Shown in pieces: positions 1 through 64,000 of a stretch of DNA of 64,000 nt (position 1 is its first letter; every line of letters begins with the position of its first letter). The DNA comes from Trinickia symbiotica (GTDB lineage: Bacteria > Pseudomonadota > Gammaproteobacteria > Burkholderiales > Burkholderiaceae), in the NCBI RefSeq assembly GCF_002934455.1, contig NZ_PTIR01000015.1, positions 62,001 through 126,000 of the forward strand, written 5' to 3'. Both the position numbers and the translations under genes were made by a program. Under the pieces are notes generated by a model, which was given only the letters and a program-made list of their open reading frames with translations, was not told where the DNA came from and ran no database searches.

Positions 1-514
1 CCGCGGGCGTATGCAGCGTGACCACGTCCCCGATCCGCGCCTTCAGCAACGCGCGCGCAATCGGCGAAATCCAGCTCACGTGCCCCTGCTCAAGGTCCAC
101 TTCGTCGACGCCAACGATCGTGACGGTATGCGTTTCGCCATCTGAAGTGGCGTAGTCGACCGTCGCCCCGAAAAACGCCTGATCGACGTTCTCCTGTTTG
201 CTGCTGTCCACCACTTCGGCCAAGTCGAGCCGTTTCGTCAGAAAGCGAATGCGCCGATCGATCTCGCGCAGCCGCCGTTTGCCGTAAATGTAATCGCCGT
301 TCTCGGAGCGGTCCCCGTTCGAGGCCGCCCACGAAACCAGCTTCACGACTTCCGGCCGTTCCTCGTCGATGAGGTGCAACAGTTCGTCCCGCAGGCGCTT
401 GTGGCCCGCGGGCGTGATGTAGTTCTTCGTGCCCGCCGGCACCTCGGGCTGCGTGATCTCCAGATCGTCGTCTGCGTCGTCGTCGCCCGACTCTTTCACG
501 AAAGCTTTGTTCAT
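1..514 (-). CDS. greB: Transcription elongation factor GreB (3' part cut by window edge)
   Basis: GreB rescues backtracked RNA polymerase by stimulating cleavage of the nascent RNA in the secondary channel. The reading frame begins MNKAFVKESGDDDADDD at 514 and runs off the window after about 171 codons. It contains the Gre coiled-coil signature, with the acidic tip region GDRSENGDYIYGKRRLRE around residues 70-85 and a following FKBP-like C-terminal part (GATVDYATSDGETHTV). The order of the tip residues and the Y-G-K-R-R-L-R-E run fit GreB better than GreA. The acidic N-terminal stretch is an extension common in Burkholderiales. The last few residues lie outside the window. Confidence 0.93.
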   Translation of the reverse strand, partial: MNKAFVKESGDDDADDDLEITQPEVPAGTKNYITPAGHKRLRDELLHLIDEERPEVVKLVSWAASNGDRSENGDYIYGKRRLREIDRRIRFLTKRLDLAEVVDSSKQENVDQAFFGATVDYATSDGETHTVTIVGVDEVDLEQGHVSWISPIARALLKARIGDVVTLHTPA

Positions 515-677
515 GATGCTCAACCAAACTACGAGGGTTCCTTCAATCGAACTTCTAGCGTACACGATCGTTGGAGTCGACATAAGATCGGCCTGCACCG
601 TCCCCTGCAATGGCGGCGGCAGCCGTTCGCGGCCGGAGACGGTTAGGAGCAAGCCGCGTCAATGAAGCGACGAGCAC

Positions 678-705
678 TTCCCTTTTTTCTGGAGTTTGCT
701 ATAAT
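678..705 (+). promoter_or_regulatory. Probable sigma-70 promoter of the tRNA-Arg pair
   Basis: A perfect TATAAT lies at 700-705, 13 bases before the mature 5' end of the first tRNA-Arg. A weak -35 (TTCCCT, 678-683) lies 16 bases upstream. Position and -10 quality support it; the -35 is poor. Confidence 0.55.
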
Positions 706-718
706 TTCGCTTCTGCGT

Positions 719-795
719 GCGGCTGTAGCTCAGTTGGATAGAGTACTTGGCTACGAACCAAGGGGTCGTGGGTTCGAATCCTGCCAGCCGCGCCA
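719..795 (+). tRNA. tRNA-Arg(ACG), copy 1
   Basis: This is a 77-nt cloverleaf. The acceptor stem GCGGCTG pairs with CAGCCGC, followed by discriminator G and encoded CCA. The anticodon stem CTTGG/CCAAG encloses loop CTACGAA, giving anticodon ACG (read as ICG after deamination). The T loop is TTCGAAT. A second identical copy follows at 870. Confidence 0.97.
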
Positions 796-804
796 CCTTT
801 TCGA

Positions 805-830
805 GAGCCTTCTTAGCGGAAGGCTCTTTT
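805..830 (+). terminator. Intrinsic terminator after tRNA-Arg copy 1
   Basis: The stem GAGCCTTC (805-812) pairs with GAAGGCTC (819-826), followed by a T run. It starts 10 bases after the tRNA CCA. It may terminate or only mark a processing point, because copy 2 follows 40 bases later. Confidence 0.7.
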
Positions 831-869
831 CTTTCACCGCGATAAGCGGTGGAATGCACCGTCTGACGT

Positions 870-946
870 GCGGCTGTAGCTCAGTTGGATAGAGTACTTG
901 GCTACGAACCAAGGGGTCGTGGGTTCGAATCCTGCCAGCCGCGCCA
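870..946 (+). tRNA. tRNA-Arg(ACG), copy 2
   Basis: It is identical in all 77 nt to the copy at 719-795, including the encoded CCA and anticodon ACG. The spacer holds no obvious second promoter, so the two are probably co-transcribed with partial read-through of the terminator at 805-830. Confidence 0.97.
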
Positions 947-952
947 TCTTCG

Positions 953-987
953 AAGGGCCTTCCGAACGGAAGGCCCTTTGCCTTTTC
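953..987 (+). terminator. Intrinsic terminator after tRNA-Arg copy 2
   Basis: An 11-bp perfect stem AAGGGCCTTCC (953-963) / GGAAGGCCCTT (968-978) with a 4-base loop is followed by a T-rich stretch. It ends the tRNA unit and lies downstream of convergent spoT. Confidence 0.75.
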
Positions 988-1038
988 GGCGGTGGTACAG
1001 GACACGTGCATCTTTATGACACATGCCTCTTCAGAACA

Positions 1039-3429
1039 TCAATAATCGGCCCGCTCGCGCTCGACGCGCATGCCACCGTCGTGCCGATGATGCCCCTCTT
1101 CGCTTGGCCGCTCGCGCGCGATACGAATGACGTCGGGATTCGTCCGCACCCGGCGCATCACATTGGCGAGATGCACGCGATCGCTGACCTGAATCACGAA
1201 ACGCAAGCATGTGGACTCGTGCGACAAATCCTCGTCCATCGCAATGTGGACGATATTCGCGTCCGCCGACGTGATATCGGCCGCCACGCGTGCGAAGACG
1301 CCCTTCGTATTCTTGACGAGCACCTTGATTGCGACGTCGAAGAGCCGTCCTGGCTGCGGCGCCCATGCCACGTCGATCCAGCGCCCCGGATCCCGCCGGT
1401 GAATGCGCTGGGCAACACGGCAATCGGTGGTATGGATCGCCATGCCGAGCCCGATGCCGATGTAGCCCATGATGTCGTCCCCCGGGATCGGCCGGCAGCA
1501 AGCCGACAACTGCACGGACATGCCTTCGGTCCCCGTGATCACGACCGGCGGCGCATGCGGCGTGTGGGCGTGGTCTCCGCGCGGATGGTCTTCGTCCGCA
1601 TCGCGCCCGCTGATGAGCACTTCGATGCGCTTGGCCATCACCGCGGCGACACGCCGCCCGAGGCCGATATCGGCAAAGATCTCCTGACGATTCTTGTTGC
1701 CCGTCCATTGCACGAGCTTGTCCCATATCTCCGGCTCAACGTCCGCGAGCGAAAGACCGTACCCCTTGAGACCTTGGTCGACCAGGCGCTCGCCCAACTG
1801 CACCGATTCGTTGAGACGCATCGTCTTCAGGTAGTGCCGGATCGCCGAGCGCGCCTTACCCGTGCGCACGAAGCCGAGCCAGGCAGGGTTCGGCTTCGAA
1901 TACGGCGCCGTGATCACTTCGACGATGTCGCCGCTCTTCAGCTCGGTGCGGAGCGGCAGCAGCTCGTTGTTGATTTTGACGGCGACGCATTGGTTGCCGA
2001 GGTCGCTATGGATCGAATACGCGAAGTCGAGCGCCGTGGAGCCGCGCGGCAATGCGATGATCTTGGACTTCGGCGTGAAGACGTAGACCGCATCCGGAAA
2101 CAGGTCGATCTTGACGTGCTCGAGGAACTCGCTCGAATCGCCTGCTTCGCTTTGGATATCGAGCAGCGATTTCAGCCACTGGTGCGCACGCTTTTGCACG
2201 TCGTTGAGGTCGGCGGCGCCGCTCTTGTAGAGCCAATGCGCGGCCACGCCCGCTTCCGCGATCTCGTGCATCTTGCGCGTACGCACCTGGAACTCGATCG
2301 GGGCGCCGAACGGACCCACGAGCGTCGTATGGAGCGACTGATACCCGTTGACCTTCGGAATCGCGATGTAGTCCTTGAACTTGCCCGGGACCGGCTTGTA
2401 GAGCGCATGCAGCGCGCCGATGCAGGTGTAGCACTCGAGCGGTGAGCCGACCACGACACGGAAACCGTAGACATCTAGCACCTGCGAGAACGAAAGCTGC
2501 TTGTCCCGCATCTTCTTGTAGATGCTGAAGATCGTCTTTTCGCGGCCCGTTACCTCCGCGTCGATATGGGCGTCGGCGATCGCGCGCTGCACCGACTCGA
2601 GGATCTTGCCGACCACCTCTCGCCGATTCCCGCGCGCGGCCTTCACCGCCTTTTCGAGCGTCGCGTAGCGGTTCGGGTTGAAGTTCGCGAAGCTGAGATC
2701 CTGGAGCTCGCGATAGGTGTTGTTGAGGCCCAGCCGATGCGCGATAGGGGCGTAGATATCGAGTGTTTCGCGCGCCACGCGACGCCGCTTTTCCGGCGGC
2801 ACCGCGCCGAGCGTTCGCATATTGTGGAGCCGGTCCGCCAGCTTCACGAGGATCACGCGCACATCGCGCGCCATCGCGAGCAGCATCTTGCGGAAATTTT
2901 CCGCCTGCGCCTCCTCGCGATTGCGAAACTCCATCTTGTCGAGCTTCGACAATCCATCGACGAGTTCGGCGACTTTCGCACCGAAGCGCTCCGCCAGTTC
3001 GGCCTTCGTCACCCCCTGGTCTTCCATCACATCGTGCAGGAGCGCGGCCATGATCGATTGCGCGTCGAGCTTCCAGCCCGCGCAAGTCTCCGCGACAGCG
3101 ACGGGATGCGTGATGTACGGTTCGCCGCTCTGACGGTATTGGCCCAGGTGAGCTTCGTCGCTGAAATGGAAGGCGGCCTTGACCTCCTTGATCTCCTCGG
3201 GGCTCATGTAGCCCCCGAGCATCGACGTCAGCTTCGCGATCGAGACGACATCGTGCTTGCGAGGTTGCTCAGGGGTGGCCGTCGGCCCGAACAGGTGGCG
3301 GAACGACTGTTCGAGAACCGCGTCGATGTATTTGCGCGCAGCGCCCGGCGCCTCGTGTTCGTGTTCGCGTTCGAGGTGAAGTGCTTCGGCGTCAGCGGCA
3401 GCGGAGGCAGACGATGGGGTGTTGCTCAT
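1039..3429 (-). CDS. spoT: Bifunctional (p)ppGpp synthetase/hydrolase SpoT
   Basis: This 796-aa RelA/SpoT homologue makes and degrades the alarmone (p)ppGpp. The N-terminal HD hydrolase domain is intact: H108 in ITHPV and LLHDVMED at 131-137. The hydrolase is therefore probably active, unlike in RelA proteins with a degenerate site. The synthetase domain follows, with FKDYIAIPK, GYQSLHT and EFQVRT, and then a TGS domain (DLFPDAVYVFTPK) and a C-terminal ACT-type region (DEDLSHESTCLRFVIQV). The first 45 residues are a Burkholderiales-type extension rich in Glu and His. It lies 106 bases downstream of rpoZ on the same strand, as in E. coli. A strong hairpin sits in that gap. Confidence 0.95.
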   Translation of the reverse strand: MSNTPSSASAAADAEALHLEREHEHEAPGAARKYIDAVLEQSFRHLFGPTATPEQPRKHDVVSIAKLTSMLGGYMSPEEIKEVKAAFHFSDEAHLGQYRQSGEPYITHPVAVAETCAGWKLDAQSIMAALLHDVMEDQGVTKAELAERFGAKVAELVDGLSKLDKMEFRNREEAQAENFRKMLLAMARDVRVILVKLADRLHNMRTLGAVPPEKRRRVARETLDIYAPIAHRLGLNNTYRELQDLSFANFNPNRYATLEKAVKAARGNRREVVGKILESVQRAIADAHIDAEVTGREKTIFSIYKKMRDKQLSFSQVLDVYGFRVVVGSPLECYTCIGALHALYKPVPGKFKDYIAIPKVNGYQSLHTTLVGPFGAPIEFQVRTRKMHEIAEAGVAAHWLYKSGAADLNDVQKRAHQWLKSLLDIQSEAGDSSEFLEHVKIDLFPDAVYVFTPKSKIIALPRGSTALDFAYSIHSDLGNQCVAVKINNELLPLRTELKSGDIVEVITAPYSKPNPAWLGFVRTGKARSAIRHYLKTMRLNESVQLGERLVDQGLKGYGLSLADVEPEIWDKLVQWTGNKNRQEIFADIGLGRRVAAVMAKRIEVLISGRDADEDHPRGDHAHTPHAPPVVITGTEGMSVQLSACCRPIPGDDIMGYIGIGLGMAIHTTDCRVAQRIHRRDPGRWIDVAWAPQPGRLFDVAIKVLVKNTKGVFARVAADITSADANIVHIAMDEDLSHESTCLRFVIQVSDRVHLANVMRRVRTNPDVIRIARERPSEEGHHRHDGGMRVERERADY

Positions 3430-3478
3430 ATTCGCCTCCGTTCAGGGTTGCAGGACAGAGTACACGTTTCGCACGATC

Positions 3479-3525
3479 GCGGAAGACCCGACACGGCCCT
3501 CATCGGGCGCCCTCGGGTCTTCCGC
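3479..3525 (-). promoter_or_regulatory. Long inverted repeat between rpoZ and spoT
   Basis: GCGGAAGACCCGA (3479-3491) and TCGGGTCTTCCGC (3513-3525) form a perfect 13-bp stem around a 21-base loop, which itself can pair GCCC with GGGC. It starts 10 bases after the rpoZ stop in the direction of transcription. No T run follows on the leftward strand, so it could be an attenuator, an RNA processing or stability hairpin, or a partial terminator that sets spoT below rpoZ. The function is inferred. Confidence 0.6.
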
Positions 3526-3535
3526 GCCCGATGCT

Positions 3536-3739
3536 TCAGACGGGTACCTTCTTCAGCATCTCGATACCGACCTGCCCGGCCGCGATTTCGCGCAGCGCGA
3601 CGACTGTCGGTTTGTCGCGGCTCTCGATCTTCGGCGTGTGACCCTGTGCCAGTTGCCGGGCACGGTACGTCGCCGCGAGCGCCAGCTCGAAACGATTCGG
3701 GATCTGCTTCAGGCAATCTTCGACTGTAATGCGAGCCAT
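3536..3739 (-). CDS. rpoZ: RNA polymerase omega subunit
   Basis: The 67-aa protein begins [20 protein letters not shown], the standard omega N-terminus, and ends in a short variable tail. Omega helps fold beta-prime and forms one of the ppGpp sites of RNA polymerase, which fits its place between gmk and spoT. Length matches the betaproteobacterial family. It begins 61 bases after the gmk stop on the same strand. Confidence 0.96.
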
Positions 3740-3799
3740 GTTCGGGAATTCCTTCTCAATATGTTGCTTATTCTACCGTAAGTGCACAACTGCCCGCCT

Positions 3800-4516
3800 T
3801 CATTCGACATGGGGCAGATGAATGCCGAGCTCGACGAAAAGCTCGCTGTGACGCGCGTATTGCGAACCGAAACGCAGACGCGTCGCGTCGACGACACACT
3901 GCAGATCCGAAAGCGCGCGCTCGAAGTGCTCGTTGATGATCACGTACTCGGCCTCGGACGCATGCGCCATCTCGCTGCCGGCCGCGAGAAGCCGCCGCGT
4001 GATGACGTTCGGCTCGTCTTGCCCGCGCTTCTTGAGCCGAACCTCGAGCGCGTCGAGCGACGGCGGCAGGATGAAAATCTCGACGGCGTTGCGAAACCGC
4101 TTCTTCACCTGCTGCGCGCCCTGCCAGTCGATTTCGAGCAGGACGTCGTGACCGCTTTTCATCTGCTCTTCGATCCAGAGGCGCGACGTCGCGTAGTAGT
4201 TGCCGTGCACCTCGGCGCTCTCGAGGAACTCACCGCTCGCATGCCGCTCGAGGAAATCGTCGACCGTGGTGAAGTGATAATGCTGCCCGTCCTGCTCTCC
4301 CGGGCGCGGCTTGCGCGTCGTATAGGAGATCGACAGCCGGATCGCCGGATCCTTCGCGAGCAATGCGTTCACGAGCGTCGACTTGCCGGCGCCGGACGGC
4401 GCGACGACCATGAAGAGATTGCCGGGATAAGCGCCGGCATACGGATTGCGGGGCGCGGCGCCCGCGTCGCGTTGGGCGCCGCCTTCGGGCGTAGCATGGG
4501 TCATCGGTGTACTCAC
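3800..4516 (-). CDS. gmk: Guanylate kinase
   Basis: It phosphorylates GMP to GDP with ATP. The 238-aa protein carries the P-loop APSGAGKST near residue 40, then the GMP-binding [11 protein letters not shown] segment and the [21 protein letters not shown] region typical of the family. About 30 N-terminal residues ([13 protein letters not shown]...) precede the usual start of the fold. An internal start is possible, but the upstream ATG directly abuts the yicC stop codon, which supports tight coupling. The order yicC-gmk-rpoZ-spoT runs leftward as one probable operon. Confidence 0.95.
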
Positions 4517-5440
4517 TTACTCCAGGTTCTGCACTTGTTCGCGCATCTGCTCGATCAGCAGCTTGAGCGTCATCGATGCATCGGCCAGCTCCTTCGCCGC
4601 CGCCTTCGAGCCGAGCGTGTTCGCCTCGCGGTTGAGCTCCTGCATCATGAAGTCGAGCCGCTTGCCGACCTTGCCGCCTTTCTCGATCACGTGCCGCGTC
4701 TCCGCGAGGTGCGCCGCGAGCCGCGAGAGCTCCTCGGCGATGTCGATGCGGATGCCGTACATCGTCACTTCCTGGCGGATACGCTCGGCGATCTCCTCGC
4801 GCGAGACGATCGTCGCGGCCGTGTCGGGGGCGGCAATGCCGAGCGCTTCCTGCAGGCGTTCCACGATCTTCTGCTGATGCTTGGCGATGAGTTCCGGCAC
4901 GAGCGGCGCGATGCGCTGCAGGATCGCTTCCATCTCGGTCACGTTGTTGAGCAGCATCGTCGCAAGCTGCGCGCCTTCGCGCGCCCTCACTTCGATCAGC
5001 TCCGTCAAGGCCTGCTTGCCGCACGCGAGCACCCCGTCGCGCAGCGCCTCCGCCGAGGCCTCGCTTTCCGCCAGCACGCCGGGCCAGCGCAGCACCTCGC
5101 CGCTACGCATGCGCTCCGCGCCCGGAAACGCTCTCAGCACCGCCTGTTCGAGTTGAGCGAGCTGTGCGAGCACCTCGTGGTTGAGCGCGCCCGCGCTCGG
5201 CGCCTGCTCGCTGCGCTGCACGTTGATTCGGATGTCGACCTTGCCGCGCGAGAGCTTCGTCATCAGCATTTCGCGCAGCGTCGGCTCGCAGACGCGCGCC
5301 TCTTCAGGCATGCGGAAATTCAGGTCCAGAAAACGGGAGTTCACGGTGCGCAGTTCGACCGATACGCTCATGCTTCCAGTCGCCCCGGCAACCGCGATCT
5401 CGCGCGTGGCGCTCGCGTAGCCTGTCATGCTGTAAATCAT
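4517..5440 (-). CDS. yicC: YicC/YloC family endoribonuclease
   Basis: The YicC family comprises small endoribonucleases linked to RNA turnover and stationary-phase survival. The frame is open to 5656, but the conserved family N-terminus MIYSMTGYASA sets the start at 5440, giving 307 aa. The N-terminal domain holds ELRTVNSRFLDLNFRMP, and the C-terminal domain ends with the conserved KRLDFMMQELNREANTLGSK segment. Its stop touches the gmk start. A purine-rich GAGACGG precedes the ATG. The gene is divergent from rph, with about 150 bases between starts. Confidence 0.93.
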   Translation of the reverse strand: MIYSMTGYASATREIAVAGATGSMSVSVELRTVNSRFLDLNFRMPEEARVCEPTLREMLMTKLSRGKVDIRINVQRSEQAPSAGALNHEVLAQLAQLEQAVLRAFPGAERMRSGEVLRWPGVLAESEASAEALRDGVLACGKQALTELIEVRAREGAQLATMLLNNVTEMEAILQRIAPLVPELIAKHQQKIVERLQEALGIAAPDTAATIVSREEIAERIRQEVTMYGIRIDIAEELSRLAAHLAETRHVIEKGGKVGKRLDFMMQELNREANTLGSKAAAKELADASMTLKLLIEQMREQVQNLE

Positions 5441-5591
5441 CGTCCGTCTCGCGATTGAGAGTTGAGCGTGCATTATCCCATTTTTGCAACCGTCTCCTGG
5501 CGCAGGCGGCGCGCGACAACGGGCGGCGGCGGGCCTCGTCGGGTCGGCGGCGGTAAAATCGGGGTTTCCTTCCTTGCCCTCGCCCCCAACC

Positions 5592-6332
5592 ATGACCGAT
5601 ACCGTCCAACGTCCGAGCGGACGCCGCCCCGATGAGCTGCGCGATGTGCGCATCACGCGCCACTACACGAAACATGCGGAAGGCTCGGTGCTCGTCGAGT
5701 TCGGCGACACCAAAGTGATCTGCACGGCGAGCGTGCTCGAGCGCGTCCCGGAATTCCTGCGCGATCGAGGTCAGGGCTGGCTCACCGCCGAATATGGCAT
5801 GCTGCCGCGCGCGACGCACACGCGCAGCGATCGCGAGGCGGCGCGCGGCAAGCAGACCGGACGCACGCAGGAGATCCAACGCCTCATCGGGCGGGTGCTG
5901 CGCGCGGTGTTCGACCTCGAGCAGCTCGGCCCGCGCACATTGCATATCGATTGCGACGTGATCCAGGCGGACGGCGGCACGCGCACGGCGAGCATCACGG
6001 GCGCGTTCGTTGCGGCGCACGATGCGGTAACGAGGCTCATCGCGGCAGGCCGCATCGAGAGCTCGCCAATTACCGATTACGTGGCGGCGATCTCGGTCGG
6101 CATTTATGACGGAACGCCCGTGCTCGACCTCGACTACGACGAAGATTCGCGCTGCGATACCGACATGAATGTCGTCATGACGGGCAGCGGCGGGTTCGTC
6201 GAAGTGCAAGGTACGGCGGAAGGCTCGCCTTTTTCGCGGGCGGAGATGAACGCCTTGCTCGACCTCGCGGAGCAAGGCATCGGGCAATTGATCCAGAGCC
6301 AGAAGGCCGCATTGGAGACGGGGCGTGACTGA
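5592..6332 (+). CDS. rph: Ribonuclease PH
   Basis: This is a phosphorolytic 3'-5' exonuclease that trims tRNA 3' ends. It is 246 aa from [17 protein letters not shown]. Family hallmarks are [29 protein letters not shown], the phosphate-binding [29 protein letters not shown] and [12 protein letters not shown] near the C-terminus. The upstream frame is open to 5484, but the family start is MTDT. Its stop overlaps the GTG start of rdgB by 8 bases, so the two are translationally coupled. Confidence 0.96.
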
Positions 6333-6987
6333 ACGGAGCAAAGAGAGCGAAAGGAACACCTGCGCGACGCCGCAGCCGGTGCCCGGCACGTTCGGTCGCG
6401 TCGTGCTCGCCTCGAATAACGCGGGCAAGCTGCGCGAGTTCGAAGCGTTGCTCGGCGCGGCTGGAATCGAGCTCATCGCTCAGGGCCAGCTTGGGGTCAC
6501 CGAGGCCGAAGAGCCGCACGCGACGTTCATCGAGAACGCACTCGCCAAGGCGCGGCATGCGGCACAGTCGACCGGGCTCCCTTCTCTCGCCGACGATTCC
6601 GGCTTGTGCGTGCGCGCACTCGGCGGCGCGCCGGGCGTGTACTCGGCGCGTTTCGCCCAAGCGCCGGGCGGCGAAAAAAGCGATGCGGCCAACAACGCAC
6701 GCCTCATGGACGAGCTGCGCGGCGTGGCCGATCGGCATGCTTACTACTACTGCGTGCTGGTGCTGATGCGTCACGCCGACGATCCGGAGCCGCTAGTCGC
6801 CGAAGGCCGCTGGCACGGTGAGATTCTCGATGCGCCGCGCGGCGCGAACGGCTTCGGCTACGATCCGCATTTCTTCGTGCCGGCGCTCGGCGCGAGCGCC
6901 GCCGAACTCGAGCCCGCTGTGAAAAACACCCATAGTCATCGTGCGCTGGCGCTGCGCGCAATGCTCGCGCGACTCATGGAGGCATGA
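6325..6987 (+). CDS. rdgB: dITP/XTP pyrophosphatase (Ham1/RdgB)
   Basis: It hydrolyses non-canonical purine nucleotides (dITP, XTP) to monophosphates and so keeps hypoxanthine and xanthine out of DNA. The 220-aa frame starts at a GTG inside the end of rph. After a 22-residue leader come [33 protein letters not shown] and [20 protein letters not shown], which hold the substrate and metal ligands, and [12 protein letters not shown]. Its TGA overlaps the hemW ATG by 4 bases (ATGA). The rph-rdgB-hemW order is normal in Burkholderiales. Confidence 0.95.
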
Positions 6988-8228
6988 TGGACGGGCCCAC
7001 CCGAGACGGCGTCGTGACAGCCTTTCTCGCTCCGGGAAAGATCAGCTTGAGCTCGCTCCCGCCGCTCGCGCTGTACGTGCATTTCCCGTGGTGCGTGCGC
7101 AAATGTCCTTACTGCGATTTCAACTCGCATGAATGGAAAGGCGAGCGCTTCCCGGAGGACGATTACCTCGACGCATTGCGCGCCGATCTCGAGCAGGCGT
7201 TGCCTCTGGTCTGGGGGCGTCGCATCCATACGATTTTCATCGGCGGAGGCACGCCGAGCCTGCTTTCGGCGCGCGGGCTCGATCGGTTGCTTTCGGATGC
7301 GCGCGCCTTGCTGCCGATCGACGCCGATGCCGAAATCACGCTCGAGGCGAATCCGGGCACGTTCGAAGCCGACAAATTCGCGCAGTTCCATGCGAGCGGC
7401 ATCAACCGGCTGTCGGTCGGCATTCAGAGTTTCGATGACGCCCATCTGAAAGCGCTCGGACGCATCCACGGCAGTGCCGAGGCCCATCGCGCGGTGGAAA
7501 TCGCGGCTCGCCATTTCGACAACTTCAATCTCGATCTGATGTATGCGCTGCCGCGGCAGACGCTCGACGCTTGCCGGGCCGATGTCGAGACCGCGCTCTC
7601 CTATGCGCCCCCGCATCTCTCGCTCTATCACCTGACGCTCGAACCGAATACGCTCTTTGCGAAATACCCGCCGGCGTTGCCCGACGACGACGCTTCGGCC
7701 GACATGCAGGATTGGATTCATGAACGCATGGCGCAGGCGGGTTATGAGCACTACGAAGTATCGGCTTACGCAAAGCCGAACCGGCAGTGCAAGCACAACC
7801 TCAATTATTGGCGCTTCGGCGACTATCTAGGAATCGGTGCGGGCGCGCACTCGAAATTGTCGTTCGCACACCGAATCGTTCGGCAAGCGCGCTATAAGCA
7901 CCCCGCCACATTCATTGAGAAGGCACGCGCGGGAACGCCGGTACAGGAGGAGCACGAGGTCGATACGCACGAGCTGCCTTTCGAGTTCATGCTCAACGCG
8001 CTGCGGCTGAACGAAGGATTCCCCGTTCATCGGTTCCTCGAAAGGACCGGGCTCACGATGACCTCGATCGAACCGGCGCTGCAAGAAGCAGAACGGCGCG
8101 GGCTGATCGTGCGCGACTACGAGCGCATCGCGCCGACGCCGCTCGGGTCGCGGTTTCTCAACGATTTACAGGCGCTTTTTCTACGTGATCGTAACGAAGG
8201 CGGCGCTGAGAGCGAGCCGGTTCGCTGA
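6984..8228 (+). CDS. hemW: HemW, heme chaperone of the radical SAM family
   Basis: The 414-aa protein has the CxxxCxxC iron-sulfur motif in WCVRKCPYCDF (Cys37, 41, 44), GGGTPSLLS, and ALPRQTLDACRADVE. It also has HNLNYW, the heme-binding HNxNYW motif that separates HemW from the related coproporphyrinogen dehydrogenase HemN. HemW probably hands heme to respiratory enzymes in the cytoplasm. The first 28 residues precede the conserved LALYVHFPWC start, so the exact start is less sure. The ATGA overlap with rdgB supports the one given. Confidence 0.93.
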   Translation: MMDGPTRDGVVTAFLAPGKISLSSLPPLALYVHFPWCVRKCPYCDFNSHEWKGERFPEDDYLDALRADLEQALPLVWGRRIHTIFIGGGTPSLLSARGLDRLLSDARALLPIDADAEITLEANPGTFEADKFAQFHASGINRLSVGIQSFDDAHLKALGRIHGSAEAHRAVEIAARHFDNFNLDLMYALPRQTLDACRADVETALSYAPPHLSLYHLTLEPNTLFAKYPPALPDDDASADMQDWIHERMAQAGYEHYEVSAYAKPNRQCKHNLNYWRFGDYLGIGAGAHSKLSFAHRIVRQARYKHPATFIEKARAGTPVQEEHEVDTHELPFEFMLNALRLNEGFPVHRFLERTGLTMTSIEPALQEAERRGLIVRDYERIAPTPLGSRFLNDLQALFLRDRNEGGAESEPVR

Positions 8229-8275
8229 CGCTGGCAGCGCCGGCGCCGGCGTTTCGAGTTACAATCGCCGTCCTC

Positions 8276-8365
8276 GGAGGGCTGGCAGAGCGGTTGAATG
8301 CACCGGTCTTGAAAACCGGCAAGGCTTCACGGCCTTCGTGGGTTCGAATCCCACGCCCTCCGCCA
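8276..8365 (+). tRNA. tRNA-Ser(UGA)
   Basis: This is a 90-nt class II tRNA with a long variable arm. Acceptor GGAGGGC pairs with GCCCTCC, then G and CCA. Anticodon stem CCGGT/ACCGG encloses loop CTTGAAA, giving anticodon TGA. Its last 14 bases recur at 20249-20262, which makes it the likely integration target of the island that follows. Confidence 0.97.
8352..8365 (+). repeat. Left direct repeat of island (tRNA-Ser 3' end), putative attL
   Basis: CACGCCCTCCGCCA forms the last 14 bases of tRNA-Ser(UGA). An identical, same-orientation copy lies at 20249-20262. Use of a tRNA 3' end as attachment site is typical for integrative islands. The match is short and C-rich, so chance cannot be excluded. 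Confidence 0.5.
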
Positions 8366-8577
8366 GAATATCTCGCAAGCCGTTGATTTTAAAGTGTTTT
8401 ATAAATTGACTTGCGGAGCAACTATCAGTTCGACTATCAAGCCAATCCGCTCGAAGCAATCGCAGTTTCCCGCTTGTGATCGCGATCGCATACCGGGCAA
8501 GACGGAACGGTCGCATACCTGAATGCTTTGCAGGCGGAGCAACATCGCCAAGTCGTCCGAAGTCCCCCACCGCGACA

Positions 8578-10077
8578 CTAGAAGAAGCCGCCAGGAAGAC
8601 TCGAATGCACTCGGTCGCCAGTGACGCTTTCGAGGAACTCCTGCGGCAACATCCGTTCGAACACATCGAGCATTCGCGCGACAAGCGCCAAATGCTGATC
8701 CCAGTCGCCTCCTTCGACACGCCTCCAAGCGCTAGGCATATAGCGCACCAGAATGGATAACGCGTACAGGACAATCAAGCAGATCGCGCGATATTCGTGG
8801 ACTCCAGCAAGCGGGGGGAGAATCAACGTGCCGCTCTGAGTGAACGGGCTGCGATGAATGGGGAGCACTTCATACCAGAACTGCGAACCCGAATGATCGA
8901 CTCTCGCCCGGTACGTACGGCCGTCATCCTCGTCACCTTGCACGAGAGTAAGCTCGGCGATCGGCCACGTTGTCGAACGCAATCGATCCTCAGCCAAGCG
9001 GCCTGACTTGTCCACGAACCGCACATAGCTGCTGCCGACCGCCCTTGCCCCACCCATATGGTTCGACTCTGTGTCGAATATTGGTGTAACCCAGGAGGGC
9101 TCAAGATCATAGACATCAAAGAAGAGCGACCCGAGTTCAGGCAGCGTCGCAAGCAATTTGCCGAATGTGGTTACACAGTTGGCTGGGGTTTTGTCGACGT
9201 CGCTTGGCGTCTTTGGCTTCGCTCTCGGATAGCTATCGGTGCTGTAACCAAGGAATGTCGCCCAGCGTGGAAAAAAGCCTGTCGCAAGGACGCCAACATA
9301 CAAGGCCCCGAAGTCGTCGGTCCCAGCCGGAACCGTGAACAGGCCATGTCCCTGCTTTGTCATACCCTCCACTTCATCTAAGTCGGCAGCGCCTGCCGGC
9401 GAGGCCAACATCTCGGCGAAAGCCAATGCTAGTGAACCATAGTACAGGCTGATAATGCGTCGATTCGCGCTCTCGTTGGAGGCGCCACGGAAGTAATCGG
9501 CAGCGTTTCGAATCGCATACGCTACCCCCGCTGACTTCAGCTTTCTCTGCTCCATCGATAGACATACGGAGTCCTGTTCCGCGCGACGCGCCACAAGCTT
9601 ATCCGCAAGCTTCACGCTCCCCAGTTGCGTCAAATGCGCCCAAACCTCGTCGACTGGACGTTCAGCCGTGATGTGCCGCAGAGCGCGAGGCTTTTGCTTT
9701 TCTGTCGGCTTACCCGTTTCAGGTGCTACCTGTTTGTTCCACTCGACCAGAACCGGGAAAAAGTCATCAATCGGCGAAACGGGGGTTGAGATTCCAAACG
9801 CATAGCTCTCCACCTTGTACAGAGCTCCGTTGACGAATATGTGATCAACACATCCGTCCAGTTGCTTGTAGTGTCGGTTATCTGTCGCAGACGTGTACAT
9901 CAGCGCTAGAGAGCGAGTCACATCGGACTTTTCAGCGCGAATGGTTATATATTCGCCGCCGTCATTCTCGCCTATGACCGTTGCCGCCCAACCGTGCGTT
10001 CGCAGAGGTTTGAGTATTTGCTGATCAGCCGCCCTGCGAAGGATGTTCATCCGCTGTTCGACGCCAATGCCTCCCAT
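8578..10077 (-). CDS. YaaC-like protein, putative defence component
   Basis: This 499-aa protein is not an established enzyme. Residues about 185-225 (AIRNAADYF, then RRIISLYYGSLALAFAEML) and the hydrophobic C-terminal third resemble the YaaC-like family, whose function is unknown and which is often found in phage-defence loci. The first 110 residues form a separate mixed alpha/beta region (EYITIRAEKSDVT, then VDHIFVNGALYKVE) that I cannot assign. The start at 10077 is preceded by a strong AAGGGGGG Shine-Dalgarno sequence. It is the last of three leftward genes, 94 bases after the 71-aa gene, and could be read with them. No signal peptide is seen. Confidence 0.7.
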   Translation of the reverse strand: MGGIGVEQRMNILRRAADQQILKPLRTHGWAATVIGENDGGEYITIRAEKSDVTRSLALMYTSATDNRHYKQLDGCVDHIFVNGALYKVESYAFGISTPVSPIDDFFPVLVEWNKQVAPETGKPTEKQKPRALRHITAERPVDEVWAHLTQLGSVKLADKLVARRAEQDSVCLSMEQRKLKSAGVAYAIRNAADYFRGASNESANRRIISLYYGSLALAFAEMLASPAGAADLDEVEGMTKQGHGLFTVPAGTDDFGALYVGVLATGFFPRWATFLGYSTDSYPRAKPKTPSDVDKTPANCVTTFGKLLATLPELGSLFFDVYDLEPSWVTPIFDTESNHMGGARAVGSSYVRFVDKSGRLAEDRLRSTTWPIAELTLVQGDEDDGRTYRARVDHSGSQFWYEVLPIHRSPFTQSGTLILPPLAGVHEYRAICLIVLYALSILVRYMPSAWRRVEGGDWDQHLALVARMLDVFERMLPQEFLESVTGDRVHSSLPGGFF

Positions 10078-10171
10078 ACGCCCCCCTTTGCTTCATTTGA
10101 TTTGTGCGCTGTACGGCGTGGGCGACTGCGATATGAAATGTCGCTGCGCCAGCGTTCTCTCCGATCGGCAG

Positions 10172-10387
10172 CTAACGTTCTAGTTTTGACTGCCAGCGCG
10201 GGAACGCTTGCACGAAAGCCTCATCGATTTCGTACCCAAACAGGAGTTCATCACCGACCGTCGTTGTTTTCGGGTACTCAGGCAGTTGGACGGGTTGCCC
10301 AATCGGCTTCCCTCCCGTGAACGTCTCCACATCCTTGTGAAGCGCGACTAGTTCGTCTGTGCTCAGCCTGAACTTCAGGAATGACAT
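10172..10387 (-). CDS. Small hypothetical protein (71 aa)
   Basis: The protein starts MSFLKFRLSTDELVALHKD and is soluble, with one predicted amphipathic N-terminal helix and an acidic C-terminal part (GDELLFGYEIDEAFV). The start at 10387 is chosen because GGGAG lies 7 bases before the ATG; upstream in-frame starts up to 10435 lack such a site. I do not recognise the family. It sits between the TIR-like and the YaaC-like genes on the same strand, 118 and 94 bases away, so it may be a third subunit, an inhibitor, or an unrelated cargo gene. Confidence 0.6.
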   Translation of the reverse strand: MSFLKFRLSTDELVALHKDVETFTGGKPIGQPVQLPEYPKTTTVGDELLFGYEIDEAFVQAFPRWQSKLER

Positions 10388-10505
10388 TGTGGTCTCCCAG
10401 GTATGAATCATGAAATCGCCTGCCCGCATGGACACGGCACAGCGCCACGAACGGCATCAACGCTGCCTGCCAGGTCGAGCGGCTACCAAGCCGAATTAGA
10501 ACCAA

Positions 10506-11372
10506 TCATTTAGAGAGCAAGCTTGATTGAAGCGTCTCTAAACGCGCTCGAACGTCCACAGTCAATTTCCGCAGTCCTTCGCTGTTGTTAAGGTACCGAA
10601 TGTGCCGAATGTGCGCCACATCAAACGGTACGTCATGAGCGCTCTGCGTGATCATCATGACCTCGCGGGGCAGCGCGTGCGCGATGCCCATCTCGTAAAA
10701 CACATTTGCGTTTCGGTTTGTCAGGTCGCAGATAACGACGCTGGCTTTACACAAAAGCGTGACCACGTCCTGGATGATGTGGTCGCTAAGCCAGATATCG
10801 TCGGCTCGGGTTAAGGCCATTCCTGAGCTCGATGCGGCATCCACAAGGGCTTGATGCACCGGAGCAAACGCTGCATCGAACGGCATCATCGCGGCGACTA
10901 GCTTCGGGTCAGGCAGTACTTCTGGCAGTGCAAAAACCTTTGGGCGCTGTCGTGCGCCATTGCCCCGTTTAAGCAGCACGCGGAACAAGTCAACATCTTT
11001 AACCGACCAATGATTACGCGTGAACTCGTGAATCGAGGATTTGACATCGATGTCCAGTTCGGAGGCAAGAGCCGTGAGGACTGCGTTCGGAATGGGCGCT
11101 ATATCAGGATCAAAAACATACTCTATCTGAACTTGCCCTCCCGCTTGCGCAGCCCTAATTATCGTCCCTACACGAGCTGGGGGTTGTGTGCCGTCCCAAC
11201 TGGTCTCACTGGCGAAGATGGCGGGCAATTCCTTGAGCGCTTGCAGGTCCAAGATGCCGTTCGGCTTAAACCGCTCCGACAGATACTGGCTTGTGTATTC
11301 CAAGACCCGAGAACCATCGCACGTCCCTCGGTTGCCATCCCATTCTCTCGATGTAACGATCAAGCTGTACAT
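10506..11372 (-). CDS. TIR/nucleoside deoxyribosyltransferase-like protein with unknown N-terminal domain
   Basis: This 288-aa protein has two parts. Residues 1-155 are an unassigned region ending in EFTRNHWSVKDVDLFRVL. Residues 158-262 fit the nucleoside 2-deoxyribosyltransferase-like/TIR-like fold: AAMMPFDAAFAPVHQAL, ADDIWLSDHIIQDVVTLL, VVICDLTNRNANVFYEMGIA and a final strand. D216, N221-N223 and E227 lie where this fold places its base and glycosidic-bond residues. Such domains cleave N-glycosidic bonds (nucleotides, NAD) or bind nucleotide signals in anti-phage proteins. Which of these happens here is inference. It is the first gene of the leftward group with the 71-aa and YaaC-like genes. 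Confidence 0.7.
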   Translation of the reverse strand: MYSLIVTSREWDGNRGTCDGSRVLEYTSQYLSERFKPNGILDLQALKELPAIFASETSWDGTQPPARVGTIIRAAQAGGQVQIEYVFDPDIAPIPNAVLTALASELDIDVKSSIHEFTRNHWSVKDVDLFRVLLKRGNGARQRPKVFALPEVLPDPKLVAAMMPFDAAFAPVHQALVDAASSSGMALTRADDIWLSDHIIQDVVTLLCKASVVICDLTNRNANVFYEMGIAHALPREVMMITQSAHDVPFDVAHIRHIRYLNNSEGLRKLTVDVRARLETLQSSLLSK

Positions 11373-11521
11373 GCATGACCCCGGACCTGTTTTCTAGTGC
11401 GTCCATTGTACTGCCTCAGCCTCGTGCCATATAAGCCCTAGCTTCCATTTATGGTGACATGGGTCATCGACTAACGCATTGAACGCCCGATCTGGCGGCC
11501 AACAAACAAACGTCCGTTTTG

Positions 11522-11618
11522 TTACCGGGCTGGAGATCGCCGCCGCAGTGGTAAACAATTCCTTGCAAACAATATGATTACCGCTTAAAATGGTTACCGC
11601 GATTATTTACCGGGGTAA
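11522..11618 (+). promoter_or_regulatory. TTACC/GGTAA repeat cluster before the recombinase gene
   Basis: The 5-mer TTACC occurs at 11522, 11578, 11594 and 11607. Its complement GGTAA occurs at 11550 and 11614. The last two form the inverted pair TTACC-GG-GGTAA (11607-11618), covering the Shine-Dalgarno region just 2 bases before the ATG. The cluster surrounds the promoter at 11563-11591. It may be a res/crossover site or an autoregulatory operator of the serine recombinase. Confidence 0.55.
11563..11591 (+). promoter_or_regulatory. Sigma-70 promoter of the serine recombinase
   Basis: TTGCAA (11563-11568) and TAAAAT (11586-11591) are separated by 17 bases, with the start codon 29 bases after the -10. 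Two TTACC motifs overlap or flank the -10, which suggests repression by a bound protein. Confidence 0.6.
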
Positions 11619-11620
11619 CT

Positions 11621-12196
11621 ATGTCCCGCACGTTCCTCTACGCGCGTGTTTCGACCGCCGACCAGACCAACGACAACCAACTGCTTGAAGCTCGTACTGC
11701 GGGCTTTGTCGTCCAGCCGCGCCATACGGTTGCTGAGACGATTTCTGGAAATGTTCCGGCTGCGGAGCGCCCCGGCTTCTCGAAGCTGCTGGAGCGCTTG
11801 GACGAGGGCGATACGCTTGTCGTTACGAAGCTCGATAGATTGGGCCGCAATACGACCGACGTACTCGCGACAGTCGAGCGATTGGCCGCGCTCGGTGTCC
11901 ACGTTCGTTGTTTGGCACTCAAAGGCGTTGATTTGACGAGCGCGTCGGGCAAGCTGCACATGACCGTACTCGCGGCCGTTTCCCAATTCGAGCGCGATCT
12001 ACTCATCGAGCGCACGCACGCTGGGTTGGCTCGGGCGAGGGCCGAAGGAAAGAAGCTGGGACGTAAAGACTCACTTACGCGAGAGCAAAAAGAGGACATC
12101 CGGCGAAAGCTAGCGGCGGGCGCTACTGCGCGCGGGCTGGCGAAGGAGTATGCCGTTTCGCACCCGACCATCCTCAAAGTGACGCAACGCGGCTAA
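11621..12196 (+). CDS. Serine recombinase of the resolvase/invertase family
   Basis: The 191-aa protein has the catalytic N-terminal domain starting TFLYARVSTADQ with nucleophile Ser11, the conserved KLDRLGRN (D72, R73, R76), and the long E helix QFERDLLIERTHAGLARARA. A C-terminal helix-turn-helix follows (ATARGLAKEYAVSHPTILKV, about 168-187). It is full length for a Tn3-type resolvase or Hin-type invertase. No transposase accompanies it, so its DNA substrate is unclear; the motif cluster directly upstream is the obvious candidate. It may resolve or move the island, or invert a segment. It is followed by the caspase unit 60 bases downstream on the same strand. Confidence 0.93.
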   Translation: MSRTFLYARVSTADQTNDNQLLEARTAGFVVQPRHTVAETISGNVPAAERPGFSKLLERLDEGDTLVVTKLDRLGRNTTDVLATVERLAALGVHVRCLALKGVDLTSASGKLHMTVLAAVSQFERDLLIERTHAGLARARAEGKKLGRKDSLTREQKEDIRRKLAAGATARGLAKEYAVSHPTILKVTQRG

Positions 12197-12256
12197 CCCG
12201 AATTGTATAGTTGCAATATCCCGATTCTTGAGATCGAATGCGCGGAGGCGACCTAT

Positions 12257-12895
12257 ATGGAAGAAAAGCAAGTAAGCGATCGTGATTACTTTGTCGACCA
12301 AGCTGGTGCTAAAGCCTTCAACGAAGCTTTTCTGCGACTGGTGGCGGAGCAGCACAAGCAAATAGTCGCGCAGTACATGTCGGCGGAGAATTCGCTCCGC
12401 TTTCGCCACCGTGGTAGTTGGGAATACCCGGGCGCGCCGGAGGCTGTTGTAGGCCAACCTCGGCAACATTCATCGGCAGTCGAGACACAGTTCCAGCACT
12501 TGGTCGATAACGATCTCGACACCATCTATCGCAACGTCCAAACGCTGCGTGACGCGATGCATCGACAATTCGCTACGATGCTTTACTCCACGATGTCATC
12601 GGTCTGCGAACAAACGGGCAATATGGTTGACGCCAAGGCCGCGGGGTCTGTGGAAAACGCACTGCTCGAGATGATGGAAAAAATTGAGCTTGTCGCAGAC
12701 CATAACGGCGAGGTCAGGCTCCCTCAAATTCATGCCAGCCCGGAGACTGCTGCTCATATGGCGGAGTCCTTGAGTGCCGTCTCGCCCGAATTCAAGCAGC
12801 GCTTGGACGATATTTTGCAGCTAAAGAGAGAAGAAGCAATTGCCCGCGAATCGGAACGCAAAGCGAAATTCGCGCGCTACGGGGACGACGCATGA
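12257..12895 (+). CDS. Unknown 212-aa partner of the caspase-like gene
   Basis: The chosen start MEEKQVSDRDYF has GGAGG 8 bases upstream; an earlier in-frame ATG at 12203 lacks a ribosome site. The protein is soluble and mostly helical: the region FNEAFLRLVAEQHKQIVAQY, a central RNVQTLRDAMHRQFATML helix, and a charged C-terminal helix (LQLKREEAIARESERKAKF). No enzyme motif is seen. Its stop overlaps the start of the caspase-like gene by 4 bases (ATGA), so both are made together. By analogy with two-gene protease defence modules it could be a sensor, an inhibitor or a substrate of the protease. This is inference; I do not recognise the family. Confidence 0.8.
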   Translation: MEEKQVSDRDYFVDQAGAKAFNEAFLRLVAEQHKQIVAQYMSAENSLRFRHRGSWEYPGAPEAVVGQPRQHSSAVETQFQHLVDNDLDTIYRNVQTLRDAMHRQFATMLYSTMSSVCEQTGNMVDAKAAGSVENALLEMMEKIELVADHNGEVRLPQIHASPETAAHMAESLSAVSPEFKQRLDDILQLKREEAIARESERKAKFARYGDDA

Positions 12896-14805
12896 GGATT
12901 CTGCTTTCGATCGGGTGCAACGAGTACGACCATGCCAATGTTCTTAAGGGTGCCGAAGCCGATGCCCGCAGGATGTTCGAGGCTCTCGTTCGTGCTGACA
13001 TCGGCGATTACGACGAGGCCCGTTCGAAGCTGTTGCTTTCACCATCGGTAGACACTGTCCGTCAGGCCCTACGTGAAGCCCTCTTCTCTCATGGCGACGT
13101 CGACACATTTACGTTCTTCTTTGCTGGACATGGTGGTGTCCGAGCTGGAAGCTTCTACATGTGGGTCCGGGATACACGGTCCGATGCACAATCCATTACC
13201 GCTCTTTCTCTATCGGACATATTTCGCAGCATCAATGAGGCTGCGCCCGTGCAAAGCAATATCATCATCGACGCGTGCGAGAGCGGTGGCCTGATTGCTG
13301 ATCTCGGCGTCTTGCTCAAGGCGGATATGCTCGGCGACGCTGGCACGCCTGGAATTACCCTTGTGGCTACGTCGGCACAGAATCAGTTCTCAGGGGAAAC
13401 CGAATTGGGTGGCTTCGGCACGAACGCAATTCTGGATTGCATAGAAGGACGGGAGTTCGTGCAAGACACGGCAAGTGTCCTAGACCTAGTCGAAGTCGGG
13501 CGGTGCGTTTCTAATCGCCTTAGGGCTACGGATCAATCCCCGGTAGTGTGGGGATTGAATCTTTACGGTCCTCCGAAATTCTGCCGTAACCCGCACTACG
13601 GTAAAGACCCCGCAAAACCGCTCCGTGAGATCGCGCAATCCTGGCCAGCTGTCAGCGCGAGCGCGGCTCGCGAGCGCTACGACGATCTTTGGCGCGCGTA
13701 CGCTTCTGTAAGTGGCGAATGGCATCCCCGATCGTTCTCCGATGCAATGGCCAAGGCATTATCGCCACTTGCCGCAACGTCCGAACTACTTGCTGGGTTT
13801 GCCGAGCGCTTTGGTGACGCGGCACTTGAGCGGGCTGAGTATTCCGATGATGCATTCAGGAAGGCGCAGGTAAGCGCAGCGCTTGCAGTATGCCTGCTAC
13901 CATATCTCCAAACCGAATCGGTGGGACGTGCGGCTGGGCGATTCCTAGAGACGACGGGAGATCAGCTAATTGCTGCTGGTTCGAAATTGCTGAACGATTT
14001 GACCGGTGATGCCTATGCGCTTCTCGCCAGGCGAGGGGGCGGTCTTTCTGAGCTCTTCTACCTGCCGCTACGAGTCGCAAAGGTGGTGGGTTGGATGGCG
14101 GCCGCACCCGGGCTGTATAAGACTGACGATCCTCGACGGCGAACCGCCGAAGCGCTCTTCTCCAGGATTTTGCAGTCGCTGCTTGACCATTACCAAGGCT
14201 CGATCGTCGCGATGAGTGACGTCCAAGCTCCATATTGGGCGCTCGCGTTATCCCGTGCCGCACATCTTCATTTGGACCACCAAGCAGACGAACTGGCGGG
14301 GCTGCTTTTCAATTCCGTTGTCGCCTGCCGAGCACGTCTTGCGCGCTGGGATATCTCGCCGGAGTCGACGCTCGATTACTTACTTGCTCGACGCGAAAAT
14401 GACTACTCCAAGGTGCATGACCTTGTGGAGCGCCCCCTCGAAACATTGACCGTCCTAATGAGGATCGCTCCGGCACTCGATCTCGGTCAGGTCTTCGACC
14501 AGGACTTATGGAAGCTCGACGGTGTGCCCTTTGCCGCCTATGTCACACCGGCGTTTTCCGAATATGGCGAGGATATGATGACTCACGGACAAAACTTGGC
14601 CTGGACGGTAGGTCATGACATTTTCCGTGTGGCCGATCTCGGTCGATCATGGCCCTGCTCTCACCCCGAACCCTCTTCCGCCACCGTGGTCGGAGCCGTC
14701 GTATTAGCTTCACTCCTATATCCCGACAGAGTTCCGTGGTTTTGCTTGGAAGGGCTGCCTACAAGGGATGCTGGTGCAGTCGAATGCACAACGATGCGCG
14801 CGTGA
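12892..14805 (+). CDS. Caspase-like (peptidase C14) protein with large C-terminal domain
   Basis: The 637-aa frame starts MRILLSIGCNEYDH. The first 220 residues fit the caspase/metacaspase p20 fold. His80 in TFTFFFAGHGG and Cys129 in IIIDACESGG form the dyad, and strand LVATSAQNQFSGE follows. Residues 225-637 are a helical region without recognisable motif, a likely sensor or effector domain. Bacterial caspase-like proteases in defence loci are usually switched on by infection and cleave cellular or partner proteins. The gene is coupled to the 212-aa gene by ATGA overlap. The C-terminus is odd: after PWFCLEGL the sequence becomes low-quality for coding, while a neighbouring frame continues a plausible protein (see 14753-14980). 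A one-base shift near 14750 would extend the product by about 75 residues. Confidence 0.85.
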   Translation: MRILLSIGCNEYDHANVLKGAEADARRMFEALVRADIGDYDEARSKLLLSPSVDTVRQALREALFSHGDVDTFTFFFAGHGGVRAGSFYMWVRDTRSDAQSITALSLSDIFRSINEAAPVQSNIIIDACESGGLIADLGVLLKADMLGDAGTPGITLVATSAQNQFSGETELGGFGTNAILDCIEGREFVQDTASVLDLVEVGRCVSNRLRATDQSPVVWGLNLYGPPKFCRNPHYGKDPAKPLREIAQSWPAVSASAARERYDDLWRAYASVSGEWHPRSFSDAMAKALSPLAATSELLAGFAERFGDAALERAEYSDDAFRKAQVSAALAVCLLPYLQTESVGRAAGRFLETTGDQLIAAGSKLLNDLTGDAYALLARRGGGLSELFYLPLRVAKVVGWMAAAPGLYKTDDPRRRTAEALFSRILQSLLDHYQGSIVAMSDVQAPYWALALSRAAHLHLDHQADELAGLLFNSVVACRARLARWDISPESTLDYLLARRENDYSKVHDLVERPLETLTVLMRIAPALDLGQVFDQDLWKLDGVPFAAYVTPAFSEYGEDMMTHGQNLAWTVGHDIFRVADLGRSWPCSHPEPSSATVVGAVVLASLLYPDRVPWFCLEGLPTRDAGAVECTTMRA

Positions 14806-14980
14806 AATTGCGTGGGCAAAGCTGATCTTGCTAGACCAATTCTATCCGGGCATTGACGCTCTTATCGAGATCAGATTGCAATCACCTTCGAAGCGGAGCT
14901 CGCAGCATGAAGCTATCGGCATTTCTCGGCTGTTTTCATTCTGTCCGGAGGAATGTATTGTGTGGCGTGGGCGGGGATGA
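14753..14980 (+). pseudogene. Probable out-of-frame tail of the caspase-like gene
   Basis: In the +1 frame relative to the caspase gene the sequence reads GCLQGMLVQSNAQRCAREIA and on through AWAKLILLDQFYPGIDALIEI to a stop at 14980. This looks like the natural helical end of the upstream protein, while the annotated frame ends in TRDAGAVECTTMRA. A single inserted base, or a two-base loss, in the 14700-14765 stretch (GGAAGGG is a candidate) would explain it. Alternatives are a sequencing error, programmed frameshifting, or a separate small gene starting at the ATG at 14768, which has AAGGG just 1 base before it. Confidence 0.5.
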
Positions 14981-15053
14981 GGGTCACCCAACGGTCATGA
15001 GCGGTCGTTCGCTTGATTAAGCGCTACCTGTAGTGAACGGATATGAGGACCGC

Positions 15054-16847
15054 TTACTCCGCAGCAGCCGGTGGCGGACTCCAAAGCCTCTCTAGGTCTA
15101 CGTCCTCACTGGCTGGCTGCTTGTTGTTCGGCAAGCGGTCCACCTGAATCACCATAGGCAGTTCGAACGCCGTACCCGTCACCACACAGCATCCTTGGGA
15201 CAACCCTGGGATGAGTCCGCGCGAAAGCGCGTCCAGCGTCGAGATAGTGTTATCAATCAAATACAAATCTCTGTCATTCACTAGCCGATGGATAAAAAAA
15301 TTGTGTAGTTGGGAAACGATCGTAGGCGAGATGTCGGCCGGCCGCTGGCTGGCAATGGTGATAAACATTCCAAACTTGCGTCCCTCCTTGATAATTTCCT
15401 CGAACTGCTCCAGCCGGTAGTCCTTCCAAGTTTCGCTTTCGCGCGTCGACTGGTCGGACAGAATGTTGTGCGCTTCGTCTACTATGAGATGGATGGTGCG
15501 GTCGGGCGGATTGGCGACCGTAGCTTTGTGACTGTTGTAGTAGTGTTTCGCGAACAGCAACGGCAAGACCTTTTTGACCTCGTTGTTGCAACGACGCATC
15601 GAGATTACCGTAAGCAAACGCTCGACTGGTGGAGCATTCGAAATCGACACGACCTTCCGAAGACTAACCAAAGAGGACTCGACGCGTTTGAGAAGAGGCT
15701 GGATATGTTCGAACTGAACGTATCCAGCGTTCAAGTCGGACATCAATTGCAGATTGACGCGTAGCACGAGTTGGTCGAATTCGTCGAGCCCCTGGACGTC
15801 AAGTGTGTCGACAGTTGGCGCAATGCGCGCGTTGTACTGTGCCCCATCGGGGTCGATGAACGCGCCTTGGTAGTTGAAGCGACCATTGCGATACCATGTA
15901 ACGTTTGCCAGCAGATCGAGCAGCGTCTGGTTTCCCATGCGCCGTGCCACGGTTCGCATCAGGTCCAGCGTTGCGGGCTTGACTTCGCCAGCGCAAAACG
16001 ACTGCTGGAATTTGATCTTTGCGTAGTTGGCCAGCGCCCCCGGGTTGGCTCCATACCTAAGCTTGCCCGCGATGACGCGATTGAGAAATGGGCGCTGCGT
16101 GTTGGCCGTGGCCTGGAAAAGCAGCGACATCGTTTCAAGGTCCCAGAACTCCTGCGGTGCTAGAGGGAAACGGGCCGTTGGGTCGTTCGGGCCGGGATCT
16201 GTTTGCGTGGACAACTGGTAGACCGTCTTGTGGATCGCCGGAGCTAGCTGCTCACCACCGTATTCGCCATTGAAGTCTAAGATGATAAAGCGGCTTTTCC
16301 CTGCGATGAGCGGTAGCTTGAGATCGAAGAGGACAGTATGAAGCTTAGCGAGAGTGTTCGACTTGCCGCTGCCAGTGTTGCCGAATATGCCGATATGGCT
16401 GTTGAAGAGACGCTTCCACGGCAGCCCGACCGCGATCTCCTCCTTCAGCATGCGCCCGATTCTAAATTCGGTGTCCGCCCCGCGATCGAAGATAGACCGG
16501 ATTCTCTCCTCGGCAAGCAGGTAAGCCGCGTCTTGGATCATCGGCAGATACTTGATGCCCTGAGTGAAGCCGGTGCGGTCGAAGAAACCAATTGGCCTAG
16601 CCTCGACCTTCCGCACAAACGTCGTCCTGCCGTCGCGGGTCTCTATTCGACTCTCGTCCAAGAACTCACCTTCGACCATACAGATGATGTCGCGGAACCC
16701 GCGCTGGATCGACAGGTACTCGCGGATCGACACCCCCTTATATTTGTCGCCCGCGTGGAAAAGAGTTTCCTTGCTCGATTGCTCGTCGATTTTTAGGACC
16801 ACCTTGGTGCCATGGACGGCGATGACTTCGCCCACGCGGATGCTCAT
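15054..16847 (-). CDS. herA: HerA-type hexameric ATPase (SIR2-HerA defence system)
   Basis: The 597-aa protein starts with a HerA-type beta-barrel domain (MSIRVGEVIAVHGTKVVLKI). The RecA-like motor follows, with Walker A GNTGSGKSNT at 156-165, IILDFNGEYGG, a helical insertion at about 230-420, Walker B HLIVDEAHN, and the sensor segment ITIASQRPADISPTIVSQ followed by an arginine-containing stretch. HerA ATPases form hexamers that translocate DNA. When paired with SIR2 they form a large complex in which nucleotide binding by HerA controls NAD+ degradation during phage infection. The ATG overlaps the SIR2 stop by 4 bases. The gene runs opposite to, and converges with, the caspase unit. Confidence 0.9.
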   Translation of the reverse strand: MSIRVGEVIAVHGTKVVLKIDEQSSKETLFHAGDKYKGVSIREYLSIQRGFRDIICMVEGEFLDESRIETRDGRTTFVRKVEARPIGFFDRTGFTQGIKYLPMIQDAAYLLAEERIRSIFDRGADTEFRIGRMLKEEIAVGLPWKRLFNSHIGIFGNTGSGKSNTLAKLHTVLFDLKLPLIAGKSRFIILDFNGEYGGEQLAPAIHKTVYQLSTQTDPGPNDPTARFPLAPQEFWDLETMSLLFQATANTQRPFLNRVIAGKLRYGANPGALANYAKIKFQQSFCAGEVKPATLDLMRTVARRMGNQTLLDLLANVTWYRNGRFNYQGAFIDPDGAQYNARIAPTVDTLDVQGLDEFDQLVLRVNLQLMSDLNAGYVQFEHIQPLLKRVESSLVSLRKVVSISNAPPVERLLTVISMRRCNNEVKKVLPLLFAKHYYNSHKATVANPPDRTIHLIVDEAHNILSDQSTRESETWKDYRLEQFEEIIKEGRKFGMFITIASQRPADISPTIVSQLHNFFIHRLVNDRDLYLIDNTISTLDALSRGLIPGLSQGCCVVTGTAFELPMVIQVDRLPNNKQPASEDVDLERLWSPPPAAAE

Positions 16848-18037
16848 AACAAGTCCTCGGCGCCCGCAGCGTCCGCCATCGGTGTCGCGGGCTCTGCTGG
16901 AGGAACTGTAGGCGCGGCGGATGTAGCCTCGAGTGCCTCTGGCCAGGCCAGCACTTGCTTATTGAAGAGGGTGAAGTCCATCACCCCTTCGTCGAGCACC
17001 ACGCATTGGACGTTTCGATGACCTTTGAACTTGCCCGCCATTGCAGTGTGCCCCAACTTATTGAAGCAGCATACGAATACGTGCAAGCCGGGGTTGGAGA
17101 GGGAACGCATGACGAGGTTAAGGATGTGCTCGTCGGCGAACGAGAAACCAAAGGTGATAAGTACTGCGTTGGGCTTTTCGAGTTCATAGCTGAGCAGCCG
17201 CAACATCTGGTAATAGTGCTCCTCATAAACCGTCTCGTGGAACTTCCACTTCGTCGGATTCACGATGGGCATCTGTTCATACCTTGTCCAAAACGCCTTC
17301 ATCGCCTCGTCGGTAAATCCTGGTTCAGGGAGGTCCGCAAGCGTGAGGGCTGGATTATCGAGGGCAGCGGAAAATGGTTGCAACAACTCGTTCGCTTCGT
17401 CATCAAGCAGAGAAGCACGTGCCGACAGGTCGTAGCCAACCTGAATCGCGGCGCCTAACTTACTCCAGTACACTGATCCATGCAGATGGATTAGGTTTAT
17501 CTGCGGGATGCTGCTCTGATAGCGACCAAAAACCCCGGCCTGGCAAAGGTAAGCTCCGAAGTTCCTGGCCTGCAGAATGCGCTGGGTGAAGCCACGCGCT
17601 CCGTCGTTCAGCACGAAGTCAATCTGGCCTTCCCTGATGAGCGCGTCAGCCACGAGCGGGAAGCAGCCATCGTAGTTAGTCGTGAAAACGTTGCAGCGCC
17701 GATCCAGCGCCTTGCGGCGTTTCACCATCTCCAGCGCAGTCATCAGGAAGGTGCGGTAGTTCTTGATGACCGTGGCGCCTGAATCTGTAGCCATCGCGCC
17801 ATCCAGGCTGAGCCGTTCAGCGGGCCGGATGCAGTTCGCGTAGTAGTGCATGAACAGCGGGATCAAGCGCCGGTCGTTCTCCTGCTCGAACTTGGTTGCA
17901 AGCTCTTCCAGGGTGTAGCGCGCGTCGCCGTCGCCAGTTCGTAGCTGCAACTGCAGGGTCGGCAAGAGGCCGAATGACGCGCCCGATCCAAACAAGAAGT
18001 TGATGTCCTTGTCATAGATGTCGCTGATTGCAATCAC
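16844..18037 (-). CDS. SIR2-domain NAD+ hydrolase (SIR2-HerA defence system)
   Basis: The 397-aa protein carries a SIR2 Rossmann domain from its first residues: NFLFGSGASFGLLP (GAS motif 19-21), FTTNYDG (118-124) and HLHGS with catalytic His186. The final third (NAVLITFGFSFADEHI, then LHVFVCCF) closes the SIR2 fold. In this family the domain degrades NAD+ and so stops growth of infected cells. The C-terminal 35 residues are a Pro/Ala-rich tail, perhaps a tether to HerA. The start is a GTG at 18037 with a near-perfect AAGGAGG 5 bases upstream. It is first of the two-gene operon. Confidence 0.9.
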   Translation of the reverse strand: MIAISDIYDKDINFLFGSGASFGLLPTLQLQLRTGDGDARYTLEELATKFEQENDRRLIPLFMHYYANCIRPAERLSLDGAMATDSGATVIKNYRTFLMTALEMVKRRKALDRRCNVFTTNYDGCFPLVADALIREGQIDFVLNDGARGFTQRILQARNFGAYLCQAGVFGRYQSSIPQINLIHLHGSVYWSKLGAAIQVGYDLSARASLLDDEANELLQPFSAALDNPALTLADLPEPGFTDEAMKAFWTRYEQMPIVNPTKWKFHETVYEEHYYQMLRLLSYELEKPNAVLITFGFSFADEHILNLVMRSLSNPGLHVFVCCFNKLGHTAMAGKFKGHRNVQCVVLDEGVMDFTLFNKQVLAWPEALEATSAAPTVPPAEPATPMADAAGAEDLL

Positions 18038-18619
18038 TGTCCCTCCTTTGCCGAATCACTGCTCGACTTGCGGATCGTGCAAGGAGATGACGCTTGCGGA
18101 CATCGCTCCCCCGTTGCGCAACGCTTCGTTTATATTCTCGCAAGCAGACAAGTGCTCGCTTTGATGCTGCCTTCTTAGTGTTCTACTGGCTTAATGATAC
18201 GTGATTGCTGTGCTGGCGCACGCCTGACCTCCGCCCCGGAACAGGACGTCAACGTTCGCCAGAAGCCTCTGTTCGAACGAAAATGCCCGGATTACCCGTT
18301 GCGGTAGGGTCTCGCTCCATCCGCTCTGTGTCGGTTTCGCGCGATCGCATCGACCAAGCGCTTTTTTTCTATCAGCCAAACTATCTTCTCCGCCGAAGGG
18401 CTTGAACCCATATGACAATCGCGGCGACGCGGAGGCCCGCCGGTTCGCCATCTCGCCCGGAGCCGCTCCGTCGCGTCCCTCGGCATCCGCAAGACGGGCG
18501 GTGATTCGATGCTGGTGAGGTCAATGCAACGTCAAGTGCATTTTTGCACCGTCGTACGGCTTGCTTGACAGCGCCTCGTTTCCGTCTTGGCGTCAGCGCC
18601 TGCCCGCCCGCGGAGTAGA
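18038..18619. other. 582-bp gap without a supported gene
   Basis: The stretch separates SIR2 from the immunity gene. It contains short open frames on both strands, none with a plausible ribosome site or family resemblance. A small hairpin GTGCA-TTTT-TGCAC lies at about 18536-18549. GC content is mixed. It may be a remnant of deleted cargo or contain the SIR2 promoter. Confidence 0.5.
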
Positions 18620-19063
18620 TCAAGCGCCTGGCACTAGGCCAAGCCAAATCGAGTCGCACACGACAGCCACTTCCGCACCACAGGACGGCTCAAGAACGAA
18701 CAGAGCCTTCCGTCCTGCGACGAAATCGGCGATGCGCTGATCGATTTGCTTTTGATCCACCGTCGCCTGGGAATCGTCTCTGCTGTCCACCCAACGCAAC
18801 CACTGTCCGGCCTCGGCGGCAGAAAAATGGTACGTCGGCGAAATGAGCAGGCGTGAGACAACGTTCTGTTCGGCGAAGTCAACGATCCGCTGCGAAACGA
18901 CTCCTACAAAGCGGAAAGTCCCGGTCGTTCCGTCTACCCGTGCGAATCGGAGTAGCAATTCCCGATCGGTCGGACGATGGTCGATCCCGACCAGTTCGGC
19001 GTCGTGAAAAGTGGGCCGCTCGCCCTCGAATCCGATGACGTTTTGATAATTTTCGTTTTGCAT
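18620..19063 (-). CDS. Putative immunity protein (147 aa)
   Basis: The start MQNENYQNVIGFEGERP at 19063 is chosen because the frame upstream only overlaps the toxin gene antisense-like. FHDAELVGIDHRPTDRELLL, FRFVGVVSQRIVDF and QNVVSRLLIS resemble immunity proteins of polymorphic toxin systems, where such FHDA-type proteins follow the toxin. It lies 19 bases after the toxin stop on the same strand, the normal order. It should bind and block the C-terminal toxin domain in the cytoplasm. The exact immunity family is not certain. Confidence 0.65.
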   Translation of the reverse strand: MQNENYQNVIGFEGERPTFHDAELVGIDHRPTDRELLLRFARVDGTTGTFRFVGVVSQRIVDFAEQNVVSRLLISPTYHFSAAEAGQWLRWVDSRDDSQATVDQKQIDQRIADFVAGRKALFVLEPSCGAEVAVVCDSIWLGLVPGA

Positions 19064-19082
19064 CCTCGTACTCCGATTGCGG

Positions 19083-19907
19083 TCAGGGAAGAATAGACAT
19101 CGGCACACCCGGCCCCCGTTGCGGCTTGCCAGTAAGCGGATTGATTGCCCAGTTATGTGCGTGTGGTATGCCTTGGCCGTGATCGTGGTCAAAATCGAAA
19201 TCGACCGCTGGGTTGCCGTCACCTCCGTACAAACGCATTTGTCCGCTGCCGGGGTTCGTGTACCACGTGCCCGGTTCGCCCGTATTTGGCGTTTTCGCGA
19301 TCTCAAAGGCGCCATCGGTTGGCGCCTCGTCGGCGTACTCGAATGGTTGCGCATCTCCGAGTGGCGTGGACGGATCGGCGTCTGCGGCGGCAGCATCGCC
19401 CGGCGTCCTAGCGATAACGCTCTCGAGGTATTTGATTAGATCGTCAGCGCTCACGTCATCGTAACGCTGCATCCAAGAATACGACTTGGGAGCGGAAACT
19501 GCGTCACTCAGCCTCGCGGACGTGCCGCTTCCACCCGCTGCCATCTCAGCGAATGACTGACGGGAAGGCGGGATTGCGCCGATTCGGCGCGTCGGCTGAG
19601 GCGCACAGCCGCCCCCGTCTAATCGCTTCGCCGCGCGCTCTATCACAACCATCAGCCTGCCGCTTTTCACTGCTGACCGAAGCAAGGCGATTGTATCGCT
19701 CGGGTTCACGCCGGGCGGGTTGTATCCCATGTGAAGTCCGAACTGCCGAAGGTAATCGCGTGCCTGATAGATCGAACGTGTTCGCGGCCAACGCCGCAAG
19801 AATTCCTCGACGTCCTGCTGGCGCTTTCCCGCCAAGTTTCCCAAGGCGGCTCCGTCGGAAAGAATTGCTTGTTCACCAAAACCCAAGTCGATTTTGACCG
19901 AGGCCAT
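19083..19907 (-). CDS. Putative polymorphic toxin with His-rich C-terminal domain
   Basis: The 274-aa protein begins MASVKIDLGFGEQAILSD at 19907; GGAG lies 12 bases upstream. It has no signal peptide. An N-terminal region of about 110 residues (with TIALLRSAVKSGRLMVVIER) is followed by a Ser/Ala/Asp-rich linker. The compact C-terminal module has GTWYTNPGSGQMRLYGGDGN, DFDFDHDHGQG (236-246) and PHAHNW (248-253). Asp/His-rich ends of this type cap many Rhs and related polymorphic toxins and suggest a metal-dependent nuclease. The N-terminal part may serve as adaptor for type VI or other export. Target and route are inferred. Confidence 0.6.
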   Translation of the reverse strand: MASVKIDLGFGEQAILSDGAALGNLAGKRQQDVEEFLRRWPRTRSIYQARDYLRQFGLHMGYNPPGVNPSDTIALLRSAVKSGRLMVVIERAAKRLDGGGCAPQPTRRIGAIPPSRQSFAEMAAGGSGTSARLSDAVSAPKSYSWMQRYDDVSADDLIKYLESVIARTPGDAAAADADPSTPLGDAQPFEYADEAPTDGAFEIAKTPNTGEPGTWYTNPGSGQMRLYGGDGNPAVDFDFDHDHGQGIPHAHNWAINPLTGKPQRGPGVPMSILP

Positions 19908-20282
19908 TGATCGATCTTCTCCGTATGTGTAAGGGAATGGGCTGCCATCGTAGCACCGACTCCCGCGATACAAGCCTGTATATCCGGTATCGGTCTACAT
20001 ACCTCGCCCGGTCTCCTGACTATCGGTTCTCTTTCTCGGCTATCGACGATGGGACCGGGGCAAAAACAACGGCAGTTGACGTCGGCCGCGTTTTCGCATG
20101 AAGTTCGGCCAACTGCACGTCAGATTTGCATGACGGACGCTCGATTGAAGGACTCTACAAGCCGGCATGGCGTTGCCGCGCCCGCCCCAGCTTGATGCCG
20201 AGGAACTTGCGAATCTCTGCGCATGCTGCCGCACTCAATCTTAACCGACACGCCCTCCGCCACCCCCGCCCAACGTCCCGCG
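19908..20282. other. 375-bp gap holding the right island boundary
   Basis: No gene is supported here. The gap contains the toxin promoter region (high-coordinate side of 19907) and the 14-base tRNA-Ser copy at 20249-20262. A C-rich run follows, and then the luxR stop. Confidence 0.5.
20249..20262 (+). repeat. Right direct repeat of island, putative attR
   Basis: CACGCCCTCCGCCA is identical to the last 14 bases of tRNA-Ser(UGA) at 8352-8365, in the same orientation. Upstream bases do not continue the match. It lies 20 bases from the luxR stop. Confidence 0.5.
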
Positions 20283-20999
20283 TCACAATTCGATCAGTCC
20301 CATCCCCACAGCCTTGATCATCGCGGCGCTTCTCGAATGAACCCCCATTTTGATGCGGATATTGGTGATGTGATAGTTGATCGTCGACTGCGAGCAACTG
20401 AGGATCTGAGAAATCTCCCAAGTCCCCTTTCCCAACGACATCCACTTCAGGCATTCCATCTCTCGCGGCGTGAGCTTCGGTGCGACGGCGCTCGTTTTCT
20501 GCCTCGCGAGTGAGAGACCTGCCGGAGATGCAAAGTCGCGCACAAGACCTAATTCGGGCAGGCTCGAGACGGCATCACGCTTTGCCTCATCCGATCGGAC
20601 GCTGCTTGCGAAGCACAGCATGCCGACCTCATGCTTTGGGCCGTGAATCGGCAGCGCCACGCCCCATCTCGGCCCGAATGCGCATGCCTGCTCATAGAGC
20701 GCCTCTTCCTGCGCGCCAATGAAGGTTTCGCTTCGCCAAACAAGGGGAGTCATCTTTGACCAGCAATGCCGAACGATCGGGTCGATCTCCGCATATCGCT
20801 TTTGCTCGTAGATTTTCTGCCACACGGCGGGGTAATTGCTCTTATAAAACACCTCACTATAGGGCAGGCTATCTCTTGGCAGCAGCGCGAAGGTCGTGTA
20901 CTCGAGTTGATGGCGCCGCCCCACCTCAACGAGCCCATTGAACCAGACGTCAATATTCACCGCGTTCTGTAGTGAGGAATCGATAAACTCACGAAGCAT
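20283..20999 (-). CDS. LuxR-family quorum-sensing receptor/regulator (solo)
   Basis: This is a 238-aa transcription factor with an N-terminal acyl-homoserine-lactone-binding domain and a C-terminal LuxR helix-turn-helix (LTPREMECLKWMSLGKGTWE, then SQSTINYHITNIRIKMG). The four invariant ligand-pocket residues W60, Y64, D73 and W88 have exactly the spacing of W57, Y61, D70 and W85 in TraR, so a genuine lactone receptor is likely. The start at 20999 has a G-rich GGGGGG site close upstream; an ATG 8 codons earlier is possible. No luxI synthase is in the window, so it may be a solo receptor or pair with a distant synthase. Confidence 0.9.
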   Translation of the reverse strand: MLREFIDSSLQNAVNIDVWFNGLVEVGRRHQLEYTTFALLPRDSLPYSEVFYKSNYPAVWQKIYEQKRYAEIDPIVRHCWSKMTPLVWRSETFIGAQEEALYEQACAFGPRWGVALPIHGPKHEVGMLCFASSVRSDEAKRDAVSSLPELGLVRDFASPAGLSLARQKTSAVAPKLTPREMECLKWMSLGKGTWEISQILSCSQSTINYHITNIRIKMGVHSRSAAMIKAVGMGLIEL

Positions 21000-21434
21000 G
21001 CTGCCCCCCAGAGTAGTTATCAAAATGCCACCTTGCCTGCGCGCCGCGAGGCAGACGGTTCTTCTTATCGTTTGGCAGATCGAAGATACAAGGTAATTAG
21101 ATTATTTTCAAATTTTTATATGACCCTGTCATCCCCATATCTGAGAAATCTGCACTGAATAGCTCGAATCGTCGAGATCAATAAGTCGATTTCTCAAACG
21201 TTGGGTTTTGGATTATTAAATCGGCCTTAGGCGGGGCATGGAGTGCTCGCACGAGAGATCGGACACCTCGCGGCGGGAAAACCTGATTTGCCAATGCTTT
21301 TCCCAACAAATGCGACATAACCTCCGATTGGCAGCGATTCGAGCTCCGTGCCCCTCTCCCCACCGCGCTTAAGCCAATTCGCATAGGCAAGTGATTTGCT
21401 CGAGGTAATTTGCCTGTACGCCGGGAGACGGCAA
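21000..21434. other. Intergenic region between luxR and exported-protein genes
   Basis: This 435-bp divergent intergenic stretch is unusually AT-rich at 21080-21125 and probably carries promoters for both directions. I see no gene and no convincing lux box. Confidence 0.5.
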
Positions 21435-22190
21435 ATGCATGCACGAAGATCGCAGACGATACTGGCGCCCGCGATAGCGCTATTGCTGTCATGCTCCGCA
21501 TCCGCACAAAAGAGCGGCCCGACGAGCGTCGATACGGCCCCTGCGCCAGTTTCGATCGCGGCCGCCCTCGGCACGCCGCAGCGTCAGGCAGCGGAAGCGG
21601 CGCTGCATGGCCTCGCCGATCGCCTGAGTGCCAACTCGGACGCAAACGGTATCAATCGCGTCATGGCCGTCGACGATTACGCTCGATTGCGTCACGCGTC
21701 ACTCGGTGACGGCTTCGAAATGAATATCGTCGACCCTGTCGCGCTGTTGGCCGGACAACCGCTCGATGCCTGCCTTCGAGGCACCGGGCAATGGCGCTTC
21801 CTCGTGATTGTGGCTGGCAAACCGGTAGGGCTTCTGACCGTCGAGCGCGTCGGCAACGAGTGGAAAATGGTGGCTGCCGGCGCAAGCGGACTCGCCGTGG
21901 AAGTCGCGGGCGTCGAAGCGCGCTATGCCGGCGAGACGCCGCGGCCACGATTGCGCTTCATCCGCAGCTTGCAGGCCGTAGCCGACTTCATCGAAGTGAC
22001 CTACCCCTCCCCCTTCGGCGAACCCGTCCGACGAAGCTACGTTCCGCTTGCGAGCGCGCGCGCCGCGCTTTACGACGAGCAGCTTCGGACGGACGGCTTT
22101 TCGGCCCCACCCCTACCCGAATCGGAAGTCGGAAGCAGGCTCATCGAGCGCGTGCGCCTCGGCATGCGCGATCCTCGCTTCATGCGGTGA
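21435..22190 (+). CDS. Exported protein of unknown function (251 aa)
   Basis: The start MHARRSQTILAPAIALLLS at 21435 has GGGAGACGG upstream and gives a clear Sec signal peptide with cleavage likely after ASA (about residue 24). A Cys in LLSC could instead make it a lipoprotein, though the lipobox is poor. The mature part (VDDYARLRHASLGDGFEMNI, WRFLVIVAGKPVGLLTVE, EVTYPSPFGEPVRRSYVPL) is a mixed alpha/beta periplasmic domain that I do not recognise. It ends 10 bases before the papain-like protease gene on the same strand, so both are probably one transcript and may act together outside the cytoplasm. Confidence 0.75.
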   Translation: MHARRSQTILAPAIALLLSCSASAQKSGPTSVDTAPAPVSIAAALGTPQRQAAEAALHGLADRLSANSDANGINRVMAVDDYARLRHASLGDGFEMNIVDPVALLAGQPLDACLRGTGQWRFLVIVAGKPVGLLTVERVGNEWKMVAAGASGLAVEVAGVEARYAGETPRPRLRFIRSLQAVADFIEVTYPSPFGEPVRRSYVPLASARAALYDEQLRTDGFSAPPLPESEVGSRLIERVRLGMRDPRFMR

Positions 22191-22200
22191 GGAGACGCGC

Positions 22201-22800
22201 ATGAACGTTCGCATGGGATTTGCCCTTGTCGTCACCGCATTCATCGCGGTTCTATTGCTCGACCTGCCTCCGGCCGCCTTCGCCGCTGCTGATCAACTCG
22301 ACCTTCCGGTCGTCGAACAGGAGCACAGCGAATGGTGCTGGGACGCTGACGCCTCCGCCGTGCTCGCTTTCCGCGGCGTCCCCGCGACGCAGTGCGCAAT
22401 CGGGAACTGGGTCGGCTCGATCGACTACGCTTGCGGGAACTATCCGTTCTATTGGGACGACCCAGCGAACTCGCCGAACTATCTCGCGGGAACGACGGGA
22501 ATTGCCGGGATCCTTTGGTATTGGGGCCGACGCGATTCTCGGTACTACACGGAACCGCTCGCGTATCCGGCAGTGCGATCGGCGATCATGCACGGTCATC
22601 CCATTGTCGTTCTATGGAACTGGTACGGCGGCGGCGGACATTTCATCGTCATAGACGGCTACGACGATGACGGCTCTATGGTGTACTTCATGAATCCCTG
22701 GCCGGGGGAGGGAGCGGGAATCGGGGACTACGAGTGGACTCGCGATGGGAGCGGAGAGATGGGCACGCACTGGTGGTCGGAATCGCTGATCATTTATTGA
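22201..22800 (+). CDS. Exported papain-like (C39/C70-type) cysteine protease
   Basis: The 199-aa precursor has a signal peptide (MGFALVVTAFIAVLLLD, cleavage after AFA at about 28). The mature enzyme shows papain-like landmarks in order: Gln40 for the oxyanion hole in VVEQEHSEWCW, Cys46, His147 in GGGGHFIVIDGY, and Asn165 in YFMNPWPG. This matches the peptidase C39-like/AvrRpt2 (C70) group, secreted proteases often used against other cells or hosts. Usual family members read WCWAA after the Cys; here it is WCWDAD, a small deviation. The frame is open upstream to 22048, but the ATG at 22201 follows GGAGACGCGC and begins the signal peptide. Confidence 0.85.
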   Translation: MNVRMGFALVVTAFIAVLLLDLPPAAFAAADQLDLPVVEQEHSEWCWDADASAVLAFRGVPATQCAIGNWVGSIDYACGNYPFYWDDPANSPNYLAGTTGIAGILWYWGRRDSRYYTEPLAYPAVRSAIMHGHPIVVLWNWYGGGGHFIVIDGYDDDGSMVYFMNPWPGEGAGIGDYEWTRDGSGEMGTHWWSESLIIY

Positions 22801-22935
22801 GCTGCGCCTCGTTAGGAGCCGCACCTAGGGAGGGCGAATCGGGATGCGCAACGGCGCTGCGTCGCCTAGGCTCTTATCAACGCTTTTCATCTCGCTCAGC
22901 CGAGCGCTCATCGGAAGCTTCACCGCACCACTGCC

Positions 22936-23448
22936 ATGCTCACCATCGTCAACCGTCGCCCGCCCATCTTGCGCGCCCATGGGCTGTGGCACCTCGTTTC
23001 CTTCGGCGCATTGCTCGTCACGGGCGCCTGCACGTTCACGCCACCCGAGCGTCCGTCGGCTGTGACGCTGCCGCCCCCGGCCGCCGTCAACAGCCTGACC
23101 CTGGATCAGTATCGGTATGCCGTTGCCCAACGGATCACCGAGCGCAATCCGTCTTATGTGCTCAAGCGCGCACCACAAGCCATGCTGCGTTCGCTCGTGG
23201 TCGTCGCGTTCACGGTCAATCGGAACGGCGAAGTCGTGTCATCCTCGGTTTACCGGACCAACGGCGATGACGACGCGGAAGCGACCGCGCTGGCAACGCT
23301 ACGCCGCGCATCGCCGCTGCCGCCGCCGCCGCCAAAGCTGCTCAACCGGCTCGGCCAGGTCGAGATGATGGAAGACTGGCTCTTCAACGACGACGGTAAA
23401 TTCCAGCTCCGCACGCTCGCCCTCCCTCAAGCACAAGCGTTCGATTAG
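22936..23448 (+). CDS. TonB C-terminal-like exported protein
   Basis: The 170-aa protein has a hydrophobic N-terminal segment ending in LLVTGACTF, which may be a lipoprotein or uncleaved anchor. A Pro-rich stretch and a TonB C-terminal-like domain follow (RSLVVVAFTVNRNGEVVSSS, ATALATLRRASPLPPPPPKL). TonB proteins couple inner-membrane energy to outer-membrane transport, but this one is short, lacks a long periplasmic span and has no exbBD nearby. A structural or partner role is as likely. It follows the protease gene by 135 bases on the same strand. Confidence 0.7.
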   Translation: MLTIVNRRPPILRAHGLWHLVSFGALLVTGACTFTPPERPSAVTLPPPAAVNSLTLDQYRYAVAQRITERNPSYVLKRAPQAMLRSLVVVAFTVNRNGEVVSSSVYRTNGDDDAEATALATLRRASPLPPPPPKLLNRLGQVEMMEDWLFNDDGKFQLRTLALPQAQAFD

Positions 23449-23571
23449 CGTCTTATAATTCCGGGCACCCCGCGCCCGGATCGCGGCGAACGACGCGTCG
23501 CGAGCCCGTCACGCGCGCCATCGCGCGCTGTGATGATCGAGCGCGTCCCGACAAACATGGAGACCAAACCT

Positions 23572-24888
23572 ATGTCGGCTTCGCCGTCTTCCCCCACCGT
23601 GGCATCCTCTTCCGACGCGGCAAACGCATCCAGCCGCTCGCGTATCGTATTCGCCAGTTTCATCGGCACGGCGATCGAGTTCTACGACTTCTACGTCTAC
23701 GCGACCGCCGCCGCACTCGTCATCGGGCCGGTGTTCTTTCCCCACAGTTCGACCACCGCGCAGGCGCTATCGGCATTCGTCACGTTCGGCCTCGCCTTCA
23801 TCGCGCGGCCGATCGGGTCGCTCCTGTTCGGCCATTTCGGCGACCGGATCGGACGCAAGTCGACGCTCGTGGCCTCGCTGCTCGTCATGGGCCTCTCCAC
23901 GACGCTCATCGGCTTCGTGCCCGGCTACGATTCCATCGGCGGCCTGGCCCCCGTACTGCTCTGCATCCTACGACTCGGTCAGGGTATCGGGCTCGGCGGG
24001 GAATGGGGCGGCGCAGCATTGCTCGCCACCGAGTACGCGCCGGCACAACGCCGCGGCTGGTTCGGCATGTTCCCTCAGCTCGGACCGTCGGTCGGCTTTC
24101 TTGCGTCGAACGGCCTCTTTTTCGGGTTGGCGCTCGCGCTATCCGATGCGCAGTTTCGAAGCTGGGGGTGGCGTGTGCCGTTCATTCTAAGCGCGGTGCT
24201 GGTTGCGCTCGGGCTCTATGTGCGGCTGAAGATTGCCGAAACGCCGGCGTTCCAGGCAGCGATCGAGCGGCGTGAGCGCGTGCGTGTTCCGCTCGTCTCG
24301 CTATTCGCGAACCACGGTTGGCCGACACTGCTCGGCGCACTCGCGATGGTGGTCTGCTACACGCTCTTCTATATCTCGACCGTCTTCACGCTCTCGTACG
24401 GTGTATCGGCATTGCATTTCTCACGGCAGAGCTTCCTCGCGATGCTCTGCTTCGCCGTCGTCTTCATGGCGATCGCAACACCGCTTTCCGCATGGGCAAG
24501 CGATCGGTTCGGCCGGCGGCCTGTCCTCATCACGGGGATCACAGCCGCTATCGTCTCCGGCTTTGCGATGGCTCCGCTAGTCAGCAGCGGCTCGACACCG
24601 CTCGTCACCCTCTTCCTCACGCTCGAGCTGTTCTTGATGGGCGTCACGTTCGCACCGATGGGCGCGCTGCTGCCGGAGCTCTTCCCCACGCGCGTGCGCT
24701 ACACGGGCGCGGGTGTCGCATACAACCTCGGCGGCATTCTCGGCGCCTCGGTCGCGCCCTACATCGCGACGATGCTCGCCGCGCGCGGCGGTCTCGCCTG
24801 GGTCGGCGGCTACGTATCCGTCGCCGCGGCGATCAGCCTCGTCGCCGTTCTCCTCATGCGTGAGACGCGCGACGTGTCATTGTCCTGA
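23572..24888 (+). CDS. MFS transporter of the metabolite:H+ symporter (MHS) family
   Basis: The 438-aa inner-membrane protein has 12 predicted helices. MHS signatures are FASFIGTAIEFYDFYVYATA in helix 1, the loop GHFGDRIGRKSTL, LCILRLGQGIGLGGEWGGAA in helix 4, and DRFGRRPVL in the second half. This family takes up organic acids and related solutes (shikimate, alpha-ketoglutarate, proline/betaine). The substrate cannot be told from sequence. The start at 23572 is preceded by GGAG at a good distance; the frame is open to 23530. It converges with the OpgC-like gene, with only 6 bases between stops. Confidence 0.88.
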   Translation: MSASPSSPTVASSSDAANASSRSRIVFASFIGTAIEFYDFYVYATAAALVIGPVFFPHSSTTAQALSAFVTFGLAFIARPIGSLLFGHFGDRIGRKSTLVASLLVMGLSTTLIGFVPGYDSIGGLAPVLLCILRLGQGIGLGGEWGGAALLATEYAPAQRRGWFGMFPQLGPSVGFLASNGLFFGLALALSDAQFRSWGWRVPFILSAVLVALGLYVRLKIAETPAFQAAIERRERVRVPLVSLFANHGWPTLLGALAMVVCYTLFYISTVFTLSYGVSALHFSRQSFLAMLCFAVVFMAIATPLSAWASDRFGRRPVLITGITAAIVSGFAMAPLVSSGSTPLVTLFLTLELFLMGVTFAPMGALLPELFPTRVRYTGAGVAYNLGGILGASVAPYIATMLAARGGLAWVGGYVSVAAAISLVAVLLMRETRDVSLS

Positions 24889-24894
24889 CCGGGC

Positions 24895-26049
24895 TCACTG
24901 GGGCCGCCGCGGGTGCTCGCGCGACGTCGCGCGCGCGGGCGCCATCCGCGCCGGCAGCTTGGCCGGCTGAAGACGGGCCGCTTTGAGGCGGCTTGCAACG
25001 CTTCCGAGCCCGATGAGCACGGCAATCGCCGATGCGTCTCCGAGCAACCGTATCGGCCAATCGGTCAGCAGTTCTGTCGTTCGGACGCCGGCCAGTTGCA
25101 AGGCCGCATCGACGCCGATCGAGACGAGCGTGCCGCCCACGAAGCAGACAAGACCTTGCCTGCCGACCGTCACGATCGTCGGTACCGCAACGGCGAGTGA
25201 TCGCAGCCACCCAAGGCGAACCGCCTGCGCGCAGAGCCACGCAATAGAAAGAAAGCTGACGATTCGCACGCTCGCGAGATCTTGTTTCATGAAGCCGGGC
25301 GAAGGATGCCCGTCGATGCAAAGTTTGACGAAAGCGAACGTCAAGGCGACGACGAATGCGACGCGCGTGATCGCTCTGCCCATCGTCGATGTCTGAACGT
25401 CGGCTGAAACGGGATGCAGCCGGCACAGCATGCCGAACGCAAACATCAATTGCCATGCGAAAGGGTTGAACGGCCAGTTTGCATCGCCCGTGCGGGGCAG
25501 CCAGTTTTCGAGCCACGGCGCCAAGGCCCAGACAGCCACGCTGAACGAGAGCATTGCGAAAGGCGACCGCCGGGCGAGCGGCACCGCGAACGGCACACAA
25601 AGCGCGAACAGCACGTACATCGGCAATACGGCGGACAAGAACGGCTGTTCACGAAACGATGCAATGTTCGCGAGTTCCCGCAACGGGTGACGGACGAATG
25701 CCTGCCAGCCCGTATCGACGGCAGCCGCACTCGGCAACAGCGTGAGCAACGCACCGCAAGCGAGCATCAGCGCCGCCGTCAGCAGATAGGCGCGATAGAT
25801 CTCCCATGCGCGCTTCAGAAAGCGATGCAGCGCCGCCGCCTCGCCACGGCGTTCCGCCACGCCGACATAGGCCGCCGCCGACGCGTACCCGCCGAGAAAC
25901 ACGAACACCTCGGCCGCATCGCAGTAGGCGTAGCTATGCAGCATGGCGTATTGCAGGATGCCTCTCGAAATGTGATCGAGCGCAATCACGATCAGCACCA
26001 CGCCTCGAAGAAAATCGACTTCGAGCGATCGCCTGGTTGACGAACTCAT
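24895..26049 (-). CDS. opgC: OpgC-like inner-membrane acyltransferase
   Basis: The 384-aa protein has about 10 hydrophobic helices and the OpgC family start RSLEVDFLRGVVLIVIALDH, where Asp/Arg/His are conserved in membrane acyltransferases. DAAEVFVFLGGYASAAAYVG follows. OpgC proteins add succinyl groups to osmoregulated periplasmic glucans. No opgGH genes are nearby, so the acceptor is not proved. The C-terminal 30 residues are a basic cytoplasmic tail. The gene converges with the MHS transporter. Confidence 0.82.
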   Translation of the reverse strand: MSSSTRRSLEVDFLRGVVLIVIALDHISRGILQYAMLHSYAYCDAAEVFVFLGGYASAAAYVGVAERRGEAAALHRFLKRAWEIYRAYLLTAALMLACGALLTLLPSAAAVDTGWQAFVRHPLRELANIASFREQPFLSAVLPMYVLFALCVPFAVPLARRSPFAMLSFSVAVWALAPWLENWLPRTGDANWPFNPFAWQLMFAFGMLCRLHPVSADVQTSTMGRAITRVAFVVALTFAFVKLCIDGHPSPGFMKQDLASVRIVSFLSIAWLCAQAVRLGWLRSLAVAVPTIVTVGRQGLVCFVGGTLVSIGVDAALQLAGVRTTELLTDWPIRLLGDASAIAVLIGLGSVASRLKAARLQPAKLPARMAPARATSREHPRRPQ

Positions 26050-26380
26050 TGATTCACCTTCCCGGTTGACGGCGGGACCGGCAGTAGCGCCGCCCGATCA
26101 TTCATGCGGTCAAAGCAAATTCGGCGAAGCCGGGCCAAAAAGATTCCCGGCGCAATTCAGTATTCCAATCTTCGTGCCATCTGCGAGACCGGACGCGTGC
26201 CACTCGTCGAAAACATCTCCATGAGCGCTAGAAGAGCGCAATCCGCCCGCCGCGTCAGTGGTTTTCCGATCTTGTCCGCTCGAGTTGGCGGCTCGATACT
26301 GAGTCGTACGGCGCACTTCATGAAAACCGCTGTATCACTTTTGAAAGCAAGACCTTCCCGATCAGCGAGAGGAACGGGCG
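26050..26380. other. 331-bp intergenic region
   Basis: The region lies between the divergent opgC-like gene and a small membrane protein gene. It presumably holds both promoters. Short open frames show no ribosome site or known family. Nothing else is visible. Confidence 0.5.
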
Positions 26381-26560
26381 ATGGATATCGAACTGGGCAA
26401 TGCCGACATCGTAGCGATCGTCGCCCTCGCATTGCTCGCCGCATTGTTGCTTGCATTTCGCTTCCGGCCGACGACGTGGCTGGGCGTAGCGCTCGAAATT
26501 TTGCTCGCGAACGCCCTCGCCATCGCGGCGGTGCTGGCGTTTGACGTCATGCTGTCGTAG
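26381..26560 (+). CDS. Small two-helix membrane protein (59 aa)
   Basis: An ATG at 26381 with GAGAGG 8 bases upstream opens a 59-codon frame ending at TAG 26558-26560. The product begins MDIELGNADIVAIVALALLA, has one hydrophobic helix at about 9-26, a short basic turn (FRFRPTTW) and a second helix at 36-56, so it should be a hairpin in the inner membrane. Charge placement suggests the loop is cytoplasmic. I do not recognise a family. The clean start, the helix pattern and codon bias like its neighbours support a real gene. Confidence 0.6.
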   Translation: MDIELGNADIVAIVALALLAALLLAFRFRPTTWLGVALEILLANALAIAAVLAFDVMLS

Positions 26561-26742
26561 CCCGAGCGCCGAAATATCCGTGCCCCCGGTAAGCGGCCGA
26601 TATTACGGCTCAAACATACGGTCACAGTTTTAACAGGCTTGTAATTTGCTGCGCCGCCAGCGTGCGTCGCTGGCGTGCGGCTTCGTTTGCGTCCGGGTTG
26701 CGGAGACCGGGTCGTATAATCTCAGCTTTGGCCCCGAGATTC

Positions 26743-28143
26743 ATGTTCCGCGCTCCCTTCGCCCGCCGTTACAGCGTCTTGCGGCGTGCGCAGCAGTTGT
26801 GGCGCCGCTATGGCGTCTTCTGGCTCGGCGCGATCGCCGTCGGCCTCGTCGCGGTCTTCTATGCACGACTGATCGACTGGGGCTACAGCGCGTTTCTAGC
26901 GTTGCAGCATCGCTATAGTTGGCTGCCGCTCATCGTCACGCCCGCCGCCGGCGCCCTCTCTGTCCTCGTGACGCGCCGCTTTTTTCGTGGCTCCGAAGGG
27001 AGCGGCATTCCGCAGGTCATCGCGACGCTCGAAGAGGGCACGACGTCGCTCGGCCCTCGGCTGCTCGCGCTGCGGCTGCTCGCGGGGAAAATCGCCGTGT
27101 CGTTCATCGGCATCCTCGGCGGCTTCACGATCGGCCGCGAAGGGCCAACCGTGCAGATCGGCGCAACGCTCATGTACAACTTGCGGCGCTTCTATCCGCG
27201 CTCGACCGCCATCATCGAGCGGCAACTGGTGCTGGCGGGCGCCGCGGCGGGGTTGTCCGCCGCGTTCAACACGCCGCTCGCGGGCATTGTCTTCGCCATC
27301 GAAGAGCTGACGCGCAGCTTCGAAGTACGTACGAGCGGCGTGCTGATCACCGCCATCATCGTGGCGGGTGTAATCGCGCTCGGGCTCAACGGCAACTACA
27401 CGTATTTCGGCACGATTCAGGTCTCGCCCCATTTCCCTGGCGTGCTGGCGCTCGCCGTCATCGTCACGGCGCTGGTCACGGGCGTGGCCGGAGGCGTTTT
27501 CGCCTGGTTGCTGCTTCACACGTCGCGCTGGCAACCGGCCGCGCTCGCCAGACTGCATCGCGAGCGGCCGGTCGTGTTTGGAGCGCTCTGCGGCCTGGCA
27601 ATCGCCGTTGTCGGCATCGCCAGTGGCGGCCACACGTTCGGCAGCGGGTATGCCGAAGCGCGCGGATTGCTCGAGGGTCGTGAGCAGTTGTCGATGCTCT
27701 ACCCGTTCGCCAAGATGGCTTCGATGGTCGCTTCGTACCTGCCCGGCATTCCGGGCGGTATCTTCGCGCCGTCGCTATCGATTGGCGCCGGTTTCGGCAA
27801 TTTGCTGCACCTCGCGTTCACGAGCATGCAACTGCAGATGCTGATCGCGCTTGCGATGGTCGGCTATCTGGCCGCCGTCACGCAATCGCCGATCACCTCG
27901 TTCGTCATCGTGATGGAAATGATCAACGGCCATGCGCTCGTGATTTCGCTGATGGCCACGGCGCTGGTCGCGAGCCGCGTGTCACGCCTCTTCGCTCCGC
28001 CGCTTTATGAAGCGCTCTCGCATCGATATCTGACACCGAAGCGGGAAGCAGCGCCAGCGGCCGACTCGCCGAAAACGCTCGAGCCGCTGTTCGAAGACGA
28101 ACACGCGAGCGCGGAGCCGCGCGCCGACACGCCGGGCAAGTGA
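26743..28143 (+). CDS. ClC-family chloride channel/exchanger
   Basis: The 466-aa inner-membrane protein has the three ClC selectivity motifs: GSEGSGIPQ, GREGPTVQ (with the gating glutamate of H+/Cl- exchangers) and GGIFAPSLSIGAGFGNL. It lacks C-terminal CBS domains and resembles ClcB-type proteins. Such proteins exchange chloride for protons and help in acid stress. The start MFRAPFARRYSV at 26743 is the first Met before the conserved helices; the frame is open 27 codons upstream. A perfect TATAAT at 26715-26720 lies just upstream, though no matching -35 is at normal spacing. It converges with minE; a GCGGGC/GCCCGC hairpin lies at 28219-28237. Confidence 0.92.
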   Translation: MFRAPFARRYSVLRRAQQLWRRYGVFWLGAIAVGLVAVFYARLIDWGYSAFLALQHRYSWLPLIVTPAAGALSVLVTRRFFRGSEGSGIPQVIATLEEGTTSLGPRLLALRLLAGKIAVSFIGILGGFTIGREGPTVQIGATLMYNLRRFYPRSTAIIERQLVLAGAAAGLSAAFNTPLAGIVFAIEELTRSFEVRTSGVLITAIIVAGVIALGLNGNYTYFGTIQVSPHFPGVLALAVIVTALVTGVAGGVFAWLLLHTSRWQPAALARLHRERPVVFGALCGLAIAVVGIASGGHTFGSGYAEARGLLEGREQLSMLYPFAKMASMVASYLPGIPGGIFAPSLSIGAGFGNLLHLAFTSMQLQMLIALAMVGYLAAVTQSPITSFVIVMEMINGHALVISLMATALVASRVSRLFAPPLYEALSHRYLTPKREAAPAADSPKTLEPLFEDEHASAEPRADTPGK

Positions 28144-28244
28144 TTCAGGCGGGGACGCTCTTCTCGAGCCCCTGACACTGAATCGATCACCCGGCGCATG
28201 GGAAAGGCAGGAGGCAATGCGGGCATGAGCCGCCCGCCCCGCCG

Positions 28245-28499
28245 TCAAAGCTGCGGAATCTCGATTTTGACTTCGAGGACCTCGAGATTGTCCTGGCGCT
28301 CGAGGCTCACGCGGATGTCGTCATTGGAAATGTTGACGTACTTCGAGATGACCGCGACGAGCTCGCGTTGCAGCGCGGGCAGATAATCGGCCGGCGGGCG
28401 CCCGCCCGCGCGCTCGTGCGCGATGATGAGCTGCAGGCGCTCCTTCGCGACGACCGCGGACTTCTTTTTCTCGCCGAGCAAAAAGGAAAGAATCGACAT
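28245..28499 (-). CDS. minE: MinE, topological specificity factor for cell division
   Basis: The 84-aa protein starts [15 protein letters not shown], the membrane-targeting helix. It has the MinD-activating segment [15 protein letters not shown] and a C-terminal topology domain ending in [13 protein letters not shown]. MinE stimulates MinD ATPase and drives the pole-to-pole oscillation that keeps the Z ring at midcell. It is last in the leftward minC-minD-minE operon, 14 bases after minD. Confidence 0.97.
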
Positions 28500-28513
28500 A
28501 TCGCGGCTCCCCC

Positions 28514-29329
28514 TTATCTGTTGCCGAACAGGCGCTGCAGCAAGCCCGGCTTCTGATAATCGGTGAAGCGCAAAGCCTTGTCCTCGCCGAGAAAGCGCGC
28601 GACGACATCCTTGTAGGATTCGGCCACGTCGGAACCGTCCATATGCACGGCGGGCAAGCCCTGGTTCGACGCGTGCAGGACCGCTTCCGATTCTGGCACG
28701 ACGCCGATCAGCTCGATGCGCAGAATTTCCTGGATATCGGAGAGCGAAAGCATCTCGCCTTCGCTGACGCGCTTCGGGTTGTAGCGCGTAATGAGCAGAT
28801 GCTCCTTGATGGGCTCCTTGCCTTCGATTGCGCGCTTCGTCTTCGACGACAGAATGCCCAGGATTCGATCCGAGTCGCGCACCGACGACACTTCAGGGTT
28901 CGTCACAACGAGCGCCTCGTCGGCGAAATGCATCGCGTAGAGCGCGCCCGATTCGATGCCGGCCGGCGAATCGCAGACGATGTAGTCGAAGCCCATGCCG
29001 GACAGATCGTTGATGACCTTTTCGACGCCCTCGAGCGTCAACGCGTCTTTGTCGCGCGTCTGCGAGGCCGGCAGGATATACAGGTTCTCGCACTTCTTGT
29101 CCTTGATGAGCGCCTGATTGAGGTTGGCCTCACCCTGGATCACGTTGATGAAATCGTAGACGACGCGGCGCTCGCAGCCCATGATCAAATCGAGGTTGCG
29201 CAAGCCGACGTCGAAATCGATCACGGCCGTCTTGTGGCCTCTCAATGCGAGTCCCGACGCAAAGCTCGCGCTCGTGGTCGTTTTGCCCACGCCGCCCTTG
29301 CCCGAAGTCACCACAACGATTTTTGCCAT
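28514..29329 (-). CDS. minD: MinD, septum-site ATPase
   Basis: The 271-aa ATPase begins [20 protein letters not shown] with the deviant Walker A (Lys11 and Lys16), then [18 protein letters not shown] and [20 protein letters not shown]. It ends with the amphipathic membrane-targeting helix [13 protein letters not shown]. MinD dimerises with ATP on the membrane, recruits MinC, and is released by MinE. Length is normal. It lies between minC and minE. Confidence 0.98.
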
Positions 29330-29397
29330 TTCCCCTTACCCTTGTTCGTCAAATGAGTTCGATGAGGCCCGCGCGGCGCGGCGCGTACTCGCGCGTC

Positions 29398-30165
29398 CTA
29401 CGTGAGCCTCAACGGTTCGATGATTAGCTTTTCTTCGGCAAGTCGGATCTGGACGGACTTCCCGAGAACGTCGGCCGGCAACGGATTTTCAGTGGTTCGA
29501 TAGATGCCGGCGATCGAGATCAGTTCCGGCTCGAGACACGTGCAGAAAATGCGCGCACCGTGGTTGCCGTGCACGCCGGCGAGCGCCCGCCCGCGCAGCG
29601 GCGCGTAGATGTGAATATTGCCTTCCGCGATCACTTCGGCGCCATGGCTGACGAGCCCCAGCACGATCAGGTCTCCCTTGGCGTAGACCTGCTGGCCCGA
29701 GCGCAGCGGCCTGTCGACGACGAGCGTTTGGGCGCTCGGTGCCTGCCTGCCCGGCGCTTCGGCAGCGGGAAGCGGCTGCGAGGCCGCGCGTTCCGCCTGC
29801 TTGCCTTCGTCCGCTTGCCGATCGTCGGCCTTGGCGCCCCCGCCCCGCCTGTCGCGCGCTTCGAGCAGCGGCAAGCCGGCGTCCGCCGCCCAGCCGGTTT
29901 GATGAGGCGCGGCGACGATGCCAAGAGGACGCATGCGGACGCTGTCCAACAGATGCGCGATTTCGGCGAGCGGGATGCGTTCGCCTTCGCCGAGACGGCG
30001 AAGATCGATCGCGACGACGTCGCCCGCAAAAAATTCGGGAGTCGCTTCGAAGCGTCGCGTGAGCTCGCTCTTCAGCGCGTCGAGATCCGTCGTCTTGACG
30101 ACGAACATGAGCGTATCGACGGAACCGCTGCGTAATTCGAAGTATGGCGATTTGTTCAGCGACAT
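29398..30165 (-). CDS. minC: MinC, septum-site inhibitor
   Basis: The 255-aa protein inhibits FtsZ polymerisation away from midcell. The N-terminal domain starts [18 protein letters not shown] Lys/Glu/Ala-rich linker ([17 protein letters not shown]) joins the beta-helix C-terminal domain, with [33 protein letters not shown] and [17 protein letters not shown], which contacts MinD. The start at 30165 is the family start. An upstream open frame to 30222 has no support. A 68-base gap precedes minD. Confidence 0.95.
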
Positions 30166-30243
30166 GGCGTTGAAGCAAAAAATTTCGCCTATTTTACAGG
30201 GGTCCGCGCGCGCGGCCAGCATTTTCGAGCGAGACGTCCCCCA

Positions 30244-30759
30244 TCAATCGTGAGTGCGCGGCACATGCCGCACGAGCAGCGTCTCCCATTCGTCGGGCGC
30301 GCGCGTCATGCGCTCGTGCTCCCCGGTGGGGCCGAACCCGAGACGTTCGTAAAAACGCATGGCGGTGCGATTGGCGTCCGTCACCCACGCATGCACCTCG
30401 GTCGCGCCATGCTCCGCCAGCCATTCGCTCGCCGTGTTCACGAGCAGTTCGCCGCCGCGCAGATGGCGCACAGCCGGGGCAACCCACAGCGCGCAAACGA
30501 ATGCCATGCGCCGATCGTCGAAATAGGCACCGATGAGTCCGGCTGGATGCCCTTCCGTATAGAGGATGAACGAGGTGGACGAATCCGAAATCGCCTGACG
30601 AGCGGCAACGGTTTCGAACGTCTCCCGCTTCTCGTCGAGCGCCTGCTCGAGCGTCTCCCCGAATGCGTAGGGGGCTTCGCGCAACGCGGCCGTGCGGAGC
30701 TCGCGCAGCATCGCGCCTTGGTCGGCAGCGATACGGCGAACAGTCAGCGATGAAATCAT
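30244..30759 (-). CDS. GNAT-family N-acetyltransferase
   Basis: The 171-aa protein begins MISSLTVRRIAADQGAML. It contains the acetyl-CoA pyrophosphate-binding motif A VRHLRGGELLVNTASEW, in place of the classic R/QxxGxG, and motif B AMRFYERLGFGPTGE. Family members acetylate small molecules or protein N-termini; the substrate is unknown. GGAG lies 4 bases before the chosen ATG. It stands alone, 78 bases downstream of the minC start region on the same strand as min genes, so it may be read into minC. Confidence 0.85.
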   Translation of the reverse strand: MISSLTVRRIAADQGAMLRELRTAALREAPYAFGETLEQALDEKRETFETVAARQAISDSSTSFILYTEGHPAGLIGAYFDDRRMAFVCALWVAPAVRHLRGGELLVNTASEWLAEHGATEVHAWVTDANRTAMRFYERLGFGPTGEHERMTRAPDEWETLLVRHVPRTHD

Positions 30760-31196
30760 GGGGCTCCGGTTCAGGGCATAACAGGCAAACCGTAGCTTCG
30801 TCCTATCGGGCCAACGAGTCAAATCTCGCTTGTATGGGCCCTCGTGCGCGGACCGCGCAACGCCCGCATCGCGAGCGACGATGCGCCATAGCCTTAGCTG
30901 CTATGGCAACGATGAGCGACACCGTCCCGCAAAAGGGATTTGCTTTCGGGGCACTTGGCGGCCATCTCGGCGATTTGATATGGAAGGAACTTGCAGGACA
31001 GGCACCCACATGAAAGCGCATTGAAAGAAAGCGCGAAGGCGCTCCGAAACGGCAATCGGCCGTATCGATCAGGGCGCTTTTCGACGGAGCTTTGGCCAGC
31101 AATTTGTAGGAAAATAGCGCAGCGTCGCCCAGCGTCGATTTCGCGCCGTGGCGAGCCCTGGCCTAGCCATCAATCAACTACGCGGCGGCAGAAGCG
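30760..31196. other. 437-bp divergent intergenic region
   Basis: The region lies between the GNAT and diguanylate cyclase genes. No open frame has a ribosome site or family likeness. It should carry promoters for both. No clear consensus promoter was found by eye. Confidence 0.45.
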
Positions 31197-32573
31197 ATGG
31201 AAAGCCTGCTCATAGGACCGGCGACACGCAAGCAAGCTGCTTGTGCGGGAACGTCAGCGTTGCTCGTGCTGCTTGCGCTCGCGATCGCGGCGCCTCAGGC
31301 ACGGCAGCCACTATCGCCCGTGGGGCCGTTCATGCCGATGTGCGCGCTGACCGTCTTCACGACCTCGGGGATCGCGGCATTCCTGCTCGGCGCCCGTTTT
31401 GCCGTGACGCAGCGGCCGATGCTCTGCGCCCTGGGCGGAGCCTACGCGTTCACCGCCATCACGGTCGCGCTGCAATTGCTCATGTTTCCCGGCGTGTTCT
31501 CGCACACGGGACTGCTCGGCGCGCGGCCCAACAGCGCCGCATGGATGTGGGTCTTCTGGCACGGTGGATTTCCGCTCCTCGTCGCTGTGGCGATGCTGTT
31601 GCGCGATCAATCGATCGATGGGTCGCCGGCCGGCCGCTTCCGGTTCCACGAGTGGACCCTGACGCTTATCGGCATGCCCGCGGTACTCGCCGCTGTGCTG
31701 GGTGTGTTCGCCGCAAACGCGAATCTCTCCGCGCCTTTCTATCCCATGACCGACATCGATTCGGCGAGGATCAGCCCTACCGCCCTCGTCGTCTGCTTGC
31801 TCGACGCATTCGCGATCGTGCTGGTCCTAGTGAAAGGGCGACTACGCTCGGTGCTCGACCTATGGATCACGATTGCGCTCCTGGCCTCCTTTGTCGATGC
31901 GAGCTTGAATATGCTCAGCGTGGGCCGGTTTACCGTCGGCTGGTACGTTGCGAGGATTTTCAGCATGCTTGCGCCGGGCGTGCTCGTCGGCGTCCTGATA
32001 TGGGAAGTCACCGTGCTCTATCGCCAGCTGGCCGAGGCCCATGCCTCCCTGCTGCAGACCTCCACACACGACGCACTGACAGGCGTCTATAACCGCCATT
32101 ACTTCGACGAACAATTCCGCAGGGACTTCGATCGCGCGAGGCTGCATCGCCGGCCGCTTTCTCTCGTCATGGTCGATATCGACAATTTCAAGGCCTATAA
32201 CGATGCTTTTGGCCATCCGCGCGGCGACGCCTGCCTGCGCGCGGTCGCCGAGGCACTGGCGCAAACAGCCCGGCGCGCGGGCGAATATGTCGCGCGCTAT
32301 GGCGGCGAAGAGTTCGTAATCGTGCTGCCGGGCTCGGAGCTCGACGATGCGACGACGCGGGCCGAACAAGCGCGCAACGCCGTCATCGCGATCGGCCTGA
32401 CGGCGCCGGGGCCAGGCGGCCGCGTTACCGTCAGCGCCGGATGCGCATGCAGCGAGGGGAGCGAACCCTCGAACGCGAGCGAACTTCTCGACGGCGCGGA
32501 TGCCGCGCTCTATGCGGCGAAGCGCGCGGGGCGCAACCGCGTGGAGCGCGTTGCCGTCATCGATCGCGGTTAA
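31197..32573 (+). CDS. MASE4-type membrane diguanylate cyclase
   Basis: The 458-aa protein makes cyclic di-GMP from two GTP. Residues 10-275 hold about eight hydrophobic helices matching the MASE4 sensor layout. Then a short helical linker (VTVLYRQLAEAHASLLQTST) leads to the GGDEF domain: DALTGVYNRHYFDEQF, MVDIDNFKAYNDAFGH, and the active-site motif GGEEF at 369-373. The allosteric inhibitory site, normally RxxD five residues before the motif, reads RAGE (360-363), so product inhibition may be weakened. The gene is monocistronic between a divergent acetyltransferase and a convergent coiled-coil gene. The stimulus is unknown. Confidence 0.88.
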   Translation: MESLLIGPATRKQAACAGTSALLVLLALAIAAPQARQPLSPVGPFMPMCALTVFTTSGIAAFLLGARFAVTQRPMLCALGGAYAFTAITVALQLLMFPGVFSHTGLLGARPNSAAWMWVFWHGGFPLLVAVAMLLRDQSIDGSPAGRFRFHEWTLTLIGMPAVLAAVLGVFAANANLSAPFYPMTDIDSARISPTALVVCLLDAFAIVLVLVKGRLRSVLDLWITIALLASFVDASLNMLSVGRFTVGWYVARIFSMLAPGVLVGVLIWEVTVLYRQLAEAHASLLQTSTHDALTGVYNRHYFDEQFRRDFDRARLHRRPLSLVMVDIDNFKAYNDAFGHPRGDACLRAVAEALAQTARRAGEYVARYGGEEFVIVLPGSELDDATTRAEQARNAVIAIGLTAPGPGGRVTVSAGCACSEGSEPSNASELLDGADAALYAAKRAGRNRVERVAVIDRG

Positions 32574-32623
32574 AGCTTGCGCACTTGCTTCCTCGGGGGA
32601 AGCGCAGCCGGTGTTCGAACAGG

Positions 32624-33097
32624 CTAGTGCACATACCTGGCGATATAGTAGACGCCCGATACAAGCACTGTCGCGCCGCCCATGATGCGCCACGTCAGGC
32701 CGTGAAGCTCACGGTGCAATTCCTCTTTAGTGACGAACGTATCCATCGTCGATGCCAGCTTATCGACCTTGGATTCGAGCTTGTCGACCTTGGATTCGAG
32801 TTTGTCAAATTTTGATTCGAGCCTATCCACCCGCGTCTCGATCTTGGAGAGGCGGTCCCGGATCTCATAAAAACCCATTTCGAGGAACGCAAAACGTCCT
32901 TCGATGCCACCGCCGCTGCCTCCGGCCTTATGCGTCCACTTGCGCGGCTTCGACCGCGCCCTCTGGGGAAGTTGATAGGAGTTCATCATTGAAGAGTTCA
33001 TCATTGAAATCGTCGAAAACGTCAACGTAACGGCACTCAGCGTAGCTATACCGTAAAGTGCGGAAAATTCAGCCGGATGGCCTACCGAGGAGGCCAT
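32624..33097 (-). CDS. Coiled-coil protein with C-terminal membrane helix
   Basis: The product is up to 157 aa. Residues 80-115 form a strict heptad coiled coil (RVDRLESKFDKLESK, then VDKLESKVDKL). A C-terminal hydrophobic segment (MGGATVLVSGVYYIARYVH) should anchor it. The plan resembles small phage or DUF1640-like membrane coiled-coil proteins, function unknown. The start is uncertain: the frame opens at 33097, but MMNSS/MMNSY starts at 32990-33007 lie inside a 15-bp tandem duplication. The coil is encoded by 21-bp tandem repeats. It lies downstream of tRNA-Ser(CGA), same strand, and converges with the cyclase. Confidence 0.6.
   Translation of the reverse strand: MASSVGHPAEFSALYGIATLSAVTLTFSTISMMNSSMMNSYQLPQRARSKPRKWTHKAGGSGGGIEGRFAFLEMGFYEIRDRLSKIETRVDRLESKFDKLESKVDKLESKVDKLASTMDTFVTKEELHRELHGLTWRIMGGATVLVSGVYYIARYVH
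32760..32822. repeat. Three 21-bp tandem repeats encoding coiled-coil heptads
   Basis: Units 32760-32780, 32781-32801 and 32802-32822 share a ttgtcgacc-ttggattcgag pattern. The first two differ at two positions; the third is more diverged. Each encodes one heptad (LESKVDK type), so copy number changes keep frame. Confidence 0.8.
32979..33008. repeat. 15-bp tandem duplication near the coiled-coil gene start
   Basis: GAGTTCATCATTGAA occurs at 32979-32993 and again at 32994-33008 without change. On the coding strand it duplicates the codons for MMNS plus one residue and so doubles the candidate start codons. Confidence 0.85.
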
Positions 33098-33332
33098 CTG
33101 TGCGGCAGCCTACTCGATCTCGCGACTGATTAGCCTGTGCTCGTTATGTTTAGGACGATCTGCGTTGATCGACGCCCGGACCGGCTCGGGCGAACTCGTT
33201 CGGAAAGGCCGCGATGATCGTATCGAACGCTTTCGATTTGCTCACGTGCCAAAGCGATCGGCGAGCTGACGACGATATGCCGGACGCAAAAAAGCCCCGC
33301 AAATCGATGACTTACGGGGCTCTCGCTAATCC

Positions 33333-33423
33333 TGGCGGAAAGGGTGGGATTCGAACCCACGGTACGGTATAACCGTACACCGGATTTCGAGTCCGGCGCA
33401 TTCGACCACTCTGCCACCTTTCC
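33333..33423 (-). tRNA. tRNA-Ser(CGA)
   Basis: This is a 91-nt class II tRNA on the minus strand. Acceptor GGAAAGG pairs with CCTTTCC, with discriminator G and encoded CCA. A long variable arm is built from TGTACGGTTATACCGTAC. Anticodon loop CTCGAAA gives CGA. It lies 191 bases downstream of serS, whose product charges it, on the same strand. Confidence 0.97.
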
Positions 33424-33614
33424 TTTTTCGGATGTCGCGCTTGCGTCGCACGTCAACAGACGTCGTGCGCACACCGCTCCACCCAGTGTTCACCAAGCTG
33501 GTCGCTGTTTGGCGAAGCGAAGATTATAGAACATCCGACACGACATTCCAAGGCCTTTTTGCAAGACGAGATGGAACGGCGGGCGCGGATCAAACCGCCG
33601 CGGTTCGAGAAGTC

Positions 33615-34946
<1,332 letters not shown>

Positions 34947-35023
34947 TTAGCGCACCGGTATGCAACCCCGGGCCCGCCTTGGGAAATCGGCCGGTTCGGC
35001 GGGCCTTCGTTCGCCCGGATTGG

Positions 35024-36337
35024 TTAGTCGCCCTTGGACTTGTGCGCTTCGCGCCACGCGGCATCGAGCTCGGCGAGCCGCGCGAGCTTTTCGCCGATCT
35101 TGCCCTCGAGCCCGCGTGGGGTCGGGCGGTACCAATGCGGCTCGCGCATGCCATCGGGCAGGTACGTCTCGCCGGCCGCATACGCGTCGGGCTCGTCGTG
35201 CGCGTAGCGGTACTCGCGGCCGTAGCCGAGCGACTCCATCAGCTTCGTCGGCGCGTTGCGCAGATGAACGGGCACACCACGAGAGCGGTCCTTGCCGACG
35301 AACGCTCGCGCCTCGTTGTACGCAGCGTAGCCCGCGTTCGACTTCGGCGCGACCGCCAGATAAATCACCGCCTGAGCGAGCGCGAGTTCCCCCTCCGGCG
35401 TGCCGAGGCGCTCGTAGGTCTCGGCGGCGTCGAGCGCGATGCGTGCCGCACGCGGATCGGCCAGTCCGATGTCCTCCCAGGCCATCCGGACGAGGCGGCG
35501 CGCGAGATAACGCGGGTCCGCGCCGCCGTCGAGCATGCGGCAAAACCAATAGAGGGCGCCATCCGGATTGCTGCCGCGAACCGACTTGTGCAAGGCGCTG
35601 ATCTGATCGTAGAAGGCATCGCCGCCCTTGTCGAAGCGACGCAGGTTTTCAGTCAGCGCGCTCGCGATCAGCTCGCCGTCGATCTCGTCCGCCTTGCGTG
35701 CCGCCGCCGCGCGAACGGCGATCTCGACGTTGTTCAGCAGCTTGCGGCCGTCGCCGTCCGCCGCGCCGATCAGCACCCGCTTGGCCTCGTCCGTGACGCG
35801 CAATCCCCCGAGCTCGGTCAGCGCCCGCTCAAGCAGCTCGTGCTGCTCGTCGTCGTCGAGGCTCTTGAGCACGTAGACGGCCGCGCGCGACAACAACGCA
35901 CTGTTGACCTCGAACGACGGGTTCTCCGTGGTCGCTCCGATGAAGACGAAGAGCCCCGACTCGACGTGCGGCAAAAACGCGTCCTGCTGGCTCTTGTTGA
36001 AACGATGCACTTCGTCGACGAACACGAGCGTGCGGCGGCCATGCGCCCGATGCGCCTGCGCGAGCTCGACGGCCTCCCGAATATCCTTCACGCCCGACAG
36101 CACCGCCGACAGCGCGATGAATTCGGCATCGAACGCATTCGCCATGAGCCGCGCCAGCGTGGTCTTGCCGACCCCGGGCGGCCCCCAAAGAATCATCGAA
36201 TGCGGCTCGCCCGATTCGAACGCGACGCGCAACGGCTTCATCGGCCCGAGCAGATGCTTCTGGCCGATCACCTCGTCGATCGTGCGCGGCCTTAACCGCT
36301 CGGCGAGCGGTACATTGCCGCGGGGCTCTTCGAACAT
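35024..36337 (-). CDS. rarA: Replication-associated recombination protein A (RarA/MgsA)
   Basis: This AAA+ clamp-loader-like ATPase works at stalled replication forks with SSB. The protein is 437 aa from MFEEPRGNVPLAERLRP, with RTIDEVIGQKHLLG, Walker A ILWGPPGVGKTTLARLMAN, Walker B LVFVDEVHRFNKSQQ, sensor 1 IGATTENPSFEVN, and the C-terminal tetramer domain (SVRGSNPDGALYWFCRMLDG). The start at 36337 sits 5 bases after the lolA stop. An upstream Met at 36364 would overlap lolA and is less likely. The ftsK-lolA-rarA-serS order is common in beta- and gammaproteobacteria. Confidence 0.94.
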   Translation of the reverse strand: MFEEPRGNVPLAERLRPRTIDEVIGQKHLLGPMKPLRVAFESGEPHSMILWGPPGVGKTTLARLMANAFDAEFIALSAVLSGVKDIREAVELAQAHRAHGRRTLVFVDEVHRFNKSQQDAFLPHVESGLFVFIGATTENPSFEVNSALLSRAAVYVLKSLDDDEQHELLERALTELGGLRVTDEAKRVLIGAADGDGRKLLNNVEIAVRAAAARKADEIDGELIASALTENLRRFDKGGDAFYDQISALHKSVRGSNPDGALYWFCRMLDGGADPRYLARRLVRMAWEDIGLADPRAARIALDAAETYERLGTPEGELALAQAVIYLAVAPKSNAGYAAYNEARAFVGKDRSRGVPVHLRNAPTKLMESLGYGREYRYAHDEPDAYAAGETYLPDGMREPHWYRPTPRGLEGKIGEKLARLAELDAAWREAHKSKGD

Positions 36338-36341
36338 GGCG

Positions 36342-37073
36342 TTACCCGTTGATGACGTCGGCACCTTTCGGCACCGCGAACTTGAACGCGTCGGGCTTCA
36401 ACGGCGGGTTCTTCTGGATGTTCGAGAACGTGAGCAGCGTCACGTTGCCGAATACGTCGTGCAGTTCCATCGCCTCCAGGTTGCCGTCGCGAAAGCCGAT
36501 GCCGACGCGCTCGAATTGCGTGTCGTGCGCCTTCGGCGTCAGCTCGAGCCAGTCGATGCCGGCTTTCACACCGGCATCGCGCAGCGAGAAGTTCTGCTCG
36601 AGATCGTTGCTGCCGAAGAGGATGGCTGCCGGGCTCGCACCCAGCGCGCCGCCGAGCTTGCGAACGGTGACCTGGTTCAAGTCCTTGTCATAGACGTAGA
36701 GATTCTCGCCGTCCGCCTGGAGCACCTGCTCATAGGGCTTCTCATAGGTCCAGATGAATTTGCCCGGGCGCGAGAAAACGAAAGTCCCGCTAGACGTGCC
36801 GCTGACGCTCGGTTGCGCCATGCCATTCGGGGTCTGCGCCTTCGAAGGTGCCTTGATTTCTTTTTGCACGAAGTCGCCGCGCGCCGAGTGCACCTGCGCG
36901 ACGAATGCTTTCAGTTGCTCGGTACCGCTCGCGAACGCGGCCGGCGCGGCGACAACGAGCGCTGCGCCCAGCAGTGCCGCAATGAAGCGTCGGCCCGCCG
37001 AGCCGGCGCGGGCGAGGCCGTGCCCCCCGAACGAAAACGAACCGGGGGCATAACGGCTGAGAGGATGCTGCAT
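36342..37073 (-). CDS. lolA: Outer-membrane lipoprotein carrier protein LolA
   Basis: The 243-aa precursor starts at 37073, with GGAG upstream. Its signal peptide ([19 protein letters not shown]) is preceded by an unusually long basic n-region. Mature LolA carries lipoproteins across the periplasm from LolCDE to LolB. Family features are [50 protein letters not shown] and [15 protein letters not shown]. An Ala/Pro insertion after residue 75 is a betaproteobacterial variation. It lies between ftsK and rarA. Confidence 0.93.
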
Positions 37074-37138
37074 ATCAGTTTTTCTCCGTGATGTACTCGC
37101 CGCCGACGACATTCTGCCGGGGGGACTGTGTGGCCGCG

Positions 37139-39451
37139 CTAGTCGCTCTCGCGCGCCGGCACGAGAATCTCGCGATTGCCGTTGGACGACATCGCCGAAA
37201 CGAGCCCTGACTGCTCCATTTGCTCGAGCAGCCGCGCGGCGCGGTTATAGCCGATGCGCAAATGCCGCTGCACGAGCGAGATCGACGCGCGCCGATGCTT
37301 GACCACAATCTCGACGGCCTGATCGTAAAGCGGATCGGCCTCGCCGCCGCCCGCCGCCGCACCGGCCCCGTCCGCCGACCCTTCGTCGCCCTCGCCCGCG
37401 ATCCCGCCTTCGAGAATGCCTTCGATGTAATTCGGCTCGCCCTGCTCCTTCAGCTTCTCGACGACGCGATGGACCTCGTCGTCCGATACGAACGCGCCAT
37501 GCACGCGCACAGGCAAGCCCGATCCGGGCGGCAGATAGAGCATGTCGCCCATGCCGAGCAGCGATTCGGCGCCCTGCTGATCGAGGATGGTGCGTGAATC
37601 GATCTTCGAAGACACCTGGAAGGCGATTCGCGTCGGCACGTTCGCCTTGATGAGGCCCGTGATCACGTCGACCGACGGCCGCTGCGTCGCAAGGATCAGG
37701 TGGATGCCGGCCGCGCGCGCCTTTTGCGCGATGCGGGCGATGAGCTCTTCGACTTTCTTGCCGACGACCATCATCAAGTCGGCCAGCTCGTCGATGACGA
37801 CGACGATGTTGGGCAACCGCGTGAGCGGCTCGGGATCGTCGGGCGTGAGACTGAACGGATTGGGCAGCTTCTCGTCGCGCTTGGCCGCTTCCTCGATCTT
37901 GTTGTTGTAGCTCGCCAGATTGCGCACACCGAGCTTGCTCATCAGCTTGTAGCGTCGCTCCATCTCGCCCACGGTCCAGTTGAGCGCGTGGCCCGCCTGC
38001 CGCATATCCGTGACGACAGGGCACAGCAGATGCGGGATGCCCTCGTAGACGCTCATCTCGAGCATCTTCGGATCGATGAGAATCATCCGGACCTGCTCGG
38101 CGCTCGCCTTATAGACGAGCGAAAGAATCATCGCGTTGATCCCCACCGACTTGCCCGAGCCCGTCGTACCGGCCACGAGCAGGTGCGGCATCTTCGCGAG
38201 ATCGGCGCACACGGGCTTGCCGCCGATGTCCTTGCCGAGGCCGATCGTCAACTTCGAGCCTGCGTCGGCATAGACCTCGGAGCCGAGGATTTCCGAAAGC
38301 CGCACGGTCTGGCGCCGTTGGTTCGGCAGCTCGAGCGCCATGTAGTTCTTGCCCGGAATCGTTTCGACGACGCGGATCGAGACAAGCGACAGCGAGCGCG
38401 CAAGATCCTTGGCGAGATTCACGATCTGGCTGCCCTTCACGCCGGTGGCCGGCTCGATCTCGTAGCGGGTGACGACAGGCCCCGGATAAGCGGCCACGAC
38501 GCTCACGTCGACGCCGAAATCCTTGAGCTTCTTTTCGATGAGGCGTGAAGTGAACTCCAGCGTGTCGGCCGATACGGTTTCCTGCACGGCCGGCGCGGCA
38601 TCGAGCAACGCGATCGGCGGCAGCGTCGTGTCGCCGGGCAGGTCCGCGAACAGCGGCACCTGCTTTTCCTTTTCGACGCGCTCGGACTTCGCCGGCGCAA
38701 CGACGGGCGGCACGATCGTCACCGGCTCGTGCTCCTCGAGCCGCACGCGGCTTTGCTCGACCTTGCCCTCGCGTTTGACGGCCGCCTCGACGCCCGCCTT
38801 GCGATCCCGGCCGGCCTCGCGGCGCAGCTTCGCGAGCGTGACGGCCGAAATCAGCTTGTCGCCGACGCGCTCGGCCACCGACAGCCACGAAAACCGAAAA
38901 TAGAGCGACAAGCCGATGGCCAGCCCGATCAGCAACGCGAGCGTGCCGCCCGTGAAGCCGAGCGCATGGGATACGCCGCGCGCGACGGCGTCGCCGACGA
39001 TGCCGCCCGGCGCGCGCGGCAACTGCACGCGCATCGACCACATCCGCAGCGCCTCGATGCCGTCGCAAGCGAGCAGCACGAGCGCGAACGCGAACGCGTC
39101 GGCGAACCACGAGTCGCGCGGCGCTTGCTCTTCCGGTTCCGCCTGGCGCGTGAGAAGCCGGTAGTTGGCGGCGATGCGCCGCGCGAGCAGCACCACCCAC
39201 CAGTAGGCGGAAAGGCCGAACAGCAGCAGCAGGATGTCCGACGACCAGGCGCCGACGCGGCCCGCCCAATTCGCGATATGGTCGACCTGCGCCGCGTGCG
39301 TCCAGCTCGGATCGCGGCGGCTGTAGCTGACGAGCGCCATCACGAGGAACGCGCAGAGCGCGACCTGCAAGATCCAGCGAATCTCGGTGAAAAGACGCGA
39401 CATGCGATGCGGCAACGCTTGCGTGTGCGCGGAATAAGGAGCTTTGGCCAT
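37139..39451 (-). CDS. ftsK: DNA translocase FtsK
   Basis: This 770-aa septal DNA pump helps resolve chromosome dimers at division. Four N-terminal membrane helices (residues about 25-190) are followed by a linker that is short compared with E. coli FtsK. The motor has Walker [17 protein letters not shown], Walker [16 protein letters not shown] and [20 protein letters not shown]. The C-terminal gamma winged-helix ([19 protein letters not shown]) reads KOPS sequences. An acidic Gly-rich loop precedes gamma. The start [11 protein letters not shown] at 39451 fits other Burkholderiales; the frame is open to 39574. It is divergent from trxB. Confidence 0.95.
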
Positions 39452-40774
<1,323 letters not shown>

Positions 40775-40847
40775 AACGCGCTCGCATACATAGTGGGCGT
40801 CGCGCGGCTTCTCTGAGCGCGACGCGCGAGTCAGTTGTGGCGAAACC

Positions 40848-41564
40848 ATGTCGAAACACCGATTGCATCCGGGCGGCACGAAGCCCGCGAGCGCGGAACG
40901 CGGCACGCGCGGAATCGGATTGTCCGATCTCGGCGCTTTGCGGGACGCGCTGAAAGAGAGCGCGGCCGAACGCGAGCGTGCGCGCGCCGCCGCAGCCAAG
41001 GCGGCCCGCGAGGCGGCGGCCGACGCCGACCTCTTTCGCCGCGAGATCGGCAACGTGGCGCCGCTCGCCGCACCGCCACGCGCGAAGCACGGCCGAACCC
41101 CGCCACCGGCGCTGCCGATCCAGACGCAGCTCGACGAGCGGGCGGTACTCGACGAAGCGATCTCGGACGAATTCGACCCCGAGGTGTTGCTCGATACCGA
41201 CGAAACGCTTTCCTACTGCCGCGCCGGCATCGGCCACGAAGTCGTGCGCAAGCTGCGGCGCGGCCATTGGATCGTGCAGGATCAGCTCGACCTGCACGGC
41301 TTGCGCCGGGAAGAGGCGCGCGAAGCGCTCGCCGAGTTCATTCGCGATGCGGTCAAGCGCGGCTTGCGCTGCGTGCGCGTGATCCACGGCAAGGGGTTGG
41401 GCTCGATCGGAAAGGAGCCGGTGCTGAAAGGCAAGGTGCGCTCCTGGCTCGTGCAGAAAGCGGAAGTCATCGCCTTTTGCCAGGCGCGGCCGCATGACGG
41501 CGGCGCGGGCGCAGTGCTCGTCCTGCTGCAGCCGCGCGCGGCACAGGCCGCGCCTCGCGGCTGA
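40848..41564 (+). CDS. Smr-domain endonuclease-like protein
   Basis: The 238-aa protein has an Ala/Arg-rich helical N-terminus and a C-terminal Smr domain with the paired motifs DQLDLHGLRREEAREAL and RVIHGKGLGSIGKEP. Smr domains related to MutS2 tails nick DNA or cut RNA, and stand-alone forms (SmrA/SmrB type) act on nucleic acids, in some cases stalled mRNA. The role here is not established. It is 3 bases upstream of the TRIC-like gene. Confidence 0.88.
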   Translation: MSKHRLHPGGTKPASAERGTRGIGLSDLGALRDALKESAAERERARAAAAKAAREAAADADLFRREIGNVAPLAAPPRAKHGRTPPPALPIQTQLDERAVLDEAISDEFDPEVLLDTDETLSYCRAGIGHEVVRKLRRGHWIVQDQLDLHGLRREEAREALAEFIRDAVKRGLRCVRVIHGKGLGSIGKEPVLKGKVRSWLVQKAEVIAFCQARPHDGGAGAVLVLLQPRAAQAAPRG

Positions 41565-41567
41565 AGC

Positions 41568-42197
41568 ATGACGCCTGTGCACCCGCGGCTGACATTTGCC
41601 CTCTCCGTCATAGAGGGGCTCGCCATCTTCGCCTATGCATTTTCGGGATTCATCGAAGCACGCCGTCGACGGCTCGACGCCGTCGGCACGTTTCTCGTCG
41701 CGCTCGTGACCGCATTCGGCGGGGGCACCGTGCGGGATGTGCTGCTGGGGCATCGGCCGTTTTATTGGGTCGAGCACGAAACTTATGTCATCGCGATCTT
41801 TGCGATGTCGTTCGTGGCGCCCTTCGTCTTGCGGATGGCATCGCGCGTCTTTTCGGAGCGGGCGCTGCTCGTGGCCGATGCGGTCGGGCTCGGCCTGTTC
41901 AGCATTTCGGGGACGTCGATCGCGCTCGATGCCGGCATGCCCTGGTTCATCGCGGCGCTGATGGGCGTGGTGACGGGCGTATTCGGGGGCGTGATACGAG
42001 ACGTGCTCTGCAACGAAATGCCGCTGATCCTGCGGGATTCGCGTCCCTATGCAACCTGCGCGCTCGTCGGCTGCTGGCTCTATTTGTTGCTCGCTTGGCT
42101 CGCGGTCGATCCGGTCTACAGCGTCATCGTCGCGACCGTTTTCATCCTCGTCGCACGGCTCGTGACATTCAAGCTCGATGTGCGCCTGCCGCATTGA
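41568..42197 (+). CDS. TRIC/UPF0126-family cation channel-like membrane protein
   Basis: The 209-aa protein has seven hydrophobic helices arranged as two repeats. Each repeat has a Gly-rich motif followed by RDVL: VTAFGGGTVRDVLLGH and VTGVFGGVIRDVLCNE. This is the UPF0126 family, structurally TRIC-type trimeric channels; some members are proposed glycine transporters (YicG/YadS type). It is probably co-transcribed with the Smr gene, and it converges with the gts operon 46 bases further. Confidence 0.9.
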   Translation: MTPVHPRLTFALSVIEGLAIFAYAFSGFIEARRRRLDAVGTFLVALVTAFGGGTVRDVLLGHRPFYWVEHETYVIAIFAMSFVAPFVLRMASRVFSERALLVADAVGLGLFSISGTSIALDAGMPWFIAALMGVVTGVFGGVIRDVLCNEMPLILRDSRPYATCALVGCWLYLLLAWLAVDPVYSVIVATVFILVARLVTFKLDVRLPH

Positions 42198-42243
42198 AAA
42201 GCGGCAGACGCAGCGACGTCCGGCTTAGGACCGGCCAGCTCGC

Positions 42244-43362
42244 TCAGGCGATGCGCGCCTCGGTGGCCGGGTCGAAGAGGACGGCCTTCGAGACATCGAA
42301 CAGCAGCGGCATTTTTTGCTCTGGCTGCGGGTTCGATGCCGGATGCACACGGCTCACGGTGCGTTTGCCGTTTACTTGCGCAAAGACGAGCGTATCGGGA
42401 CCCGTCGGCTCGATCACGTCGACCTTCACGTCGATCTGCTGCAAAGCGTCGCTGTGGCCGTTATGCGCGCTGCGCGCATCGGTGATCCGTTCCGGGCGCA
42501 GGCCGAGGATAACGTTTTGTCCGATCGAGCCATTCAGGCGATTGGCGTTGAACGGCAAGTTGAGTGCACGGCGCGTCACACCCGTATCGATCTCGATGCC
42601 GACGCCTGCCCCCTGCTCGACGAGCTTACCCTCGATGAAGTTCATCGGCGGCGCGCCGATGAATCCGGCCACGAAGAGGTTCGAAGGCGAATCGTAGATT
42701 TCCTGCGGCGCGCCAAATTGCTGGACGATGCCGTCCTTCATCACGGCGATGCGATCGCCGAGCGTCATCGCCTCGATCTGATCGTGCGTCACATAGACAA
42801 TCGTCGTGCCGAGACGCTGATGAAGCAGCTTGATTTCCGAACGCATCTCGATGCGCAGTTTCGCGTCGAGGTTCGACAAAGGCTCATCGAACAGGAACAT
42901 CACGGGATCGCGCGCGAGCGCCCGCCCCATCGCGACGCGCTGGCGCTGACCGCCCGAGAGCTGGCCCGGCTTGCGATCGAGCAGATGATCGATTTGCAGC
43001 AGCTTGGAGACGCGCTCGACGATCGTCTGCTGCTCGCGCTTCGGCACCTTGCGGATATTGAGCCCGAACGAGATGTTCTCGCGCACCGTCATCGACGGAT
43101 AGAGCGCGTACGACTGGAACACCATCGCGATGTCGCGATCCTTCGGCGAAAGATCGTTGACGACGCGATCGTCGATGCGAATCTCACCCTTCGTGACCGA
43201 TTCGAGGCCGGCGATCATGTTGAGCAGCGTCGACTTCCCGCAACCCGAACCGCCTACGAGAATGAGGAACTGGCCGTCCTCGATATCGATGTCGACCCCC
43301 TTCAAAACGGGCACGCCGTTCGGATAGGTCTTGTAAACGTCGCGGATAGAAAGGCTTGCCAT
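42244..43362 (-). CDS. gtsD: Glucose ABC importer ATPase (MalK/UgpC type)
   Basis: The 372-aa ATPase has Walker A VGGSGCGKSTLLNMIAGLE, the Q-loop FQSYALYPSMTV, signature LSGGQRQRVAMGRAL, Walker B FLFDEPLSNLD and switch His in TIVYVTHDQ. A MalK-type regulatory OB/TOBE domain of about 130 residues follows (VILGLRPERITDA). Such ATPases energise sugar importers and can be shared among several. Last gene of the leftward operon with two permeases and a binding protein; the neighbouring zwf-pgl-glk genes point to glucose. Confidence 0.93.
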   Translation of the reverse strand: MASLSIRDVYKTYPNGVPVLKGVDIDIEDGQFLILVGGSGCGKSTLLNMIAGLESVTKGEIRIDDRVVNDLSPKDRDIAMVFQSYALYPSMTVRENISFGLNIRKVPKREQQTIVERVSKLLQIDHLLDRKPGQLSGGQRQRVAMGRALARDPVMFLFDEPLSNLDAKLRIEMRSEIKLLHQRLGTTIVYVTHDQIEAMTLGDRIAVMKDGIVQQFGAPQEIYDSPSNLFVAGFIGAPPMNFIEGKLVEQGAGVGIEIDTGVTRRALNLPFNANRLNGSIGQNVILGLRPERITDARSAHNGHSDALQQIDVKVDVIEPTGPDTLVFAQVNGKRTVSRVHPASNPQPEQKMPLLFDVSKAVLFDPATEARIA

Positions 43363-43454
43363 GCTGATATTCCTTAATCTGCCATGCAGCTTGCGTGTAT
43401 GCGTTGCTGCTCGTTGCGTCCGTTAGCCGGTGTCCGGCGGAACACGTATGAGCC

Positions 43455-44312
43455 CTACCCCTTCACCGCGCCGGCCGTCAGCCCGCGCACGAAGTAGCGC
43501 CCCGCGATCACGTAGACCAACAAGGTCGGCAATGCCGCGATGATCGCGCCGGCCATGTCGACGTTGTATTCCTTGACGCCCGTCGACGTATTGACGAGGT
43601 TGTTCAGCGCTACCGTGATCGGCATCGAATCGACACCGGCGAAGACGATCCCGAACAGGAAGTCGTTCCAGATCTGCGTGAACTGCCAGATGACGCAGAC
43701 CATGAAGATCGGCAACGACACAGGCAGCAGGATGCGCAAGAAGATCGTGAAGAATCCCGCGCCGTCGATGCGCGCGGCCTTGACGAGCTCGGCCGGCACG
43801 CCGACGTAGAAGTTGCGGAAGAACATCGTCGTAAAAGCAATGCCATAGACGACGTGCACGAACACGAGGCCGGTAATCGTATTCGAGAGGCCGACGCTGC
43901 CGAGCAGTCGCGCCATCGGCAGCAGCACCGTCTGGAACGGAATGAAGCAGCCGACGAGCAGCATCGTGAAGAGCGCATCGGCGCCGCGAAAGCGCCAGTG
44001 CGTGAGGACATAGCCATTGAACGCGCCGATGATCGACGAGATCAGGACGGCCGGAATCACCATGCGAACCGAGTTCAGGAAAAACGGCTGCATGCCTTCA
44101 CAGCGCACACCCGTGCAGGCCTGACTCCAGGCCTTGATCCAGGGCGCGAAAGTCCAGTGCGTGGGCGCGGTCAGCAGATTGCCCGTGCGGAGTTCGTCGA
44201 TGTCCTTGAACGACGTCGACAGCATCACGTAGATCGGGAACAGGAAGTAAAGCGCAAAGAGCACGAGCGCCGCATAGATGACGGCACGGCTCACGGTCAT
44301 CTTAGGCTGCAT
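43455..44312 (-). CDS. gtsC: Sugar ABC permease, MalG type
   Basis: The 285-aa inner-membrane subunit has six helices and the ABC-permease contact loop VKAARIDGAGFFTIFLRILL, which docks on the ATPase. The C-terminal end RYFVRGLTAGAVKG is the normal end of MalG/GtsC-type permeases. Its start overlaps the end of the MalF-type gene by 11 bases. It forms the translocation pore with GtsB. Confidence 0.9.
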   Translation of the reverse strand: MQPKMTVSRAVIYAALVLFALYFLFPIYVMLSTSFKDIDELRTGNLLTAPTHWTFAPWIKAWSQACTGVRCEGMQPFFLNSVRMVIPAVLISSIIGAFNGYVLTHWRFRGADALFTMLLVGCFIPFQTVLLPMARLLGSVGLSNTITGLVFVHVVYGIAFTTMFFRNFYVGVPAELVKAARIDGAGFFTIFLRILLPVSLPIFMVCVIWQFTQIWNDFLFGIVFAGVDSMPITVALNNLVNTSTGVKEYNVDMAGAIIAALPTLLVYVIAGRYFVRGLTAGAVKG

Positions 44313-45243
44313 TGCGGGTGCTCCTCGATTCCATATACATGAGCGGTACCAAAACGGCGACTACAGTGGCGAGCATCATCATCGACGAAGCCGCGCCGAC
44401 GCCAAGCTGCCCGCGGTTGAACGAAAACACATACATGAAGATGGCGGGCAGCGAGGACGAATTGCCGGGGCCGCCTGCCGTCAACGCGACGACGAGGTCG
44501 AACGTCTTGATCGCGATATGGCAGAGGATCAGCAGCACCGAGAAGAAGACCGGGCGCATGCTCGGGATCACGATCTTGCGATAGATGGTCGGCAACGTCG
44601 CCCCGTCGACTTGCGCCGCCTTGAAGATCTCGGCGTCGACGCCCCGCAGACCGGCGAGGAACAGCGCCATGCAGAAGCCCGTCGATTGCCAGACGGCGGC
44701 GATCACGATGCAGAAGATGGCTTTGTCGGGATCGCCGAGCCAGTTGAACGAAAAACTCGTCCAGCCCCAATCCTGCATGATTTTCTCGATCCCGAGCCCG
44801 GGATTCAGAATCCATTGCCAGGCCGTGCCCGTCACGATGTACGACAGCGCCATCGGGTAGAGGAAGATGGCGCGCAGCGCGCCTTCGTTGCGAATCTTTT
44901 GATCGAGCAGGATCGCGAGCAGCAGACCGAGCGCGACGCAGATGGCGATGAACGGGATCGCGAACCAGCCGAGGTTCTTCGCGGAGGTCCACCAGACATC
45001 GTTATGGAACAGCTCGACATAGCGGTCGATGCCGGCGAACTTGAAGTTCGGCATCAGTCGCGACTTCGAGAAAGACATGTAGCCCGTCACGGCGATGAAA
45101 CCGTAGACGAAAACAAGGCTGATCAAGAGGCTCGGAGACAGCACGAGCTTGGGAACCCAGCGATCGGCGAGCGCCGCGAACGACGACGTGCGATGGGGTG
45201 CGGGCGCGACTTCGTTGCCCTTGCCGCTTAGAGAGGCATGCAC
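44302..45243 (-). CDS. gtsB: Sugar ABC permease, MalF type
   Basis: The 313-aa inner-membrane subunit has a short cytoplasmic N-terminus, six helices (first: LVLSPSLLISLVFVYGFIAV) and the contact loop FKAAQVDGATLPTIYRKIVI. It lacks the large periplasmic loop of E. coli MalF, as do other glucose GtsB proteins. It overlaps gtsC by 11 bases and follows the binding protein gene by 124 bases. Confidence 0.9.
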   Translation of the reverse strand: MHASLSGKGNEVAPAPHRTSSFAALADRWVPKLVLSPSLLISLVFVYGFIAVTGYMSFSKSRLMPNFKFAGIDRYVELFHNDVWWTSAKNLGWFAIPFIAICVALGLLLAILLDQKIRNEGALRAIFLYPMALSYIVTGTAWQWILNPGLGIEKIMQDWGWTSFSFNWLGDPDKAIFCIVIAAVWQSTGFCMALFLAGLRGVDAEIFKAAQVDGATLPTIYRKIVIPSMRPVFFSVLLILCHIAIKTFDLVVALTAGGPGNSSSLPAIFMYVFSFNRGQLGVGAASSMMMLATVVAVLVPLMYMESRSTRNAA

Positions 45244-45367
45244 AACTCGACTCCTAATTCTTGCCTGCCGCCCGCTCCTTAGAAGCGGATCTCGCTCGGG
45301 GGGCGGGCGTCATCGGTAATGCGGGCGGCAACGCGGTGCAATGCGTCGCCGGATTCCCCGATTTCGA

Positions 45368-46633
45368 TTACTTCGTCTTGGCGGCGTTGGCGAGCGCCTT
45401 GATGGCGTCGTCCGTCGACTCGTTCGAGTTCATGAACTTCGTCACGACGTCCGTGATCGCGCCCGCGACAGCGTCGGACTGCGCCATGCCGTGCGCGAGC
45501 GACGGAACGTAACCGCCCGCCTTGAGGGCAGTCTGCTCATCCGCGTACGACTTCTTCGCGCAATCGTCGAACTTCGCCATCGACACGCCGAGGCGCACCG
45601 GGATCGAGCCCTTGTAGAGGCTGAACTGCTCCTGGAACGCGGGGCTCATGATCGTCTTCGCCAGCGCGAGTTGACCCGCCGTCGCCTTGTCCTGACCCTT
45701 TTCCTTGAAGAAGACGAACGAATCGACGTTGAACGTGTAGGCCTTGTCGGTGCCCGGGACGGGCGCGCAAACGTAATCGACACCCGGCTTCTTGTTCGCG
45801 TTCGCGAACTCGCCCTTCGCCCAATCGCCCATGAACTGCATGCCGGCCTTGTTGTTGATGACCATGGCCGTTGCGAGGTTCCAGTCACGCCCGTTGCGGC
45901 CGGCGTCGAAGTAGCCCTGGATCTTGCGGACGGTATCGAAGACCTTGTGCATTTGCGGGCCCGTCAGCGTGGCTTGGTCGAGATCGACGATCGCCTTCTT
46001 GTAGAAAGGGGCGCCTTGCGAGAGCACCACGTCTTCCCACAGCGTGAGATCCTGCCACGGCTGCCCGCCCATGGCGATCGGCATGATCCCTGCGGCCTTC
46101 ATCTTGTCGGCGACGGTAAAGAATTCGTCCCAGGTCGTCGGCACCTTGCCGCCCGCCTTGTCGAGCGCCGCCTTGTTGATGTAGAGCCAGTTCACGCGGT
46201 GCACCGAGAACGGGGCGGCATAGTAGTCGCCGTCCTTCTTGCCCGCGCGCATGATCGTGTCGATCTCGGGCGGCAGGTTCTTCTGCCAGTTCTCGCTCTT
46301 CGCGGCGGAATTGATATCGACGAGCACGTCCTGATCAGCCCATTCCTTGATCAGCGGGCCCTTGATCTGGGCGGCCGACGGCGGGTTGCCGGCGATCACC
46401 TGCGAGCGCAGCGCCGTCATGGCCGCCGCGCCGGCGCCGCCCGCGACCGCGAAGTCCTTCCAGGTATAGCCCTGCTTCGTCATGTCGTCCTTCAGCACGC
46501 CGATGGCCTTGGACTCGCCGCCCGACGTCCACCAGTGCAGCACCTCCAGGGATTCACCGGCCGCCTGCGCAGCCGATGCACCCACCATGAGCCCCGTGGC
46601 CGCGAGCGCCGCCATGATCGCGCGAACTTTCAT
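45368..46633 (-). CDS. gtsA: Glucose-binding periplasmic protein
   Basis: The 421-aa precursor has a signal peptide (MKVRAIMAALAATGLMVGAS, cleaved after AQA). The family-1 solute-binding fold begins LEVLHWWTSGGESKAIGVL and continues with VHRVNWLYINKAALDKAGGK and QPWQDLTLWEDVVLS. It resembles GtsA-type glucose/mannose binders. Trp-rich segments (HWW, QPWQD, DWN) fit sugar stacking. It is the first gene of the importer operon. The strong promoter at 47077-47105 would give it a 5' leader of about 440 bases. Confidence 0.9.
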   Translation of the reverse strand: MKVRAIMAALAATGLMVGASAAQAAGESLEVLHWWTSGGESKAIGVLKDDMTKQGYTWKDFAVAGGAGAAAMTALRSQVIAGNPPSAAQIKGPLIKEWADQDVLVDINSAAKSENWQKNLPPEIDTIMRAGKKDGDYYAAPFSVHRVNWLYINKAALDKAGGKVPTTWDEFFTVADKMKAAGIMPIAMGGQPWQDLTLWEDVVLSQGAPFYKKAIVDLDQATLTGPQMHKVFDTVRKIQGYFDAGRNGRDWNLATAMVINNKAGMQFMGDWAKGEFANANKKPGVDYVCAPVPGTDKAYTFNVDSFVFFKEKGQDKATAGQLALAKTIMSPAFQEQFSLYKGSIPVRLGVSMAKFDDCAKKSYADEQTALKAGGYVPSLAHGMAQSDAVAGAITDVVTKFMNSNESTDDAIKALANAAKTK

Positions 46634-47076
46634 TCTTTATCTCCTCCGGATTTGAACCGAGAAACGATGCTCCCCGCTCTTGTTGTTGGGGAACGATGGT
46701 TGCCAAGCAGAACAACACTGGAAGGCCAGGCCTGCCTCGATGCACTGAGCGCGCGTGCCGTACGCCGCGCTCCACCAAGGCAAACCCGGCCGCGAAAGCG
46801 CTTCTTCAGGAAATGAGTGGTTCGGAACTCAACGCCTGTCTCCTGTTTTGATTCGGCCCGACCCGCGTCGCGCGGAAAGCTCGGGGAGGCATAAGCCAAG
46901 GCCGCAGGTCCGCAAGCGGACTGCCGCGCTGCTAACATTCAATGTTCGATGCCACACCATCGTGCCGACGCGCCGGCACAACTGTATGCGGATTCAACAG
47001 GAAGCACGCCGGAAGCCGCACCGCCAAGGTGCAACGCATGCTTTTTGCATCGAATCGTCGTTACCTCTTGATTTGG
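46634..47076 (-). other. Long 5' leader of the gts operon, no gene seen
   Basis: The predicted leftward promoter ends at 47077, so most of this 443-bp region would be transcribed leader of gtsA. Open frames here lack ribosome sites. Several GC-rich inverted stretches are present (for example the GGTCCGCAAGCGGACTGCC area near 46907-46925), which could fold. Another promoter closer to gtsA is possible. Confidence 0.4.
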
Positions 47077-47095
47077 ATTGTAGTTAAACTACAAT
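47068..47095 (+). promoter_or_regulatory. Rightward sigma-70 promoter of zwf-pgl-glk/hexR
   Basis: TTGATT (47068-47073) and TACAAT (47090-47095) are spaced 16 bases apart. The HexR palindrome covers the spacer and the -10. The zwf ATG lies about 195 bases downstream of the predicted start site. Confidence 0.65.
47077..47095. promoter_or_regulatory. HexR operator between gts and zwf operons
   Basis: ATTGTAGTTAAACTACAAT is a 19-bp palindrome, perfect apart from its central base. It fits the known HexR (RpiR-family) consensus of TGTA and TACA arms around an AT-rich centre. It overlaps both divergent promoters. HexR releases DNA on binding 2-keto-3-deoxy-6-phosphogluconate, so glucose catabolism should derepress both operons. 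Confidence 0.8.
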
Positions 47096-47105
47096 TCAGT
47101 GTCAA
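47077..47105 (-). promoter_or_regulatory. Leftward sigma-70 promoter of the gts operon
   Basis: On the minus strand a consensus TTGACA (complement of 47100-47105) and TACAAT (complement of 47077-47082) are spaced exactly 17 bases. This is the best promoter seen in the window. It shares the HexR operator with the rightward promoter. Confidence 0.75.
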
Positions 47106-47296
47106 AAATATTTTTATCGCGCTACAAGTCGAGCGATCGTCGGGCAAGGCCGGGCGCGCGCCCGGCGCGAGCACATGGAACCGGAGACAGCGACCAGCGC
47201 AGACACGACCGAGCACGACCAGGTTCGATCCAGCAACCCGATGAGTCAGCCGCGGCCCCACGACCCGGCCTCCTCTCGACTTTCGACTCAAGACCC

Positions 47297-48757
47297 ATGC
47301 AAATCGACTCAGGCTTTACCTTCGTTCTCTTCGGCGGGACCGGCGATCTGTCGATGAGAAAGATTCTGCCGGCGCTCTACGAGGCCCATCGCGGCGGGAT
47401 GCTGTCAGAGCAAGGCAGGATCGTCGCCGTCGCACGCCACGCCGCCGATCTGAACGGCTACCTCGACTGGATGAACACCAACGTCAAGGCGCACGTCTCG
47501 AAGAACGGCTTCGACGAGGCCGTCTGGAAACGCTTCATCGAGCGTATCGACTACGTGAAGCTCGATCTCGGCAAGTCGGAGGACTTCGTCAAGCTGCGCG
47601 ATGCACTCGAGGGGCACGCGGGCATTCGTGTGTTCTACCTGGCGACGGGGCCTTCGCTGTTCGTCCCGATTTGCCGCGCGCTCGCCGCCGTCGGTCTGAA
47701 CCTGAACTCGCGCATCGTGCTGGAAAAACCGCTCGGCTACGATCTGCGCTCGTCGAACGCGATCAACGACGCCGTCGGCGAGATCTTCGCCGAAGAGCAG
47801 ATCTACCGGATCGACCACTACCTCGGCAAGGAGCCCGTGCAGAATCTGCTCGCGCTGCGGTTCGGCAACGCGCTCTTCGAGCCGCTCTGGCGCCGCGAAT
47901 GGGTCGAAAGCATCCAGATCACGATCGCCGAGGAGCTCGGCGTCGAGGGGCGGGGCGACTTCTACGACAACACGGGCGCGTTGCGCGACATGGTGCAGAA
48001 CCACCTTCTGCAGTTGCTCTCGATCGTCGCGATGGAGCCGCCCCATTCGATGGATTCGGATTCCGTGCGCGACGAGAAGCTGCGCGTGCTGCGCGCGTTG
48101 AAGCCGATCGACTCGCGCGATATTTCGAAAGTGGCCGTGCGCGGACAGTATCACGGGGGCGTGATCCGGGGCTCGTCGGTGCCGGCCTATGCGACCGAGC
48201 CCGGCGTGAAGCCGCAGAGCACGACCGAAACGTTCGTCGCGCTGAAGGCCGAGATCGAGAACTGGCGCTGGTCCGGCGTGCCGTTCTTCCTGCGCACGGG
48301 CAAGCGGCTGGCCGACCGGATTGCCGAGATCGTCGTCAACTTCCGCCCCGTCCCCCATTCGGCGCTCGGCGCGCCGGCGCTGCGCCCGGGCTCGAACCGG
48401 CTCGTCATCCGCCTGCAGCCGAACGAATGGATCCGCCTCTACTGTCTCGCGAAGCAGCCTGGCGAGGGGATGAATCTCGCGAGCGTCCACCTCGATCTTG
48501 CCTTCGATCAGTTCTTCAAGGAAGGCCAGATGGAGGCGTACCAACGGCTGCTGCTCGACGTGATCAACGGCCGCCTCGCTCTGTTCGTGCGGCGCGACGA
48601 GCAGGAAGCCGCCTGGCGGTGGGTGGAGCCGATACTCAACGAATGGGCGACGTCGACGAAGCCGCCGAAGCCTTACGCAGCCGGCACGTGGGGACCGGCG
48701 GCCGCGAGCGCCATGCTCGCGCAGCACGGCACCTGCTGGCTTGAAGAAGAGAACTGA
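47297..48757 (+). CDS. zwf: Glucose-6-phosphate 1-dehydrogenase
   Basis: It oxidises glucose 6-phosphate to 6-phosphogluconolactone with NADP+. The 486-aa protein starts MQIDSGFTFVLFGGTGDLSM, with the GGTGDL dinucleotide motif. The active-site RIDHYLGKEPVQN (catalytic His region) and FLRTGKRLADRIAEI follow. The frame is open without stop 66 codons upstream to a GTG at 47099, but that part has no family resemblance, so the family start is used. First gene of the HexR-controlled operon; pgl follows 99 bases later. Confidence 0.96.
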   Translation: MQIDSGFTFVLFGGTGDLSMRKILPALYEAHRGGMLSEQGRIVAVARHAADLNGYLDWMNTNVKAHVSKNGFDEAVWKRFIERIDYVKLDLGKSEDFVKLRDALEGHAGIRVFYLATGPSLFVPICRALAAVGLNLNSRIVLEKPLGYDLRSSNAINDAVGEIFAEEQIYRIDHYLGKEPVQNLLALRFGNALFEPLWRREWVESIQITIAEELGVEGRGDFYDNTGALRDMVQNHLLQLLSIVAMEPPHSMDSDSVRDEKLRVLRALKPIDSRDISKVAVRGQYHGGVIRGSSVPAYATEPGVKPQSTTETFVALKAEIENWRWSGVPFFLRTGKRLADRIAEIVVNFRPVPHSALGAPALRPGSNRLVIRLQPNEWIRLYCLAKQPGEGMNLASVHLDLAFDQFFKEGQMEAYQRLLLDVINGRLALFVRRDEQEAAWRWVEPILNEWATSTKPPKPYAAGTWGPAAASAMLAQHGTCWLEEEN

Positions 48758-48856
48758 CGACGTTCGGACGCGGCGAGGCCCGCCTTTGGCTGGCCTCGCC
48801 GCGCGCAAAGGAACAAGTCCATTGGGGCAGTACTCGAGAAGCAGTCTGGAGGAGAA

Positions 48857-49558
48857 GTGATCGAGCTTCACGCTTTTGACGACCCGCGCGCTCAAGGCGA
48901 CGCGCTGGCGAAAGCGGTCGGCGATGCGCTCAACGCATCGCTCGCCGCATCCGGCGGCGCCTCGCGCACGACGCTCGCGGTATCCGGCGGAACCAGCCCG
49001 CGCGCGTTTCTGCAAACGCTGGCGCACGAGCCGCTCGACTGGCCGCGCGTCGACGTGACGCTCGTCGACGATCGGTGGGTTCTGGAAACGGATCAGGCCA
49101 GCAACGCGCGGCTCTTGCGCGAGACGCTGCTCGCCGACGGCACGAAGGCAGGGGGCGGCGCGCGCTTTTTCCCGCTCGTCGACGTTGCTTCGACGCTCGA
49201 GGCAAACGTTGCAGCGCTCAACGCCGATCCGGCGCGCGCGCTGCCGGACGTCGCCGTGCTCGGGATGGGAGAGGATGGTCACACGGCGTCGCTCTTCGCC
49301 GATGCGCCCGAGTGGCTCCATATCATCGATCCGGCCGCCGCGCGCTTCGTCGCCGTCCACCCGGGGAATGCGCCGCATGCACGCGTGAGCCTTTCGCTTG
49401 CCGCGCTCACGCGCATTCCGAGGCTCTTCCTGTTGATTGCCGGCCCGAGCAAGCTCGATGTGCTGAAGGCCGCCGCCTCCGCACCACAAGAAAACGCCAT
49501 CTCGAAGCTGGCGAACGACAAGGGAGTGAGACTCGATGTCTACTGGTGTGCCAACTAA
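48857..49558 (+). CDS. pgl: 6-phosphogluconolactonase
   Basis: It hydrolyses 6-phosphogluconolactone to 6-phosphogluconate. It is 233 aa, with a GTG start preceded by GGAGGAG. Family motifs are [55 protein letters not shown] and [20 protein letters not shown]. Its last 23 bases overlap the glucokinase start, so translation is probably coupled. Confidence 0.95.
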
Positions 49559-51458
49559 AACGATGCCTCTTTCCGGCAACCGTCAGCACGCCGACGGTCC
49601 GCGGCTGCTCGCCGACATCGGCGGCACCAACGCACGCTTCGCGCTCGAAACCGGCCCCGGCGAGATCTCGCAGATTCGCGTCTATCCGTGCGCCGAGTAC
49701 CCCGGCGTCGAGGACGTGCTGAAGAAGTACCTGAAGGATACGAAGGTCGGGCACGTCAATCATGCGGCAATCGCCATCGCGAACCCGGTGGACGGCGATC
49801 AGGTCAGCATGACCAATCACAACTGGACCTTCTCGATCGAGGCCACGCGACGCACGCTCGGCTTCGACACGCTGCTCGTCGTCAACGACTTCACGGCGCT
49901 CGCGATGGCCCTGCCCGGCCTGACCGATCAGCAGCGCGTGCAGATCGGCGGCGGGGCGCGCCGGCAGAACAGTGTGATCGGGCTGCTCGGGCCCGGCACG
50001 GGCCTCGGTGTCTCCGGGCTCATCCCGGCGGACGATCGCTGGATCGCGCTCGGCAGCGAGGGAGGCCACGCGAGCTTCGCGCCGTCCGACGAGCGCGAGG
50101 ATCTCGTGCTCCAGTTCGCGCGCAAGAAATGGTCGCACGTCTCGTTCGAGCGCGTCGCGGCCGGTCCCGGCATCGAGCTCATCTATCGCGCGCTGGCGTC
50201 GCGCGACAAGAAGCGTATCACCGGCTCGGCGGACCCGGCCGACGTCGTCAACCGCGCGCTCGCGGGCGAACCGCTCGCGGCCGAGGCCATCGATTGCTTC
50301 TGCGGCATTCTCGGCACGTTCGCCGGCAATATCGCCGTGACGCTCGGCGCCCTCGGCGGCATCTACATCGGCGGCGGCGTGGTGCTGAAGCTCGGCGATT
50401 TTTTCGCGCGCTCGTCGTTCCGCCGCAGGTTCGAGGCGAAAGGCCGCTTCGAGGCCTACCTCGCCAACGTGCCGACTTACGTCATCACGGCCGAGTATCC
50501 GGCGTTCCTCGGCGTATCGGCGATCCTGGCCGAGCAGCTCGCGAACCGCACCGGCGGCGGCTCGTCGGCCGTCTTCGAGCGCATCCGACAAATGCGCGAC
50601 GCACTGACGCCGGCCGAGCGACGCGTGGCCGATCTCGCGCTCAACCACCCGCGCTCGATCATCAGCGATCCGATCGTCGATATCGCCCGTAAGGCTGACG
50701 TGAGCCAGCCCACGGTCATTCGCTTTTGCCGCTCGCTCGGCTGCCAGGGGCTATCGGACTTCAAGCTGAAGCTCGCCACCGGCCTCACGGGCACGATTCC
50801 GGTCAGCCACAGCCAGGTTCACCTCGGCGACACGGCAACCGATTTTGGCGCAAAGGTGCTCGACAACACCGTATCGGCGATTTTGCAGCTGCGCGAGCAT
50901 CTGAACTTCGAACACGTCGAGCGCGCAATCGATCTGCTGAACGGCGCGCGCCGCATCGAGTTCTACGGGCTTGGCAATTCGAACATCGTCGCGCAGGACG
51001 CCCACTACAAGTTCTTCCGCTTCGGCATTCCGACGATCGCCTATGGCGACCTTTACATGCAGGCCGCCTCGGCCGCGCTGCTCGGCAAGGGAGACGTCAT
51101 CGTCGCCGTCTCGAAGTCGGGGCGCGCGCCCGAGCTTTTGCGCGTGCTCGATGTCGCCATGCAGGCCGGCGCGCAGGTGATCGCGATTACGTCGAGCAAC
51201 ACCCCGCTCGCAAAACGCGCGACGGTGGCACTCGAGACCGACCACATCGAGATTCGCGAATCGCAGCTCTCGATGATCTCGCGCATTCTGCATCTGCTCA
51301 TGATCGACATCCTGGCGGTAGGCGTCGCGATCCGGCGCGCCGTACCAAACTCGGACGTCGCGGAGGCCGTCGTCAAGGCCCGTGCGGCAGGCACCGACGA
51401 ATCCGTCGCCGTGCTCGATTGGCTCAGCCACGGCGCGGCGTCGTCAGCCACCGACTGA
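49536..51458 (+). CDS. glk: Glucokinase-HexR fusion protein
   Basis: The 640-aa protein joins two functions. Residues 1-340 are a ROK-independent glucokinase with [52 protein letters not shown] and [11 protein letters not shown]; it phosphorylates glucose. Residues 355-430 form an RpiR-type helix-turn-helix ([19 protein letters not shown]). Residues 470-620 form a SIS sugar-phosphate domain ([34 protein letters not shown]), giving HexR. The fusion is known in Burkholderiales and links enzyme and regulator in one chain. The start at 49536 lies inside pgl, with GGGAG 9 bases upstream. Confidence 0.95.
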
Positions 51459-51863
51459 AGGAGGGCCGCGGGGCGGGCAATTTCGTCGTTGCGCAATGCA
51501 GCAAAATACCTGCCCCAACGTAGTGCAAAAGACACAAGCACCGCCTCAGGCAAAGAATCCGGTCCCGATACTTGTCGCGTTCTCGCAACGGTATTTTTAC
51601 AGTTTTAAGCGTTCCCTTTCATTGAAAGCCAAGCGTCTTGCGGCTTTCAAGAAGGCACTCACTGAAACAGTCTTTTGCTGCTATCGCAATAATTCGTAGC
51701 AACTAGTATTTACACCAATGAGGCGGCGGATTACGACTGCCTAGTATCCCCGAGACTGCCTGGACCCGCGGCGGGGACCACTCGTTCATGAGACGAGCGT
51801 GTCCGCTGCACTCAACACCCCGGGTGCTCACTTTGCAGTTCAATCGTCTCGGAGACCTCTTTA
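51459..51863. other. 405-bp region upstream of the porin gene
   Basis: There is no gene. The region is less GC-rich than its flanks. It contains a hairpin GAAAGCC (51624-51630) / GGCTTTC (51642-51648) without a T run. It should hold the porin promoter; no pair with good spacing was found by eye. A small RNA is possible but unsupported. Confidence 0.5.
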
Positions 51864-53009
51864 ATGAAGAAATCGCTAATTGCTCTCGCAGTGACGAGCG
51901 CTGTTGCGGCACCGGCGTTTGCCCAAAACAGCGTGACGCTGTACGGCGTCATCGACATCGGCATCACCTACGTCAACAACACCGGCGGCCACTCGCAGTG
52001 GCAGATGCAAGACGGGATCGTGCAAGGCAGCCGCTGGGGCTTGAAGGGCGTTGAAGACCTGGGCGGCGGCACGAAGGCCATCTTCCAGTTGGAAAACGGC
52101 TTCCACCCGGCGAACGGCGGGCTCGCTCAACACGGCCGCGAATTCGGTCGTCAGGCTTACGTCGGTTTGACCAACGACTCGTACGGTACGCTGACCCTGG
52201 GTCGCCAATACGACCCGGTCGTCGATATGGCACAGGCGACGACGTTCAACGGTCAGTGGGGCGCCCTCTTCTCGCACCCGGCTGACATCGACAACACCGA
52301 CAACGGCTTCCGTATCAACAACGCCGTCAAGTACGTTTCGCCGAAGGTATACGGCTTGCAAGCCGAAGCCATGTACGCGTTCGGCGGTCAGGCTGGCGCG
52401 TTCAGCAGCCAAAGCACGGTCGGCGGCGGCCTGAGCTTCTCCACGGGTCCTCTCTATGTGGGCGCGGGCTATTTCTACGCCAAGGACCCGGCGGTGCAGT
52501 TCAACGACGGCAACTTCCTGGGTAACACGACCCCGCCGTCGCTGGCCGCGGCCCCCACGGACGGCATCTGGGGTCTCGTCGGTTCGCCGAGCAACATGCA
52601 AGTCATCAGCGCTGGCGCGACCTACAACGTCGGACCCCTGCTCGTCGGCGGCAATTTCTCGAACGTGCGGTTCGACAACGCGAAAGGTGTGGGTGGCAAT
52701 ACGGTCTGGTTCAACAGCTATGAACTGTGGGGTCAGTACAGCCTGACGCCGGCGGCAACGCTCGGTGCCGGCTATACGTTCACGAACGGCAAGGACCACG
52801 GGACGGGCCAACGGCCGAAGTATGGCCAGGTCAATGCGATCGCCGACTACGCATTGTCGAAGCGTACCGATGTCTACCTGCTGGGCAGCTACCAGCATGC
52901 GATGAGCGGCGGCGTCACGGCGGACATCTACTCCGGGCTCTTCGCCGGCGGCGCGAGCACGAACTCGAACCAGGTATCGGCCCGCGTGGCCATCCGCCAC
53001 AAGTTCTAA
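51864..53009 (+). CDS. Gram-negative general porin (Burkholderia Omp38-like)
   Basis: The 381-aa precursor has a signal peptide MKKSLIALAVTSAVAAPAFA. Mature QNSVTLYGVIDIGITYVNN is the standard start of betaproteobacterial trimeric porins. GSRWGLKGVEDLGGGTKAIF, GREFGRQAYVGLTNDSYGTL and the C-terminal strand VSARVAIRHKF with terminal Phe for BAM recognition follow. It forms a 16-stranded outer-membrane pore for small solutes. GGAGACC lies 9 bases before the ATG. A strong terminator follows. Confidence 0.94.
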   Translation: MKKSLIALAVTSAVAAPAFAQNSVTLYGVIDIGITYVNNTGGHSQWQMQDGIVQGSRWGLKGVEDLGGGTKAIFQLENGFHPANGGLAQHGREFGRQAYVGLTNDSYGTLTLGRQYDPVVDMAQATTFNGQWGALFSHPADIDNTDNGFRINNAVKYVSPKVYGLQAEAMYAFGGQAGAFSSQSTVGGGLSFSTGPLYVGAGYFYAKDPAVQFNDGNFLGNTTPPSLAAAPTDGIWGLVGSPSNMQVISAGATYNVGPLLVGGNFSNVRFDNAKGVGGNTVWFNSYELWGQYSLTPAATLGAGYTFTNGKDHGTGQRPKYGQVNAIADYALSKRTDVYLLGSYQHAMSGGVTADIYSGLFAGGASTNSNQVSARVAIRHKF

Positions 53010-53096
53010 GCAGCAACGGAACAACAGCAAAAACAACTCGCCGGACGGCAGGGCTTCGGCCCTGCCGGGACTCGACGAGATGCGCAGTACCCTCCG

Positions 53097-53126
53097 AAAG
53101 CGCCGCTTCACGCGGCGCTTTTTTTA
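53097..53126 (+). terminator. Intrinsic terminator of the porin gene
   Basis: The stem AAAGCGCCGC (53097-53106) / GCGGCGCTTT (53112-53121) has a TTCAC loop and runs into seven T. Upstream at 53046-53067 a second hairpin CGGCAGGGC-TTCG-GCCCTGCCG with a stable tetraloop may protect the mRNA 3' end. The element can also act on the convergent MFS gene. Confidence 0.9.
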
Positions 53127-53189
53127 TCGGCTATCGATCGAGCGAGAGGCCCGAGGCACAAGGAGCAAAGGGCAACGGTCAACGGTCAG

Positions 53190-54416
53190 CTAGCGTGGCA
53201 CCGCCGTCCCATGCGCCGGCAACGCGTGCCAGCGTATGACGATCGTCCGCCCGACGTAGCAAAGCACGCCTGTCGCCAGAATCGTGATGCCCAGCCCCTT
53301 TGGCGTGCCGTTCTGCAGGGCACCGACGATGAGGCTCGCGAGCGCGCCCAGCGCCAGCTGCGCGGCGCCGAACACGGCCGCGGCGGCTCCCGCGTTCTTC
53401 GGATAGCGGTGCATGAGATCGGTGGTGCAATTGGCTGTCAGCACGCCCACGACGCCGACGACGAAGAACAGCGACGCGACAATCGACAACAATCCGCCCC
53501 ACCCCGTCAGGCACGCAACTGCCACGGCGAACGAAGCGATGCAACTGACGAGCGATGCGCCGGCCACGAGCCGCAGCGATCCGAAGCGCCCGATCAATCG
53601 CGTATTGAGGAAGTTGCCGATCATGATGCCGACGATGTTGAGTCCGAACAGAAACCCATAGTGCTGCGGCCGGACGTGGAAGTAGTCGATATAGACGAAC
53701 GGTGTCGCCGTGATGTAGGCGAACATCGAGCCGAACGCCATGCCGCCGCAAAGCATGTAGCCGAGCGCGACGGGATCGGTGACGAGCCGCCCGTAGATCG
53801 CGAACGACGCCCATACATCGACGCCCGCGCGTTTTTGCGCCGGCCATGACTCGCGCACGCGCGTGAATGCAAGCGCCGCGCAGAGCGCGCCGAAGACCGC
53901 GAGCACGACGAAGACGGCGCGCCAGCCGCCGAGCAGCAGCAATTGGCCGCCGATCAGCGGCGCGAACAGCGGACCGAGACTCGTCACGATGGCGATCATC
54001 GATAGGACGCGGGCGGCGTCGCGCGGTTCGTGCACGTCGCGCGCGATCGCGCGTGCCATCACCGAAGCGGCGCCGGCCCCGAGCGCTTGCACGAAGCGCA
54101 CGCCGACGAGCAGTTGGATCGAGCCCGCGCTCGCGCAGACGATGCTCGCGATCAGAAAGAGCGCAAGGCCGACGAGCAGCACCGGCCGCCGGCCGAAGCG
54201 ATCCGAGAGCGGCCCATAGAGCAGCATGCCGAGCGAGAAACCGGCCATGAAGCTCGTAAGCGTTGCCTGGGCGGCCGCGTCTGGAACGCTGAACACGCGC
54301 GCGATCGATGGCAGGCTGGGAAGATACATGTCGACGGCGATCGGGCCGCAAGCGGCGAGCGCGCCAAGCAGGATGATCAGCCGGATATCCGGCGTGCGCC
54401 TATCTGTCGGGGTCAT
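53190..54416 (-). CDS. Bcr/CflA-family drug exporter (MFS)
   Basis: The 408-aa protein has 12 helices. Family features are ACGPIAVDMYLPSLPSIARV in helix 1, the loop YGPLSDRFGRRPVLL, the helix 4 segment RFVQALGAGAASVMARAI and DVHEPRDAARVLSMIAIV. Bcr/CflA proteins export bicyclomycin, chloramphenicol or other drugs with proton antiport. The substrate is not predictable. It stands alone, convergent with the porin gene. Confidence 0.9.
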   Translation of the reverse strand: MTPTDRRTPDIRLIILLGALAACGPIAVDMYLPSLPSIARVFSVPDAAAQATLTSFMAGFSLGMLLYGPLSDRFGRRPVLLVGLALFLIASIVCASAGSIQLLVGVRFVQALGAGAASVMARAIARDVHEPRDAARVLSMIAIVTSLGPLFAPLIGGQLLLLGGWRAVFVVLAVFGALCAALAFTRVRESWPAQKRAGVDVWASFAIYGRLVTDPVALGYMLCGGMAFGSMFAYITATPFVYIDYFHVRPQHYGFLFGLNIVGIMIGNFLNTRLIGRFGSLRLVAGASLVSCIASFAVAVACLTGWGGLLSIVASLFFVVGVVGVLTANCTTDLMHRYPKNAGAAAAVFGAAQLALGALASLIVGALQNGTPKGLGITILATGVLCYVGRTIVIRWHALPAHGTAVPR

Positions 54417-54873
54417 TCAAGGTGCTCGAAAAAAAACGGAGGCCCGTCAATGAAAGTTCTTCGGCTCCGAGCCGCAACCGTGTCGCAATGAACCGCGAAG
54501 CAAATCGAAAGGCTGATTCTACGCGAGCCGGACAAGCCGGTCTGGTCACCGTCAAGGACGCGCCGCGTCGGTCCCCACGGGGCGTAACGGTCGACCGCAT
54601 GACCGTCCGCGACGGCGATCGACAATAGCCCAACCAACTACGAGCGGATTTCGTCCGATGTTTTTTTGAATCTCAAAACGGAGCCGGATGAAGGCGAATC
54701 ACTGCTCAATATCGCCAAAAGCAGAAAGTTAAACCAGAAACACCACGCTTTCTGAAAGGGACGAGGAAACGTTTGCGCGTCAAGCCTCTGATGGCCGAGC
54801 GTAAGCAGGTTCGCGTCAAACCCGCCAACGAAACCTACGATTCAGACAAGGCGCACACCCAAGGCTGTAAATT
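54417..54873. other. 457-bp divergent intergenic region
   Basis: The region lies between the exporter and an AraC regulator. Short open frames show no ribosome site. It must carry promoters for both genes. No clear operator was recognised. Confidence 0.45.
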
Positions 54874-55794
54874 ATGAATTTTGCCTCTCGCACCGTTAGA
54901 ATCGAACTAAACGCTGGCGTGGTTTTTTGGCGAGGGACCAATGAAATGCTGTGGGCCGTGAATGGAGCTGGTCACCGCAAATGTGAACCAGACAACAACA
55001 AGGTTGGCATGACCGCTGGAATCGATGAATGCTCCGACAGCAACCATCGTGTCGCAATACTCATTTGCGACGGCTGCTCCATGACGCATATCGTCGATAT
55101 GCTTACGAAAGCTTGCGCACTCTTCACTGAAAACGGGCAATTCGCCGAGGACGGATGCCGGCTGAACATCCAGATATTGTCGAGCCGTACAGGATTCGTC
55201 TCGTGCGGCGACTGGTCGATACCCGTTTGGGCGGAAGCGCTGGAAAGTGCGACGCCGAGCGAGTTCGAGATGATCGTGATCGCACAGCGGCCCGCATTTG
55301 AGAAAACAGCGGAGCTCTCCAGCGTGCACGACTGGCTCGCGCAGGCAGGCCCCGACGTAAAGATTATCGAGCTCGCCCCGGACGCGAAGAAGTTCCTCGC
55401 CGGGCACCCGGCCCTGACCGAAGGCGCGCGGCCGGTTCACCACAAGACTCCTCAGCTCAGCGAAAGAATCGAGGCCTCCATTCAATGGTTGAATGAGCAT
55501 TATGCGGAGCGCATCTCAATATCAGCGATCGCGCAACGCGCATCGATGAGCGAACGCAATTTTCTGAGGCGATTCAAGGCCGAGGTGGGGCAAACCCCGA
55601 GCCAATACTTGTCGTCGATTCGGTTGGAGAGTGCAAGGCAACTTCTTCTGCATACGAACCTGCCAGTCGACAAGATCGCCCGTCACTGCGGATTTTTCAA
55701 TGGAGATCATCTGAGAAAGCAATTCCTCAAGTATTTCGGTATTTCTCCCGCCAAGTACCGCGCGACGAAATCCGAAAGACCTGACCTCCTGTAG
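54874..55794 (+). CDS. GlxA-type AraC regulator (copy 1)
   Basis: The 306-aa regulator has an N-terminal DJ-1/class-I amidotransferase-like domain (RVAILICDGCSMTHIVDMLT, LNIQILSSRTGFVS, FEMIVIAQRP) without an evident catalytic nucleophile. A C-terminal AraC double helix-turn-helix follows (ISISAIAQRASMSERNFLRR, then VDKIARHCGFFNGDHLRKQF). It is clearly paralogous to the gene at 59543-60556; the DNA-binding halves are nearly parallel. The start is uncertain because no good ribosome site precedes 54874, and later Met codons exist. It converges with the kinase, 4 bases between stops. Confidence 0.85.
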   Translation: MNFASRTVRIELNAGVVFWRGTNEMLWAVNGAGHRKCEPDNNKVGMTAGIDECSDSNHRVAILICDGCSMTHIVDMLTKACALFTENGQFAEDGCRLNIQILSSRTGFVSCGDWSIPVWAEALESATPSEFEMIVIAQRPAFEKTAELSSVHDWLAQAGPDVKIIELAPDAKKFLAGHPALTEGARPVHHKTPQLSERIEASIQWLNEHYAERISISAIAQRASMSERNFLRRFKAEVGQTPSQYLSSIRLESARQLLLHTNLPVDKIARHCGFFNGDHLRKQFLKYFGISPAKYRATKSERPDLL

Positions 55795-55798
55795 TTAC

Positions 55799-57271
55799 TT
55801 AATTCTCGGCGACCAATGCTTCGAGAGGCAGAATGGCGGTCAACGAGAAACCCGCGCCCGGCGCCGTTCGAATCCGGATTTCGCCATTCAACCGGGCAGC
55901 TCGTTCACGCAGTCCGAGCAAGCCGAGCGAATGTCGGCTCGGACTTGCGTCGCGCGCGGCACCACGGCCATTGTCGCTGATCCGCACGATGCAGTACCGG
56001 CTGTCGTGCTCGATCGCGACCACGACTTCAGTTGCGCCCGAATGTCGCGCAACGTTGGTCAGCGACTCCTGGACGATGCGGAAGACCTCGATCCTGCTTT
56101 CGCGGCTGAATGCCATGCCGGCAACATCGAAGCGGCTGGTTACGCGCATGCCCGAGCGTATCGAAAACTCCTTGATCAGCCATTCAATGGTCGGAATCAA
56201 CCCGAGATCGTCGAGCATCGCCGGGCGCAGGTCGGCCGAGATTCTCCGCACGGAGTCGATCAAACCATCGATCAATGTATAGATGCCGCGCAAGCCCACC
56301 GAGGATCGTGACGACACCTCCATGTCGAGATCTTGCTCGAGCAGCGTCACCGCCATTTTTAGCGCGGTCAGTTGTTGCCCCAGATCGTCATGGAGTTCTC
56401 TGGCAATGCGGGCCTTTTCCTCTTCTCTGACCTGTTGCGTATGCCCCGACAATCGCTTCAGTTCTTCGCGAGACGTCCGCAACGCCTCCTCGTTTCGTTT
56501 GCGATCGCTGATGTCGATCACCCAGCTCACCATGCGATAGGGCTTGCCGGCAAGATCCCAAAGCGCCTGCCCGCGGGACTGTACCCAGCGGAATTGACCC
56601 GATCGGGTCGACACACGATATTCCACGTCGAAGGGTCGCCGGTGCTTTAGATGCGCGTTCAAGGCCTCCCTGACCTTGCCGGTGTCGTCCGGATGAATCG
56701 CATCGAGATGCGCCCGCCTCTCATTGGGTAGCTCATGATCTCCATATCCCAGAATCGCCTTGAATTGAGGCGAAAAATAGATTTCGTCCGATTGCAGATT
56801 CCAGTCCCACAGGCCCGCGGCTGCCCCTCGTACGACAAGCTGAAATCGCTCCTCGCTCGCCGCGAGTGCCGCAGCGGCACTGTGCCGCTCTATGGCGTAG
56901 TGAATGGCGCGCCTCAGTAACGACGGTTCGATGTCCCGCTTGAGTAAATAATCCTGCGCGCCCTCGTGTATCGCCAGCAAACCGACGGACATGTCGTCGA
57001 GCCCAGTGAGCACGAGCACCGGCAGATCGGGGGCCTGCCGATGAAATGCGCGAAACGTATCCAGCCCTTGCGCGTCGGGCAAGCCCAGGTCGAGGAGCAC
57101 GACATCGACTCGTGCCGCGCGCAACTGGGCCGCAGCCTCCGACAGCCGCTCGGCCCTCAGCAAGCGAAGCTTGAATGCCGAAACTTCGGAGAGCGCATCC
57201 TCGATGAGCCAAGCATCTGTCGGACTGTCTTCGACGAGGAGAACCTGAACTTCCGCGTCGGGTGAGTTCAT
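55799..57271 (-). CDS. Hybrid sensor kinase: receiver, PAS, HisKA_3, HATPase
   Basis: The 490-aa soluble kinase starts at 57271. Receiver domain: E14-D15, phospho-acceptor Asp61 in VVLLDLGLPDAQG, Lys111. PAS/PAC follows at about 140-258 (GLWDWNLQSDEIYFSPQFKA). The NarL-class dimerisation domain has His294 in RIARELHDDLGQQ, and the ATPase end has VRISDNGRGA and LLGLRERAARLNG. Having the receiver at the N-terminus suggests it is itself controlled by another kinase. No membrane helix. It overlaps the preceding receiver gene by 4 bases (ATGA). HisKA_3 kinases usually drive NarL-type regulators, none of which is adjacent. Confidence 0.92.
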   Translation of the reverse strand: MNSPDAEVQVLLVEDSPTDAWLIEDALSEVSAFKLRLLRAERLSEAAAQLRAARVDVVLLDLGLPDAQGLDTFRAFHRQAPDLPVLVLTGLDDMSVGLLAIHEGAQDYLLKRDIEPSLLRRAIHYAIERHSAAAALAASEERFQLVVRGAAAGLWDWNLQSDEIYFSPQFKAILGYGDHELPNERRAHLDAIHPDDTGKVREALNAHLKHRRPFDVEYRVSTRSGQFRWVQSRGQALWDLAGKPYRMVSWVIDISDRKRNEEALRTSREELKRLSGHTQQVREEEKARIARELHDDLGQQLTALKMAVTLLEQDLDMEVSSRSSVGLRGIYTLIDGLIDSVRRISADLRPAMLDDLGLIPTIEWLIKEFSIRSGMRVTSRFDVAGMAFSRESRIEVFRIVQESLTNVARHSGATEVVVAIEHDSRYCIVRISDNGRGAARDASPSRHSLGLLGLRERAARLNGEIRIRTAPGAGFSLTAILPLEALVAEN

Positions 57272-57720
57272 GGCTTGACCGGAGGAAGGGTAACCACGCT
57301 GAACCAGAAGTCGCTGATGCTGCGCACTACGTCCGTGAACTTTTCGAAGTCGACTGGCTTGGTGATATAGCAATTCGCGTGGAGACCGTATGACCTCAGA
57401 ACATCTTCCTCCGCTTTCGATGTCGTCAAGACCACGACCGGGATATCGCTCAACGCGGGATCGCGTTTCAATTCCTGAAGCACTTCCCGACCACTCATTT
57501 TCGGCAGATTCAGATCGAGAATGATGAGTCCTGGTCGGTGTGCGGAGCCGTTCGGCCCTCGTTGCTTCAAATAGCGCATCGCAGCCACTCCGTCTTCAAC
57601 GACATGGAGCGGATTCAACACGCGGTACTCGAGCAACGCCTCGCGCGTCATCATCGCATCCGAGGGGCTGTCCTCCACCAGAAGAATGTCTACGAGGCTG
57701 CGCGACATGTCGATCACCAT
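57268..57720 (-). CDS. Single-domain response regulator (Rcp1-like)
   Basis: The 150-aa stand-alone receiver has the acidic pair E16-D17 in ILLVEDSPSDAMMTREAL, phospho-acceptor Asp69 in LIILDLNLPKMSG, VVLTTSKAEED, and Lys in CYITKPVDFEKF. The extended loop after strand 2 is typical of Rcp1-like receivers linked to PAS- or phytochrome-containing kinases. There is no output domain, so it passes phosphate within a relay. It is the first gene of the operon with the hybrid kinase; a Met 4 codons later is an alternative start. Confidence 0.92.
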   Translation of the reverse strand: MVIDMSRSLVDILLVEDSPSDAMMTREALLEYRVLNPLHVVEDGVAAMRYLKQRGPNGSAHRPGLIILDLNLPKMSGREVLQELKRDPALSDIPVVVLTTSKAEEDVLRSYGLHANCYITKPVDFEKFTDVVRSISDFWFSVVTLPPVKP

Positions 57721-58030
57721 GCACCGTCCCTTCGCATCGTGCGATTGAAGGCTTTCCCAACGGTAGCTCTCGGCAAGGCAAAGCGCTTGACTTCGGCTTC
57801 CCGCTCACGTGTGCCAACAAGCACGACTTTGAAGAATGAAGCTCCAAAAAGTATGCGCGCAGCTGCAAACCGACTGAGCGTGTCGTCTAGCCGCGGTGGC
57901 AACCGAAACCCAAGTCGACAAGAAAAAAATGACTGAGAAATGAATTGCAGTATAGACGGCGACATCGGCTCGACAAGAAGAAAAAACAACTGATATCGCT
58001 GACGTTGATGCTGCCCAACATCGCGCGGGG
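57721..58030. other. 310-bp gap upstream of the receiver-kinase operon
   Basis: The region lies between the receiver gene start and the sigma-54 activator stop. It holds the leftward promoter at 57949-57976, whose transcript would have a leader of about 220 bases. Open frames here have no ribosome site. Confidence 0.5.
57949..57976 (-). promoter_or_regulatory. Possible sigma-70 promoter of the receiver-kinase operon
   Basis: On the minus strand TTGTCG (complement of 57971-57976) and TATACT (complement of 57949-57954) are spaced 16 bases. The -10 is good and the -35 moderate. Confidence 0.5.
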
Positions 58031-59407
58031 TTATGCGCTGATTCGCTCGTTATCGAAGATCCGATACTTTCGCATCTTTTCCCACAAGACCTTCCGACTG
58101 ATCCCCAAATACTGTGCCGTTTCCTGGCGCCGCCACCCGTTCGTTGCCAGCGCTTCGAGCACGCGGCTCCGATCGGCCATGTCCAACCTGTTTCGCCCCA
58201 TGGCTGATTCGGATATCCGTTCCGCCAATGTAGCCTGTATTCTCTGCGCGTTCGCGAGCAGACTGCGTAACCGCGGGGCGTCCCAGGCCCGAGTCTGCAT
58301 CACCGTGACCCCGACTCTCTCGGCCAGGTTACGGAGCTCTCGCACGTTGCCGGGAAATCGCATCTGCGAGATCGCGGTGCACAGCCACTGCGGCACGTCT
58401 GGCAGCGCCGCACGCAGTTCGTCACCCAGCATCGCGGCGATGACCGACTTGAAGATGGCGATCTTGTCGATCTCGCCCCGCTCCTCGAGCGACGGAACAT
58501 GCAACTCGATGACGGCGAGCCGATAGTAAAGATCGGCCCGAAATGCGCCGTCCCTCACGAGGTAAGGAAGGTCCTTGTTGGTCGCCGCGAGAACACGAAG
58601 GTCCACCTGCACCGGCGTCCCGGCCCCGACCCTCGTCACCGCGCCATCCTCCAGCACTCGCAAAAGCTTCACCTGCTGATGGAGCGGCAGATCGCCGATC
58701 TCGTCGAGAAACAATGTGCCGCCGTGGGCTCGTTCGAAATAGCCCTTGTGCGTACCCACCGCGCCCGTAAACGCTCCTTTTGCGTGGCCGAAAAAAAGCG
58801 ATTCGAAGAGGCCATCAGGAACCGCGCCACAATTGACAGGCACGAACGATCCTATGCAGCGACGCGAGTGCTTCTGATGCAGCAACTGCGCAATGCGCTC
58901 CTTTCCGACCCCCGTCTCGCCGCGGATCAGGACGCTCGTATTGAAATCGGCAACCATGTCGACTTCACGAAGTAATGCCCGCATACATTCGGACTGTGCC
59001 ACCATCGCACCGGCGTCAGTCGCTCGGGTGGCACTCGCCTGCAATCGCACCGCGAGATTCGCGACCATGGTGCGTAGCCCCGCGCGTGAAAAATCGAGCG
59101 GCAATGCATGGAAGTCTTGCGGCAAAAGCTGACCTGGCCCCCGTGGCACTTCGCCGATCCAGATGATCGGCATCGAGATGGCGCGCTGGCATTCGCCGAT
59201 CGCCGCGGCGGATCCGTCGATCACGGTGGTGCTTATCATCGCCAGCGATGCGCGCGACGGACTTGCCGTCGCCGGGATCGCCAGCTCGTCGGTCGGAATG
59301 ATGTTGATGTCGACACCGTTCAGGTAGCGCGCAACACGGTCGGCGAGGTCGACGTCCCCTCCCAGTACATAGATATCGAGTTCGCCAATTTGGTCAGCGC
59401 CTTTCAT
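58031..59407 (-). CDS. Sigma-54-dependent activator with VpsR/FleQ-like N-terminus
   Basis: The 458-aa enhancer-binding protein has three parts. Residues 1-125 form a receiver-like fold without the phospho-acceptor aspartate at the expected place ([18 protein letters not shown]), as in VpsR/FlrA-type regulators. The AAA+ domain has Walker A GETGVGKE (163-170), the sigma-54 contact loop GAFTGA (211-216), [14 protein letters not shown] and [21 protein letters not shown]-terminal Fis-type helix-turn-helix follows ([20 protein letters not shown]). Start 59407 is preferred over 59440 because it follows a purine-rich site. Relatives control exopolysaccharide with c-di-GMP, and an EPS locus begins 1.4 kb away. 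Confidence 0.9.
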
Positions 59408-59542
59408 CTTTCGCTCGTCAGTGGACGGGCCCGCTTGCACGACTCGTAGCGAGCGTTAAGTCTCGCGAAGTCGGTGCGCAGCCCTGAGAATCGTTTCCAG
59501 CCGATTGATTCGGATTGTTTCTTTCAAAAAGTCAACCGAAAA

Positions 59543-60556
59543 TTAATCGACACCCATGTCAGCGGCCGACCGCATGATACTGACTCGCGTCGAACGGTAT
59601 TCCGCCGGTGTTATGCCAAACCTTTTCAAAAATTGCTTGCGCAAATGATCGCCGTTAAAGAGGCCACAGTGGCGCGCAATTTTGTCCATCGGCAGCGCGG
59701 TATTGTCCAACAAAGACCTGGCGCTCTCCAATCGGACCTTCGAGAGATACTCGTGGGGGGTCATCCCGACTTCACTCCTGAATCGGCGCTGGAAATTCCG
59801 CTCGCTCATCAACGCCAGCTTGGCCATCTCCGATATGGATACACGTTCGCCGTAGTGCTCTTTCAGCCACTGAACGGCAGTCTCGATCCTCTCGCTAAGA
59901 CCGGAAATTTCGGGTTGTCCAGCGGAGACCGCGAGGGTTCGCATACGCAGCGCGATCGAAGCCTTCAATGCCGTTTGATGCGTGCTGCGCTCCGTTTCTG
60001 AAGCGATCTGCCGGCTCTTCGCTGTTCGCCCGTTGCGTTCGGCGCCAGCGTGATCCAGCGCACTCGAGGCTCCAGGTAAGCCGGGAAAGCCCGCCACCAT
60101 TACCGCTCCGGCTTGCAAAAAAAGCGGGATTATCTCACTCTTTCCGTCAGCGTCCGCGAGCCATGAAAGAATTTCCGCGTCGCAAGTGGCCGAATCGGGA
60201 AATGGCTGCGGCACGACGATTGCATCGAAATCGGCCGGGTCGACATCGCTAACGGCGACAGACCATACCGGCATCGAGGAATTTTCCCGAAAAACGAAAC
60301 CGGCGTGGCCGGAGACAACTGTAATGCTCCCGTTTTGGCAATGGGTGGCCTGCTCCTTTCCGACGCCAAACCGCTCACAGGTCCTCGCCAAGGTTTGCGC
60401 GACGTCAATCAATGGAAACTCATCATGCACGAGAATAGCGACACGTAGGCCGCTGCCGAAGTTCGCCGTGAAACGGTTCCCGATGTCTTGTTGCTCGGCG
60501 ACGGGTTGGTACGCGTACTTCACTGTTGGCTGGCTTTCGCTCTTACTTGAAGTCAT
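59543..60556 (-). CDS. GlxA-type AraC regulator (copy 2)
   Basis: The 337-aa regulator has a DJ-1-like N-terminal domain (LRVAILVHDEFPLIDVAQTL, ITVVSGHAGFVFR, FDAIVVPQPFPD), a linker, and a C-terminal AraC domain (VSISEMAKLALMSERNFQRR, MDKIARHCGLFNGDHLRKQF). It is a paralogue of the gene at 54874-55794. It starts at 60556 with GAGGGG close upstream. The 135-base gap to the sigma-54 activator on the same strand allows co-transcription. Confidence 0.88.
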   Translation of the reverse strand: MTSSKSESQPTVKYAYQPVAEQQDIGNRFTANFGSGLRVAILVHDEFPLIDVAQTLARTCERFGVGKEQATHCQNGSITVVSGHAGFVFRENSSMPVWSVAVSDVDPADFDAIVVPQPFPDSATCDAEILSWLADADGKSEIIPLFLQAGAVMVAGFPGLPGASSALDHAGAERNGRTAKSRQIASETERSTHQTALKASIALRMRTLAVSAGQPEISGLSERIETAVQWLKEHYGERVSISEMAKLALMSERNFQRRFRSEVGMTPHEYLSKVRLESARSLLDNTALPMDKIARHCGLFNGDHLRKQFLKRFGITPAEYRSTRVSIMRSAADMGVD

Positions 60557-60843
60557 AAACCCCTCGTTATGGCTGGCAAGTCGACGTTCCGCACCGCGTC
60601 ATAAGTCTACCTATATCTTTTTCCGCCCACAGGGGTTTTGTCGGAACGGTAGGTTTTGTTGGCAGAATTTGCGTGAGTCAATCTCATCCGCATGAGGGCA
60701 AAATCCGGAAATTCTTTCCAATTGTCAACAACAAACGAGCGATTATATATATGTAATATTCACCAAAAATCGGGACGCGGAAATATACAGACCTGCCTGT
60801 TCAGTTCCGGTGTCATTGACGTGCTTCACCTGCGGCCCCTACA
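60557..60843. other. 287-bp AT-rich intergenic region
   Basis: There is no gene. A perfect leftward TATAAT (complement of 60742-60747) lies in an ATATAT run, 186 bases before the AraC-type gene, with only a weak -35. It also separates the regulators from the exopolysaccharide genes. Confidence 0.45.
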
Positions 60844-61917
60844 TCAGGCCCCTCGCCCATACACCACCCTCGACGCGATCGATCCGTACTGGTCCGCGGT
60901 ATCGGCGAGCGTCAAACCATGGAGCCGGCGTTCAGCTCTGTCCTGCCGTAGCGCCACGACGAGCGCGCGCGCATAGGCCATCGTGTCGTTCGCTTCGATC
61001 AGTTGGACGTTTTTCAGCCGCTTCGCGAACACGAATGAAGGAATCGCATTCGCAACGATAGGGACCCCGGATGCGAGCGCTTCGATAAACGCAATGCTGT
61101 GCGCTTCCGAGAGCGATGGCATAGCGAATACATTGGCTTCCGACAGCAGGTGCGGGATATCCGAGCGCGGACCTTCGACGGTCACTCGATCCGCAATGCC
61201 CAGTTCGTGCGTAAGCTCGATCACCGCTTGGTGGTAGGCCGGATCTTCGATGACGCCATACAACCCGAGGCGAGCCGTCGGCACTTCCCTCAGCACCTCT
61301 CTAAACGCTCGCACGGTTTGGAGTTGGTTCTTGACCGCCGTATAACGTCCGAGCTGCACCACGTGAGCCGAAGCCTTACCGCCCTGTGGGCGGCCCACAG
61401 TTGAAAAGCGCGAGACGTCCACGCCGTTCGGAATGACCGACATTGCGGGATGAGCGCCGACTGCCGCGATATAGTCGTCGACGTTCGCCTGCGAGACGCC
61501 GATCACCGCGCGCGCGCGTCGGCGCAAGATTCGCTCTACCCCGCGGAATACCGGATACGCGAAATCGTTCGTGGCCGAATGCATGACAAACACGATCGGA
61601 ACAGCGATGGGGAGAGCGCGCGCATAAAACGACGGAATAGTCGCATGCGCAAAGACCACGTCGGGTCGAAAGCGCCGAGCGACTCTGAAGAGATGCCATA
61701 GCTTTCCTAGCAGAGGATATCGTCGCCGTGGAAACCGGCATACGACGCCGTCTTTATCGAGGGCTGCGCGCAGTTCGGCGAAGTCCTCGTGTTCGGGCAA
61801 AAGCGAAGTGACCCCGACGGGGTGCCCTTGACGGCGCTGATATGCAGCAAGGTCCTTTACCAGCACTTCAGCGCCTGACAACCGCGGCGCCAGCACGAGA
61901 TGAAGTATTCGCATCAT
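60844..61917 (-). CDS. Glycosyltransferase family 4-like enzyme
   Basis: The 357-aa GT-B enzyme begins MMRILHLVLAPRLSGAEVLV. It has acceptor-domain features (VVFAHATIPSFYARALPI), IGVSQANVDDYIA, VIPNGVDVSRF and the donor-site E-x7-E motif in MPSLSEAHSIAFIEALASG, where a nucleotide sugar is bound. It should add one sugar to the exopolysaccharide repeat on the cytoplasmic side. The start overlaps the flippase stop (ATGA). The frame is open upstream to 62865, but that part is antisense-like noise inside the flippase gene. Confidence 0.9.
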   Translation of the reverse strand: MMRILHLVLAPRLSGAEVLVKDLAAYQRRQGHPVGVTSLLPEHEDFAELRAALDKDGVVCRFPRRRYPLLGKLWHLFRVARRFRPDVVFAHATIPSFYARALPIAVPIVFVMHSATNDFAYPVFRGVERILRRRARAVIGVSQANVDDYIAAVGAHPAMSVIPNGVDVSRFSTVGRPQGGKASAHVVQLGRYTAVKNQLQTVRAFREVLREVPTARLGLYGVIEDPAYHQAVIELTHELGIADRVTVEGPRSDIPHLLSEANVFAMPSLSEAHSIAFIEALASGVPIVANAIPSFVFAKRLKNVQLIEANDTMAYARALVVALRQDRAERRLHGLTLADTADQYGSIASRVVYGRGA

Positions 61918-63179
61918 GACCTCTTGACGAGCCGATAGAGCATCAGCGCCGCCGCAGCGCCAAGTCCTGCTGTCATCGACCAAGCAAGCCCGACTACGCC
62001 GTAGTGCCTTGTTGCGATCGGCACCATCACGGCAAGCATGATGACCTGAAGCAGCGAACCGTGTGTTGCCGCTTTCGCGTCGCCTACTGCGCGCAGGTAC
62101 GCTACCAGTACCGCAATCAGAGCACCAATAGCCATGTTGACAACAAAGATCCTGAAGAGCGGAACAGCAACCAACCACGATCGGCCGAGCAACAATGATA
62201 AAAACGGTCCGGCGAACGCACGCAATAGCAGGACGATCGCCGCCAATCCCACGGTCGCGAGCGCAAGATATCGTTTGACGAGGAGGGCCGCCTTTGCCGG
62301 GTCGAGCCGGTGATTTGCGGAGAACGTCGGGAAAAGATATTGCGACATGGCGATCGCAGCGTCCGCAAGCAGCAGCTGGGCGAGCCTCGATGACATTTGA
62401 TATGCCCCAAGCTCTGACGGCCCGAGCAGTCTTGCCACGATAACTTTGTCGAACTGGTTGAGGAATAGGCTGACTACACTTGACGCCCAGATCCAACGAC
62501 TGAAGTGGAGGTAATGTCCGATTCCCGACCACGACAGACGAACCTGCGGTCTCGGGGTCATCGCCGTCCACGTCAGCGTTGTCTTCAACGTCTCCCCGGC
62601 GATCGCGCCGATCAGCGCCGAATAGGCCCCTATACCACCCACAGCCATACCGATGCTCGAGCAGCAATCCACGAGCGCTACAGATATTTCGACGCCGGCG
62701 ACCTGCGCAAACCGACGCTCGCGTTGCGTCACGAAGTAAGCCGGCGATGCAAGACCTCGCATCAGCGGCGGCACAGCCGCAAGTTGCAACAGCATCAGCG
62801 CTCCGCCGAGATGAAACGCGCTTGCCATAACCGGAGCGAGCAAGAGGAGGCAAAGCGAGATGCATAGGCCGCGCGTCGCGAGCGTCGTCAGCACCGCACC
62901 GAGTTCGGCTCGGCTGGGATCGTTTCGCCCTTGCACGATCGCCTGCGAGAGGCCGGTATCCGAAAGCGACTCTGCGATAGCGATTGCAAGCAGCGCCACG
63001 CCGATGCTACCGATGGCCGCGGGCCCGAGAATGCGTCCGAGCAGCAGGAATTTCGCCGCAACGAGCGCACGCACGAATGCCTGCTGCAAAAGCACCCAAG
63101 TCGCGGCGCTCGTGCCAAAGCCCGCTCGCACGGATAGTTGCGGCAACCCGATCGACCGAAATAAGTTCGTTAGCTGCAT
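61914..63179 (-). CDS. Oligosaccharide flippase (Wzx-like)
   Basis: The 421-aa membrane protein has about 12 helices and belongs to the polysaccharide-exporter/MATE-like superfamily. FLLLGRILGPAAIGSIGVAL in the first helices and NQFDKVIVARLLGPSELGAY in the middle repeat the RxLGP-x3-G motif of Wzx proteins. It should flip the lipid-linked repeat unit across the inner membrane. The start MQLTNLFRSIGLPQL at 63179 is the first Met before the conserved part. It is coupled to the glycosyltransferase by a 4-base overlap. Confidence 0.9.
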   Translation of the reverse strand: MQLTNLFRSIGLPQLSVRAGFGTSAATWVLLQQAFVRALVAAKFLLLGRILGPAAIGSIGVALLAIAIAESLSDTGLSQAIVQGRNDPSRAELGAVLTTLATRGLCISLCLLLLAPVMASAFHLGGALMLLQLAAVPPLMRGLASPAYFVTQRERRFAQVAGVEISVALVDCCSSIGMAVGGIGAYSALIGAIAGETLKTTLTWTAMTPRPQVRLSWSGIGHYLHFSRWIWASSVVSLFLNQFDKVIVARLLGPSELGAYQMSSRLAQLLLADAAIAMSQYLFPTFSANHRLDPAKAALLVKRYLALATVGLAAIVLLLRAFAGPFLSLLLGRSWLVAVPLFRIFVVNMAIGALIAVLVAYLRAVGDAKAATHGSLLQVIMLAVMVPIATRHYGVVGLAWSMTAGLGAAAALMLYRLVKRS

Positions 63180-63214
63180 GGATCGAGAGCGATTCGCGTT
63201 GGCCTTGTGTTCAT

Positions 63215-63649
63215 TTACCGTAATTTGGCGGGACAAACATTGATCGGGTAACTCCTGCATCCGCGCAGCGATACACGCTTCTTGACTTTGCGCGCGGCGA
63301 GGAAGGGATAGCTCGACATCGGCGGCGCGGGTTCGACGGACAGGTTCGCGAGCGACGGCACGAGGTGCCGATTGTCGTCCGGTATCGAAGGTGCAAGCAG
63401 ATCTTGGTCCGCCCGAGACGTCGCACCCGCTGCCGCAGCAGGGCCAAGTTGCCACATATCGTTGTGAATTGCGCTGCCCGTGCGTGGATCGACCAGCCCC
63501 GGATTGGTTGACCGATCGAGTTCCGCAAAACCGGTGCCGCCGTACGCAAATGCATCGCCACGGGCGCCCGAATAGGGCGATGAATCGCCTGCGAAGCAGT
63601 AAGCAGCATGAACGACCAGTATGCAACAGACGGGCAACAGCTTTGTCAT
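63215..63649 (-). CDS. Exported protein of unknown function in the EPS locus (144 aa)
   Basis: MTKLLPVCCILVVHAAYCFA is a signal peptide with cleavage after CFA. The mature part is Pro/Ser/Ala-rich and has no known fold (SSPYSGARGDAFAYGG, DNRHLVPSLANLSVEPAP); it ends in a basic Cys-containing tail. GAGG lies 5 bases before the ATG at 63649. It sits 66 bases downstream of the tyrosine kinase and 35 bases before the flippase, on the same strand, so it is part of the polysaccharide operon. I do not recognise a family. Confidence 0.65.
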   Translation of the reverse strand: MTKLLPVCCILVVHAAYCFAGDSSPYSGARGDAFAYGGTGFAELDRSTNPGLVDPRTGSAIHNDMWQLGPAAAAGATSRADQDLLAPSIPDDNRHLVPSLANLSVEPAPPMSSYPFLAARKVKKRVSLRGCRSYPINVCPAKLR

Positions 63650-63715
63650 GGACACCTCGTAAAGGTTGACCTGTTACACGGCGGGGAAGCGTGAGAGACG
63701 CCTCCACGCCCTGAT

Positions 63716-64000
63716 TCAAACCTTGGTCTGGTTGCTATAGATGTAGTAACCGTACTGATCGTGCCGAAAACGGCTGTATCGTGAGCCGTAGGTTCGATGG
63801 CTCGTATTGAGCTTGATGCCGTTCAGAACGACTCCTTTCACACCCACTCCCGCAAGCGCGAGGCGCCTTGTCGACTCCTCGATCTCGCCGAGCCGGTTAA
63901 CGTCGGCGCGAGTGACGATGAAGACGGTGCCCGCAAGCGCACCAAGCGCCTGCGCGTCCGACACAGGCAGGACCGGCGGCGAATCGATGAGCACGATGTC
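63716..64000 (-). CDS. Polysaccharide tyrosine autokinase, C-terminal part (cut by window edge)
   Basis: The last 94 residues of a Wzc/BceF-type kinase that controls polymer length. IVLIDSPPVLPVSDAQALG is the Walker A'/B region of the cytoplasmic BY-kinase domain. VFIVTRADVNRLGEIEEST and VGVKGVVLNGIKLNTS follow, and the C-terminal tyrosine cluster has seven Tyr in the last 29 residues (RTYGSRYSRFRHDQYGYYIY). These are the autophosphorylation sites. The N-terminal Wzz and membrane part lies beyond the window. Confidence 0.9.
   Translation of the reverse strand, partial: DIVLIDSPPVLPVSDAQALGALAGTVFIVTRADVNRLGEIEESTRRLALAGVGVKGVVLNGIKLNTSHRTYGSRYSRFRHDQYGYYIYSNQTKV

Follow-up and report, generated by a model that had tools for sequence, protein, structure and literature searches.

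Does the caspase-like protease gene found in a low-GC island of Trinickia symbiotica form a defence system of its own with the small gene that overlaps its start, and how would such a pair work? We addressed this question in a window of 64,000 nucleotides, the whole stretch of DNA analysed here, which belongs to a 6.7 Mb genome in 61 contigs. Both frames were open at the coordinates given in the original prediction and share an ATGA.

12257..12895, + strand: partner gene (212 aa), modelled as helical, below every family cut-off
12892-12895, + strand: ATGA start/stop overlap of 4 nt (partner stop, caspase start)
12892..14805, + strand: caspase-fold protease gene, 637 aa
12892..13596, + strand: caspase domain, about residues 1-235
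13129-13131 and 13276-13278, + strand: protease dyad His80 and Cys129, intact
D24, D127 and E170 of the protease, within the caspase domain: acidic S1-like positions
13612..14526, + strand: C-terminal region of the protease, helical in the model, about residues 241-545, no family match

Residues 2-198 of the protease matched Peptidase_C14 of Pfam with 47 bits (cut-off 21.4; E 3.3e-12), and His80 and Cys129 were invariant in all 12 caspases aligned (alignment A6). With its caspase fold and His/Cys dyad the protein qualifies as a member of the caspase superfamily (peptidase C14), as had been proposed. The remaining part of about 400 residues, which had been left without a family, gave zero Pfam matches at E up to 1, and the protease model placed helices across residues 242 to 542. 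D24 and D127 were also invariant among the 12 caspases, and position 170 was acidic in all of them. An Asp two residues before the Cys and another in the first helix indicate, at the level of sequence, an acidic S1 pocket of the paracaspase/metacaspase type. Because three acidic S1-like positions are conserved, as in paracaspases and metacaspases, a basic P1 specificity, that is, cleavage after Arg or Lys, was predicted. We take D365, D462 and E500 to be the MALT1 counterparts of D24, D127 and E170.

None of the partners reached a curated cut-off, either in Pfam, where 12 of the 13 were scanned, or in NCBIfam, where all 13 were, and for the window's partner, the one member compared with PADLOC (2023), no family came up at E up to 1. 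The original prediction had rested on the partner belonging to no described family, and in particular to no described defence family; both expectations agreed with these searches. Searches of the three libraries also gave no match that would make the partner a known toxin, an EACC1 protein or a component linked to TIR. Spectrin_4 (E 0.006, one member only) and Cytochrom_B562 (E 0.0019, in L014, one of the IMG/VR loci below) stayed under their cut-offs and were set aside. The 212-residue protein was modelled as helices with no strand of at least 3 residues (pLDDT 75.5, from a 10-row alignment), in line with the helical partner foreseen. H51, G121, G151 and P156 were invariant, as was a C-terminal motif, E198-R201-[KR]204-F205, which reads E-x2-R-x2-[KR]-F.

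The conserved basic residue before the invariant Phe could mean that the partner is itself the effector: the caspase would cut it, and a freed helical part would harm membrane, DNA or translation, by analogy with gasdermin or a pro-nuclease. Protease-activated partners have a precedent in Canu, according to the accessible part of its description (PMC12799240). In the window's partner, however, only about 8 residues follow the conserved basic site, so that a cut there would remove little, and no catalytic or pore-forming family of Pfam or NCBIfam was matched. We regard this explanation as unlikely.

Matches of another kind pointed to phage capsids. PF25209 Phage_capsid_4 of Pfam appeared in 4 of 12 partners (E 0.00089, 0.0061, 0.0064 and 0.2) in about one register, and no other Pfam family appeared in more than one partner. 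All of these matches were below the cut-off (best 20.0 bits against 27), and the window's own partner had no PF25209 match at E up to 1. An HK97-fold capsid family of NCBIfam was hit by 1 of 13 partners (E 0.006), and a PHROG 'major head protein' by 1 of 10 (E 0.09). For profile-profile comparison, 22 of 30 loci entered a first capsid alignment; for a later set, 114 of 133 loci passed length and stop filters, and thinning of these together with 15 earlier sequences left 22. Scores ranged from 12.2 to 34.1 and varied with the capsid sequences chosen. The best score, 34.1 (probability 33.5%), was reached by 0 of 150 column shuffles (maximum 20.7; 150 shuffles for each of two capsid alignments), and the reversed profile scored 13.3. 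Twenty clusters of frames from phage contigs scored at most 21.1, including a narrow capsid cluster with 17.3; these controls were modest and came from one type of phage contig. When the partner profile was compared with frames from capsid loci, nothing better than E 0.68 was obtained. Two partner-capsid alignments began where the E-loop ends and covered the spine helix, and one continued into a 'G ... P' stretch.

These matches would fit a partner that serves as a capsid-derived bait, descended from or mimicking the spine-helix region of the major capsid protein, whose co-assembly with the invader's capsid protein would switch the Arg/Lys-specific caspase on. A PDB sequence search with the partner gave no capsid, structure comparison gave none among the matches listed (71 chains aligned), an absence that carries no weight, and the partner model (pLDDT 75.5) does not appear to resemble a capsid. 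We consider the bait very unlikely, and we would give equally long odds to its being a domesticated capsid piece made up of the E-loop end, the spine helix and the first part of the A domain. CapRel and the capsid-sensing TIR systems reportedly sense capsids without resembling them, and neither is reported to be a caspase system. As far as the accessible parts of their descriptions go (PMC9712102, PMC11312562), they would share a capsid trigger with the present pair only if its partner is indeed such a bait. In that event bacterial immunity would arm a caspase by means of a capsid piece stolen from a phage.

We then asked how the two genes are distributed. Both were present in 13 distinct loci, namely the window and 12 others:

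P. fungorum (L005, the same as L003): pair, with the caspase gene (6001-7908) broken
Congener of the window's genome (L004): pair, with the caspase cut by the locus end
Ideonella: pair in two loci (one of them L007), found by scan
Variovorax (L008) and Lysobacter: pair in one locus each, found by scan
Rugamonas (L010): pair
Asticcacaulis (L012): pair
Sulfitobacter plasmid CP144550 (L013): pair
Two IMG/VR contigs (L014/L015, one contig; L016/L017, one locus): pair
Unverified 'Bacteriophage sp.' scaffold (L049): pair

L003, from G392, was counted with L005 as one locus because their partner identities are equal (76.3%), and L016 and L017 were counted as one because their upstream frames are the same. 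The scan of genome contigs gave at least 8 loci, a lower bound because it uses short patterns. The original prediction would have lost its ground if homologues were unlinked in other genomes; they were linked in all 12 further loci, and the exception was a Gallionellaceae caspase (L006) lying 135 bases from a contig end, where no partner end was found in the 134 bases upstream in the three forward frames.

A 4-nt overlap is possible in 11 of the 13 loci when the caspase start is taken at the overlap; in Lysobacter the overlap measures 29 nt, and L004 has an ambiguous junction. Partner distances correlated with caspase distances (r 0.83 over 12 loci), and none of 5000 permutations reached this r. 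P. fungorum was excluded from this comparison because codons 429 and 632 of its caspase gene are in-frame stops, so that the gene is broken; the partner frame there is intact. The pair is co-inherited across beta-, gamma- and alphaproteobacteria, and its recurrence is more than chance. It is also rare and sporadic. The partner was found in 3 of 398 family, 1 of 369 class and 1 of 399 order genomes and in 2 of 11 genomes of the genus, and the caspase (E up to 1e-30) in 1 of 398 phylum genomes, with the window's own genome included in every count. Among plasmid records a caspase match was present in 35, and covered at least 80% of the protein in 1, Sulfitobacter CP144550, which was the sole plasmid record with the partner in the plasmid search. 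The L049 and L013 caspases, used as single-protein queries against viral contigs, found no relatives.

Comparison of all open frames of at least 80 aa against each other in 14 loci gave no third gene common to at least three loci, except frames antisense to the pair. Two frames were each common to just two loci: a resolvase, related copies of which precede the pair in both P. fungorum and the window, and another frame in L007 and L011.

A small upstream gene with a 4-nt overlap is also what a toxin-antitoxin-like addiction pair might look like, in which a labile partner would inhibit a toxic protease and the pair would be kept for mobile-element persistence, with phage defence secondary. The Sulfitobacter plasmid, the IMG/VR contigs and the integrase or resolvase beside the pair in three loci are consistent with this, but the partner matched no DNA-binding family in Pfam or NCBIfam, and a preference for plasmids is not established, the replicon type being known for a minority of loci. 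We judge an addiction pair to be improbable.

In the window, the pair lies in an island with a GC content of 0.564, against 0.632 and 0.631 on its two flanks, together with the following features.

8276-8365: tRNA-Ser, beside the island
8578-10077, - strand: YaaC-like gene, 499 aa, near the island start and adjoining tRNA-Ser
10506-11372, - strand: weak TIR-effector-like gene, 288 aa (PADLOC E 4.6e-07, C-terminal part)
11621-12196, + strand: serine resolvase
15054-18037, - strand: HerA and SIR2 pair (PADLOC E 1.2e-160 for HerA, 5.5e-46 for SIR2)

Given the low GC, the adjacent tRNA-Ser, HerA/SIR2 and the other neighbours, 'defence island' is a fair term, and the location first proposed for the pair was upheld. 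A search for attachment-site repeats of the island gave none that were convincing. The protein encoded at 10506-11372 also had a nucleoside 2-deoxyribosyltransferase domain match below cut-off (E 0.05).

Neighbours in other loci were of several kinds. The Rugamonas locus carries three caspase modules in a row (3141-13359) with the examined pair in the middle: upstream is a trio of TIR, TIR-like and caspase genes resembling type IV Thoeris, and directly downstream (7986-11679) a Canu-like trio of a caspase, a 493 aa protein and an MBL-fold protein. That the flanking caspases have trios of their own suggests separate, adjacent systems. Beyond the Canu-like trio lies a gene whose product has an LA2681-like HEPN domain and weak TPR matches. 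In Asticcacaulis a Dsr1-like SIR2 defence gene (8495-12334, - strand; PADLOC E 2.7e-84) lies directly downstream on the opposite strand. In L049, AAA ATPase-like and UvrD-like genes (13803-17971, - strand), Gabija-like by eye, lie a few genes from the pair; this scaffold is labelled phage, and its neighbours look bacterial by eye.

Several loci, such as L007 and L008, whose neighbours were viewed as open frames only, had no obvious defence neighbours. This counts against a defence role and would suit a pathway of regulated proteolysis or stress, present on the island by happenstance; many bacterial caspases, to our knowledge, have no assigned role. Against such a pathway, which we think decidedly improbable, stand the sporadic presence (1-3 of about 400 genomes in each sample, the window's own among them), the low-GC island, and the mobile elements and defence genes that neighbour the pair in several loci.

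Is the pair then one of the known caspase systems? Bacterial caspase immunity has few known wirings, which PMC12799240 gives as a TIR signal, NLR-CARD and gasdermin, type III CRISPR and a pro-nuclease. Canu (CanABC, caspase-nuclease), as far as the same source goes, combines a MALT1-like caspase and its partner CanB, in a soluble complex, with a pro-nuclease. The present pair resembles it in a caspase co-encoded with a partner and in the defence-island setting (PMC12799240). In that account, however, Ig-like domains and an MBL-fold pro-nuclease belong to Canu, whereas the loci of this pair share no nuclease gene; Rugamonas was the only locus where an MBL gene turned up, next to another caspase. 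Where Canu has an Ig-like fold after the caspase domain, helices were modelled here (242-542, searched within the whole protein).

In type IV Thoeris, according to the account of Rousset 2025 given in PMC12847820, a TIR-made nucleotide activates a caspase-like protease that degrades cellular proteins, and a caspase-like protease as executioner, proposed for the present pair, is the point of likeness. That system has a TIR, whereas no TIR gene is common to the loci of this pair: TIR genes beside the pair were found only in Rugamonas, adjoining their own caspase, and the weak TIR-effector-like gene of the window, on the opposite strand, was not common to other loci.

The EACC1-caspase system is, in the accessible part of PMC7159879, a two-gene system with a small 5' transmembrane partner and a 3' caspase. 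The present pair shares this gene order (PMC7159879), and its caspase domain matched NF047832 of NCBIfam at 71.6 bits, below the cut-off of 140, which places the protease outside the EACC1-associated subfamily. The 5' gene of that system is described there as carrying an EACC1 single-TM domain; our partner was modelled as long helices. The C-terminus here, in a further difference, matches no family. The partners had no EACC1 match in Pfam or NCBIfam, libraries in either of which the presence of an EACC1 model is uncertain.

CARD-NLR/gasdermin systems and LypABC resemble the pair in the protease-driven death that we propose here, as far as the accessible part of PMC13236601 describes them, but the CARD-NLR/gasdermin systems need an NLR ATPase together with a gasdermin or other death effector (PMC13236601), and no such gene is shared with the pair. 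With no shared TIR, MBL, NLR ATPase or gasdermin gene, the set of partners differs from those of the known caspase immunity systems compared here, as originally claimed. The proposal of a new caspase pair was partly supported, namely as to linkage, dyad, unmatched partner, island and unlikeness to the systems compared; its examples of known systems lacked type IV Thoeris and Canu. A literature search, which covered subscription journals thinly, found no description of this pair.

The best explanation, which we put forward tentatively and at somewhat less than even chances, is a self-contained two-gene protease-based defence module, probably acting by abortive infection, with the partner as brake. 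The module is probably an anti-phage device. The protease would cut after Arg or Lys, and the partner would bind the caspase and restrain (or license) it through the conserved tail, whose basic residues may occupy the S1 pocket or lie close to it, serving either as a pseudosubstrate or as the site that is cut first. Infection would disturb this contact, directly or via the helical C-terminal region, and the released protease would itself cleave cell proteins. We propose the freed protease as the executioner, and abortive infection as the likely outcome, because the loci do not consistently co-encode a separate effector. Conservation of the tail, however, could have another cause, and the Gallionellaceae caspase without a partner end before the contig end, as well as the broken P. 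fungorum caspase beside an open partner frame, count against this explanation. If the module works as proposed, few caspase switches in bacteria would be simpler than this minimal conserved wiring of two genes, which has no effector encoded alongside.
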